A stretch of DNA of 64,000 bases from Polytrichum commune (taxonomy: Eukaryota; Streptophyta; Polytrichopsida; Polytrichales; Polytrichaceae): contig OX485805.1 in assembly GCA_950295325.1 (NCBI GenBank), forward strand, positions 18,589,501 through 18,653,500. Reading direction: 5' to 3'. Numbering within the stretch: position 1 is the first letter of the stretch; each line of letters begins with the position of its first letter. Shown here piece by piece: positions 1 through 64,000 of the stretch. The notes under the pieces are model-generated. The model was not told the DNA's origin. It worked only from the letters and a program-made list of their open reading frames with translations, and searched no databases. The translations under genes and the position numbers were made by a program.

Positions 1-340
1 AAGGAGATCCATGGATGGTAACCGTACCGAGAGGCACATCTAGGTTAAGCCAAGAAATCCAACGAATGAACTTCACAAGTACATTTTACATTCGGACATT
101 ATAACTGCTGTAAATAGATCCGGGCAGCCTAAAATTAGACTGTAACCGGATACAGGGATAAAATTAGCCTGAAATGAACATGTGGCATTAGGGGAAGTTA
201 GGACTAACCACCACATCTAATTAAAGATAGATTTTGAACACTATATAAGAGGCCAAACTTAAGGCACCTAATACACTTCATTTGAACACGCAAACTCTAC
301 ATGAGTGTCGGAGCCTCTAGCACTCTCTCAAGCTAGTACA

Positions 341-830
341 TTTAGCCGAGGTTTTCGTGCCCTAACTCGGAGGGCAATCGAGCTAGCATCGCAATTAGCC
401 GAGGTTTTCGTGCCCTAACTCGGAGGGCAATCGAGCTAGCATCGCAATTAGCCGAGGCATTCGAGCCCTAACTCGGAGGGCATTGGAATATTAATGCGAG
501 TAGCCGAGGCATTCGAGCCCTAACTCGGAGGGCATTGGAATATTAATGCGAGTAGCCGAGGCATTCGAGCCCTAACTCGGAGGGCATTGGAATACTAATA
601 CAATTAGCCGAGGCATTCGAGCCCTAACTCGGAGGGCATTGGAATATTAATGCGAGTAGCCGAGGCATACTTAAGCCCTAACTCGGAGGGCATTGGAGAC
701 AATCATGCACGAAGATAGCTAGCCGAGGCAAATACATACCCTAACTCGGAGGGCATTCTAAAGTGTTAAAATATTTAGCCGAGGTTCTCAAATCCTAACT
801 CGGAGGATATTAGCACATGTTACTACACTA
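341..830. repeat. minisatellite, ~53-bp unit, about 9 copies
   Basis: The block AGCCGAGG followed by CCTAACTCGGAGGGCA recurs at about 343, 397, 450, 502, 553, 605, 658, 721 and 777. The spacing is 51-54 bp, with one 63-bp step. The first two units share one spacer variant, the middle ones another, and the last two are the most diverged. Each unit carries a small inverted pair (CCGAG/CTCGG). No coding frame is shared across the units. Confidence 0.9.
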
Positions 831-2060
831 AGGCAAATTGGTCAGAGCTTCGGATTAAGTTTGCTCCGGTAACTAAGACCTTTGACGAAGGAGAATTTCG
901 AGCCGAAGGACCCGAAGGGAAATAATTACAGAGAGGAGGAAATCTCATTCGGCGGTACACTCGAGTTAATCCCCAACCTCAAGCCGGCCAAGTAAGATAA
1001 ATTATTACAGTAAAAGCCCAAGTCACTCATATTTGAGGAAGGTAAGTTGTGGGCTTACCGGCTTACCATCACGTCATACCGGGTATGACTAGATACTAAA
1101 TTATTACGCGGTGCCAAATCCAATTCAAAGGGAATTAGCCTAAGGGGATTTCAAAGCATCTAAGGGGAACACTTGGGGAAATTTAGGCCATGAGTTTAAT
1201 ACCTCATAAATGAGGGTGATAGTAATCAAACATCTTTAAGTGGAAATCGGTTTACCATATACATTAGAATCAACAAGGATTCTAATCCCTCAAATATTCT
1301 CAAGTGAATTTGGAATGTTGAAGGACCAAGGATACCATCAGAACAATATAATCAAGGTTAAAGAGGCAAGATGATTCTCAAGATTTTCATAATGTTAAAG
1401 AATATGTTTTGAACTAGAAACTCTTTATGAAGACATTCTCGGAATATTCTTAGAAAGTAATGAAGATTAGATGCATTCGAACCATGAAAGATATTGTTTG
1501 CAACATTTAGAGTTTCCCTTGAAACACTTAACCTCGACATTAGGATTTCGGGGAACATAATCTCGAAAACCTAAGGCACTTTCTCCTTGGAGATTTATAA
1601 AAAGGGATCTTCAAATACAACATTCCGGAATTGAAGAAATAAGATTATCTTGCGAGATCTTTCAAACCATGAAAGATGCAAGAGCGAATAGATGATTAAG
1701 AACTAAGGAAAGTAGTTTCTTAGAGAGCACTTTAATATTAGATTTCGGGGAACATAAACTTGTAACCTCAGGTCAACGATTCCAAGAGGATTTCAAAAGC
1801 AATAAATTAAAGATCACAAGAATTAGTCAACAAAGAGTTAACGGACACCTTCACAAGTTTTGGAAACTAAGAGAATCTAATTTTGGTGGGAGTAACTTCC
1901 ATGTAAACCGGTCAGCAGCGGGTTACACCGTCTAAGTTTGCTGAGGGTTTGAAGGTGACCTCGACATTAGGGACCACAAACAAAGTGTTCCAATGAAACC
2001 GGGCAAACAATCAATTGTAATATGGAGGATCCCATCAAGGAAGACAAAAGGATTGTGCCT
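831..2060. other. non-coding stretch, no gene recognised
   Basis: No open frame with recognisable protein similarity on either strand. The phrase around TTTCGGGGAACATAA occurs near 1545 and 1745, and CCTCGACATTAGG near 1532 and 1958, so the stretch is internally repetitive. It could be the long terminal or internal non-coding part of an element, but no LTR pair can be shown. Confidence 0.5.
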
Positions 2061-2065
2061 ACACT

Positions 2066-2085
2066 CCATGGGTGAACACCCGTGG
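2066..2085. repeat. dispersed palindrome, copy upstream of 2.3 kb
   Basis: Near-perfect inverted repeat with arms close to CCCACGGGTG and CACCCGTGGG around an AA centre. A more degenerate relative lies at about 2302-2321. It belongs to the family described at 5940-6493 and 33721-33868. Confidence 0.7.
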
Positions 2086-2351
2086 ATAATTTGTTCCCAC
2101 CATGCACATTGGAGGACTCCCACATATTAAACATGTTGGCAAATATGACAATGCACATGAAAATTCACAAAAAGATGCCTTTAAAAGTGGTAATTTGAAC
2201 ATCCGTGGGACAAATGTCAATGTCTACGGCTTTCTAAGTAATGCTCACAAAATTAAAATTGAGCATCAAACAGGCTAGATGGTGTCAACAATCTAGCCCA
2301 CCCACGAGAGTCCACCCGTGGATACCGAGGAATGAGCAATGCAACTTTAAT

Positions 2352-5335
2352 CTAAAGGTCTTCTGTTGGTACCCCATCCTCCAAAGTATCTCCATCAGTC
2401 ATTTTCTCACCTCTGGTGCATCGATCTAAATTATCCTTTGCGAAAAGAATTTGCCGAGCTGGGATGAGTACATTGTCATCGGACGCATTCTTTTGTCTTG
2501 TCCATGATGCCACAACACAATCTAGGGATTGATGAGCTGGTGCATAGTCCTTGAGCCTCGTCCATCGAAAAGATTTTGCCATGTCCCATTCCTCATAACG
2601 TTCGTCTAAGGTCTTCTTGTTCCTTTGGCCAAGGACCGGTACATAATATACAATCTCAATGGAACGAGCATGAGAACCGAGATGTGCCAAATTTGGCTCA
2701 TAAATCACTCGTCTCATCCACACTGGATTAGGACAATCCTCACTAGGACGTAATAACACATAATGGCCGACCCTAATATGTGCACCGGGATGGAAGGTAT
2801 CAATAGGTCGAGAACTAGCTGGCCCCACGTAAGCATAGTCAGTGATGTTTTCCTCAAGTAGATGCACATTATCCACATGTAGGGTTGGTGCAATGGAGAA
2901 CCGTGTAGCAGGCCAAAAAGGCTCGCTAAGTTCAGATGGAGTTGGGAGTAAAGGATGATCCATAGCCGCAAGCACATTCTCCCAATATAAAATTGTTGGC
3001 GCAATGGACTCCATATATTGACCCGAACTATCTTGATCTGCCGTATCCTTCCAATACTTAATAAAACCTTTCACCCCAAGCTTTATGTTCACCGAATCTT
3101 TCATCTCCCTTTTTGGAACGGGACGGGGACACCCTACAAAAACAAACATACAATGAGCTCGGAGCAATACCACAGACTAACTGCCCACGGGTGATCACCC
3201 GTGGGCCACATATTTCACACCATGTATTTCTTAGTGCACTTCCAAAGCAATACAAACAAGGGACCCACTAACCTGTAGGGACCATGGTCTTCTTTGTAAT
3301 AGGATCCACATTCCAAAGAGCAATTCCTCCTCCAGGCACCCAACTTGGATCTGTACAATACACTTTGTACTGCATCAATGGCACTCCTTGAGGGTCTACA
3401 TAAAAACGGAATTGGTGCGCCTTGGAATGCCCAATAAGTCGATCTTGACCAAACTCATTGTAGTATCCCTTCACCCATTCCTTGAAATCAGCAACCTCGT
3501 GGATCAAGGACGGGACAATAGTGGGATCCCCAGCAGCCATGAACGATGCCATGAGGTTTGGGAGTGTATGGCAATCCTCAATTTTCAGCCTTTGTCCAAA
3601 CCTCCCAAACATTGCATCCACATTCTCATGCGTATGTCCAACAATAAAAAAAGACACCATGACTTCCCGAAAAATTCCCTTTGCAGTCAGAGCTGACCAA
3701 AACAACATGTTGTATTTTGATTTGTTGTCCTTCGCACAATTGTCCATTTGAACAAGCAAGAGGGGTGGCAAACCTGTAGGTGGAATAATTTCGGGCGGTG
3801 GCAAGGGAAGTACTCCTGAATACTTCTCTACACCAACCACTAGTGTGTCGTGTAAAGGGTCACCTATGGAAGAAATAAGAATGTGTCTACTAGAGCAGAC
3901 AGGTTGTACCTCAAGTTGACAAAGCAACTTCATAATGGAGGTGATAGTGAAGTTGGCATCGGATGGGTACATATCAAGGACATAATGCGCATAATTCACA
4001 TCTGAGTGACCATGTGCAATCATCCCCGCAATGGATATGGGGAATCGCTCGAATTTGTCAACACGTTTGTTTTTGTGCACGAAAACGGGAAGCGCCGTTT
4101 TCCCATAATCCATTTTGTCATGGATTATACAAAGCACCTCATTGGGAGCATACTTTGACAAAATCCTATCTTTGTAGTAATTGTTTCTATGAGCCTCTTG
4201 CAATGTTAGATGACAAAGGCTAGCATTCGAGATGGCCAAGTGACCAACTGTGTTCTTTGTGTGTATTCGTAACAAATCCTTGAATGCTGCGCAAGTTCCA
4301 CAACGAGAGAAGTTGTCATCGGGGCTCTTTATAACATACTGCTTGTAATGTTGTCGATGTAGGCGGCTGAAACTCGACATAGAGATAGGCGTGTACCCTA
4401 GGTCTCCGTCCAAGTTGTTCACTTCCTACAACAGGTTGGACCACGTTGTTGCCACATGGAGCATCTCCGATCCTATCTTTTCACCAGTTGGAAGAGTTCG
4501 AGTCATATGGGGCATGGCGTCCGCCCTACCCTCAACCAATACTCCAAGGGTGGCTCGTGCCTGCACTGTATTCGTCCTTGGGTTTCTGGTTCCTGTATTT
4601 CTATGATCTCGAGATCTAACCCCCATCAAGCTTTCGGCCTTGTTCCTATTATATTGTGCCCTTGATATCATATAAATGTTCATCCATGCACGAGTGCATA
4701 TTGTTCTCCCTTCCACAATAACCATTTCCCTTCCGTTGTGCTCATGTTTCTGGATCGTTTGGAACACAGACAAGGCTATGAGCTTCCAAGCATTGAATGG
4801 CAAGGCGAAGTAGTGTTCCCGAATACTAATCAACAAAGGCCTTAGGAATACCTGGCAACAATGCTCCGAACAACAATCCACCGCTGTTAACATCCGGGCA
4901 TGCTCCTCAGTGGCTCCCCAAATTTTCTTCCCAGGTGGCCGAGGTGCATGCACACATCCTCGCAGTGTTGTATTGGCGTTTTCCAAGCAAGCGCCGATGA
5001 CTTTGAACTTCGCGGGTCGCATTATGATGGACCAACAATATTTCCGCCAATGTATGTCCTTCAAATTTGGTGAGTGAAAGTGGCCAGCGGTGCAGAGTAT
5101 TCTCCCAATCCCGCGAAATAACATTGTCAGTTGGGTTCATGATAAGAACTCCAACATCCTCAGCGCCTAGGATGCTATTGTCAACACAATCCAATGGATT
5201 TGTGTTGCAAATCAATCCATCACACAAAGCATGGCCCTCATTATCAAAGAGGACAACAACCTTCCCCTTCAAGTCCGTCCTCGACAATCCAATGTAATGT
5301 GGAATCTGAACATCAACATCAAAGTATGTCAACAC
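2352..5335 (-). pseudogene. decayed DUF7869-type (transposon-like) protein gene
   Basis: Two exons can be read. The first runs from about 5335 (or a CAG acceptor near 5305) to 3273, the second from 3133 to 2352; the splice is phase 1 to 2 and keeps the frame. The core is the block VQMDNCAKDNKSKYN, then GIFREVMVSFFIVGHTHENV and DAMFGRF. I recognise this acidic D..N / GHTHENVD pattern as the DUF7869 family, which is usually annotated in repeated, transposon-like genes; the reaction is not established. An N-terminal Cys pair (CGTCAAF) may bind metal. Lesions: an in-frame TAG at 4428-4426 and a frame change near 5035-5020, after the residues HHNATRE. The intron at 3272-3134 holds a perfect 24-bp palindrome. 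Downstream codons remain open to the stop at 2352. Confidence 0.7.
3183..3206. repeat. perfect 24-bp palindrome inside an intron
   Basis: A perfectly self-complementary 24-mer built from GCCCACGGGTGA and its complement TCACCCGTGGGC. It lies wholly within the 3134-3272 intron of the DUF7869-type gene, so splicing would remove it. Confidence 0.85.
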
Positions 5336-5350
5336 ACATTAAACACACGC

Positions 5351-5370
5351 TCACGGGCGTTCACCCGTGG
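5351..5370. repeat. dispersed palindrome near the 5' end of the DUF7869-type gene
   Basis: Arms TCACGGGCG / TTCACCCGTGG, one mismatch from the family consensus. It lies just beyond the most upstream readable codon of the gene on the minus strand, so in its 5' region or a first intron. Confidence 0.7.
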
Positions 5371-5939
5371 GGACATCATTGACATCTAAGCATAATATTT
5401 ACATACATGTAGGGGTGAGCTCTACACCTCACTTCACACAACTCAAGTGAAGTATGTGTAACTTATCATATCCCCATTGGGAGAATGACTCTTCTTACCA
5501 ACTTCCACAAAGCCCCAACATCAAATCATTTAGAACCTTCACACCAAAACTAACACCCCTAACACTAACCCCGCCCCCACGACATTCTTAGTATGTGCAA
5601 GCTCACATACTTGTGCACATTTGTTACTACGCATGTAGGTGTCACACTTGCTAGCCCAAGTGCTAGTGAAATAATTGCCATAATTCAGGATAGTGTTCAC
5701 TATGTCAACATTCAAGTTTAACGAATATCATCGAAACCATATATCATAATGCATCTCGCAACTCCCAATTCGTAGTAATGTGTCCCTATTACCCATGGAC
5801 AACATATTTCACTTAAATCTAGAAAATTCACAAGTAAGCATAATTGCATCTACAACTATTAAATATGTCACACACATGACATATGGCTAACTTATAAGCA
5901 CACATATGTAGGGAAAACTAGAATACAAACCATAAACTT
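5371..5939. other. non-coding spacer
   Basis: No gene seen. A phrase of about 80 bp around CACACACATGACATATGGCT is present near 5870 and again near 6090, so the end of this spacer is duplicated together with the palindromes that follow. Confidence 0.5.
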
Positions 5940-6493
5940 CCACAGGTGAACACCCGTGGGGGCTTCCATGCTGGTGCCGGAGTCTCCCACGGGTGAACAC
6001 CCGTGGCGTCTCCCATGCTGGTGCCGGAGTCTCCCACAGGTGAACACCCGTGGGAGGCTACCATGCTGGCATCTACAACTACTAAGCATGTCACACACAT
6101 GACATATGGCTAACTTATATCCACACACATGTAAGGAGAACTGAAATACAAACCATAAGCTCCCACGGGTGAACACCCGTGGGGGCTCCCAACCGGGTGC
6201 CAGAGTCTCCCACGGGTGAACACCCGTGGGGGCCCCCAACCGGGTGCCAGAGTCTCCCACAGGTGAACACCCGTGGGGGCCCCCAACCAGGTGCCAGAGT
6301 CTCCCACGAGTGAACACCCGTGGCAGACTCGGCCGTACGGGGGGGTACGGCCAGAGTGTTGCCACGTGTGCACACGTGGCAGACTCGGCCGTACGGGGGA
6401 GGGTCCGGCCAGAGTGTTGCCACGGGTGCACACGTGGCAGACTCGGCCGTACGGGGGGGTCCGGCCAAAATGTTGCCACGGGTGCACCCGTGA
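5940..6493. repeat. cluster of about ten palindromes in tandem units
   Basis: Copies lie at about 5940, 5986, 6033, 6162, 6209, 6256, 6303, 6361, 6419 and 6475. The first seven have arms like CCCACGGGTG and CACCCGTGGG with an AA centre and recur every 46-47 bp within each sub-block, separated by a GGTGCCAGAGTCTC-like spacer. The last three are a variant (GCCACGTGTG/CACACGTGGC, perfect at 6361-6380) spaced about 57-58 bp by a CTCGGCCGTACGGGGG spacer. Open frames here on both strands are by-products of the repeat period. It resembles a CRISPR array only superficially, because the 'spacers' are themselves repeated. Confidence 0.9.
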
Positions 6494-8340
6494 GAAACTA
6501 GATGCAAATTAGGGTTATAACACTAACCTCTTCATCCATGTGAGGCACACTCTCCATGGTAAGCTCCTCAAGAGTCAAGGGGGATGGGCTCAAATGAGGA
6601 GAAAGAAATGAGCCTCCAAATGGTCGCCCCTATATAGGAGGTGAGCATGCCCTCCAAATTCGAAAGTACATAGTAGGCATTGGGGCAACGCACATGCACC
6701 CTAATTCTGGCGTCCGTCGGCGGGCGCCAACGGAATTCATCCACGACAGGGTGGCGCAGTGGCGGAAATACCCCGGCGCCGGGGACCACAGCCAGCTGCG
6801 CTCCACACCGCTGCTACTGCCCAATTTACTGCAAACTTACTGCGCCGGGAAAATTGCCACTATTTTTACTGCGGGGAAGAATTACTGCCGTTTCTGCAAC
6901 TTCGACGCACCTTCCCTCTGCAGACTCCCAGCCAGGGCTCTAGACCAGGGGCTCCAGGAGCTTCAACAGACAGAGCTTCAACCGTACTCACTTGGGAGAG
7001 TGGAGCTAGGGTTTGAAAGTACTTGCATTGTATGATTAGTTTATGTTGTGGGCAGTGCACGTTTAACCGATATGGAAGGGGAGAACTATCGCATGACCCC
7101 ATTAGCAAATAGTCATCCAAGCTTGGTTATGACACAGAGTTCTCAAAATTCCGAAACGGTGTCTTTTGATCCACTCTCGGGGAAAGGTCGTATGCGAGCA
7201 AAGAGCGGAGAGCGGAGAGCAGAAAGTAGAGGTTGAAGAGCAGAAATTAGACATTTGGAATGCCATTTTAAGGTGAATCAACTCCTATAACCGTGGAATT
7301 TTTTGACAACTTTATTACTAATTTAAACTTTTGATATGTATAATTGTGGATTTTCAATCTAAAAATATAGTCTTTGTACATGTTTCCACCGCTTTGGTTT
7401 AGGGTGTAGGGTTCATCACAATTTCCATGCATCAATTAGGGCTGACGTCATGATGAGGTCAAAGTTCAAGAGCCGCGCATCGGCCTTCACTTATCTATTT
7501 CAATATCTTTTATCCATTTTCCTTTTAAGAATCGAAATTTATGTGATTGTTCATTTGTCACTAATCTCTTTTATTTATTCACTAAATGGTTAACATCCAT
7601 GCCCAATCAATCTTAAATTATTTTTTATTAACATTAAAGACTTCTCAAAGACTTATTATCTTCTATGTTCAATTTCTTTTTATTAACATTCTTTTTAATT
7701 TATCCCTTATAGAATCCTAATTCTTTTGGTTGTTCAATTGTGAATCATCCCTTCTATTCATCAACAACTTTGTTAACATTTATGCCCTACCATCTTTAAT
7801 TTTAATTTTCCTCACTTCTCAGTCTTAAAGACTTGTTACCTTCAAAAAAAAATTTATTGTTTTTTTCCATTTGCCATTTCTAATTTTTTAAAATTTTAAT
7901 CCATTGTCCATTTTTTTAATTTTTTTTTACATTCTTGATTTTTGTTCTATTTTTTTTCCTTTTGAGAAAACTCATTTTTGGGTTGTTTATTTGCCAATGA
8001 TCTCTTCTAATGATTAACTCTTTGGATAACATCAATACCCTATCTATCTTAATTTTCATTTTTCTCTCCTATGATTTCTCAAAGACTTCTACTCTTCAAT
8101 TCTTTGTAGCTTATTTTCATTTTTATAGCCATACTAACTTTTTCTAATTTCTCTCAAAAACATATAACTCATGCATGTTTCATGCGAGGGTTTAGGGTAT
8201 GGATGTACCATAGGCAAAGATTGATTATAGTTGTAATTCAGTGGTAAAAATGAGATTAACACAATTTGAAAACATAAAAGTAGCCATTACAATGGCTCTC
8301 CAAATTGGAGATATGATTGACTGGTTGAGAAAAACAAAAT
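6494..8340. other. non-coding region; GC-rich block then AT-rich block
   Basis: 6560-7030 is GC-richer (GCGCCGGGG-type runs) and could be a promoter or leader of the gene at 2.3-5.3 kb, but no TATA box or start is convincing. The block CCTCCAAATTCGAAAGTACA at about 6651 recurs with one change near 27771. A run of GAGAGCGGAGAGC repeats lies at about 7203-7222. 7260-8340 is strongly AT-rich with poly-T tracts and shows no gene. Confidence 0.5.
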
Positions 8341-8346
8341 TGAGGT

Positions 8347-11300
8347 CTATTCACTAATAGCCTCATCATCCACATAAATCAAACCGTTACCAACAAAGCT
8401 GGTGGATAGAGAAATAGAACCACCAACACAATCACTAGGGCTGGCTTGAATGTTAGTCAAGCCAATCTCAAAATCAACATCTGCATCAACATCTAAGAAT
8501 TTCAAAACATGAGGGTTATACTTCGGAGAGGCATTTGACTGGAGAGATGGAGATGCTTGTAGTGCTTGTAGCTTAGCAATTTCTTCTGCATACGAAGGGA
8601 GTCTCCAACTCTTAGTTGGACTAGGATAGTCTCTGCAATATTGCAACATTTTAAAGAGTTTAGGCACAAGTGATATCATGGTTCTAAAAAAACTATGAAT
8701 ATTGACCAATGAAATAGAAAGAGTAAGCGGTACTTACTTACTCAGAGTCCTCAACACGACGCCGCTTCACTGCAGCAACCTTCTTTGGTTTCTTTGCAAC
8801 TGGCACATGGGCTTGAGGAGGTGGAGGAGGTGGAGGAGGTGGAGGAGGTGGAGGAGGTGGAGGTGGTGGAGCAATAGACATCATAGGCTGAAGAACAACC
8901 CCAAACAACTTTTTGTCACTCTCCAGGCCCAGTACGTGCCTGCCAGTACTCTTGCAAGCACGAATAGAATTGCCTACAAAGAAATCAACAATTTGTAATA
9001 AGTACCATATTCACAAAGTGATTAGTTTGAATTCAGATCAAGGACATCAATGAAGTGAAATTCATACCAGTGGCAGCTGCAACATCAATAACCAAGTCCC
9101 CGACTGTGGTTAGAGCCATAATGAGGCATGAAAAGAAGTACTCATCCTTTTCTCTTGGGCCTCTCCACTGTCGAGCACCATCCATGAGTGGATTGGTGCA
9201 GAAATTAATCAATGTGTCGTTGAGGCCAACGTCCACACCCTGTGCCACCAACTCTGGTACATAACGAATGGAAAATGTAGAAGTCCAAGACACGGAGTCC
9301 TCGGGCCGCGTAACCCGCTTGAGAAGAAGGATATTGAATCTGTTCGTGGTGGTATTGGGAATCCTTGCCGAGCTAATGGGCAAGAAATTGACCCCCATCC
9401 ACTCCTTACACACAGCAAAGCCAAAAGAATCATAAAACCTCTCAATGTCCTCAAGGAACTCTCCATTATCAAATGGAAAAAAAAGTAACAAGACACCATT
9501 ACCATGTAGAATCTCATCTGCAAAATCAAACAACTCCTGCAAGTAGTCTTCACTCTTCTCATTCCAAGTGGGTACTACTGATGATGGCACCGAGACAGTT
9601 GGAACTGGCAGACCTTCCGGTAAGTCTGCAATTACCAAGTCAGCTGCTCCACGCAATGAAGGCACGCCGTGGATTCTCCATGAGCGAGAAGGAGAGCATG
9701 ATACAACAAACTTGCGCACCTCACGAAAGAACTGCTGCTGCTTAAGAATGGAGTCGTTGATGACAAGGACTTGCGGTCTGCTCTCAGAAGAAGGATGCTG
9801 AGATAGAGAGGGACGAGTTGGTACCTTCACATGACTCTGAGTGAGTAGAAAGGGCTCATTATCAGCTTCGCCCATAAGAGTGTCTTCAATTGTGGCAGAT
9901 CCAGTGGCAACCACTGAAGCAACAATTGCTCTACTATTCTTGGACACTCCAGTTGTTGAAGTCTTCGCAGCAAGCTTCTTCTTACCAGAAGACTTCTCTC
10001 CATCCAAGGTAGGTGAAACTTCAAGAACAACAATCTCTTCAACTTCTTGTGCATCATCATCATTAGGGAGATCCTGTGTGATAGTTAAGGATTTCTTGAT
10101 CTCAGACTCTGAGTCAGGCACAAAGCCCTTAGGACATTCAATGTACCAACAACATTCAATGAGATGCTCTCTACTAAAGTTCTTCTTCTGTGCCTTTGAG
10201 AAGATGAAGGTCGGTGAAGAAGAATCGCACCACCCCTGCACACAAGGAGGTAGCTTCCGAATTGCCCCAACTTTAAAAAGAACGTGCTTCATATACCTTC
10301 AAAATTCAGCAAAAGACACTAGATGAGATTGGTAAAAAAATCATGAATGAGCAAGGCACACATAACATCACACTAAAGCAAAACCGCAAGCAGCCATCGG
10401 CATTGGAAAAAAAAATGTAATGAAATGAATAAATAACTAACTCATACCTGAGGCAAAGCCGCTTCACAAGAAGATCCCCATCCTTGACTTTATCAAACAC
10501 AAGGGATTTATTGTGTGCATCAGAACCAGATAAGAAGGAGTTAAATGCCTTGTCCCAAAGGCAAATCCGCCAAGTGTCAATGTAGTCCTGAAGACTCTCT
10601 ACATCCTTGGACTTATCAACCCCACCCACTAGTGCTATGTAACCAACAAGCTCTTGAGTGGCACTCTCTTCTATCCCTGCCCAAAGAGCAGCACGGTCCA
10701 TCCATTTCTTGAGCGTGTCCTCACCAGCAGGGTATTTTGGAAACCTGAGGTCCTTTCGAACAGTTTTTGAACTGTTCCACCACTTGAGCCAACGCACTTT
10801 GTACTTGGGCTCAACCGTTGCAGTTGCCACCATCTGCAGTTTTTCTAGTGACATCTCAACTTTGGCAGCAACGTGTGCACTATAATGCGCAATAACCTGC
10901 ATGTCCAAGGAAGTAATGCATCAGTAGAGGCAGAGCTAAGGTCTTGAGTCGAAATCAAAATCCAAGTAAAATTCACTCACCTCTTCTATGAAGCCCTCCC
11001 CTACGGCTGGATTAGCAACTGATTGGGTTTTGTTGAAGTAGGTAAATAGCTCCTCCTTCTTCTTAGCAATAGCCTTGTCAACATATTCCTGGAGTCCTGA
11101 ATCGCTATGCATGCTTTCATCCACCTCTTCCAAGTATAACTGCCCAGCCTCACTACCCACTTGGACTATGTCATCCTGAAGAATGAAGCAAAAAATCAAA
11201 ACTAAACTCTCAAATCAAGTGATTGCGGATAAGGGAGAAACCAAAAGGAATTGAGAACCTTACACTGAAGATGAAGTTGACCATCAAATCTCTAGTAAGT

Positions 11301-12425
11301 GGGTACCACGTCTTCTTTGACTTCGTGAGGCATGATTTGATTTGCTCCGGAGTAAGCATGGGCTTGAAGTACTCAATGTCATACGATCCGTATTTCCCAA
11401 TACGGTGAAGAGTATGAACTAAGCTAGTCTTCACATGTGCCGTTTGATTGGACCTGTACAATTGGCATGTCAGATTGCATAAATTGTGAAGCGCCAAATA
11501 AGAGGATAAAAAAAAATATGAGATCAATAATAAAGTACCTGTTGATATCGTGCATGGCAGTGAGGATATCTCCACGACCTCCAGCGGTATCAAGTACAAC
11601 GCATTCAGGATTACCATTCTTTGAAACCCAATGTTGATCTTCAGCATGAAGGGTTTCAATCACCTCCTTCCAAGCTAAGAGCCTATGGTTACCATCATAA
11701 ACAAAGAACATTGAACCACTCAAGTCCACGAGGTCAGGATCTCATTTCAAACAGTTTTTGAATGCATCATTTTCTTGTATCCAGCAAGGGCTTCATTGTT
11801 GTACATCCTCTTGAGTGACAACCCTGATATGACCCTCGTCATCCGTCACAGACACATAAATAACACCTGAATGGGGCTTGTATCCATACCGAAACGCTCC
11901 CATCAACTTAACAACATCACATCGAAGTGTAGGTCTAACCATGGACATGTGAACCATCCTACACAATGGAATTCGAAGGACTGCTTTTGAGACGGGCTGC
12001 CGCCTCATACTTTCGATTACCTCATACATATTGCCATGGAGCAATGTGGTTTGCACATTGTTCCCAACCTTCGTCAAGCCTTTAACTTGCCTTCGAGCAC
12101 GCTCCATAGGTGACTAAAAATGGCCTCCATCACCACTACTCTGGCCTTGACTAGAATTAGCATGAGGATAGTGACTATGATCCCCTACCGAATCCATCCC
12201 AAGTGAAGGCTGCGACTCATCACCGTCGTCGCGATCTCCACTCTCACTGGACTCAGACTGAGGAATGCGCCGTACCCTTCTCTTTTCCTTCCTTGGTGCA
12301 ATGCCTACATCAGGCGACCCGTGCATAACTTCCAAATCCATGTCTCCTCTGCAAAGACTCCCCGAAACGCTTATTGATGACCCTCCAGTTGCAACCTCCA
12401 CACCTTCATTCACAATCGACATCAT
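8347..12425 (-). pseudogene. ParB-like / permuted DNA-methyltransferase-like fusion, 5' end broken
   Basis: Exons read on the minus strand: 12425-11539 (damaged), 11453-11264, 11175-10981, 10896-10448, 10296-9068, 8973-8742 and 8632-8347. All six junctions have GT-AG sites with matching phase, so the last six exons plus the 3' part of exon 1 are continuous. Exon 1 ends with MFFVYDGNHRLLAWKEV, the D/N-G-N/Q-H-R pattern of ParB/sulfiredoxin-like domains. Exon 10296-9068 has DLVIADLPEG (position of motif IV, normally DPPY-like) and ends in GDLVIDVAAATG, which joins NSIRACKSTGRHVLGLESD across the splice; this is AdoMet motif I of N4/N6-type DNA methyltransferases. Order IV then I means a permuted (beta-type) fold. 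A run of about 16 prolines, a KKPKK / KRRR basic patch and an acidic tail follow. Lesions: in-frame TAG at 12116-12114 and frame changes near 11790-11740. The DLPE motif is atypical, so catalysis is uncertain. The 3' six exons look under recent constraint. Confidence 0.72.
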
Positions 12426-12534
12426 ACCAATCTGCACAAAAAGAACTCAAAGTGGCCCCAGTCTAGGTCACAAGCAAACACCACCCCTCAAAACAGAAAT
12501 CAAACAAATGCAACTCAAACACTAAATTCAACCC
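12426..12534. other. short spacer between the ParB/methyltransferase gene and satellite
   Basis: On the minus strand a splice acceptor (pyrimidine tract then TGCAG) directly precedes the first readable exon, so a 5' non-coding exon may lie here or in the satellite. Nothing else is seen. Confidence 0.4.
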
Positions 12535-15500
12535 CTCCAACACCCTTTAGAAACCCTCCATTAGACTAAAACTTGGTAGCCTCATGTCGCAAAAACTATA
12601 AAAAAAAACAAACTTGAGGTGGTAGTTAGTCAAGCACCTCTCTTGGACTACGAAGCTTTAACCAAGGATAACTTCCTCAATACTTGCCTGAATGGGGCAA
12701 GTGAGGTATCCATCCTGATCTACGTGAAACGTACATGCCTATAGAGTGGTCACATGTGCACATCAGACATCAAACCTGAAAGTTATGGACGTCTAAAGCT
12801 GCTGAGGGCTTCTAGCTCTGCATCCGGATGTGGTGGTCGGACCCGACCACCTCTTTTCACCACCCTCTAGAAACACTCCCCTAGACTCATATTCAAAGGC
12901 CTTACATCACAAGAACATCAAAACAAAAGAGAATCCAAAGGTGGAGGTCTGTCACGCACCTCTCCCGGACTGCGAAGCTTTAAACAAGGATAATTTCCTC
13001 AATACTTGCCTGAATGAAGCAAGTGAGGTGTCCATCCTGATCTACGCAAAACCTACATGCCGATAGAGTGGTCACATGTGCACATCAGACATCAAACCTG
13101 AAAGTTATGGACGTTTAAAGCTGCTGAGGGCTTCTAGCTCTGCATCCGGATGTGGTGGTCGGACCCGACCACCTCTTTTCACCACCCTCTAGAAACACTC
13201 CCCTAGACTCATATTCAGAGGCCTCACATCACAAGAACATCAAAACTAAAGAGAATCCAAAGGTGAAGGTCTGTCACGCACCTCTCCCGGACTGCGAAGC
13301 TTTAACCAAGGATAATTTCCTCAATACTTGCCTGAATGAAGCAAGTGAGGTATCCATCCTGATCTACGTGAAACGTACATGCCTATAGAGTGGTCACATG
13401 TGCACATCAGACATCAAACCTGAAAGTTATGGACGTCTAAAGCTGCTGAGGGCTTCTAGCTCTGCATCCGGATGTGGTGGTCGGACCCGACCACCTCTTT
13501 TCACCACCCTCTAGAAACACTCCCCTAGACTCATATTCAAAGGCCTTACATCACAAGAACATCAAAACAAAAGAGAATCCAAAGGTGGAGGTCTGTCACG
13601 CACCTCTCCCGGACTGCGAAGCTTTAAACAAGGATAATTTCCTCAATACTTGCCTGAATGAAGCAAGTGAGGTATCCATCCTGATCTACGCAAAACCTAC
13701 ATGCCGATAGAGTGGTCACATGTGCACATCAGACATCAAACCTGAAAGTTATGGACGTTTAAAGCTGCTGAGGGCTTCTAGCTCTGCATCCGGATGTGGT
13801 GGTCGGACCCGACCACCTCTTTTCACCACCCTCTAGAAACACTCCCCTAGACTCATATTCAGAGGCCTCACATCACAAGAACATCAAAACAAAAGAGAAT
13901 CCAAAGGTGGAGGTCTGTCACGCACCTCTCCCGGACTGCGAAGCTTTAAACAAGGATAATTTCCTCAATACTTGCCTGAATGAAGCAAGTGAGGTGTCCA
14001 TCCTGATCTACGCAAAACCTACATGCCGATAGAGCGGTCACATGTGCACATCAGACATCAAACCTGAAAGTTATGGACGTTTAAAGCTGCTGAGGGCTTC
14101 TAGCTCTGCATCCGGATGTGGTGGTCGGACCCGACCACCTCTTTTCACCACCCTCTAGAAACACTCCCCTAGACTCATATTCAGAGGCCTCACATCACAA
14201 GAACATCAAAACTAAAGAGAATCCAAAGGTGAAGGTCTGTCACGCACCTCTCCCGGACTGCGAAGCTTTAACCAAGGACAACTTCCTCAATACTTGCTTG
14301 AATGGGACAAGTGAGGTGTCCATCCTGATCTACGTAAAGCGTAGATACTAATAGAGTGTTCATATGTGCAGATCAGACATGAAACATGAAAGTTATGGAC
14401 GTCTAAAGGTGCTGGGGTTTTTAGCTCTGCATCCAGATGTTGTGGTAGCACCCGACCACCACCTTTCACCACCCTTAAGAAACCCTCCCATATAGTCATA
14501 CTCCGAGGCCTCACACCGCAAAGACTTCCAAAAAAAAAAATCAAAAGGTGGTGGTCGGACCCAACCACTAGTATCCACACCCTCTACGAACAGCGAATTT
14601 GATTCCCAGTTGGTGGCATCACATTTCAAACACTTAAAACAAAAATCTAGAGATAGTGGTCGGACTCAACCACTACCATCCACACCCTTTACGAACCTTG
14701 AAATTGATTTCTATATGGTGGCCTCACATTGCAAGCACTTCAAGAAAAGAACAATATCCAGAGGTGGTGGTCGGACCCAACCACCACCACCACACCCTTT
14801 ACGAACCGTGAAATTGATTTAGACTTGGTGGCGTCAATTCGCAAACACTTCAAAAAAAATGATCCAGAGGTGGTGGTCGGACCCGACCACCATCATCCAC
14901 ACCCTTTACGAACCTTGAACTTGACTCTGATTCGGTGGCCTCACTTCGCAAACACTTCAAAAAAAAAGATCCAGAGGTGGTAGTCGGATCCGACCACCAT
15001 CATCCACCCCCTTTACGAACCTTTAACTTGACTCCGATTCTGTGGCCTCTCTTTGCAAACACTTCAAAATAAAGGATTCAGAGCTGGTGGTCGGACCCGA
15101 CCACCACCATCACACCCTTTACGAACCGTGAAATTGACTCTCATTTGGTGGCCTCATATTGCACACACTTCAAAAAAATAATGATCCAGAGGTATTGGTT
15201 GGACCCGACCATCACCATCCACACCCTTTACGAACCTTGAAATTGATTTCCATATGGTGGCCTCACATTGTAAGCACTTCAAGAAAAGAAAAATATCCAG
15301 AGGTGGTGGTCGGACCCGACCACCACCATCACATTTTTTACGAACCGTGAAATTGATTTAAACTTGGTGGCCTCACTTCGCAAACACTTCAAATGAAATG
15401 ATCCAGAAGTGGTGGTCGGACACGACCACCACCATCACATCCTTTACGAACCGTGAAATTGACTCTCACTTGGTGGCCTCACATTGCAAACACTTCAAAA

Positions 15501-16145
15501 AAATAATGATCAAGAGGTGGCAGTCGGACCCGACCACCACTATCCGCACCCTATACAAACCGTGAAATTGACTCAGACTCGGTGGCCTCACTTCGCAAAC
15601 ACTTCAAAAAAAATGATCCAGAGGTGGTGATCGGACCCGACCACCACCATCCACATCCTTTACGAACCTTGAACTTCACTCCGATTCGGTGGCCTCACTT
15701 CGCAAACACTTCAAATGAAATGATCCAGAGGTGGTGGTCGGACCCGACCACCATCATCACATCTTTTACGAACCGTGAAATTGACTCTCACTTGGTGGCC
15801 TCACATTGCAAACACTTCAAAAAAATAATAATCCAGAGGTGGTAGTCGGATCCGACCATCACCATCCACACTCTTTACGAACCTTGAACTTGACTCCGAT
15901 TCGGTGGTCTCACTTCGCAAACACTTCAAAAAAAAATCCAGAGATGGTAGTCGCACCCGACCGCCACCATCCACATCCTTTACGGACCGTGAAATTGATT
16001 CCAACTTTGTGGCCTCACTTCGCAAACACTTCAAAAAAAATAAAATCCAGTGGTGGTGGTCGGACCCGACCACCACCATCCAATACCCTTCACGAACTCT
16101 GAACATGACTCAGACTCGGTGGCCTCACTTCGCAAACACTTCCTA
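12535..16145. repeat. satellite array: 322-bp units merging into ~107-bp units
   Basis: The first part (to about 14350) has 322-bp units whose shared start (GGTGGTCGGACCCGACCACC) falls at about 12833, 13155, 13477, 13799 and 14121, plus a partial leading unit. The second part (about 14350-16145) has about 15-16 shorter units every 102-113 bp with the same 20-bp near-palindrome and a common tail (CTTTACGAACC... CGCAAACACTTCAAAAAAA). 322 is almost exactly 3 x 107. The five 78-aa open frames in the first part are identical or near-identical because of the repeat and should not be read as genes. Units 1 and 3 encode the same residues while units 2, 4 and 5 form another type. Confidence 0.92.
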
Positions 16146-16379
16146 AAAAAATATCAATAACAAAATCTTACACCTCAGGTTCAGACAACATACCCTGGCT
16201 CGGTTCGAATTGCTTGGTCGTTGTCGTTGTGAGCAGCTCCTTTCTCTGCCGGCTTCCTGGGACAGCAATGGATGGACTTTAGTTGATTGGTTTGGCTAGC
16301 AATACATATGGCTCCAACCTAACCTAATTAGAAATTTATAATATCAAAAGCAACATTAATTAATGATTGGGCAATCAAA

Positions 16380-16688
16380 TACCTGACTCTCTTCGACAAT
16401 ACTGAAGTCCATCGATAGTTGGAGCTCGGTCTCACACTTTGAGTGGGAAAGTAAAGTAACTTCTTGTTTGACAACTTGATTTTGTACAATCTCGACTGGA
16501 AGCTTGGTAAATTGGCTCGTTAACGACTTGACGGTACCGTCCAAGTTTGCAAATCGCATTGTATTAGTCTCTGCATTTCTCAACCTAGCACGCCTAATCT
16601 GCTTTGAACTAGAGAATAGGGGTTTTCTCCTTCTCCTTCGCTTTGCGATCGAAGGTGTCACACCGTCCAATGAATACACGGCATGCAT
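16380..16688 (-). CDS. unrecognised basic protein, first exon only
   Basis: I do not recognise this gene. From the ATG at 16688 the frame reads about 102 residues and reaches CAG|GTATTT, a good splice donor, at 16380. It has a strongly basic cluster (SIAKRRRRRK, then KQIRRARLR) that could be a nuclear signal, followed by a neutral to acidic stretch. It is divergent from the MULE-like gene, the two ATGs lying about 530 bp apart, so it may be a second gene of the same element or a chance frame. Further exons would lie at 16150-16300, where I see only a weak candidate. Low confidence. Confidence 0.3.
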
Positions 16689-17214
16689 TTGAGATACTAC
16701 CTCATTCACAAACTCAGCTCATCTTTCTGAAATCTGAGAGGACTTTTATGGTGTTTTGCAGCTTGTCTAAATCTCCACTACATTCCAATTTAATATACCC
16801 CTTCAATGATTTATTTAGAATATCGCATAATTGTTATTTTCATCCTTCAAATTGCGGCCAAGGGCAATCGACTTACATCTAAACTCTTATTCTAAATTAG
16901 ATAGATATTTAATTGATCCAATAAATGACGTCGGCTGTGCCTAAATTCGGTTGCCACACATTCCACACAGCTATTTATGCGCTGACATACCTTCCATCAC
17001 CCTTGCCCATGAATTTTACAGCTGCTATAATAATTTTAGCAAACAGCCAATTATCCTACAAGCCTCTAAATTATCGAACTCCATTCTCATCAGCTGGTGA
17101 TGTTCTAGAGTAGGCCATTATCAATTCAATAAATGCATTGGCACGCGCCTCTCTTGATTGCCTTTCTACATAGCAATATCAATCCAGTTGAGTTGGTCTC
17201 AGTCTCTACTCGCC

Positions 17215-20200
17215 ATGGCGGATTCAGTCTCAACCGCTGCGTTGGCTGTGCTCCGCGCCCATGGCATGGGCATTCCTCTTACCTTTCGCGTGGATGAGAA
17301 CGGACATGCTTCAGTGTCTAGTCAGCGTTTGAGTCTTAGATTCATTTTTCTAGAAGACACTATTAGTATTGAGGAGGAGGTTTTCGATGACCTCACGTCT
17401 GAACTAACTCACACAATTGGCCAGTTATCAATTCATGATGAAAATGACTGCAAGATGTGGAGACTTGCTCCCGGCAGGTATAGGGTCTATGGATTGACAG
17501 ATTCCCAGATGGCAGCATCTACGGAAATTCTTACCCCTAGCCGTTCATCTACGTGCACTATGCATACCCCTTTTCCTACTGATGTAAAGGTCAAGGTAGA
17601 GCCAGGACCAAAGACTCCTCTTCTTGCAAAAGTTAAGGTCGAACCGGACACTTTTAATTCAGTCATCACCCTTTCATCAGACGACGATGACAGTCCTCGC
17701 AGATCCACGCCTTTCGTTCCTAGTCCACCCAACCATTCTGGTCAGTCGAAGTCTCCTGTAGTTGTTTCAGATAAGTGTCTTCCATTGCAACCGCCTTCTT
17801 CATGTGTGTGCGTCAGTATCGTAGACTGTTTGAAAAAGCTGGCTACTAGGCCAGGGAAGAAGAATCTCCTAAAGAAGCTTGACTACAGTTCCATTAGACA
17901 TGAGAGAGTTCAGTACTTGCCTGCAATATTTAACGGTGATGTCATGTTTGAGTTGCCTCTTGCCGGTACTTCAGCCTCACAGACGCAAGCAAAATCTATG
18001 CAGGGCATGGATAAACGATACGATGGTCATGTTTGGACCAAAACCATCACGACCAACATCACTAATGATATGGGTCTCTCTTTTCGGTTTTCAAGTTGTG
18101 TCGGTCACCTGCGGTGTGAGAATAAGGAATGCGCCTACCTGACCCGTGAGCATCGCATCTTCGAAGTGAACGAGACAGAGTTTGACGGATGTACCTTGCA
18201 AGCATTTGTTGTTGGCCAGGGTCCTCCCAAATATTCGACTCTGGTTTGCAAGGTGTGTAAGGAACCTCCCGCTTGTCTTGCCACTTGTAGAGCTAAGATC
18301 TATTATGTATCGGGCAAGCGTAACAACACCCGTGTTTGCATCCACCTTGGAACCCATGAGCATCCTGTTAAAGTTGGCGACTATAGAGATACGAAGGTCA
18401 AAATTAGTAGCCTCATCAAAGATCAGATCGAGAAGACTCCACATGCCACGAAGAGTGCAGTTGTGTTGGAAGCAAGTAAAATGCTTGTTGGCAACTACTT
18501 GTTGAGGTCCGAGGACGATCCGCCAAAGACGCTTACTTTTGAGGAACTCGTTCCGGTGCTTGACCGATGCAAGGACATGGCCTCGCCCAACATCCGGAAT
18601 AAGGTCGTCACCTTTAGATACTTGAGGAGGTATGTTGTGATGGATAGCATTACCAAGTTGCGGGGTCTCAGCAACTGGGCTTTTGTGCAAAAGAACATGT
18701 TTCCCGGTCAAGGTGCAGAGCTTGACAAGGTCTTCGTGTTCAAGATGTCGGAGGTGGGGCCTGGAAGTGGGGTGGACTTGGTGAAGCGAATGCAGCCCAA
18801 GGGGGACCTCGAGAATGCTTGGATAATGTTCGACCACGTCAAACGGGTGAGGCAGTGGACCACCATGGCTTGTCATGTTTACGACTCGACTTATTGCCGT
18901 GTGATGACCATCGCATGTTGCGACATGCAATCCGAGGATATTGATGTGCAGATGGTGTTCTGGAAAAACCTCAACGCAGTGATGGAGAGACATGGCGTCG
19001 AAAGGCCCTACTTCAAAGGATTCATGGCGGACAGTGCGCAGGCAAACTGGAATGCCGTCCGGGTCGTATACGGGAACGGCAAGAAGGAGGATCGCATGGA
19101 CGATCGAGAGAGGACTTGTCAGTTTCACTGGACCCAGTCCATGTTGAAATACACGGACAAACACATCGCTGAAAACATGAGGGAACAACACGTGAAGATG
19201 TGCCACCAGTATAGGACGGCACGGACGCTAGCCGAGGCCGAGAGTCTTTACCATGGGCTGAGGGCCTGGTGGGTATCCGCTGGGGCCGTGACTGAAAAAA
19301 TGTTGAGTAAATTGGAGTTGTGGCTTGCCTTTTGGCACTTCCGCTATCGCCAATGGGGTGGATTTATGACAGGGGTAAGCTCATTCGATTTTTGCCATGA
19401 ACATCAATCCGGACTTTGAAGGGTTATATAGTTCTGAATTTTATGCTAACTTGACATTGCATGCGATGCCCAGAAATTCACGGAGGTAGAACTTGCTGAG
19501 ATGCCGTCTTGCAACCTTGCGGAGACTGTCCACAACAAGTGGCTTCAAGCATCCGGCAACAATGGCGGTGATCTTTATGTCGCCACGGTGGATGACTATA
19601 TCCGGGCATTCCTACAGGTTGTCAATTACTACCAGTACTTGAAGGGCGACATGGGCGGGACTGGACCGAGCAAGAAAGAGCTAAGGCTGCGGATGGCGGA
19701 ACGTAGGGCCCAGAAAACAGGTGACCCTAAGGTCCTCCAGGACCCCATGCTAGACATGCCCGGAGCCGACGAGTTCTGTACACGCGACCCTCACATGGCG
19801 GGAGAGGAAGTGTTTGGCTTGATGAAGCGGAAGCTAGACCTGCCCCTTGGAGCTGATGAAGAGTCGCACAGGCCTGATAAGGTCAACTTCTTGCATCCCC
19901 GTGGCATTGGTAGGGTTGTCAGGACTCGTTCCACTCACATGCCAATAATTCTTGAAGAGGAAGATTCTGATGTCCAGAAAATTGCACCCCCAGCGCCACA
20001 TGCCAACGATGTCATCCCGTCCCCCACCCCCAAGGGACGGATCCGGCACGTCTTTGTTGTCGAGGAGACTAGGGTGAACGTGAAGGAGTGGCACATCGCT
20101 CGGTTGCCAAAAACTTCTGCCAAATGTTGTTGGGCCCAAAGAGCTGTCACCAAAAAGAAGTGTACTGAGAGAATCGTAAGGGGTGTGAAATCAACCCCCA

Positions 20201-20958
20201 CCCCTACGTACACCGGTCTATGGCACAGCACTAGGAGGAATGTGAAAGAATCCACAGAATTCTTCTTCTGCTCAGATGATATCGAGAGGTGCGTCAAGGG
20301 TAGGAGGCGCAAATGGGTCATGCAATACTCTGCGCAGCAGGAGAGACCAAGCATTCCGGATGTTTGGCCAGTGAAACTTGGTACAAACCTCAAGCAATGT
20401 GAGATCTTGGCCCTCGAAGCAGCCGGATTCCAACTGCCGTAGAAAGTGACGGTCTCGCCCAGAAGGCTCTTTTCCACAGCCCCGTCTCCGGCAAATCTAG
20501 ACTCCGTGCCGGTGCCCGCGGATGCAGACAGGTATCCTAGCAAGAGAGAAGGGAAGATCGTCAAGCGCACCGCAACCCGTCCAAACCCTCAGCAGAGGCT
20601 ATCCATGGGCTTTTCGGATTCCCTCAAAGCTCGACTCCGCTCGGTCACAATGATTCCTCACCCTGGCCATGGTTGCATCATTGCGCTAGACTCGATGACG
20701 CCACCCGACGTGACACAATACCAAATCACCATCAGCTCCCTTCCAAGTTGCACCTGCCCCACATTCAAGAAGACAATGACCAATTTTAGAGGGAGGAGTC
20801 AGTTCTCGTATTGCAAACATGTCTACTTCATCCTTTTAAAGGTCTGCCATCGCAATCCAGATGTAGACCTTTTCATCCACGCGCCAACCTTCAGTTTCAA
20901 CGAGGTCAAAGTAGTCCTCGAGAGTGGAATCTTAACTCACCCTTTGGATCGGACCTAG
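17215..20958 (+). pseudogene. MULE-like transposase with GCM/WRKY-type and SWIM zinc fingers, one internal TAG
   Basis: Start at 17215 (GCCATGGCG context). Exon 1 is 17215-19374; the intron is 19375-19473; exon 2 runs from 19474 to the stop at 20958, phase 0. Residues about 125-142 hold two VKVEP motifs (SUMO-acceptor type), followed at about 150-159 by VITLSSDDDD, a SUMO-interaction-like motif. Residues about 297-395 carry Cys pairs and CIHLGTHEHPV, a GCM/WRKY-like finger. A DDE-type core follows, with VYDSTYCRV, then FMADSAQANWNAV, and after the splice NLAETVHNKW, matching the D-D-E order of MULE transposases. Near the C-terminus CTC plus YCKH form a SWIM finger (CxCxnCxH). A single in-frame TAG (20440-20442) separates the core from the SWIM finger; the frame is open on both sides. 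TIRs were not found. Confidence 0.75.
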
Positions 20959-21640
20959 GAATTAGTCTAGGAGTGTCCCTTTCTAAAATCAACCTGGTCG
21001 ATGAAGTAGTGCCTATTCATCCATGTTTCTAATCGAGTCCGGCATTGACTAAGTAATATAAGATTTGCACTCAGTAATATAAGATTGTCAGTTTGTCTCC
21101 ACCCTGGTCAGATTGAGCATCTAAATCTTGGTAGCAGTTCAATATATGTTGTGTATTCTCAAATCAACTATACCATCCATATCATGTTTTACACAATTTT
21201 CTATAATAAATATAATCTCATGGATTATTTTTATTCCCTTCAAAATGTTGTATTACAATACTCAATTGTGCCATGTGTCTCTCTCCCGGATGAACACTAC
21301 ATGTTCAATTTGGAGGTGCTTCCTATGTCTATCAATTCTACTTCCGTGTTGCCAATTTCCTAGATGATTCGGACTTCAATTATACCAATCTCGAAAAAAT
21401 CATTTTCATATATTCTTTCTTGGGATCATCCTTGGTTTTAATCATTTACTTATCTATTATATCACAATGTTTCTATCATTTTAGCACTTCCCGGTTTCCA
21501 ATTTTAATGAGACCATTTCAAATTCAGGGCCTTTTTGTTTATTTTTTGACCTATGCATTCCACGGAAATAGGTCATTTTTTTACTATTCTTGGAACATTC
21601 TTGGAACATTCTGAGTATATTCGAATATTTTTAATATGCC
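20959..21640. other. AT-rich non-coding spacer
   Basis: Immediately 3' of the MULE-like gene. A duplicated phrase (AGTAATATAAGATT near 21051 and 21074) is visible. No gene, and no inverted repeat that would mark the right end of the MULE, could be recognised. Confidence 0.45.
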
Positions 21641-21799
21641 TAACTTTAGTCAGAGAACTTTGCTATTTTTACATCCTTTCCGCTCTCCGTTCTCCAAATC
21701 TCCGCTCTCTGCTCACCGCTCACATACAAGTGTCCTCCATCCACTCTCTTCCATTCCCGTTGCTTCTGTTTCTATTAGTTCTGTGTTGACAGGTCCACC

Positions 21800-22618
21800 C
21801 CCTCCTCTCCCACGACGGGCTCCGATTGTTGTGCAGGAGCGACATTGGAGCAATGATGCTGTGAAATTTTTATTGGAACAATGAAAGTTAACGTCGAGGC
21901 ACACAATACGATCACTATGCGATCGTATTAATGGGCGCGTGTGCACAAGCTTTTGATTACGCAGTTCCCTCAGGAGTCTGGGCGGAAGATCAAGTCCTTG
22001 TCAGACAAGTGGGAGAAGTTGCGGAGCACCTATTCCAAGATCAAGAAATTGCGCAACCAAATGGGTGTAGGTGTGCGGGACGACGGTGCGAAATTCATAT
22101 GGTACGATCAAATTGACAAAATTCTTAGTCTCACTGCAAAGGCCAACGGTGTTCCAAGGACAATGGACCAAGGTGTGCCTGTGCCCGGCACCAGGACTTT
22201 CACCGCTCCAACGGAGGGTTGCGAGGAGCCCGATGGAGACAGTGAGCCATCTTGGGTGCACTCACCGCAGCGCACCAATCCGGAAGCACACAGTGGAGCT
22301 AACCATCAGAGCAACGGCACCACTCCACGAACACGAGCATCAAATTTAGTCGGGGTTTCGGGGAAAGGTACTAATTCCACACCCTCTAAACGGGCTAGGG
22401 TTGACAGGAATTTGATGGATTCATTGGATAGACTTGCAGATTCAACTGCTGAGATAGAACGATTGAGAATCGAAGCTGCACTAACAATGCACAAAGATAA
22501 TTTAATAGAACGCCAGGAAAACAGAAAATTGGAACTTGAAATGTTTAGATTGCAACAAGCTAGCAGGGAAAGGATGGCGGCTATGTTTGTAGAAGTTGTC
22601 AAAAAAAATTCTCAATAG
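21800..22618 (+). pseudogene. PIF/Harbinger Myb/SANT-like accessory protein, broken N-terminus
   Basis: The frame 21941-22618 reads SDKWEKLRSTYSKIKKLRNQ and FIWYDQIDKIL, the helix-turn-helix pattern of the trihelix Myb/SANT-like protein encoded by PIF/Harbinger elements, then a Ser/Thr/Pro-rich linker. It ends in a basic, Gln/Glu-rich helix (LDRLADSTAEIERLR to QQASRERMAAMFVEVVKK) typical of a coiled coil. The beginning of the Myb domain (WSNDAVKFLLEQ) is in a different frame, 21636-21884, which ends at a TGA (21882-21884); a frame change near 21920 is needed to join them. The family member normally binds the TIRs and helps the transposase, which lies on the opposite strand at 25.4-26.8 kb, tail to tail. 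Confidence 0.7.
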
Positions 22619-23336
22619 ATACTGCAGTGATAGATCGATGCCGAGAGAGCTTTGGTTTGAGTTTTAGGGTTTAGGAATGTATGGAGCCAATGTGGTTATG
22701 TATTGTACACCAAAGTGCTTGATTCACATTCCTTTAATGTATGTGGGTGTTATTTTTTAGTTCGTTTGAAAGCTCACAACTTCTTGTGGACTCTCGCAAT
22801 TTCACGGTCACAGATTTTGTCGGATGTGTGACATGGCACTATGATCCTCACTATTCAAGCACCTATTTATAAGATTCTGCATGCCATTCCTTACACTTCT
22901 CTTATATCTCTTCCTACATTGAAGATGCGTTGCTTCAAAAACCCGGATTAGCTTCAAAGACCTCAATTTTGGTCCACCCAAGTCATGTGAGATGAATCGA
23001 CCACACATGGTGTTTTTTTGGCGTTGTGGGTAATTCCAAATAGTAAGTGACGCCAAATATCATATTCAGTGTAGCAAAAGGGATCCCAAATGAGTGTTGA
23101 TGGTAGGTATTGACCCGGAAATTGTTGGCTAACTTTCAGAGTAAGTAAAGCACTTCTAGGGTCATTGGATTAGGCTGCACAACTTCCCGGACCAATTATT
23201 CAAGAGGCATATTGATATTTTAAACAGTACCAGAAGGGAAATGATGAAGCCAGCAAAGCGAGTCGAGTGCAGGCGTTAAATTCCAGGAAGTTGGTTCACA
23301 TTTTTCGATAATTCGATCCCTCTCAACACTTGAGCA

Positions 23337-23512
23337 GTGTCCAGGGAGATTTTAGGGCAAAATCGCTTTTAAGATCCAACCGGTTACATGTTGTGTTTAA
23401 TGAGGTATATTCCACGGATTCCGCTAAAACAATCGGTCATTTTCCTAAAGTCTCAAACGTCAACCATTTGTTTCTCAAATCTCAATCGGTTAGTCATTGG
23501 TTATCCCCATGC
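23337..23512 (+). repeat. MITE-like dispersed repeat family A, diverged copy
   Basis: Shares with the 30.85-, 45.6- and 53.2-kb copies, in order: the AGATTTTxGGGCA start, AACCGGTTACATGTTG, GTATATTC, TCATTTTCCTA, and the CAACC/TTTCTCAA block. The most diverged of the five copies. Confidence 0.65.
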
Positions 23513-23639
23513 ATTGCACTTCAATTGATTAAGGTATGTCGGTGTTTTTGGGTTCAGAATACTCGGTGTTCTCCATAACAAAGCTTGTGTTGCATTAGCC
23601 AAATCTATGACAAAGCATGTGCAAAAACCTCGTTGAAAA

Positions 23640-23860
23640 TCGGACCTCCCTTACTTTAGTTATGCTTGTTAGAAATTTCATGTTTGTTGATTTCTTAACC
23701 TAGATACATAAGTCTTCCCAATTGTGTTCACTAATGAGTGTACAATAGATATTAATGTTTGAGGACGTAGTCCAATCCCTTTTGAACATGTGTATGTAAG
23801 ACGTTTGCTCTTTGATGTCGCCAATCCATACCAATCATATATAGGGACCCCATTGAGAAT
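23640..23860 (+). repeat. dispersed repeat family B, copy 1
   Basis: Matches 52945-53160 in order: CCTCCC..TTTAGTT, CATGTTT.TTGATT, then TTGA.GAC.TAGTCCAAT..TTTTGAACATGTGT and a GTTTGCTCT.TGAT block. No ends or target duplication could be fixed. Confidence 0.6.
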
Positions 23861-24472
23861 TGTAACCGCACAAAACACACATAACCTTACGACTGTCATT
23901 CGGTGGCCACTTGCCAAGTGTCAAGGATGAGATGTCAACTTAATGAACGAGAAATTATTCACTGCGAATTGTGTTCCTCATTTGTTGCCAATAAAAGTCA
24001 AATTGGTTGTTTATACATTTTACAACACTAACATCTTTACTTGATAAAACACGACATTTATAAAATCAACATATAAATACATAGTATTGTGTAACTCCGA
24101 ATAGTAAGTAACACTACATACAATATTTGGTTAGCCAAGGACTGTTGTAAAAATCTTGTATTTCGGGGAAAGGGCACTTGTCTTCACACTTACATGGCAC
24201 ACAACTTCACATTCCTAATCTAAGGATCACTATTGAACCTAGTAGGCTCAGGCATGCATGGTGTCAAATGAACCTAAGTTCATTCATTGGATCCCAAATC
24301 CTAGTGGGTGCCTACATACCCTACCTTAATGTGAGTGATGGAATGGAATGTGGGTACACCAAAGTGTGACATGGCGTACAAGATATTAATTCCTTGGAGC
24401 ATTATCAAATTCATATCATGCAAGTAAGAACGTACTAAGATCACAACTACCTACACATGTGAGTATTTTGGT

Positions 24473-25145
24473 CAGGGTTGTCTACTGTGTTGTGACGGAG
24501 GCTAATCTCGGCATAATGTCATGCCGTCACGACACGTATCCATCACGACATTATGCCGGATGCTGTCTTTATCCTGACGGACTTGAATTTTACCAAATTT
24601 TGTGTGTAATTATATTACCCCATTTCGGACACGTAGGATGTAAGATGTCCACGTGTGATGACATGTCAACAAAGTAGAGGTAAAGTGGGAAAAAAATTAC
24701 TAGCGCCCATCCACCCCCGTTCCCAACCCCCGTCCGGCAAAAAATAAATAAGTAAATAAATGTTCTCGACCCCGTCCGTTCCGTTCCCCCCCCCCCCTCG
24801 GTCCGCGGGGGGGGGGGAATGTTCCTTTCCCTGTCCGCCCCCGTTCCCGCACCCGTCCGCCCCACCCTCGTCCCCCGTCCGTCCCACACCCTCCTTAGTC
24901 ATATTTTACTACTTTGATTTTAACAGAATAATAAACACAATGGCAAAATGGTTTACCTGGCGCTAGGCATATCCACGTCCACGTCGGCCTTTCTGCCACA
25001 TAGGACGCCACCTTGGCAAGAAGGTAAGTATTTTACCCACCCTACTAGCTTCCCCCTAGGTTGACCCTACGTGGACCCTATTGTGTCGTGACGGAGGGGT
25101 CTGTCACGACACGACACCGTCATGACATCGGGATAGACAACCCTG
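24473..25145. mobile_element. non-autonomous hAT element (673 bp) with 8-bp target duplication
   Basis: Both ends read CAGGGTTGTCTA inward (left 24473, right complement ending at 25145), followed by a related GACGG/GTCACGACA-type subterminal region. The flanks are the exact 8-bp duplication ATTTTGGT (24465-24472 and 25146-25153). CAGGG ends and an 8-bp duplication are the hAT signature. Internally there is a cruciform-like C12-CTCGGTCCG-CGGGG run near 24785-24820 and a Pro/Gly-codon-like CCCGTCCG block. There is no transposase, so it is a MITE-class element. It lies between the two PIF/Harbinger genes. Confidence 0.92.
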
Positions 25146-25402
25146 ATTTTGGTGGAATTTAGAGATTATACAATGTGACCAAATGGTTTAAGGTTGATTT
25201 AGGAATTTATATAGAGGTTGTATTAATAAAAGAAATATGCGTGTCTCCTGAGTGCATGTTCTTAGATGTACACACTACTCAAATGCAAGTGTCTAATTAA
25301 GACAAACATATAATTCCACCCTTGACGTATCACGGACAAAACCAAAAACCAAATGATTGCACATCAAAATTATATATATAATAAATCCAATATACATAAA
25401 CA

Positions 25403-26817
25403 TTACTCTGGATTACGCTCTAGCCATGATGAGAATAAAACATTCTTCATCCTCTCTCCTGCTACCTTTGCAGCTACACCTTCATGGGGAAGTTGCATTC
25501 TTCCCACATGGAATCCAACATGTGGATCACGACGGAATTTGATGTCGGCAGGAATAGGAACACGCTGGTTATGAATTTCACAATAATTGTGAAGTACGCA
25601 ACACGCTAAGTAACCAGCGCTGCTTTTTCTATAGACATATTAAATGCCTTAAGAATGCGCGAACGATTCTTTAAAGAACCAAAAGCTTGCTCGATTACCA
25701 CACGTCCCCAGTTGACAGAGGAGTCAAACCTGTGGAATCCAAAGAAAAATCATAGTCAAAATTTATAAAGACCATACTATGTGCAAAACATTAATAATAT
25801 TAAAAAAAACATGAAAAAAAACAAAGTCGGATCTAATTTTATCCATCATTGCCGGATCTTCTGGTTTGAAATTCTTCAACATGTATGGTCTGCTAGGATA
25901 AGCAGTGTAGCCCACCGAGTAGGGCCGGATCTCCATTCCAGTGAGATGGATGATCGGCTCAGCTAAAATCTGTCTTCTACTCAACTGTGCAGCTAGGGAG
26001 GACACCACAAATCGCCCTGCATCATGGACACCACCGGGTTGTCCCGCACATACGTTCCAAAACATTCTATTTGTGTCGCAAACCGCTTGCAACACAATAC
26101 TATGGAAATGTTTTCTATTGTAAAAATCTTGGTGCATGGGAGTGTATCGTCTACTGGGTCTGGTGCTCAAAGGTATATAGGTGCCATCTATTGCTCCTGC
26201 AATGTTTGGTAACCCTGTGATGTCCCTAAATTTTTTTATAATGCTTTGAAGCCTATCGCCAGAGGGAGTGTGAATAAACTGAAAAAAAATAAACCATCCT
26301 CACCAGACCCTAAAGCCCGACACACTATCATAGTATACTTGCGAATAGTGGATTCTCCGCATCCATACAAATTGTGCATTCTAGCACAACTCACACCATG
26401 AGCCAATCGGTACAAGACAAGTTTGACTTGCTTTCTCACCGGAATGGGGGGTCTAACAAATGTAGGAGCGGTAGGACGCAAAAACGGCGTCAAGAAATCC
26501 ACCAAAGCCTCAAATGCTAAAAATTCCATGCGATAAGTTTGCCAATACCTCAAATTTAACATTTGGGGGGAAGTATGTCACACATCACCCTTCACAATGT
26601 CATGATGGATGTATTGGCGAGGCTCCACCCACCACATACGACGAGAAAATCGCTGGCTCCACGCCATCGCAGCAAAAAATGAGAGCAAACAGCGCATCGA
26701 GTGTCCTCCCGTCATGTCGATTGGAACATACAGCACTACACGGCGACGTTTACGAGCGTGGAACGTTACTAGAACAACCAAGAACGCGAAGAACACCAAG
26801 ATGGAGTGTTCCGCCAT
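25403..26817 (-). pseudogene. PIF/Harbinger (HARBI1-like) transposase, damaged
   Basis: Three exons: about 26817-26304, 26225 to about 25840, and about 25692-25403. Exon 1 contains YWQTYRMEFLAFEALVDFL and VSCARMHNLYGCGESTIRKY, the N-terminal helix-turn-helix of the family. Exon 2 has NIAGAIDGTYIPL (first catalytic Asp) and AVCDTNRMFWNV with GGVHDAGRF (second Asp region). Exon 3 has RVVIEQAFGSLKNRSRIL (catalytic Glu), then CCVLHNYCEIHNQRVP. All three acidic residues are still present. Lesions: an in-frame TGA at 26580-26578 early in exon 1, a one-base phase mismatch at the exon 1/2 junction, and a frame change in exon 3 after SIEKAALVT. It is convergent with the Myb-like gene at 21.8-22.6 kb; both are expected in one autonomous element. 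Confidence 0.8.
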
Positions 26818-26879
26818 CACCCCTAAACCCTAAAGCTTACACACAAAAACGATTATAAACGAACCAAGTTGCGCGTGAA

Positions 26880-27212
26880 CCGAAGAAAACTTGAAATGTG
26901 AGTGCGAAATTCATATGGAAAACTTGAAATGTCGATTCTCTGCAGAGGCTGGAGCTGTTGGAGCTCAGCCTGTAAACCCTAACCCCCGAACCCGACTAGC
27001 AGGTGTGAACGGGGCGGGTGCAGGTGTGACGGCAACATTAACAATATTATCTAGTAACAGGGGGGCGTCACTTGGCGGGGGAGCTCCCACGGGCATGTGC
27101 GGGTCCGCCTCACCCTGCCACACCCCCCCGATTCGCCGGCCTATAAAAAGCCACCACGCGGCATGGCGGGTGGCAGGTGGCGGCCCCCTCTGACGTCCAT
27201 GTGCCTGCCCCC
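26880..27212. other. GC-rich spacer, no gene recognised
   Basis: A GC-rich stretch with CTATAAAAAG at about 27142-27151, which could be a TATA box, but no following start or exon is convincing. A single half-match to the palindrome family (CCCACGGGCATGTGCGGG) lies near 27087. Confidence 0.35.
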
Positions 27213-28356
27213 ATTCCCTCCAATTCCAACCGCCATAAGCTAATCACGTATTAACCCTCCACCATATTTGGTAATGATGACCTTCGGTAGTGGGGTTCTA
27301 TGTCGTATGTACATGGAGTACAAATTTGTTACAAGGCCAAGGAGATTCTTCCTTGGTACCAATGATCATTGTGTAACATATGCATACACCTCATACCACT
27401 ACCAAACATACTCATGCCAAAATAAAAGCTAGTGCACTTGAACACCATGTGTCATGAGGTGAAACTTAATATGGGCCAATCAATACCTAGGTGGCAAATG
27501 GATGTTTCAAGTTAGGGGGTGGAATATGAGTATTACATAATGTCCTTCTTTATTATTATAGTTGATCACAAGCACAAGGATCGTGGGTAACTAACCTACG
27601 ACGAGGGGAAATTGGTAAAGTTGCACAATTCTCCCATTGACGCATGACAATTAAGGGGTTAATATCCTAGAAAATGGGCATATCGAGAAAAAAACTATAT
27701 AAAACTAGTTGGCTACAAAAAATTATAAATGGACTTAAGAGTAATATAGTTGGCTACATACTAGGCATTCCCTCCAAATTTGAAAGTACATAGTAGGCAT
27801 TCCCTCCAATTCCAACCGCCATAAGCTAATCATGTACTAACCCTCCACCATATTTAGTAATGATGACCTTCGGTAGTGGGGTTCTATGTCATATGTACAT
27901 GGAGTACAAATTTGTCATAAGGCCAAGGAGATTCTTCCTTGGTACCAATGATCATTGTGTAACATATGCATACACCTCATACCACTACCGAACATACTCA
28001 TGCCAAAATAAAAGCTAGTGCACTTGAACACCATGTGTCATGAGGTGAAACTTAATATGGGTCAATCAATACCTAGGTGGCAAATGGATGTTTCAAGTTA
28101 GGGGGTGGAATATGAGTATTACATAATGTCCTTCTTTATTATTATAGTTGATTACAAGCACAAGGATCGTGGGTAACTAACCTACGATGAGGGGAAATTG
28201 GTAAAGTTGCACAATTCTTCCATTGACGCATGACAATTAAGGGGTTAATATCCTAGAATATTAAAGGGTTAATATCCTAGAAAGTGGGCATTCCGAGAAA
28301 AAAAACTATATAAAACTAGTTGGCTACAAAAATTTATAAATGGACTTAAGAGTAAT
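27213..28356 (+). repeat. 585-bp tandem direct duplication
   Basis: Unit 1 (27213-27797) and unit 2 (27798-28356) both begin CATTCCCTCCAATTCCAACC and are nearly identical through the TACATGGAGTACAAATTTG, TGGGGTTCTATGTC, CTAGGTGGCAAATGGATG and GGACTTAAGAGTAATATAG landmarks. Differences are scattered single bases; unit 2 also has a ~24-bp internal duplication around TTAATATCCTAGAA. Neither unit has a coding frame. Confidence 0.88.
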
Positions 28357-29650
28357 ATAGGGTATCAAAAATGGCATTGGACATCTTTAAAGTACTATAG
28401 GGTATGGAATAATAGGTAATTTGGATTTATAAGTAATGGAAGACCCTTTTTTATTAACCCAAAGTAGAAAATTACATAATGATAGCATGTGAAAAAATAA
28501 ATTGAAAGTAATACCCCCGTATAAAATAGTGGTTGTTTGCACATGTATACTTGACTCTATAACACACTGAGGTCCCCCGTGAGTTGAGGTGACCCAACGT
28601 GAGTGAGAGGTTTGCCATCAATGAGAAGAGTGTTTTTTTTAAGCTCTAAATCTTCGATGTTCCTTTTAGAGATATGAACCACCTAAGATATAAGACCATG
28701 CCATGGGGCATTGGAATAAATGCACATTAACTTCTACTTTGAAACATTTAATATGATCTTATCTTTCTTTCACCACGTTTTTTAGTCGAACACCAATTAT
28801 ACACGTCCCAAATGCAACCCCCGCCCCTACCTAGATGGGTCTCAACCTCTCTAGCATGAAGGGGCGTCAACTTTGTTAGCCATCAAAGTTGTGAGTCTTT
28901 TTAGGTCTACTTGATAATATTTGCAAGAGTGATTCCTAGCCTTGTATAGCCCTTGTGTAATTATGAATAGAATATGACATGCTAAGTTACAATAATAATC
29001 AACAACTTCATCGCGAGTATCACCTTCATGAAATTTCCGTTCATGAGCACTTACTAATGTCTTGGCATAAGTGTGTTCGATTATAGATATTTTGGTGTGT
29101 GACTATGTTACACAATGGTTCACAAGTTGACTAAAGTGCACACAAACAACATTTGGCATTCGTATGTATCCTTGAGAATATCGGCATGTTGGCATTCTAA
29201 AATGGGAACACATGACACTTGCCATTGGGATGCCCAAGAATATCACTCCCCTTGCATATACTACACTCTAACCTCCCTAATATCATGCATGTGGCAATCA
29301 AAGCACACGTGGTATTAAGGGGACATGTATGTAGTGCTAACATGGATGTGCGATAATAGAGAATTAGTTGTTACTAGAATCCCAATTGTATATGAGTAGG
29401 AAACAAACAAATGGTGAGCAACTAAGAAGGTCCAACACTAAGTGAGTCTAAGTGGCCTACCACACTAATGGGTTTAGGGTTTAGGGTTTAGGGTTATTTA
29501 TTTCTTTAGCATTTTCAACCTTGGGTTAATAGAAAAGGGCCTTGCATTTCTTATAATTCAAAATTTCCTATTATTCCATACCCTATAGTACTTTAAAGAT
29601 GTCCAGTGCCATTTTTGACACCCTATATTACTCTAAGTCCTTTTGTTCAT
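28338..29650. mobile_element. non-autonomous element with ~110-130-bp terminal inverted repeats
   Basis: The left arm (28338-28470) holds TATAGGGTATCAAAAATGGC, ACATCTTTAAAGTACTATAG and GGTATGGAATAATAGG; the complement of all three is found in order at about 29516-29640, with the same phrase near TTAACCCAA closing both arms. The left outer boundary overlaps the end of the tandem duplication, so the exact termini and target duplication are unresolved. The interior (28.48-29.5 kb) has no gene recognised and carries the telomere-like run at 29470. Confidence 0.75.
29470..29495 (+). repeat. interstitial telomere-type repeat (TTTAGGG, ~3.5 copies)
   Basis: A perfect run of TTTAGGG heptamers. This is the plant telomere unit; three to four copies can arise by chance or repair, so it only supports a plant origin. 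Confidence 0.7.
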
Positions 29651-29690
29651 TTTTTTGTTCTTTGGGCAAGAACGGTGGGAAACAATGGGG

Positions 29691-29730
29691 TGACAACCAC
29701 CACCACCACCACCACCACCACCACCACCAC
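29691..29730 (+). repeat. ACC microsatellite
   Basis: About 12 uninterrupted ACC triplets beginning after GGGGTGACA. It lies just outside the right arm of the inverted-repeat element. Confidence 0.9.
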
Positions 29731-30849
29731 ATCTTCAATTGAGTATGGAATTGATTATTACAAGTCGTCAAGTATTCATAATCCAAGCACTACAAAGGTG
29801 AATGCAAAGTTCAATTGCACATTTATAGTATTCTATGCCAACTTTGCAAATATGCGTGAGAGGGGCGGGGCCTAGCCGAACACAAATGTGATTTAGGCCG
29901 GGGCACCTTAACATGAGTTGCTAGGGTAAGGTCCATTATAGCATGTTCAAGTTTCATTCCTCCAATGATTAGTAGGTTATTTATATGACATGCCTCTTTC
30001 AATTCAGACAACACCAATATGTCTTGTAGCTTGGATATGAGTTGGAGTCTGTTGGGTTGGGTACAAAACTAATATTTAAATAAAATTATACTAAGTCCAA
30101 GTCCAAAATGATAATGTGTTGAAATCTGTCACATGATCGTGTGATACGATGGTACGGTAGGATCCTACCATTGAATATGTGATGGTGATTGTGAAAATAC
30201 CCCAAGGTCAGCAAGTATACATGGTTTTTCATCTACAAACCTCTCATGTATAAGGGGCTGAATTTCATAGTGACCCATTTACATCATGTAGGTTTGAAAT
30301 GAAGAATCCACCACCAAGGCTTTAAAGACACCGGAATATAACTACACTAAATATCATATTTAGTGTCATATGGTATTTTATGTCACTATGGGAACTTTTT
30401 GGATGACATTTCTTATGAATGAGCAAACAAATATTGTCATGGATGATGGATGAGTTCATCCATTGGCCAAACCCGTATCTTCTCTTGTTAGCAACTTGTG
30501 ATGAAATATTGTCATGGATGATTGAAATTTGGATGAAAAATTGCATGGTAAGTGACAGTAATTGCAACAATGTAAATCTATAATCCCCCAAAAAGTTTAC
30601 ATGGAATGACTAGGCATGTGACATTGAAGCAACATGTTAGAAGACAATCTAGATGTCAATTGAGATTCATTAAAAATAAAATAAAAAATGCAACACGACA
30701 CTTTGGATTTAAAGTTGAATGTTGAATGAAATTTGTCAATCATACACATTGGTAAGAAAGACGTGGCAAGCAATCATTGACTCGTACAACCCTGCCACCG
30801 ATGATGTGCGGTGTTGGTTCTCTAAGGGCAGGTATCAATGTATAATAGT
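29731..30849. other. non-coding spacer
   Basis: No gene recognised. The phrase GTCATGGATGAT occurs twice near 30435 and 30514 as part of a short direct repeat (AAATATTGTCATGGATGAT). Confidence 0.45.
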
Positions 30850-31071
30850 GAACATGAAGATTTTTGGGCATAATCCGTTGAGGTCCTAGTGTTTGCAAGT
30901 TAAACCAGTTACATGTTGACATCCTTTGATTTTCCTTTATTAAATTGGGGTATATTCTATAAATTCCTATAAAATGATTGGTAATTTTCCTACAGTTTTG
31001 ATCTTCAACCAGTTATAGCTCAAACTCAACTGGTTCATTTGTACCTAATTGCCGGTTTTCCCCGATCATAG
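30850..31071 (+). repeat. MITE-like dispersed repeat family A, copy 2
   Basis: Starts AGATTTTTGGGCATAATC and ends GGTTTTCCCCGATCATAG, nearly full length (about 220 bp). Its right end is the complement of the left end of the best copy at 45.6 kb, so the family has short terminal inverted repeats around TGATCGGGGA. Confidence 0.8.
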
Positions 31072-33600
31072 ATGTGTAATGGGCTTGGCCTATAGGCCTT
31101 GCCTATCGAGGGCTCCCATCATACATCAATACCCGTCCTCAAACAAACAATACCTAATACACGGTATCGACCGGTGTCGATGTCCGGGTATGAGATTTGT
31201 CCTCCGGGTATTAGAGGGCCCCATTTGCACTGCGGTTCACCCCCTGGGTCACCCGTCGTGTGCTAACCGTATGCTCACCCTTGGTCACCCTTGCTCAAGC
31301 GGCGTTTCGTCCGTCTCGCACCTCTGGTCTGGTCTGGCGATGGCAGAAGCGAGTGAGCTATCAGAAACCCTGTGTCTGCGAATCGGCTCTGTCGGTAGCC
31401 TAGGTCATTTGAACTCGCTCACTCGCATCCGCGTAATCCCGCCATTTCAACGAGGGCATTCTTACGGTCTCCTTCTACATCTTGGAGCCTGTGAGAAGAG
31501 TTCTGTAGGTTCTGATGTGCTTAACTTATCGCCATATGTGCACGAATGCCAGGGTGGATTGATAATAAGGAGAAGTTGTGTAATTGGTGTGGAATATTTG
31601 ATTTCCTATTGTCTGATCGGTGTCAGACCTCAGATTGCTTGCGGCTATTGATTCTTTGATGCCGTAGGGTTTGGCTGGGACTCTTTCTGGTTCATTGATC
31701 CCTTGGTCTGCCTGCAAATTCTGGTGATGCCATTGTTCTGGTTGCGGGAATCGAAAGATCATGGCACGATCTGGAAATGGAGTCTACGCATATTGGTCGA
31801 CAAGTTGAGGAAGCGGAGGAATGGACAGAGCAGCTCAAGAAGGGAGGCTCATTATCTTGCAGTAAGAGGCCCTCATTACTTGGCTGATAAAGTGAAGATT
31901 CCAGGAGGCGATTGTCTTGTGAAGCCGCTTGCCTTTGATTCTCTCTCATCTCTCTCCACTTTTCTGGAGTGGAGGATGACGATTGAAGTACAAGGGTGGT
32001 GCTTGTAAGCTGTAAGTATTACATACTCTTACTGAAAATTGCTATCGTTGTTGCAGTCTTAGCTAGGTTGAAGTAAGTGTAGGCCATCGCAAAACAAGCT
32101 GTTCGATGTTACAACAATTCTGGTTATGAGAAGTTCGTGCTGCTTTTTAATCTGCTTAACTGCTACCTCGGAGGTTTGTTACCTCGTGTAACTCTCCAAC
32201 AGACCTCGCTGCAACAATAAGAGCGAGGTGCGGAGACAAGAGAAGGTTTTACATAAAGTCGCACCATAACATCCAAGGTTGGGAAATATCGTCACGAAAC
32301 AAGCTGTGTTACGTAAGTTTTTGCTTTTGATCTGCTAGCTGCCTCGGAAGTTAGCTTAATTCTGTTATGAAATAGTGAAATCTTCTATCTGCTCTGCAAC
32401 AATGTGAGCGAAGTGCGGAGACAGGTTGTACACATAATGCACTGTTCATTTGCACCATAAATCGAAGGTTGGGGAACATCACAAAACAAGTGCTGTGCAA
32501 CTAATTTTGAAATGATGAGCTCTTGCTCTTTTCGTACATCAAAACAGCAGGTTCATGGTTACCTCCTCTCTGACAAAACAAGTGCGTTGCAACAAGTCCG
32601 AAAATGGATTGTTTGTGCTCCTACTCACCTCGCTACCTCGGAACATTAGGATTATAAATGCTTCTAACTACTGTACCTCTTGACAGATTTACTATTTATT
32701 TTGTAAGTATAACGTAATTGGACGCTAGGAGCGAGGAATGTTTTTTCTGTTAATTGTTCCTAAGTCTTGAATTATGTTGTAGCAGAGGAGTTAGTAATAG
32801 AATGCCATACCTGTGCTTTTTCTTCTCGGTTTGACGTGTTATAACCTTTCAGGTCCTTCACAACATTGAGAAGATTACCCCTATCATTGTTATAAGACTA
32901 GAATTAATGTTAATTTTTCTCTTGCCGATTCAAGTAAGAGTTTCCCGAATTATATTTTCTAGATTTCTTGATTGCGGGGATCATCAAGATTGCAGGAAAT
33001 CGAGTAAGAGTTTGCCTATGTATCGAATGACAAGATCTAATATGAAGAGAGCAACATTAGTCTGCAGGGATCTCTGGTAGGATTGTATATTATGCATCAA
33101 GAGGAATAGTAGCACGTGGGGATCCGTGTTAAGCACAGCAGCTGCTTGAAGTGTATCGAGTTTGCAATTCGAAACTGAAATACTCATCTCTGTCTACGTC
33201 TAAGAAATTTGTTTGTGAGTTTGCTTTAAGCAGAATGGAAGGAAGCACAACTAATGTGTATGTGATGGATGGCAATTATGCAGTGTCTTGATGACAACCA
33301 TGAAACTCTGATGTCAAGAAATTGTACCTAAGTATGCTTTCAGCTTGCATCGAAACTTAATACCATGGTCGTGGATTTTACAAAACGTTGATGACTCATA
33401 GTATCACTGTCAAGGACACAACTACTGCATCAAAGTGGTGAAGGCAAGTACCTCGAAGGAAAGATTGTATCTCTTTGACGAAAACACAGTTCATCTTGTG
33501 AAATCTCCGATTATGTTGAACTGGAGTCATATACATTAATCAAAGGCTGTACACATGTTTGAAACACATGTTTTTGTGTTTTGTTTTGTGCAGGAACCAA
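31072..33600 (+). other. possible 5' region / leader of the H3-mimic gene
   Basis: No convincing long coding frame. An ATG at 31339 opens 103 codons (MAEASELSETLCLRIGS) without recognisable similarity. The motif GAGCGAGGTGCGGAGACAAG near 32221 recurs near 32407 in a larger imperfect direct repeat together with TGCTACCTCGGA-type blocks. The stretch ends in a pyrimidine-rich tract and CAG at 33590-33596 that would serve as acceptor for a non-coding exon ending at 33646. Confidence 0.35.
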
Positions 33601-33720
33601 CATTGAAATTGAACAACATTCGCAATGAGCCCACCAAAGAAGCCTGGTGAGTTTCCATTACATGAGTGTAAGTAGGGTTGTGAGTATGAAAGGGGTTATT
33701 TAAAAGGGATTACTTCAAGT

Positions 33721-33868
33721 CCCACGGGTGTTCACCCGTGGGACTAGGGAAGAGTGAAGATGAATGGGGAGGTGTCCCACGGGTGTTCACCCGTGGGACT
33801 GGAGAAGAATGAGGTTTAGGTCATGACTGAGTTGTGTGTGGGTGTTCCCACGGGTGTTCACCCGTGGG
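33721..33868. repeat. three dispersed palindromes, 55-71 bp apart
   Basis: Identical cores at 33721-33742, 33776-33797 and 33847-33868. Each is arm CCCACGGGTG, centre TT, arm CACCCGTGGG. They lie in the intron 33647-34082, ahead of the first coding exon of the H3-mimic gene. These are the most perfect cluster outside 5.9-6.5 kb. Confidence 0.92.
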
Positions 33869-34219
33869 AGTTGGGAAGGACAGAAGAAGTCCCACGAGGA
33901 GAGAGACGATTGTAGATTTGTTTATGGAATGGATGGGTTTGTGGGATGTGCATATATTTTGGAATAAATTTGTAAACGGACTAAAGAAATGGTTTTGGAT
34001 GTTATAAAGGTTATGTTATAGAGGAGACTACAATATGGGTTCTAGACATATATGTGTAATAGACAGTTGGTGATTCATTCAGGTGCATAGAGGTATCGAA
34101 GTGATTTCTCATTTGAATAAAGATGGCAAGAACTAAGCAAACAGCTCATAAAGGTATAACCACAATACCTATGTGCACGTCAATGTTATATGATTTATCA
34201 AATTTGAGAATATATCATA

Positions 34220-35470
34220 GGGAATTGTTAAAACCACCACGCCTTTTGTTAATGCCACCACGCTCGTGATTTGCAGTCACGTCGTTTGGAATTTTACGCG
34301 CGATGTCGGGGTATTTTAAATTAAACTAATCTCTTGGCGGGCCGGACGAGGGCCGCTATATGAACCATTTATGACGGGGGAAGATCTTTACTATACACGG
34401 GCCGCTTCTAAGGGGGCGGACATTGGTGGGGCTCACTTATGCCGTCGGCCTCATGTCTTATTTCGGGGAGCCCACCTTTAGGCTCTTGTTGGGCTAGGCG
34501 GGCTCGGTGGCTCGGTAGCTACGTGGCTACGTGGATTAGACAACTAAGTATAATTCTTTTCTAGGCCTACTTATTACTAAATAATTAGTTGGTTAGGTCT
34601 ACTTACTACTTAATAACTAGTTGGTTAGGCCTACTTACAACTTAATAACTAGTTGCTTAGGCCTATTTACTACTAATTAATTAGTTGCTTAGGCCTACTT
34701 ACTACTTAATAACTAGTTGGTTAGGCCTACTTACTGCTAATAAGTAGTTCGTTAGTCTTATTTGCTTAGTACCAAAGGATGACTAAGGTTGAGTCAATTC
34801 TATTATGTATTCACACATGTGAATTACACCAATCATCTCGCATTAATTGCATGTTCGGCATCCTAATATCCTATTACAAGAAGTGGGTGCAGAAAGAAAA
34901 TGTCCGTTTAAGACCCGGTTACCTTACAATGTTGGGCGGAGTTGGAAGTGTCCACATTGCATTCAAGTTGTAAACCATGTGTGAGTACATAATAAAATTG
35001 ACTCAACCTTAGTCACCCTTTGCTACTAAGCAAGTAAGACTAATGAACTACTTATTAGTAGTAAGTAGGCCTAACCAACTAGTTATTAAGTAGTAAGTAG
35101 GCCTAAGCAACTAGTTATTTAGTAATAAGTAGGCCTAGAAAGGAATTATACTTAGTTGCCTAATCCGCCTAGCCACCGAGCCACCGAGCCCGCCTAGCCC
35201 AACAAGAGCCTAAAGGTGGGCTCTCCGAAATAAGACATGAGGCCGACGGCATAAGTGAGCCCCACCAATGTCCGCCCCCTAGAACCGGCCCGCGTATAGT
35301 AAAGATCTTTCCCCGCCATAAATGGTTCATATAGCGGCCCTCGTCCGGTCCACCAAGAGATTAGTTTAATTTAAGATACTCCGACATCGCGCGTAAAATC
35401 CCAAATGACGTGACTGCAAATCACGAGCGTGGTGGCATTAACAAAAGGCGTGGTGGTTTTAACAATTCCC
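34220..35470. mobile_element. foldback MULE-type element (1251 bp) with 9-bp target duplication
   Basis: Two long inverted arms (about 34220-34815 and 34975-35470) begin GGGAATTGTTAAAACCACCA and are near-identical over about 500 bp. The flanks are the exact 9-bp duplication TATATCATA (34211-34219 and 35471-35479), the Mutator-class length. The left arm carries extra tandem units of about 40-50 bp (TTAGGCCTACTTACTACTTA...), about six against about three in the right arm. The ~160-bp centre has no transposase. It sits inside the first coding intron of the H3-mimic gene. Confidence 0.93.
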
Positions 35471-36837
35471 TATATCATACCATGCGGAGTACTAACATGT
35501 GCATTGGTTTTCTATAGTATCTGGAGGTTTATCCAGAGCGGTGAATTCTAATATTGAGGTTCTGGGCCCAGATGTGCAATGGTTCATGCAATACAGTGGG
35601 TTTGGAGAGACAACGGTACTGTTGTTGTACATGAAGAGTGGGCCTAATTCCACATGGAGAAAATACTTGAAAGCAAAGTATGTAATGGACATTCAAGCAG
35701 ATGGGAGCCGGATATTGATAATGTGCAAGTCGGCAGAACGGAAGAGAGACTTCAAGGTTGCAGGATTCGTGGAGTCCTTTTCATATGCGGATGTGAATGA
35801 AGAGCTAAATACTGAGGGAGAAAATATCTGCTTATTGAACAGTGAATTTTTTTACTTATTATATAGAATATTATGATACAAATGAACACACCAAGACCGT
35901 GGAGGAAAGAACAATAATGCTCGAGCAAGACTACAAATCTGCTCTACGTCGAGTGAAGGTTATAGTTGAAGAGGCAAAGGCGGCAAGGTTGGAAGCTTTT
36001 TTGAAGAAAAAACAAATCCGCGATGGGAAGAGGAAGGATCCTGCTGATGTCCGAACAGAATCGTCTAGAAAAAAGACGAGACTTGACGAAGGACAAGACA
36101 TTATTGTCAAAGACAGTCCCAACGAAGATGTTGCTCTTAAGAGGGGAAAAAATAAGACAGTCGATCCTAGTCTTTTTTTTTAACTCGAAAAGATTCCGAA
36201 GAGATCGAAGAGTGGGCCTCCAAACAATTTGGTTGGAGACAGCTTGATGGATATTGAGTTGTTAAAAAAAAAAATAATACGGTGTGGATATTCGGCGAAG
36301 GAGTCTCTGGATTTGTTAGTATTCACAATATAGAGCGTGGAGATGAAGGGTATAATTGTCGACCAATTTCCGAGGCGCACTTGAACTATGTCTTCATGCC
36401 GAAGACTCATCCCAACTTCCTGATAATCGTTCCTTCGGATAAATGCAGAAGACCCACCAATTTTAATGAAGTGAAAGACATATTGTTTCATGTGGTTAAC
36501 GGACAATACATGTTGGCAGTCTGCCTAGTGTACGTACATGACCCCAGCAACACTGAACATGTGAAGAGAGTTCTTTCAAAATTGTCGTGTAATGTGGTCT
36601 GGGCCCCTGAAGGTGATGACGATCCTCTATTCCATCTTTCTGGCGTCCTTAATCTGAATAGTGAGTACAGAAAACACTTTCCATCATGGGTGGAGTGCAT
36701 TCAGTACGCTAGGAAGACATGGATTAGACGAGGAAGACCTGCTCGAACTGTACGGGAGAATGCCAACAATACAGATGCTTTTAAGTAGTGGAAGGTATAT
36801 TCTAAACCTGGATTTTTGAATTTCTCATTTGTATGAT

Positions 36838-36861
36838 GCCCATGGGTGTTCACCCGTGGGC
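36838..36861. repeat. dispersed palindrome in an intron of the H3-mimic gene
   Basis: Arms GCCCATGGGTG / CACCCGTGGGC, one mismatch, centre TT. It lies within the intron 36795-36932. Confidence 0.88.
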
Positions 36862-38750
36862 GAGTAGCTTCGGTGTTGTTGATGGATATAAACATACGGA
36901 TTTGTATTCATGGCCGGTGTTTGATGTCACAGGCCTTCATTACGTGTGTCATGTGGATATTCCGTATGGAGACGGAGACTAATTTGATCATGGAGCACGT
37001 CTTATCTGTATTGAGCGATGACATATGGAGGAAGTGGGAGCGAATATTCAAGGAATACAAGAGTGGTGAGTATGTAGATCCAAAGACCCTCGCTCTCTTG
37101 AAGGATACAGAAGGTTTCAAATCGAAGAAGGTGGTCAAGAATGACTTGAAGCACATTCGGGGCTTAACAGAGTTGGAGCTAGACATGGCAGCGGATTAAG
37201 TTTTTATCACCAGAGACGGAGAGAAGCATCCTCGACATACCTTAAAGACTGTGCGCGATTGGGCGGTGAATAGGAAGATTAAGAATGAGACCTACATCGC
37301 AATAGCACAATGTCTAGATCCCACCCCTCGGTATCTTATTCACATTGATCAGAAAGAAATCATTGATCAGGCGGAGTGGGGAGAGTGGAAACGCCTGAAT
37401 AGTTTTGGCAAACGTCAGCGAGAACGTCTTGTGGACTTGATTGGAGCAGAGTACCTAACTAGCGCTTTGAACCCCGCGAAGAAAAAAATACGTATTCTTG
37501 CATGGTTCAAAGAGGGAGTTAAAAACATATTAGGTATGTGGTATAACAAGGTTCGCCGCAGCATGTCGTGTTGTCTATCGACAACAAATACAACCTTAGT
37601 GGTGCAGGACAGTCGTTTGCACCAATACTTCATGCGTACATGGACACAAGGAATCTACCCGGAGTCCAGGCGGGTCCACAGAGTGGAGGGCGTATAAAGG
37701 AGGTTGTGGATTACACTTTACAAGGTTTTTGTCGGGATTTTCCAAGCATTTTGGAGTCCCCCCAATTGTGGACTATGATTTCCGAATATCCAGACCGACA
37801 TTTCATTCATAACGTTTTGAAGACGCATCTGCCAAACACAGTCAGATTTTGTGATGCCTTCTACCATGGTACTAAAGAGGAGAAAATTACATCTCGTGAT
37901 TGTTTCTTCGAATCAAGTGCTCTTCAGATTACAACCTGCATTTTTCCCAACAAAGATGAATCAAGTTCAGAGGTGGCTATGCGGCTTTGCGGAGGCCGAA
38001 AGATGTTGGATGTACATGAACCGGGCCGATATAAACGTTATTAAAAGAAAAGGGCGTATCTTAATGGAGAGGCCAAAACTTTATTCAAGGGGGAGTTGAG
38101 GATGCAGACCTACATAGATATCATCAAACCTTTATGTCTCGAGGGGATATTTTTCCTGAATATTTGTGGAGGAAATAAGGCGCATGTAGTGGCACATGTT
38201 AGTATTGAGCACCTTTTCCCCTAAGTATTTATTGAATGTTTGGTTTTTATCGTTACTTTGGAATATGTACTAAAAAACCATTTCAAGAGTATTTCTTTCA
38301 TTCAATGTTTTTTGCAGGCCTTGGGTATGAAGGTTGTGAACATTGTGCCGGTGGAGATGTTGGAGATGCCAAGACGAAAATGAATGCCGCAGTTGACTGG
38401 AGCCTCCAAAGGTGGTATGAAGAAGGAAAAGTGGCTTCCCAGAATATGGAAGAGGAAGAAGGTCATATCGAAGTGGATTCGGATATTGAGCGCGAGAGGA
38501 TAAGCAAGCGTGCCAATGACACTTATAAGGAGGAGGAGGAGGATGTTCTACATCCGAAAGGTCAGCATGAGCAGCCATCTACCCCACAAGATAACCCAAT
38601 TTTTGACCAAGGGGTGTCTAAAGAGGAAGAGGAAGAGGAAGAGGAGGAGCAAGAGGAAGAGGTGCAGGTGGAGGAGGAGGAGGTCATGGCAAAGGTCATG
38701 GCGGAGGCACAGGTCATGGCAGATATCGAGGGTGGAGGGGCTGGTAGGCT

Positions 38751-38816
38751 CCTCCACGGGTGTTCACCCGTGGAGGATATTCCGAAGCAGGTGCCCCACG
38801 GGTGTTTACCCGTGAG
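38751..38816. repeat. two palindromes inside coding sequence
   Basis: The first (38751-38776) has perfect 12-bp arms (CCTCCACGGGTG and its complement); the second (38794-38816) is CCCCACGGGTGT-TTACCCGTGAGG-like. They sit in the acidic-linker exon without shifting its frame and are translated as LLHGCSPVEDI and VPHGCLPVRIV, breaking up an otherwise Glu/Gly-rich, low-complexity stretch. Confidence 0.85.
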
Positions 38817-40422
38817 GATTGTGGAGGTGGAAGGGGAGGGGGAGGGGGAGGGGGAAGATGAGGTCTCCAACTTAGAGGAAGGTGTTCGTCCACAGCTTGA
38901 TCACAACCTCCATCTCCTTGTGGGGTCTTTTTCGTCCGGTATTCCATCTATACCCGGCCGAGGGATTCTACAGTTTGATACATCTAGAGGAAGTCATGAA
39001 CAACTAGATATTCATTCTATGGAAGAATCTGAAGAGGATGAGCGTCCGTAGTCAATGAAAGAAGCTCGGCTAGAAGCTAATCCTACTCCAAGGTCCACAT
39101 CAAAACTGACTGCGAGGAGGAAAATGAAAGCTCTCCGAAAGGGAAGGTCATCTCTACGACCCCCTAGAGTTGGAGAAAAATCTCGTTCTTCGGAGGTAAT
39201 GGTGCATTTTGGTCTTCATCGCAAGGTTGAATTTGGCCAAGTTCATAAATGTGTTGTGGGTGGTGCAACACAATTGGCGGAGGATGCACATATCAGCCAC
39301 CTTCATGATGTGGAGGATGTTCCGCCAGATGCAAGGATGTCTAAAGCTGTGCATGTTGAAGGGACAAGCGCCGATTTGAACGTCAGTTCACATGTGGAGG
39401 AGGTTGCTGCTGCCGTTCTCGAGGTCCTAGGCCAAGGGAAATCACACTGAAATTCCACTGGAGTTGTGGTGGCAGAGGAGCCTATAGCCGCGCCACCGTC
39501 TAATGACGCAGAGGTGGTCATTCGAACCGAAGTCATATGCTTGGATAGTGATGACGATATGCCCAAAAAATGCGTAGAACTAGATGTGAAGGTGAAGGTG
39601 AGAGATGGAGTTCCACATCGGGTTCGGGGGACGTTTGCCGACTATATGACAGACGATTCCGAGGATGAAGATTATGGGAAGCCTGGGTACAACAAACTGA
39701 AACTAAACTTTATTGATGACCCTCACCCGGTGTTTGCTGGGAGACCTCCACCGAATGCATCGGACAAAGACATGGGAAAGGAAACAGATGGGAAGGACAA
39801 GGTGCATTTTGCCCCATTTGTGGATAAATATTTGTTAGAGGTTCCCGAGAATGTGCGATTGAATTTGGCGCATATGTACAAGTCGTATGACTATCACAAG
39901 ATGTTCGCTTATTTCTCCACTCTAGCGTTTTGTAAAGCAATAAAGGTGAAACATATTCTTCATGCCGCTTCATTACAAAAAATGAAAAAGAGATGGACAG
40001 TGTTTGAAGCTCCAACACATCGTGAAAGACGAGGTCAATTCCAGGGATCCTCGACCGCTCAAGTTGATAGTGTTGTGGACTCTACCTTGGAGATCATTGA
40101 CATTAGTGGAGTGCCAGAGTCTCCAAGGAGCGAAGTCCATGTTGCAGCTGTTGAGTCCTTAAGCCCTCATGTCGGTCGTTTTGCTGAGGCTCATCCGGCA
40201 TTGTCGGAAACGGTAAGATATACCCCCCTCCCATTGCAATTGTATGTTCAGCTTGGAAGCAAAGTCCTCATGGTTTCTAAAAGTCTTTTTGCAATAGGTG
40301 TTGGTTGCGGCAGAAGGGAATGTCATTCCATCAAGTTCTTATGACGACCCTGTACATGCTGCGGATCCCCCCCTAAACCAAGCTCAAGGTATCATATGTA
40401 GTGTTATTTGAATGAACTTGGT

Positions 40423-40547
40423 CCCACGGGTGAAGACCCGTGGGTCCACCGGTTTATACTTTTTAATTTCCACACAAATTGTATTATCATGACTAATATT
40501 TCTACCAAGGCTTTTTGATATTGTGCCCACGGACGTTCACCCGTGGG
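40423..40547. repeat. two palindromes in one intron of the H3-mimic gene
   Basis: 40423-40444 (centre AA to AG variant: CCCACGGGTGAAGACCCGTG) and 40526-40547 (CCCACGGACG / TTCACCCGTGGG). Both lie in the 214-bp intron 40389-40602 between exons whose phases match. Confidence 0.85.
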
Positions 40548-41564
40548 AGAGTATGGGTTTGAACATGTGGATTTCATATGTCGTGTGTGCATTTGGTCAC
40601 AGGTCATATAGCCGATGACGAAATACCTCCTTTGGTACGATATTCTACCCTAAGTCGCAAAAATTAATTAATAAATGTGTAGGCATTCTTTCATCTTGCA
40701 AATGCATACTCATGTCTACCCAATCTATTGTTTCCTTAGATAAAAATCCTCTAGAATGACACTCAATTTTGTCATCGCCAGATCCTCACCTCTCCAAGCA
40801 CTGTTGTCCATCGGAGAGAGAAGATATGGTTAGTGTTGGATGTCAACGGGATCCTTGTGAGGTCAACAAAGTGCGACAATGTCTACACCAGGAAGACTCT
40901 TGAATCACAACATAGCCCCCTCATAACTGGGGAGTTGGCTCCACTCTTTCTCTCATATAGTGCCCTCATACCTAGAAAAGGACTAGGACGCTTTCTGTGT
41001 TTTATTCTTTCAAACTTCCATATTGTCATGTGGTCGTCGAAGCTTATGAAGAATCTCTAGCCAATTGTCCGACACTTCTTCAAAGGTTGTAGACATCCCG
41101 AGTTTGTGTTTGGGCAAGAAATGTGTCACACTCTGAAAGATGAGAGCGGACAAAATCTTCCTAGTCCTATGAATGTTGATTCAAGCTTCTTCATGAAGGA
41201 CCTGTGCACATTTTTTGAGTGGAGCCGGATGCATCCAGTGTCGCATATGAAGCAACCCTCTCCTAGAACTACATTACTTGTTGATGACTCCCTTTACAAA
41301 TGCATCCCAAACCCTCCTGGGAGCTACGTTAACCCTCCCCCTTTTCTGTCAAACCAAGGCTTGGATACTCTGCATAATTACCTGCAAAGGCTCTTGAGTT
41401 CTCAACAGTATGTGCCAGATTTTGTGGGGAGCAACCCTTATCAATCGGGCCAGGGACCCTTCAATCTAGAGCTACCAAGTTCTCAGAATTATAAGCATGC
41501 ATTAGTTAGACATAAAATACTGAATTCTGCCCGTATAGTTCCAGAGGCGCAGATATCTATGTAG

Positions 41565-42240
41565 ACCTCCTATTGGAGCCACCGACAATGCACATGTGCA
41601 CTTAGTGTACATTTTATTTGACTTAAGTGGAACTGAAACTTTGTTGGCTTTCAACTTCATTTGAAACTTGTCTTGGTTTTGTGGATTTCTTCATGCAAAC
41701 ATGTTATGGTCATGAATGTATCCCACTGGGAATCTACTACTTTGCAACACTGCGGTGTTAGAGAATACCCGGCTATTTACAACCACAATGAACGTCTGGC
41801 AATGTCCCACGGGGGTTCACCCGTGGCAAGGTTGTAGTTGATTCAATGATTGTATCATACCTCTTGGACATTGTTAGTTGTGTTCTTGGGCATTATGGTT
41901 GTTATGACGAGTTTTAATATGTAGGACTTAGTCGGCTATAATTCATTCTTGTTGCACATGTTCAACTTTACTACGGGCCAACCCACGGGCTCCTCTTGCA
42001 CATAATGTCCTACTTCCATGCAATCTTATCTTCTTGTATCGTAACAACATTCCCCATTCCATACGCGACCTAAGAACTATATTGCCACTCCACCTCGTCG
42101 ACAACGTGCTCCGGATGCTAACTCCGACTTCGCCGAAGTGACATCTCCATGCCCTAAGGTAATTCATTTTCCACTTGAATCCCATTTTTGTAGTTTTGTT
42201 TCATCCTAGGGTTTCTAATATCATATAGTCCTTTGTTGTG
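41565..42240. other. 3' flank of the H3-mimic gene with a palindrome and a possible exon
   Basis: A palindrome copy lies at 41806-41826. 41940-42155 could be an exon (ending CCTAAG|GTAATTC at about 42157) of a following gene, but both usable frames contain stops or low-quality content. Confidence 0.4.
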
Positions 42241-42250
42241 TTGGACACAG

Positions 42251-42523
42251 ATGCTCCAAACATGGCTCCAAACATGGCTCCGAATGTGAGCCCACGGGTT
42301 CTGGAAATAGTTCTGGATGTTGGAGGTGTAGTTCGCCCAATACCACCTCATCAATGTCTGATTATGTGGCTGCAAGGGTGAAACAACTTCGAGAAGCTAC
42401 AGTTTTGATGACGGACAAACTACGGCTTGAAGAGGTGAAGCGCAAGCAAAGTAGTGCAACTCAAAGAGAACCTCATGACAAGAAATTGAAAAGGATTAAT
42501 GATTCATACTCCTCTTGTAGATA
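42251..42523 (+). CDS. unrecognised C-terminal exon, charged helix
   Basis: After a CAG acceptor at 42250 one frame reads about 90 codons to a TAA at 42523. It has a Cys/Ser-rich start (CSKHGSKHGSECEPTGSG) and then a charged helical tail (VAARVKQLREATVLMTDKLR, EEVKRKQSS). I do not recognise it. It could be the last exon of a gene that follows the H3-mimic gene, or a separate remnant. A palindrome (42582-42601) lies 60 bp beyond the stop. Confidence 0.35.
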
Positions 42524-42569
42524 ACCGGACCTTTATGGTTATAGATTGGCCCGCCCGTGTAACTGGCTT

Positions 42570-43020
42570 GGTGCTGGTTGTCTACGGGTGTTCACCCGTG
42601 GTTACAACAATTCATCTACTTTGTGACATATTTTGTGCCCACTGTGGCATCTATAATTCAACCAAATGATTTTTTGACACTCTTGTTGTCATGCGCACGG
42701 TGGTCTACTAGTTACGTTGACCCTCTTTTGGGTAGTCGGGTATGACTTGTAGACCTTCCTGCATGTGTTATGGATCTTGCATCATGTGTTGCATGGCGTT
42801 GGTTGGTCAAGGGCGTTCACTCGTAGTTAGATGTATCCGTATACTCCGAGTAGTATTAAGTGCCCATTATGGCTTTTATGATTAGACGCATGATATTTGA
42901 ATACATTTGTTGTCATGCGCATGGTTGTTCCTTGGTGGTGTCGACCATATTTGTGTTATGGATATAGGCTCATGTGTTGCGTGGTGTTGGTTGGTCACCG
43001 GTGAACACCCGTGGTTACAG
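42570..43020. repeat. degenerate ~215-bp tandem repeat ending in palindromes
   Basis: The phrases TGTTGTCATGCGCA, GTGTTATGGAT and CATGTGTTGC.TGG.GTTGGTTGGTCA recur in the same order in two units (about 42590-42835 and 42836-43014). Palindromes mark the edges: good at 42582-42601, badly decayed near 42813, and good at 42994-43014. Confidence 0.75.
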
Positions 43021-44410
43021 CTAGGCTAAGTTTTGTTTTGGGCAACAATATGCATTCTTGTAGCTTATATGTATCACCCAATGTGCATGAAATAATGTGT
43101 TATTCTATCTTGATGACCTTCCTCTTGTTCTAAACCTTGTCAATCACGGGGATTTACTCGTGAACTACGTTCCCAATGCACGTTCCCATCTGTACGAATT
43201 GTCTCATAATGGCCCAATTGGCTCATTTTAGTTAATAAGGCCATGGTCTCTAAAAACTAATTATGGTGTCAATTCAACTAAAAATATTAATCTCCAAGCT
43301 GCATGTTATTTCAGGGCTTTTATGTTGGATGAATGAGAGGCACGCTCATATTCCATAATTCCCTCCCTCCAGTCGATAAGGCTTGTATGACCTTTGTTGA
43401 ATGTCAACACGTTTAAGAAGCCTCTAGGTAGGGTAGGGTTGAGTAAATACTGTCCATCCCTATGCAGGGGCATGCATGCTGTGGTTTGCGAAGGTTCTAG
43501 CGTCTACTGTCGTTAAAATTTGTTGCAGCAATGTGTAATGTTGTTTTGTACCTGCATGTCAAAACCGACGGGGCATGTAATATACTGTTGGAAAGGTATT
43601 TCCAAGACCTTTCCAAAAATATATTACACACCCTCAGATTATTAACACTTCAGTTGCTAAACCAAGAAAACAAATCTGCAGTTGTTTAGCATCTGCAGAT
43701 CAGGCTGGTCAAAAGCACTGCAACCAATTTCGGTTGCGGTTCTTTTTTGCATAGTTTTCTACTAGTGAGTTGTCATGCAGGCTGTGGCTTGTGAAGGTTT
43801 AGCAGTTACTGCCATTAAGTGTTTCCTGTGGACAGTAATTATACTATTTGAATTCAGTGATCGTGTCTAAAATCCTTGTCTCGACCTGTTGTATTCAAGC
43901 AACAAAACATGCTTTCCACGTAGGTGAATGCAAATAAATCCCCTGGGTTTTGGGTCCACCAGGCTTGGCACTTGGCTCCCCATTGATTCCTGCTTATGTT
44001 TAGTTCAGAGCCTAGTCAATTTTCGAAGCTATAGTTCATTTAAAGCTTGAATTTGCACAAAAAAATGTGGTCTGGCTAGAGCTATTTTACAGTGTAGGGT
44101 GATCAAAATCTTAAGCTCTGGCTATTGTCCTCAGTCACAGAACTCCTGCCATCATTGTACATTTGAAGTCTTGAACTGCCATATTCCATGCCAGCTGCAT
44201 TACCCAAATGTCTACATTTCTTCACTCTTGTCTTCAGAAAAGAGTCATACTCGCAAGTCATGTCCTTGTATAGATTCCAGATGTTCTGTTTGACTACATG
44301 ATTTGTGATTGGGACTGTAAGTTTAAATAATGGCTATTATTAACAGTCATTGGGATTTCAATTTGGTTTATTTGGAATTCAATTTGGTCTAAGGGTTTAG
44401 GGAAGTGATT
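43021..44410. other. non-coding spacer
   Basis: No gene recognised. GTCATGCAGGCTGTGGCTTGTGAAGGTTTAGC near 43770 resembles GCATGCATGCTGTGGTTTGCGAAGGTTCTAGC near 43470, so an old internal duplication is likely. Confidence 0.4.
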
Positions 44411-45620
44411 GGGAATTCAAATCGGTTCTTTCTAGGGTGAGGCGAAAGACAAAGCCCTTTTCCATCTCAATGTGAGCCATCTACGAGCCAAAAGAGGGAT
44501 CGCCAACCCAGTTGAATCATACAGGAACTGCTTGCTCTGATTGATTACAAGCGTGATGAATTTATGGACGAATTGGACGGTTGATGCAGATGCCAGAGAC
44601 CTTCTGGACTCAGTGATCATAAAATGAAGTAGGATCAGCGACAAAATGATGACCGCCAGATTTGTTTTGTGGTCTGCATGATGGCATGGCTTGCAAATCA
44701 AAATGACACCTGATTACATGATTACCGCCATGTGGCAGACTACCACACTCAGATGAGGTTTAGTGGCGAGGACTTTTGGACTATGAGAATTTTAGAAAGG
44801 AAGCTGAGAAACTGTCCAAGACATTGCCAAGGGGGATTTTTGAGCAGATTAATGAGTGGTTCCCACATCAACCCTCCACACACTCGGGATTTGCTCAATC
44901 ATGATAACTTTCAGGTTAGTGAGGTTAGCGAGAATGATAAGGAAGAGGTTGCCATTTATGATACTAATCAAGTTGGCGAGTCGATTGAGATGATTGAATT
45001 TTCAGTGACAACCGAAGCGCTGCCAGACCGAATCGACCTCACCTGTACAACCGACTAATTTTAGTTAATTAGAAATTTTCCCTATGATATTTTAAGTATG
45101 AGGGGTAGTCCATCAAATGCAGCTCTTTGAACCCCGAGTTCTTCTAATTTACGTAGTTTTGTGGACAAATTGTCCTTCTATCCAGTAAGGTACTAGTTTA
45201 CGTAGACGCAGGACCCGCATTGTGCACAGCTTTGTCACAAAAGTCTAAGTGGTCAGGCTGCGTTGGTTGAGGTAACGAAGGTTCAGGAAGAAGCAGTTGC
45301 CTGGCACATGAAGGAAATGAGTGATGTGATGAAAACAAGTGAGAATAATAAAATTGAGGTTCGACTTAGGTTGTTTGCAGATACCAATGGGAGAAGGATT
45401 GTCGGTTAGTTGAGCAGTCATTGATCGCTTCTATAAATGCACGTCTATCAACTGTAAAAAACAGTGAACTTGTGTCTACTTTGGCTAGCATTAGTAATGT
45501 TCATATTTTGGGGTTGAAAGTTTCTAGAGATGCCACGGGTGATCGTAACCCCATCCTTAATCCGTTATTCTTGAGCATAACAACCTATGATCGGGGAGAA
45601 CTGGCAGTTCGTTACAGATG
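44411..45620 (+). pseudogene. unrecognised gene remnant
   Basis: Short open pieces in changing frames, none identifiable: RAKRGIANPVESYRNCLL (44.45-44.55 kb), AEKLSKTLPRGIFEQINEWF (44.8-44.87 kb), VQEEAVAWHMKEMSDVMKT (45.27-45.34 kb) and QWEKDCRLVEQSLIASINAR (about 45.38-45.45 kb). The charged helical pieces resemble the tail of SANT/trihelix-type proteins, but this is weak. The reading changes frame at least three times, so it is most likely a decayed gene. Ends where the family A repeat begins. Confidence 0.35.
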
Positions 45621-45808
45621 AACCGGTTGAGTTTGAGAAATAACCGGTTGAAGTTCAAGACTGCAGGAAAATAATCCATCATTTTAGAGTAAGTTATAGA
45701 ATATACCCCAACTTTATGGAGGAAAACTGAAGGATGTCAAGATGTAACCTGTTGGACTTGCAAACACTAGGATCTCAACCGATCATGCCCAAAAATCTCC
45801 CCGATCAC
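45587..45808 (-). repeat. MITE-like dispersed repeat family A, best copy
   Basis: About 222 bp, bounded by TGATCGGGGAGA and TCTCCCCGATCA, which are inverted repeats of each other. The interior matches the 30.85- and 53.2-kb copies in reverse orientation. No clear target duplication. Confidence 0.85.
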
Positions 45809-45944
45809 TGATACCAACATCAAAGCAGTGGATGTTTATAGATCCACTGACAAGTATGTTGACATTCACTGTGAGAGCTGATCAGCATCCAAGTCCTTTG
45901 TTGCGCGCCCATTTCAACTCCCACCGACTTTCGTAGTCTCATCA

Positions 45945-46503
45945 GGGCGGCTTTATGTTAGGGGCCATTTGGCGGCCGGGCCATTTGGAGTAGAGGCCAG
46001 TTGGACTTGAAGTGGCCCTTACTTTACTCTAACTTTAGCTCTACTTTACAAAGTGGCCCGTTGAGTGGCCCTTGCAATATAAAGTCCATAGGACCACTTG
46101 TAGGGTCCAAATTGGAAATTCCACTTTAAAGTGGGCCTTCCAAATGGCCCTAGGGACTTTATATTGTAAGGCCCAATCCACGGCCCACTTTGTCTTAAAT
46201 GAATTATGCCCTTTCTTGAACTAAAGTCATAAAGTCATAAATGACTACATGACGGAAGTTGGGTGAAGTGGCCCGTAGATGCGAAGTGGGTCTCCATAAA
46301 CCCTCGACCCATTTTTTGGTTGGCGGGCCACTTTTTTCCCTCCAAAACGCCGCCATGTCACCCGCCACGCAAGCTTTAGGAGAAGTGGGCCGACTCTCAA
46401 TATAAAGCCCTCAGGGCCAATATTAGGGGCCATTTGGGCAATCTAAGCACTCTCATTGGTTGATGCCTAGGGTTTGGAAATGGCCCCTAATATAAAGCGG
46501 CCC
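45945..46503. mobile_element. PIF/Harbinger-type MITE (559 bp) with TCA duplication
   Basis: Ends GGGCGGCTTTATGTTAGGGG (left) and the complement of CCCCTAATATAAAGCGGCCC (right) match at about 18 of 20 bases. The flanking 3-bp repeat TCA (45942-45944 and 46504-46506) fits the PIF/Harbinger class, and GGG..GCTTTAT is a Tourist-like end. The interior is rich in AAAGTGGCCC/GGGCCATTT inverted phrases. No coding content. It may be a deletion relative of a Harbinger element such as that at 21.8-26.8 kb, but its ends were not found there. Confidence 0.8.
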
Positions 46504-46529
46504 TCAGTTGTTGATGTTGTTTTCGTCAA

Positions 46530-46660
46530 TGGACGGGAAGAACCTGCTGCTATGAACCAATTTAGTCTGAGAAATAACGGGTTCAAGTTCAAGACTTCAG
46601 GAAGATCACCCAACATTTTAGAGGAATCTATAGAATATTCCTCCATTTCATTGAAAAATC
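46530..46660 (-). repeat. MITE-like dispersed repeat family A, truncated copy
   Basis: Only about 130 bp matching the half with GAGAAATAAC.GGTT.AAGTTCAAGACT and TTTTAGAGGAATCTATAGAATAT. It lies 27 bp from the end of the Harbinger-type MITE. Confidence 0.65.
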
Positions 46661-49600
46661 TGAATGGAGGTTCGATATCATCACAATTCCCAAATTTGTC
46701 CATGAGATGATCAATTGTCACAAATAACCAATTTGAGTAGGTGGATGATCACCAGCCTTTGGCAACTTGTTATCCACTCTCCTCTTGTTGGTTATCTAAT
46801 GTAGACATGCCTAAATTGGTTGTTTAAGTTAATTAGACACTTGTATTTAAGTGGAATAATGCGTTTAAGTGTGATTTCAAGAACGGACATAAATTTTTAT
46901 TTATTTATTTAAAAAAAACCCACATATGTTCAAAAAAGATTGGAGTGCACATGCTTCAAATATGTTAACCATTCTAGATTCAATAGTTGACTTAATTGGT
47001 GGGGATCTATGTGACAATATTTTGAGCAATGTGAGAATCTTCACTATAAATTATGAGGAAAGTGGCCATGGACTAGATAACCAATGAGAGGAGAGTGAAT
47101 TACAACCACTAGAGTGCCGATCATTTATCACCTAATCAAGTTGGTGATCAAAATTGTAACCAATCAACTCATGGACAAAACCTAAAGTTTATGAATGATA
47201 TCACATGTCTATGGAATCATGAAACATCAACCCTTGGTCGATATGTTATAATGGCCTTGATTTAAATTTGTTGAGCATCTCATATTAATTGCGCGTTTCA
47301 ATGTCCTAGGAAAAGTGGGCTAGTCAAAAAAGGTACCCATTTAAGACCTATCTAGCTCTACTCTAAGTTAGTTCATATTGCCCACATTAAGTGCCTTAAT
47401 TGTCAACTTCCTAAAAGGCCACATTTGGGTTAATGAATGACTCTTGAAGGCAAATTCATAAAAGGAAGGTGCTAAGAAGGTCACTGTCAATAGGTAACCT
47501 TGTGTTCCTCATGAAATTTTGTGTCAATGGCGATGACCCCATTCCAATATTCAGGGAAGATAGTTGTTCACAATAGATCCTTAAAGTCAAGGATGAACTA
47601 ACTTTTTCTATTGTTGATGTATTACTATATATAGTAATTGTGATTATTTGATTGAAAATTGTCAATACTCTATGGACTCTTTTCCTTACCTCAAAGTGTA
47701 TATCTATTCTTAACATATTCTTGAAAGTTTGGACTATAATTTTATTGCATATATTTAACAAAATTTCTTGGAGTTAAATGATTTCTAAATCAATTATAAA
47801 AAAAATCATGAAAATCACTAACTACTGCTAATTTATTGATGTGATCTTAAAATTATAAACAAACTTTTCTTTTATGTACAAAAAATTTTGAGGTTTAGAG
47901 AGTTTAGTTTTTAGATGATCTAAGAGCATGCTCACTTGTTATCAACTTGGGAGGTGGACACTTTATTGGAAACTCAAATGACATGTGTGGGTCATTATGA
48001 AATTAAACCCCTTATATACATAATACAAGAAGTTTATAGAGAAAAAAAAATTTATACATACTAACGGCATGCTAGAAAATGGACTAATTTATTTATATTG
48101 AGCTTTCCAATTTAATGTTATAAATGCCTCCACTACATATACAAAATGAAAATCATGAATTAAATAAGCCTCTATTACATATAAAAACCTCTTTCACTTT
48201 CCAATGAAAAAATCATTAAACATTTTTTCATCCATAGGATGTAACTCAGTAATTGCATCTAATAAACAAAATACAAGAGCACAATAACTTAGCCACAATC
48301 TAGAGAGCAAAACTAAAGGGAGCCCATGAGCACTACAAGAGATTAATTTTGTAAAACCTCAAACCCAAATGCAAACCATGATAAGATGGACATGGTAGTT
48401 GTTGACGACTATTATCATATGACAAAAATGGATGATAACATGAATTGGATGAAACTAACACATCTATAGTTAATTCCCCCTCTAAACCTTAGGGCCCCCA
48501 TTTGTACAAATACCTTTACTTTAATAAACTTAATAGCATGTTTAAATGTTACACACACTAGAGAAAAATAATACCCCTCCTTACACTCACGTTAGTACCT
48601 ACACGGTATGAAGAGTCCACCCCCCGGGGTTATCAATACAAGGCACTGCAACAGGACAGTACCGGTTTAGCCCGCAAGTTGCACCTACATGTCAGGCCTA
48701 ACTGCTACTAAAGCGTTGGTAGGCTTGGAAAGCCCTTTAGGGCCAAAATAGCTTGGGTATATTGCAGCCCCACTTTCAACTCCTCTATAAGAGAATCAAC
48801 TATCAAATTTACCACACAATCTTTGACCAAATAAGATCTTAGCTTATTATTTCTATGCAAAGCCCTATGTATTGTAAGATATTAGTTTTAATCATGAGAC
48901 CCATAGTTTTATGAAGCTCATATAGAGTGAACATGTGGGACACATAATGGAACAATTCACTAGTAGTGTTACCCAAATTTTTAGTGCCCCTTTGTGTTAG
49001 GATTTGGTAGACAACATGTGATTGTGCTCTAATGAACACCATAATACAATCTACCCTCCTTAATACAACACTCATTTATACAACACCCTCGAAATTATGA
49101 CACATTTTTGTGCGACCAAACTTTCAAGTCCAAAACTCCCTCTTTTATACAACTACGACACTTGATAATGCAAGATTTAGAATCTGTGTTTTATCATATT
49201 AAAGAGGTAGTTAATGCTAAAATTCCTTTCATCCATGTTATGTACATCTAAAATATATCCATTTTCATTTGGGAACTACTTGGGAACTTCACTTACCATT
49301 GGGAACTTAATGACAATTATGGTTACTAGTGTAGAATGGACATGGTTAGGGTTAGAGTGGCCTCCTGCCTAGTATGTTGCCTTATACATGGGTGATATAG
49401 TATCACCAGTATCTTGATGCTAAACATCACGCATCATTGTTGTCTAGTTTCTTATAGAGAACTCTTTATATTTGGGTGTTAATGAACTTAATAGTTTTTA
49501 AAAGTTAGTAGGGAATCTAGATAAGATGACAGTTGCTAACTTGGGTAGGCAACACCATAGATCTTTGGACTCCTATTTCAAGAGTTCTTGAGAATATATG

Positions 49601-50020
49601 TATTTGTTTGGAGTTACAAGTTATTATATCATACCATATACATTGCTTAGACTTGTTGTATATGTACTTTAAGCTCATATTACTTATGTTTTTGTATTCC
49701 TTCGATAACTTTATGCCATTTGTCACATTAATGAGAAGACAACACCTCGATAGTACAACTTTTGTCGTGTTCCCCAAACGTGCCATACTGAAGAGAGAGA
49801 ACAATATTAGTTTTGATCATGAGACCCACAGTTTATGAAGCTCATATATTAGAGTGAACGTGTGTGACACACAATGGGACAATTCGCCAATAGTGTTACC
49901 CCAAATGTTTAGTGCCCCTTTGCATTTTGCATTAGGTGGACAACATGTGATCGTGTTCTAATAAAAACCACAGTGTGTGCAAGGAAGGCAAGGGTTGACT
50001 AGGGTATCATGTTTGGTTAA
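46661..50020. other. AT-rich intergenic region, no gene recognised
   Basis: Contains the direct repeat listed at 48886-49975. Small open frames on both strands have no recognisable content. The right end is the promoter side of the CASP-like gene. Confidence 0.5.
48886..49975 (+). repeat. ~165-bp direct repeat, two copies
   Basis: Copies at 48886-49042 and 49809-49975 share TTTTxATCATGAGACCCA, GTTTATGAAGCTCATAT, AGTGTTACCC and TTTAGTGCCCCTTTG in order, with about 15 percent differences and small indels. No coding content. The 770 bp between the copies is unique sequence. Confidence 0.8.
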
Positions 50021-50028
50021 TATATAAA
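50021..50028 (+). promoter_or_regulatory. candidate TATA box of the CASP-like gene
   Basis: TATATAAA followed by a GC-rich segment. It lies about 990 bp ahead of the coding start, so it needs a long or spliced leader; GTAAGC at 50437 could be the donor of a leader intron. A leader ATG at 50266 opens a 64-codon frame with no recognised content. Confidence 0.45.
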
Positions 50029-51006
50029 GCGCAGGATGCGGGGAGTAGGTAAAGCGGCCACCCCAAGTGGATACATAATCCAACCAGTTACGGCGCACCG
50101 TTCACGATTCCCACTCAGCCATCCACGCGCCATCCCCGTTGACTCCTATACCGACTACATCCCCCATTCATCCACATCCATTCATCATCTACCACCCGCA
50201 TAGATGGACCAACTTCACAAGCGGTACCATCTACCAGTACCCTAGATGCTGGAAAGAGGGGATGAATGAACTTGGAGCTTTTCGTCGGGGACTCTGGGCC
50301 ACTCCGATCCGCCGTCCCTGTTGTAGTCGTCGTCGTCGCAGGAGGAGTACTATATTATGCTTCTCACTGCGACGTCGGCCCACCAGGCTCCAGCGCTACT
50401 CCCGGCGTGATTCGGTTGAGGATCACTGCATCTTGTAAGCCCTGGCTTGGCGAGTTCTGATCTCCTGCTGGGAGATTTGTTATTTAGACTGTGTGACTAG
50501 TTGCAGGGTAGCTCAGATTGGCCTCCTCGTTGGTCGGTCGATCCTTGCGTTCGTGCTTTGTCTTTCCAAATCTGACAGAAGCTGCATTGCTTGTTTGAGG
50601 AGACGTCGGGTGCTCGTTTCTTGATTTGAAGATTGCCATTTGGAGGGATTGATGAGAGCCGGGGCTGGTTTGGGTGGGTTTGGAGATGGGGTGCTATCAA
50701 GAGGTTTAGGGAGCTAGAGTTTGAGGATTGGGCTACTTTGGGAGTTTTGGGACTGGTTTGTCATCGAGAGGCTTAGGAGGTACTAGAGTTTGAAGAGTGG
50801 AGGTTTTTGGGCCGGGTATTGATCAGGAGGTTTAAGGAGGTACCTGAGTTTGAAAATTGGGTTGGTTTGGTAGGATTTTGGACAATCTGGCATCAAGGGA
50901 TTTACTCCGAGGTACCAATATAGAGTTTTAAGACTAGGCTGCTTTTGGAGGTTTTTGGGCTTGTTTGGCATCAAGAGGTTCGGGAAGCACAAGAGGTCTA
51001 AGAATT

Positions 51007-52276
51007 ATGGATTCCTCGGGAGCGTGGAAGACTGAGGAGTTCGACAACGGTCGGAACTTCCAGCCTCGCTATGCAGCAACAACAGCAGCAGCAGCAACTG
51101 GTGGTGTCACACCACCGATGTATAACCCACCCGTAACCAAATTAGGTGGAGGAAAGGGCACAAGCATCGTGTCCATGTCGTTGCGCATTGCGCAGATCGT
51201 CTTCACCCTCATTTCCTTCAGTTTGATGGGAGCCAACAAGCAGACTGCGACATACTACTCCTACCCTTACTACTACACCTCCAGTGTCACCTTCACCGTC
51301 CTCACAGCTTATGTGTAAGCCCATTCATCAAACAAACTTATCCCAACAACTTTGGTTTCTGTCACGCTAATTTATTCTCCCTCCATTCAGACTGTTCTTC
51401 TCTACACATGATGAGTTGTTGCCTCGCAAAGAGGCGTGGCATGCCTGGAAATGGGGCTTTGAGAGGAATCCATTGATGAAATTTGTCTTCGTGACATGTG
51501 GTGAGTGAGTTTGAAGTTTGGGCTAGTTATTTCTCCCCAGCTTAATTTTCACGGAAAACCAGGAGATTTAACGTACACCTTAGTGTTGTTTTGGTAGCGA
51601 AATGAGTATTGAGGTTTATAATTTGTGTTTCTAATGTGTCGTGCAGATTTCTGCTCTCCATGAACGTGATAGTATGTTTCTACTCCATAGTGCAGCTGGT
51701 AATTTCCATCATTCAGATGTGTTCCGGAAGAAATGCTCTTTCCTCGCCCACCTTGGCCTCCAGCATGATCACATTCATCATCGACCAGGTTAGGGTCTAG
51801 CTTTTCACACAAGCTCTTTAATGCCTTTCTCTGACTTTTAACTCTTTCAAGCACTTCAAATTTTGAAAGTGTGCTGAATCTGCCGACGAAAAAGATTTGG
51901 CGAACATTTGTATCTTTTGGCCAAACGTGCCACATGTCATCATGTGGTCGGTTGAAACCTCGAAAGAGATGGCGTGCAAACTGAATTTAGGCAGAGACGT
52001 GCCGAATCAGAGGAGACTGCTGATGCGGTGATTTTTTGTGATGCCTGTTCGGAACAGGTGCTTGCCTATGCATTAATGGCAGCAGGTGCAGCTGGCGCTG
52101 GAGCAGCAGTTATCATAAGGAGAGGAGAGGCAGGATGGAAATGTTCAGGTTCTGGTTTCGAAAGTTTTTGTAGTAAAGGGGACGCAGCAGTTGCTATGAC
52201 CTTCATTGCCTTCGTTTGCTTGGGAGCGTCCGCACTGTTGTACACCTTCCGGCTCTACGGAGTTGCTAAGATTTGA
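51007..52276 (+). CDS. CASP-like (CASPL) four-helix membrane protein
   Basis: Three exons, 51007-51314, 51647-51788 and 52058-52276, with GT-AG introns and matching phases, give a 222-residue protein. That is the usual length of the family. The ATG at 51007 (MDSSGAWKTEEF) is the first in frame; the ORF upstream of it lacks a start. After a 75-residue cytoplasmic N-terminus come four membrane segments: SLRIAQIVFTLISFSLMGAN with the conserved Arg, VFLLSMNVIVCFYSIVQLVI, SSMITFIIDQVLAYALMAAG with the conserved Asp, and AVAMTFIAFVCLGASALLYT. In the second extracellular loop there are two Cys (WKC and FCSKGD). CASP-like proteins form membrane scaffolds that guide cell-wall modification at the plasma membrane. 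The frame is intact, so it is probably a working host gene. Confidence 0.9.
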
Positions 52277-53177
52277 AGACATTATTGACTTATGGGCACC
52301 AGTTAAATTTGAAGCCCAAATTAGATTTATTTCTCTGTCAACCTTGATATTGTCCAATTGAGAAGCATGGGCATAATTTCATGTGTACAGCAATGTGTGC
52401 ATCTTGTCAGGACTTATTATCCTACTTTAGGTCCAAAGCTGCATTTAAATGCAACTACTTTCGGTTGACATCCATATGGATACTAGTCTCTTCATATGGC
52501 TGGCATCTCATTCGGTCAGTTAGTGACTATCACTGTTCGTCGAAAGCTCCATGTAGATAGCAATAGAGATAAGCATATCTTTCAAACATTATTTCTCAAA
52601 ATGTGTCTTTACTGAACCACATTAAATTCTCTGTTGGGGATTTTAATCCTACTACAAAGATCTAGGATTGAGAGATGTGAAGTACCTCCAGTTCATTTAT
52701 CATGTTGCTGTGTAACTGAATTTGTGTCATAACCCATGTTGTGGTCTTATTTTAATCCTCTGTCAGACTTTTATCAAGCACCCTCATTACTGCAGAGACA
52801 AAAACTTTTACATACAGGCATTGATGTTGAAACTTTGGAAATGTTGTTATTCAGTTCTTTTTCATGTTTTGCAACTTCTACTGGTTGGATTTACACAATG
52901 GAATTATTTTTGCATTAGTAAATCTACAATGAAGCATCTTAAAAAATTGGTCCTCCCCTGATTTAGTTGTGGTTATCGTAAGTGCATGTTTATTGATTCC
53001 TTCACTGAATACATCGGTTATCTCACTAATGTCCACTGTTTAGTGTCGAGCAACTAATAAACTTGAAGACATAGTCCAATTTTGTTTAAACATGTGTCTC
53101 TACAGTGTTTGTTCTCTGATCCTCACTTAACCACACACCAATTAAATATAGGTGTCTCATTAAGTAACCGAATCAGT
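52277..53177. other. 3' flank of the CASP-like gene, non-coding
   Basis: No gene. Holds the family B repeat at its right end, then family A at 53178. Confidence 0.5.
52945..53160 (+). repeat. dispersed repeat family B, copy 2
   Basis: Aligns in order with 23640-23860 (TTTAGTTGTGG, CATGTTTATTGATTCC, TTGAAGACATAGTCCAAT, AACATGTGT, GTTTGTTCTCTGAT). Confidence 0.6.
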
Positions 53178-53400
53178 GGCCGGAAAGATTTTTGGGCATA
53201 ATCAGTCAAGAACCTAGTGTTTCCAAGTCTGACTGGTTGCATGTTGACATCTTTCGATATTTCTTCATTAATTTGAGTATATTCTTTAATTTCCTGTAAA
53301 AATGATCAGTAATTCCTGTAGTCTTGAACTTCAACCTGTTATTTCTCAAACTCAACTGGCTCATTGGTAACTAGCAGTCGGTTCTCCCTGTTCATTAAAC
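53178..53400 (+). repeat. MITE-like dispersed repeat family A, copy 5
   Basis: AGATTTTTGGGCATAATC start, GTTCTCCCTGTTCAT end, about 220 bp, same order of internal blocks as the copy at 30.85 kb. The terminal inverted repeats have decayed. Confidence 0.8.
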
Positions 53401-53645
53401 CGACTGGCACCTGCATACCTTACCCTCTTGACTGGATCTATTAACATTCATTACTGATTAGGTACTTGTTTGGATCAATAGAACTCAAGGAATTGTTGCC
53501 ACCTTCTTTGGAGACTCCTTCCTCCACCCTAAATTGATTCATCCTTCCAGAAGATGCGATATCTGCACAAAGAATCATATGCAGAATCTCTGTGTGGTCC
53601 ACATCCATGTGCAAAATAGAAAAATTCCTAAACTTTATGTTAAAA

Positions 53646-54244
53646 GCAGACATTAAACACCCCCCTACGAACTTTGGGGGGTGTCAGATCCGGGCGGGGG
53701 CAGCCCTCCCGGAAAATTTTTGAACACGACTGAAAAATGCTGCCCGCCCCACCCAACTTCGAAAAAAACATTGCCACTGCATTCTTGAAGGCCGCTGGAC
53801 TACAAAATTCATATTGAGTGCACTTCATCTTCAAGGTTTGAAATCCAATATATATGTTCACTTTCATTGAGTAAATAAGCAATTGATTGGGATTTCATTA
53901 TCAAAGTGAAACCGTCAATAAAATATATAATTGACTTGGAAGTCAAAAATATTACAAAACCTTCACTACCACTGAGGTTATAATTTTTGTGACTTACAAT
54001 TTGAATTTTTCTTTATCATTCTAAAATGACAATTGAATTAGTGCGCTGATTTGGTATATATATTTTATTATATTTTAGCTAATGTTGTCTACTTTCACAT
54101 GTATTCATATGCATTCATTGTTTTTTTCGAAGTTGAGCGGGGCGGGCAGCAATTTTTGGTCGGGTTCAAAAATTTCCCAGGAGGGCTGCCCCTGCCCGGA
54201 TCTGACACCCTCCAAAGTTCGTAGGGGGGTGTTTAATGTCTGCC
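53646..54244. mobile_element. MULE-type MITE (599 bp) with 9-bp target duplication
   Basis: Inverted arms of about 118 bp start GCAGACATTAAACACCCCCC on the left and match the complement of the right end. The 9-bp flanks ATGTTAAAA are identical (53637-53645 and 54245-54253). The arm contains GATCCGGGCGGGGGCAGCCC. The centre is AT-rich with no gene. Unrelated in sequence to the foldback MULE at 34.2 kb. Confidence 0.92.
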
Positions 54245-54566
54245 ATGTTAAAAGTCTAGTTCTAATTCAATGCTATGCATACTGTAGCTTTTGAATCCGA
54301 AGCCTTTGTATATTTGTAAAACTAGAACACTCTGACCAGATGATAATGTATGATAGACTGATAGTGCATGCCATTGTGTCAATCCTTCTATCAAAAAATA
54401 TGTTTTCAGATCTTACTCTTCAGCTGCTAATCAAGTAGCATATATATCCAGCCAAGTGCCTGTCTATTGAAACTTTTCTACAAATTTTACAAGACTAGTG
54501 ATTCATACATCACTTGGGAGTAAGCTTTCTAAGTTAGTCCAGAGGTATGTATGTAGTCGGTCAGAA

Positions 54567-57500
54567 TTACGCTAAAGCCGCATATTTCAGTCTTGTGGGT
54601 TCTTTGTTCCCTAATCTCTTCCTCCGATCTGCTTCATACTCGGTGTATGAGCCAGCAAACCAATAGACCTATTCACGCAACAAAACAAATGACTCGATGT
54701 CAGCACTTATTTCACGCGTTAGGGTTCTTCACCAACACTAAACCTTAAACTCTACCTATATCTAATCTAGAAGATTCATACAGTTTATGTTGTCCCTTTC
54801 AACCATATCCTTACCAAAGAAGTATTGAACAATATGTGAACCGCTATTCATCATGAAAAGTCTTAATGTGTACCTGAAAATGGATAAAAACATGCAGATA
54901 GGTCAGAAATGGTACTAGAGTAATTACCTGTGAGTCACCTTCAAAAGCTAAGATATGTGTAGCAATTCGGTCCAAAAACCAACGGTCGTGGGAGATAATC
55001 ACAGCACAACCTACAATACAAGAAAGAGTACCACCAAGGTTGGTCAGTGATAGAAATAACATTGACAAGGGTCCAACTGATTATTGTACCATATTCGTAT
55101 ATAGTCCATACTTTTCATCCTGTTTCTGAAAAAGTGTGTCCTACATGACACGAAGACTTTGCCAGGTCAATGTCTTCACTAATTCTTGGTGATATACCAA
55201 CCCCAATTCTTATTCCCGTGTAAGCACATAGTCATATTCTATTTAGCACAAGTGACAATCACAAACTGCTTAGGGTGATGATTACTATGGGTTCTGTAAT
55301 GCTAGAGTATAATGTTTAGACTGATGTGCTTCCAGCTACCACTTGTGCTCAATGGGTATAAACATTTGTTCTCATGAAAACACTCATTGGACGTTACTGT
55401 ATACAAAGGCAAACCTGAATATGTATCTCATCTCATCAAGGGTTGTCACAATAGATGTGACGTGGCATATTTTACTTTTGACATGATGTACTGTCAGATA
55501 ATGTGACATGCGACATGCCACTGACATTAATAATCAAGCAAATCATATCAGACCACATTGGACAGGACATCAGGTTCGGTCCATACCTCTGGGGACATGA
55601 TGGGACTGGAGCGGACTTGATGAGACCAAACTCAGGACCAGATTGTAATGGGCACTTTGGTGAATACCGATTTTTTTTTGTTTAATTTTTTGATTTGTTT
55701 TGGTTTTTTCTGATGCATTTTGATTGGTCATTTTTTCCCCAGAAGGGTAATATGAAATTACCTTCGGGTGGTGATGTTAGTCACTTTGCATCATTGTGAA
55801 GGGATGTGATGTGGGACACTCGTCTAACCCTGATCTCATCACATTGAAGTTCACTGCACTACCACAAATATCAACTCACTGGTACACACTGCAAGTAGTT
55901 ATTGTGGAAAAAGGTTGAAGTTCAATTTCGCACCTGCAAAATCTTGAATAGCATCCTCTAGTGCTCGAAGGGTGTCAACATCTAGGTCATTTGTGGGTTC
56001 ATCGAGCAGGAGAAGGTTTCCACCCGTCTTCATAACCTTTGCAAGTTGCAACCTGCCAATAACATGACATAAACACCTTGTCATCTTAGGACATCTGTAA
56101 GGAGACTACACTAAATATACCAATTAGTGAGTGTGGGAAATTAGTGAAGGTGATACTAAATTCCTTTACGCTATGAATTAGTGCCACCAAAAGATCTAGG
56201 AAGCATTGTTCATCTCGGCATTTGGCACTATTCACTTGAAGTACCAGCACTTGGCATGAAAGTATCGACACTTGGCATGAAAATACCGGCACTCGGCACT
56301 ATCCACTAAAGTACCGGCACTTGGCACTTATCACTAAAAGTATCAACACTTTGCATTGTTCATTGACAAGCATGTGGCACGCATTAATTTTCTTGAAATC
56401 TATGGTAAATGAGCTTGGAATTTACCGTCGTCATGAATTTAGTGTCACTCAATAGCAACTTCAACCCTCAGTAACTTTGAGATTTGGCTAGGTTGTGCAT
56501 GTGACTTCAATTAGTACCACCTTCAATAATTGGTATTAGACTAATTGCCATATGCTCTCACATTTTTGCAAATGTTGAGATAGATACTTATTTCAATGAA
56601 AAACCATCTTTTATACGCTTTGTGAACTTAGCATGTCAAGACATAAAAGAACAGGTGAGAAAAATTTAACAATTCTTCCTTAAAAGTAAGAATCTTACCG
56701 ATTCCGCTCCCCACCAGAAAGCATGCCAACCTTTTTCTGTTGATCTCCCCCCTTAAAATTGAACCAGGAACAATATTGCCGTGAATTAACCTTTCTCTCA
56801 CCTGTGAAAGAAAGCAAGTTACTATTTCATAGACATATCATAGGATCCAAATACCCTGTCACTCCCGAACCACTATACACCCAAGACTTGCTCTCTTCAG
56901 GCAATCTGGCCAGTAGAGAATATTGACTGAGGAGAAAGTCTATTGCTTAAAAACTTTGCAAATTGAAAACCATTCTACCTACATGAAGAATCGGATCATG
57001 ACATTAGAGTTATCTGTAAAGTCTCCGGATCAATCTCCGAGAGAGTTTGCTAAAAGGAGAGTTATGCATAAAGTCACCAAATTTTTCTTAAGGCTTAAAT
57101 TAACATTCTAAAAGCATGGGGCCAGGCTACAAAACCCCGGCTTTCTAGGTTGTCACAATAGGATCGATGGGTCATGCCAGCCTTGAATAGGCCGAGCCGA
57201 GACTTAGGGTGCAGGTCCCATGACTAAGACCTTCTTTTCAGATCCTAAATTTCTCAAGTTTTTTGGGTCAGAAGAGGAGGTCCAAAAGTTTCACCCAACT
57301 TTCAAAATCAGACTCCAACACAAGATGCTCTTCCGAGCTCTTAATGAAAAACTCCCTCAAAGAGTTTGGCCCCTCTTTGCGGATAACTCTATTGTCCCTT
57401 CAAATAAAACACATACCAAGCATAAGCTCCTCCTGACCACCAGTGATCTCGTCGAAGACACTCTTTTCCGAATCGAGTGCATCTCTCGATTGGTCTACGT

Positions 57501-60500
57501 AAAGAGGAGCCACCGTTTCACCTACTCTTAGAAACCCTCCATCAGGAGAATCCTGCAGCACCGAATCGAGACATCATAAAAAACAGGATTCTGGGCCACC
57601 AGTAAAGTAGAAAGGTATTTTTGGAGAAATGAGATAGCCAAAAGTAATTAACTGAAAACTGCTCCAATGGCACATAGCTTGCCATGCTCGCACCAGTTGG
57701 TCAGGTGAGAGTCAGCTCATGCACAACATTAAAGCATGTGCATTCCACTTTCTGTGACCTGGCTGTTGAAGCGAGCACCATTTTTGCATATGAAGGAACC
57801 AAAGTGAAGAAATTGCCGTACCTGGCCCATTATCATACGGAAAAGAGTGGTTTTCCCTGCCCCATTTCCTCCAATGACCCCAACAATACCTGCAAGTTGA
57901 TCCAACTTCTCAACAACAAGAACACAACTTACATATAATGTTCTTCCACTTAACTGAAATGCAGAAAAATTGATTGACGAAATGTGCTAATCCACAAAGG
58001 GGTCTTTCCCAGGGGGGGGTAACTGGTGTTCTACTAGAGAATGCAGTGCGATAAAAGATAGGATCCCATTTAATCCTTCCATTTGTTTGTGTAGATCTTA
58101 AGCTTGGAACAAACACCATGAAGTTAGTGTAATTAGCTTGGGCTTCAACCACCACATTCACAAGACGTTGGCACACCAAATATTAACGCACAAAAAATCA
58201 GATGTTTAATGTACTTTCGTAGTTTTAGGAACCCATTTATGATTGTAGAAATTATATAACAGATGAACTGCACTGACCTCCAGGGGGAAGGTTGAAGGAC
58301 AGATTGTTCACAAGTAGGCGACCATTGAAGCCCTTTTGAAGAGCTTGAGCTTCAACCACCACATTCCCAAGACGTGGTCCGGGTGGAAGGAACATAGATT
58401 CCAATTTATCTGTCTTTTGATACTCGCTCGCCTTTTGCAACAGTTCCTCATACGCTCTCTCCCTTGCCTGCATGATGGCAACCCTCCCCTTTAGACCAAT
58501 TATTTCTAAATCACTTCTGTGTGCTTCTTGTGAATTTATGATTTGTAAAAACACAAAGAGGAGCAACATGCTTAGAAACAGAGGGCATTGAGAGGAATGA
58601 ATTAATACCATTTGTGTGTGAATATGAAAAGGTATAAATATTTTATTTAGAATTAGTTAAAAGCAATTCTTCTAAAGCAGGGGTCACCATCCAAACACTC
58701 CAGGTTTTCTTTTTTTTCCCCAAAAACTTTATAAATTTCTTAAACTTAAAAATTGATAAACTCAAAAAAACTGAAGTATACCTTTCCCTTCTTCTGCTGT
58801 CCCTTTGCATTCTGCCGAATCCATTCCAGCTCTCGTTGAATGTTTCGTTGCAGTGCGCTTTGTTGCTTCTCTTCTACATTCATGCGTTGTGCCTACACTT
58901 GCACCAGACTTGGTTATAATTACAAATAACTGCAACAAGCAGTAGGTTGTAACTATAAAAGTAGAATCTATTATTTGTGCACTCATAAAAGTTACCACAA
59001 AAATCATAGAGAACTTTGAAGCATGGCACTGCATAAGAGCAAGTTACCCCCAGTGGAAAAACATTCTCTGAAAGAACAGCTTTCAAGGTTTTTTTGAGGT
59101 AAGGCTGTGTTCCCATCCCATCCACAAAGACCAGATATATTTTATGTCCTTGTTTTCCACTGATTATAGTGAGAGAGGCAACCCTCTAAACCCCTTCCGA
59201 CCCTTGAGAATTGAGGTCAAAGGACTTTCGAGGGTCATTTCTCTCTCTTCATAATCTCTCTGAAATGAGCATGTGGCATTGGCCCCAAAACCCTTGAAAG
59301 ATGATTAATGATAAAATCCTTTTACAGTGACCATAGGATAATTGAATTCTATGGAGACATACCTTGGAGTCAAGCCAAGAGGAGTAATTTCCTTCAAAAG
59401 GAATTCCTTGCCCTCTATCCAGCTCCAAAATCCATCCTGCCACCTGCCACATACAACATGTGAGGCTCTTGTGAATGCCTTAATTGCTCTTTTTGGTTTC
59501 AACACCTTTTTCTCCCCTTTTTTGTTTTTGGGGGAAATGGGGTGCCACCTCTGAATACTCAGGAGCAAAGGCAAGTTATGAAACATGCATCTCCAGCACA
59601 TGCAGGTCTTCCTATCATTAAATACACATGAATGTGTTCATGTTCAATGGTACAGAAAGGAATACTGACATTATCAAGGAAGTATCGGTCGTGCGTGATG
59701 GCCACAACTGTACCCTTAAATTCGGCAAGATACCGCTCCAGCCAAGCTACTGCTTCAGCATCCAGATGATTTGTGGGCTCGTCAAGTAGCAAAATATCTG
59801 GGGTCTACAAGAGGCAAAGCAATAGAAGTGGAATCGTCAGAAAAGGGAGGGGGAGGGTGACAAGCTCTTTTCCTTGCTTCAACAGAAAATAGGTACTGCT
59901 TTCTCTCTTTCCAGAGAAATAGTTTCGACTCGCAAGGTGGATGCCACAAACTTTGGACACTGTAAGTAGCAATGCCATGTTCACATAGCATGAACAATGA
60001 CGGTGGATTCTTTGTTCACCAGTTGTGTAATTCTTATGCGTGACCTTCCTACCACTTGATTTCCGGTGTCCCTACCATCTATGGTCCACCGAACCGAACC
60101 GAATCATAGTGGGGGTATCCGGGTGAACCGAAGATTTTCGACCAAGCATGTGGGAACCTACAGGCTTGCCATTGGGGGAGATTGGTGCCGGCCGATTGTC
60201 CGCGCCCATTCAAGGTGTTCACCTTTGATAGAAGGCAGACGTCGTCGGGGGCCCTATAATTCTCATAATTCCCATGTCGAAATTACATACGGACTTAGAT
60301 CAACTCGAAAATGAAGCAACTCCATAATTCACGCCAGTGGCAACATCGGAGTCGTCTTTCTCTTTTCCTAAAAGCTTGCAACTCTCAGAGGCAAGCGTCC
60401 ACCTTTTTATAGAAGAATAGAGCCTTTCGCAACTATTGAAGCATCACATATTGTTTCAGATGCCTCTCCCAACATGGGAAGGGCTGGCACAAGAACATGG

Positions 60501-62985
60501 GTCAAAATATATTTGACACTTTGAAATGCATCCTCACACTCTGGACTCCAAAGAAATTTGGAATTTATGTCTTGTGAGTGTATTTGACCACGGAAGAGAA
60601 ATCCTCTAGACCACTTCAATTGTGTATTTTTTGTGACTCTCAAAGGCAATTCCACCTTTCTGGAATAGAGCCTATCGCAACTATATTGAAGCATTACATA
60701 TTATTTTAAATGCCTCTCCCAACAAGGGACAGGCTAGCACAGGAACGTGTGTCAAAGCAAATTTGACATTCTGAATTGCGCCCTCACACTCTGGACTTCA
60801 AAGGAATTTGGCAATTATGTCCTGTGAGTGTATTTGAACATGGAGTAGAGATCGTGTACAAAACTTCAGTAGTTACATACCTGAAGCAAAAGACGGCACA
60901 GAGCAACTCGTCGAAGCTCACCCCCGCTCAGATTGGCAACTAATGCATCACCCGGAGGGCACCTCAGCGCATTCAAAGCACGCTGCAGTTCCACCAGAAA
61001 ATTGTCAACACATGCAGCCATGTCAAGATAAATTTCAGCCAAAATTGTGTTTTGATGATTTGAAGGCTACCTATTAGGATCAAGTTCCATCGGGGGGATG
61101 GCAAGCATGCCTACAAATGCTCCCCTCCATCGTAGACCCTCCCATCCATGCCCTCACAAGCTCTCGGGGCGTTTCCGTGAGGGGTGAGAATTTGTGCAAT
61201 CTGCACTATCTCGTCAATTTTGCCCATTCACACAGTAGGGTCGCCATCACCTTTTCAATTAACCTCAAAGCTATCCTCCAATCGAGACTCTTCATTTCAA
61301 GGACCTCACATTTTTGGAGCTTTGTATAGAAGGGGTGGGTCGAGAAATTTTAAGGCTTTGAGAAAGCAAGTTATTATTTCTTAGACATATCATAGGATCC
61401 AAATACTCAGTGTCACTCCCGAACCCCTCCAGAATACACTCAAGACTTGCTTCTTCAGGCAATCTGGCCGGTAGAGAATATTGACCGAGGAAAAAGTCCT
61501 TTGCTACAAAAAGTTTGCAAATTGAAGACCATTCTACCTACATGAAGAATCGGATCATGACATTAGAGTTATCCGTAAAGTCTCCGGATCAATCTCCCGG
61601 AGAGTTGGCTAAAAGGAGAGCTATGCATTAAGTCACCAAAGTATTCTTAAGGCTTAAATTAACATTCTAATGAGCTTCAGAAAACACATTCTCACCCAAT
61701 TTGTACCTGGTGCCCAATTTGCTCCATGGAACTTGACCCTTTACTCATTTTGCTTAGGTGAAGGTCTTGATAGGGTGCATTAAAAAATTCATCTTTCCAG
61801 TACTTTCAGAAAATTGGCACCTAAGGACACAAAGAAGTCTTTCTACCAGTTAACTTTTCCAAGTAATTTTGCAAACAAATGATATCGTTTAGAAGATGAG
61901 AAGGTGAGAAGAGAGTGGACCTACACACCTCAAGCTGTCGCTCAAGTTCCCAACCATTACAAGCATCAAGAGCATTTTGCAGCTGCTCCATCTTATTCAT
62001 GAGCTTGTCCATGTCAGCATCAGGATTCGCCATGTCAGCACTAACCTGCAACCATACAGAGATGTCCACTAGATATAAGAAAAATTCAGAAATCTGGAGG
62101 AGCCATCATAAGGGGCATGATCACATGGAGTCCTTGCACACTTGTAAAAGATTCACATTTTCCAACGCACCTTCTCAAAGTTCGATAAGAGAGTTCGTGT
62201 TTCAGCAAGTGCAGGCTGCATCATAGGGACATTGAAAATTAGCAGACGTTAATTTTAAAGGAAAGCTCACAAAATATTCAACACATAAGGATTACTTAAG
62301 TTATCACCATAACTCTCTGGGTCGAAGTGAATAGAGCTTCCATTGCATTCTCAAAAAAGGTATTTCTCACTCCCCAAAGAGTACTTTGTTATCAAGGAAA
62401 CAGACCTCAATATTTTCCATCACAGTCAACCCATCATTCAACTCAGGCTCCTGCAATGTCAAACAACTTAATCAGTAGTCTGCCAAGTTCTAGAATGAGT
62501 TTGCAAAATCCAGCCTTAACAAAGTTTGTCAAGGCTTACCTGAGCTCTTCTGCTCTCAATATAGCCCAAATAATACAGTACAAAGTACCTGGCATAGGTC
62601 CCAAACTTAATGAAATGATGATGGAATTCCACACTAATGCATCCACCAACGACCTCGTTACAGAAAATTCAGGTATACTTATTGCTTGCAGGCATTCTTT
62701 CCAAAAATTGATAAACCCTGGTAAAAGCCTACTGAAACTCTATGTGGCTCAGATCCAAAGGTAAAGAAAGGCTTTATGATAGTTTTGAATTCATACCTGT
62801 GCCAGGTACCCGAGTTTGATTCCAGGTTCCAAGTATAAATTGCCATCAAAATTCTTGTCGACTCCTGCCAGGATTTTCAATAGCGTTGACTTCCCAGCAC
62901 CATTGGGACCCAACACACCGATTTTGGCGCCAAGGTACATTCCAAGGCTGATGTTCTTCAGCAATTCTTTTCCCGTGGGTGTTAC
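54567..62985 (-). CDS. ettA-like: EttA-type ABC-F ATPase, bacterial-like, 15 exons seen, 5' end missing
   Basis: Exons (minus strand): 62985-62797, 62450-62406, 62215-62171, 62045-61929, 60982-60881, 59804-59670, 59443-59363, 58892-58782, 58467-58278, 57889-57822, 57552-57417, 56801-56699, 56052-55934, 55010-54928 and 54668-54567. All phases fit and give 541 residues without a stop. ABC1: Walker [10 protein letters not shown], signature [16 protein letters not shown], Walker [14 protein letters not shown]-loop [11 protein letters not shown] charged linker helix ([18 protein letters not shown]) is the region that touches P-site tRNA in EttA. ABC2: [45 protein letters not shown]. The C-terminus is [13 protein letters not shown]. 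Bacterial EttA gates translation at the ribosomal E site according to ATP/ADP; here an organelle role is inferred. About 25-30 N-terminal residues plus any transit peptide are not found up to 64000. Confidence 0.92.
56811..57111. repeat. ~300-bp direct repeat in an EttA intron, copy 1
   Basis: Starts AAAGCAAGTTACTATTTC and runs to TTAACATTCTAA. It matches 61362-61670 in the same orientation, about 90 percent by eye. It begins only about 10 bp from the acceptor of exon 56801-56699. Confidence 0.85.
58134..58172 (-). pseudogene. duplicated fragment of an EttA exon within an intron
   Basis: About 39 bp matching the [13 protein letters not shown] part of exon 58467-58278, reading [12 protein letters not shown] here. 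It has no splice sites of its own. This is the residue of an old local exon duplication. Confidence 0.7.
60405..60860 (-). pseudogene. Ty3/gypsy-type polymerase fragment, tandemly duplicated, in an EttA intron
   Basis: On the minus strand one copy (60694-60407) reads [20 protein letters not shown] and [11 protein letters not shown], the boundary between reverse transcriptase and RNase H of Ty3/gypsy elements (WxxxCExAFxxLK, CDAS). A second copy of the same ~195 bp lies at about 60659-60855 and is more decayed. No LTR or flanking domain was seen. It is an inert fragment. Confidence 0.75.
61362..61670. repeat. ~300-bp direct repeat in an EttA intron, copy 2
   Basis: Counterpart of 56811-57111. 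Shared blocks: CATATCATAGGATCCAAATA, TTCAGGCAATCTGGCC, ACATGAAGAATCGGATCATG and TCCGGATCAATCTCC. Confidence 0.85.
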
Positions 62986-64000
62986 CTGTAAACAGATTCA
63001 CAATTTACTAACATTGCTGAGATTGAACAGGTGAATTAAACAGTCTATGTGGAAAAAATGAGTTCCAGAAATGCTTCATATGAGGTCAGCAATTTCAATA
63101 AGTTAGTTTCGGCGTTCAAAACTCCCTCTCTTCCCATAAACAATGTACCATCAATTTTACCATTTGGGAAATGCATGATATCTAACAGTGATTGAACATA
63201 GTTTGCAAATTGGATGGTACGTTCCCCAAATGGAAAAAATCATGTAGGCAAATAGTTGCCACCCATCCACCCAAAACCCAATTGAATTGCAAACCCATCA
63301 AACAGCCTACATGAACAATGTACTATCAATTTTGCCATTTCCTTCGAATTGCCTGACAAATGTGAAAAGATAAATCACATACTTCTTCAATTTCCAGCTA
63401 AATTCCAGCCCAATAGATGCAAATGTCAGCGCAACTGGGCAAATACACCCTAACCTCCCGTAATGTCACCCTCTGTAACGTCACTTCCTCTCTTATATCC
63501 CAAAAGACTAGAGAACAGATTTGCTTAGTTTAAATCTCCCTCCTTGTTGTCACATTTCCTTCTCATAAATCATGGACTTTTACATGAAAGAATCCACCAA
63601 AGAATTCAAACCGCACGCTCGCACACATCACATTGTCATCGTTGTCATTATTGTCACTATTGTAATGTCAACTTTGTGTTATTCCATACTGTCAAACATT
63701 ACACTAAATCTCCATTATCATGCATCCATGTTAACATGGCAAACCTCCTTAATACCATGTGCACTTTGGTTGCCGCAGGCATGATATTAAGGAGGTTAGA
63801 GTGTAACACTAGACCTTCTGAAGCTTATGCACACTGAGAACAGTGTACCAACAATTTTGCCAATCACATATCAGGCATTCCCCAAATGGCAGAAATCATG
63901 TGGGCAACTGGATGTCACGCATCTACTTAAAAACCAATTGAGAGTCATGCATCCATCATCGATTTTGCCAATTGGATGGAAAATCAATCAAATTGCCTAC
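62986..64000. other. upstream EttA intron or 5' flank, no exon recognised
   Basis: The expected N-terminal EttA residues were looked for on the minus strand and not found. Three stretches share GCAAATTGGATGG / CATTTG-GGAAATG-like phrases with CCCCAAATGG.A.AAATCATGT (near 63225 and 63885), so part is a local duplication. No gene on the plus strand. Confidence 0.45.

Follow-up and report, generated by a model that had tools for sequence, protein, structure and literature searches.

Mimicry of histones is already known from viruses and from transcription factors of the host, and VANDAL elements are known to counter silencing. Viral histone mimics such as influenza NS1, with its C-terminal ARSK, are parasite proteins that bear a short H3-like peptide. 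SNAG domains, with sequences of the type P-R-S-F-L-V-(K/R)-K, resemble H3 only loosely. The accessible part of one report describes the SNAG domains of GFI1 and SNAI1 as N-terminal peptides mimicking the H3 tail, and a GFI1 peptide as an inhibitor of LSD1 (PMC5896174). The VANC accessory proteins encoded by the VANDAL transposons of Arabidopsis bind element-specific motif arrays and remove silencing, as stated in the available portions of two reports (PMC5735166; PMC10398659), and the arrays of short motifs diverge between related families (PMC5735166). A transposon protein starting with the literal H3 tail was not found in the open-access PMC literature, among the matches listed.

The window analysed in the present study, a stretch of 64,000 nucleotides of the Polytrichum commune genome (C3:18589501-18653500), contains most of a giant DNA transposon carrying an accessory gene with an H3-like start. 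SNAG domains sit on host transcription factors, whereas here the H3 letters are exact, the gene is transposon-borne, and the sequence is not of the SNAG type. The difference from NS1 is that nine exact residues and the following GG stand at the N-terminus, and that the carrier is a DNA transposon. The features of the locus are listed below in window positions.

1-43244, plus strand: giant DNA transposon, a decayed copy with nested inserts; 5' end at C3:18588750, terminal repeats and GGTC flanks at both ends
2352-5335, minus strand: DUF7869 transposase gene, in pieces (PF25273, E 8.7e-45 for 3271-4422)
33594-33646, plus strand: upstream mini-exon of phase 1 with its own start ATG at 33625, reading MSPPKKP; a similar stretch in 9/11 upstream stretches searched
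33720-33869, strand not applicable: three family-specific palindromes CCCACGGGTG-TT-CACCCGTGGG; further perfect ones at 3184, 6162, 6209 and 38753
34083-34153, plus strand: exon 1, a 5' leader and the predicted H3-tail mimic MARTKQTAHK (coding 34123-34153), from sequence reading; leader acceptor placed by eye
34217-35473, strand not applicable: foldback (palindromic) insert of 1.26 kb within the mimic intron, main arms 92-97% complementary
35518-36788, plus strand: exon 2, with a frameshift in the window copy; it opens with VSGGLSRAV... and comprises an N-terminal domain, a basic segment and an NGQ(H)xxA domain
36933-38221, plus strand: accessory gene, third coding block (e3), 73-79% by tblastn to e3 of relative L012, in two frames
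38236-40344, plus strand: fourth block, acidic and of low complexity, with VICLDSDDD, from open reading frames; counterpart L012 2800-4680
40702-41564, plus strand: NIF/FCP1-like (CTD-type) phosphatase block, 82% DNA identity to L016
43208-43244, minus strand: 3' terminal inverted repeat (core TTAACTAAAATGAGCC...), adjoined by the target duplication GGTC at 43245-43248

The coding part of exon 1 reads ATG GCA AGA ACT AAG CAA ACA GCT CAT AAA G, with the donor GT at 34154, and exon 2, preceded by ..ctatag, joins it in phase 1 as V-S-G-G. The initial annotation had proposed the start MARTKQTAHK, its continuation VSGGLSRA and a phase-correct GT-AG split of the H3 match, all of which were borne out. 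It had also noted an in-frame stop upstream, which is the TGA at 34114-34116, three codons before the ATG; all 24 relatives measured have such a stop 1-3 codons ahead of their ATG, so the tail reads as N-terminal. An N-terminal extension of the tail from upstream is ruled out by these stops in the window and in the 24 relatives. The window intron (34154-35517) is unusually long at 1,364 bases because the foldback insert landed inside it; in the 23 relatives where it could be placed the intron has 97-108 bases. The tail as read in the window proved only partly typical. The R8H change is private to the window copy, the remaining 56 readable copies being free of it, and this copy of the accessory gene is broken downstream. 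Continuation into an ordinary histone, the outcome against which the initial reading was to be checked, is excluded, the exon 2 product being without a histone match; no histone match was found in Pfam for the downstream coding blocks, where a histone fold after the tail was sought.

The genome search covered 408 Mb in 64 contigs. A 23-base degenerate pattern for M-A-R-T-K-Q-T-A gave 55 matches, and its reversed control gave none. Seventeen of the 55 have H3-style codons, and the ten of these that were read are all H3 genes; the other 38 adjoin matches to exon 2 of the accessory gene. With a 41-base pattern allowing up to 3 mismatches, which favours conserved copies, 44 copies of exon 1 were found, and 14 more read from the 23-base-pattern or exon 2 matches bring the set to 58, a lower bound. 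One copy (L035) is frameshifted in exon 1 and is counted within the 58 but outside the 57 readable copies and the tree, and two decayed relatives (L030, L031), with no tail in the fetched stretch, were excluded from the 58. The tail-bearing paralogues for which the initial annotation had advised a search were thus present in the same genome: 37 of the 57 readable copies encode the exact H3 residues 1-9 (ARTKQTARK), and the others read ARTKQTTRK (15), ARTKQTSRK (1), AKTKQTTRK (2), ARTKQIARK (1) and, in the window, ARTKQTAHK (1). The form ARTKQT[A/T/S]RK therefore occurs in 53/57, with departures elsewhere in four copies (R2K twice, T6I, R8H). The phase-1 intron and the V-x-G-G continuation are kept across subfamilies; V10, G12 and G13 are invariant in 24/24 copies, and at residue 11 S was read in 17 copies, P in 6 and L in 1, L028 being left out of this count as its acceptor is changed.

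A search starting from the terminal repeats, independent of the tail, placed exon 1 inside all 38 inward repeat pairs, once in a frameshifted state, and 24 of these pairs hold the exact seven-residue pattern. A chance resemblance or a wrong exon join is exceedingly improbable in view of the empty pattern control, the exon in 38/38 repeat pairs, the conserved intron and the upstream stops, and the earlier opinion that chance could hardly account for the match was well founded. Viral contigs gave 39 pattern stretches with 0 confirmed relatives, and no match was found in phages.

The element in the window is a terminal-inverted-repeat DNA transposon with a DUF7869 transposase. It is 43,995 bp long in total, with its 5' end 751 bp to the left of the window, and the uninterrupted unit, located by comparing two relatives, is about 25 kb. 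The terminal inverted repeats are 23 bp long, and the element ends begin ATGGGGATATTAACTAAAATGAG. The repeat core occurs 89 times in the genome and forms 38 inward pairs with a spacing of 9.5 to 157 kb (24.0-25.6 kb in 19/38 and 19.0-19.9 kb in 4/38). Perfect 4-bp target duplications flank all ten sampled elements and the window element. VANDALs are MULE-type transposons, and the MULE/VANDAL duplication is roughly 9 bp, whereas the elements described here have 4-bp duplications and a transposase of the DUF7869 type, a label kept without a superfamily name; the term DUF7869 was not found in the open-access PMC literature, among the matches listed. In relative L017 the transposase has open frames of 692 aa and 274 aa. 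DUF7869 matches lie about 13-34 kb from exon 1 in nine of ten copies of the L021 and L001 subfamilies, and near the tenth (L020) none was found among the matches listed. The domain is far commoner than the tail family, with at least 150 scored matches among 1,491 candidates; many of the matches lie in frames of 502 aa.

The 3' part of the element carries further genes. The phosphatase block, with a PF03031 match at E 3.8e-11 in relative L012, is well conserved between subfamilies, and a possible substrate of the enzyme is the tail of RNA polymerase II. The VICLDSDDD stretch of the acidic block resembles a SUMO-interacting motif.

Exon 1 bears the marks of purifying selection. Five of the seven representatives compared (L005, L036, L033, L021, L026) differ pairwise by 1-5 synonymous and 0 non-synonymous changes in exon 1, and the same five give pS 0.36-0.78 and pN 0.08-0.19 in exon 2; the other two, L037 (T7) and L027 (K2, T7), show 1-2 non-synonymous differences in exon 1. 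On a tree of 25 copies exon 1 requires 12 synonymous changes, and the non-synonymous ones are seven at codon 7, two at codon 2 (R2K) and one at codon 8 (the window R8H); K4 and K9 are unchanged throughout. With the changes treated as independent and the single T6I copy lying outside the tree, 10 non-synonymous of 22 changes give P 2.6e-3, and leaving out codon 7 gives 3 non-synonymous against 10 synonymous, with P(3 or fewer) 7e-5 under neutrality. It is thus very probable, as judged from the sequences, that the mimic is maintained as a selected functional tail. By genome reading, the gene encodes H3-identical N-terminal residues, apparently under selection, on a predicted non-histone protein, which is one mark of an H3-tail mimic. 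The proposal that a mobile element encodes an H3-like N-terminus is supported by the conservation across subfamilies, the synonymous drift, the conserved intron and start, and the transposon anatomy.

The canonical copies match H3 at 11 of 13 aligned positions, as would be expected if the element had captured a histone exon and carried it without function. Such an origin without function is very improbable given the purifying selection on the tail, the mostly synonymous drift across subfamilies and the codons, which differ from those of the host H3 genes. Simple capture of a host H3 exon was rejected separately, as an intron after K9 occurs in 0/10 of the H3 genes read (of 17 H3-style matches). 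The tail is also basic, and the karyopherin Kap123 reads H3 nuclear-localisation signals, according to the accessible part of the source (PMC5677370), so the tail might be a basic nuclear-import or folding signal that resembles H3 because import receptors also read H3 tails. This seems improbable: a general import signal would not need A1-T3-K4-Q5-T6-K9 and G12-G13 to stay exact, as they do in the copies of the tree, while exon 2 behind them is only about 62-73% identical in protein between subfamilies still keeping the tail, and the accessory protein has other basic stretches.

Residue 7 alternates between A, T and S, with at least 6-7 changes on the tree, more than at any synonymous site of exon 1. 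Methylation decay may not fully account for T7: codon 7 underwent seven amino-acid changes on the tree, against a single one for codon 8 with its CpG, so we read codon 7 as probably tolerant and not merely mutable. In the main subfamily the changed G of codon 7 sits in a CAG (CHG) context. Since A1-T3-K4-Q5-T6-K9 is conserved, R2 and R8 nearly so, residue 7 free and V10 fixed, the residue pattern would fit a partner that holds on to the N-terminus as well as R8-K9 and has no need for alanine 7. In the accessible part of the relevant report, the HP1-type chromodomain of Cbx3 strictly requires alanine two residues before the methyl-lysine (PMC3325965), and the free variation of residue 7 counts against a Cbx3-like chromodomain as the target. 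For the MPP8 chromodomain, the available portion of another report stresses main-chain contacts (PMC3192050), so the alanine-7 limit may not hold for every chromodomain.

The constancy of K4 and K9 on the 25-copy tree, with V at residue 10 in 24/24, also suits a different role, in which the tail is a substrate or sensor: host K4 or K9 methyltransferases would mark it, and the marked protein would recruit readers that guide insertion or self-limit activity instead of fighting silencing. A T7 copy (C2:4153725-4178700), inserted with a perfect target duplication, is in keeping with such a role, and insertion sites are known here from the 4-bp duplications alone; we consider this explanation unlikely, if worth keeping in mind. 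T7 copies have thus transposed too, and movement in trans is conceivable.

Other transposons (L046-L048) that share a similar set of genes were reached through weak protein matches (22-27%). One relative was read with its flanks (L080/L047/L081). The first third of the transposase is matched there at 35%, its DUF7869 part lying outside the stretch. Two blocks of the accessory protein match at 22-24%, the NIF-like phosphatase matches at 31%, and an acidic open frame is alike in composition only and gave no tblastn match. The accessory protein of L047 begins MDKVVFWTDI, and an H3-like start was not found in the fetched stretches of L046, L047, L080 and L048. The tail therefore looks like a lineage-specific addition, and these sequences are most simply explained by a gain in one lineage; alternatively, the tail may have been lost in the other lineages, or the tail exon may lie beyond the fetched stretches.

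Eight mini-exons read from the stretches upstream of exon 1 keep the start, the phase and the donor, with the consensus M-x-(P/R)-P-(K/R)-(K/N)-x; the mini-exon was not found upstream in L076 and L078. Its phase would permit a direct in-frame join to exon 2, giving a predicted tail-less protein, so the element may make two protein forms, with the tail in only one isoform. Joined to exon 1 instead, the mini-exon would form a short upstream open reading frame stopping in the leader, as seen in the copies read by eye. The choice between the mini-exon and the H3-tail exon is thus a possible switch between tailed and tail-less forms.

A similarity to the VANC system concerns short repeated motifs. 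Most families examined carry element-specific motif arrays, with few or none in L027, L028 and L029. In the L005 element 28 palindromes were counted in 30 kb of loci, against 1.2 in shuffles, with one mismatch allowed. The L005, L036 and L033 subfamilies have CCCACGGGTG-NN-CACCCGTGGG. In the L021 and L001 subfamilies the form is CCCACGGGCG-NN-CGCCCGTGGG, in which the two arms have changed jointly; this second form is also present in L027, as one imperfect palindrome, and once in L028. No palindromes were found in the stretch of L029 that was read. This split matches the two main clades of the gene tree and may therefore reflect a single change. The palindromes of the tail-less relatives are TTCCACTCGATCGAGTGGAA, CTTTCACTCGATCGAGTGAAAG or GTTCCTCTCGGCCGAGAGGAAC. 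Genome-wide, the CCCACGGGTG type was counted at 644 places; among the first 50 listed, 36 lie within three bounded elements, which make up 0.16% of that C1 stretch, and 14 lie outside. As background, 5 palindromes were counted at ten H3 loci (1.2 in shuffles) and 6 in the part of the window past 43.3 kb (1.8 in shuffles), more than in the shuffles but of unrelated sequence. The VANC motif is short (YAGTATTAY) and mainly non-coding, and the accessible part of its description mentions no histone tail (PMC5735166), whereas here the palindromes have 20-22 bp and some lie inside open frames.

We infer that the accessory protein binds these arrays. Its NGQHTLAA motif recalls ParB, and a protein with an NGQHxxA motif in elements with many family-specific palindrome copies recalls the ParB/parS partition systems as a whole. 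The difference is that the carrier here is a eukaryotic transposon, and the likeness to ParB rests on the motif and on a weak match of the NGQH domain to ParB-like proteins in PHROG (E 0.11, 2/9 members). No significant match to this domain was found in NCBIfam, PDB or Pfam, and its fold model, made for the window copy only, is poor (pLDDT 43.7).

The SNAG precedent, in which LSD1 is occupied by an H3 mimic, and the VANC precedent of motif-addressed anti-silencing, taken together, lead us to propose a display of the tail at the palindromes. If the gene is expressed and spliced as predicted, the accessory protein would begin A-R-T-K-Q-T-(A/T)-R-K-V-x-G-G after removal of the initiator methionine, that is, with H3 residues 1-9 and G12-G13; position 10 is V instead of S in all the copies read. 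The protein would gather on the element's own palindrome arrays and present the tail there, where host factors recognising the N-terminus of H3 (LSD1/FLD-type demethylases, PHD/ADD-type readers, SET-domain writers) would bind the decoy instead of nucleosomal H3, or as if it were nucleosomal H3, and the element would be held in an expressible state. The peptides ARTKQTARKVSGG and ARTKQTTRKVSGG would accordingly be expected to bind a host H3-tail reader, writer or eraser. By analogy with both systems, we tentatively regard the protein as a VANC-like, sequence-addressed anti-silencing factor working by H3-tail mimicry, a reading that is quite possible though it stops short of being probable. A more elaborate and doubtful version is a pseudo-nucleosome: the palindrome-recruited protein would coat the element with decoy H3 tails that cannot be switched by S10 phosphorylation, the alternative first exons (H3-tail or M-x-(P/R)-P-(K/R)-(K/N)) would toggle the disguise, and residue 7 would be in an arms race with a K9 reader.

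The mimicry suggests a direct communication between these elements and the machinery for reading and silencing chromatin. The repeated family, the natural residue-7 alleles and the tail-less relatives form built-in controls for asking which host factor recognises the tail and by what means transposons evade silencing.

Several other sequences are present in the window. A nested DDE_Tnp_4 transposase piece lies at 25766-26170, and positions 17158-20958 hold a further large set of open reading frames ending in what is presumably a SWIM-like zinc motif. A gene that we take to be CASP-like and repeats presumably of the TTTAGGG type were also seen, features that point to a land plant or a close alga. 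The minus-strand genes at 8300-16700 belong to a nested element. A palindrome peculiar to it, TGGTGGTCGG-NN-CCGACCACCA, recurs at 14871-16054, where the copies sit in tandem repeats of about 107 and 322 bases. This nested element encodes a YDGNHRLLAW motif recalling ParB and is possibly another family of the same style.
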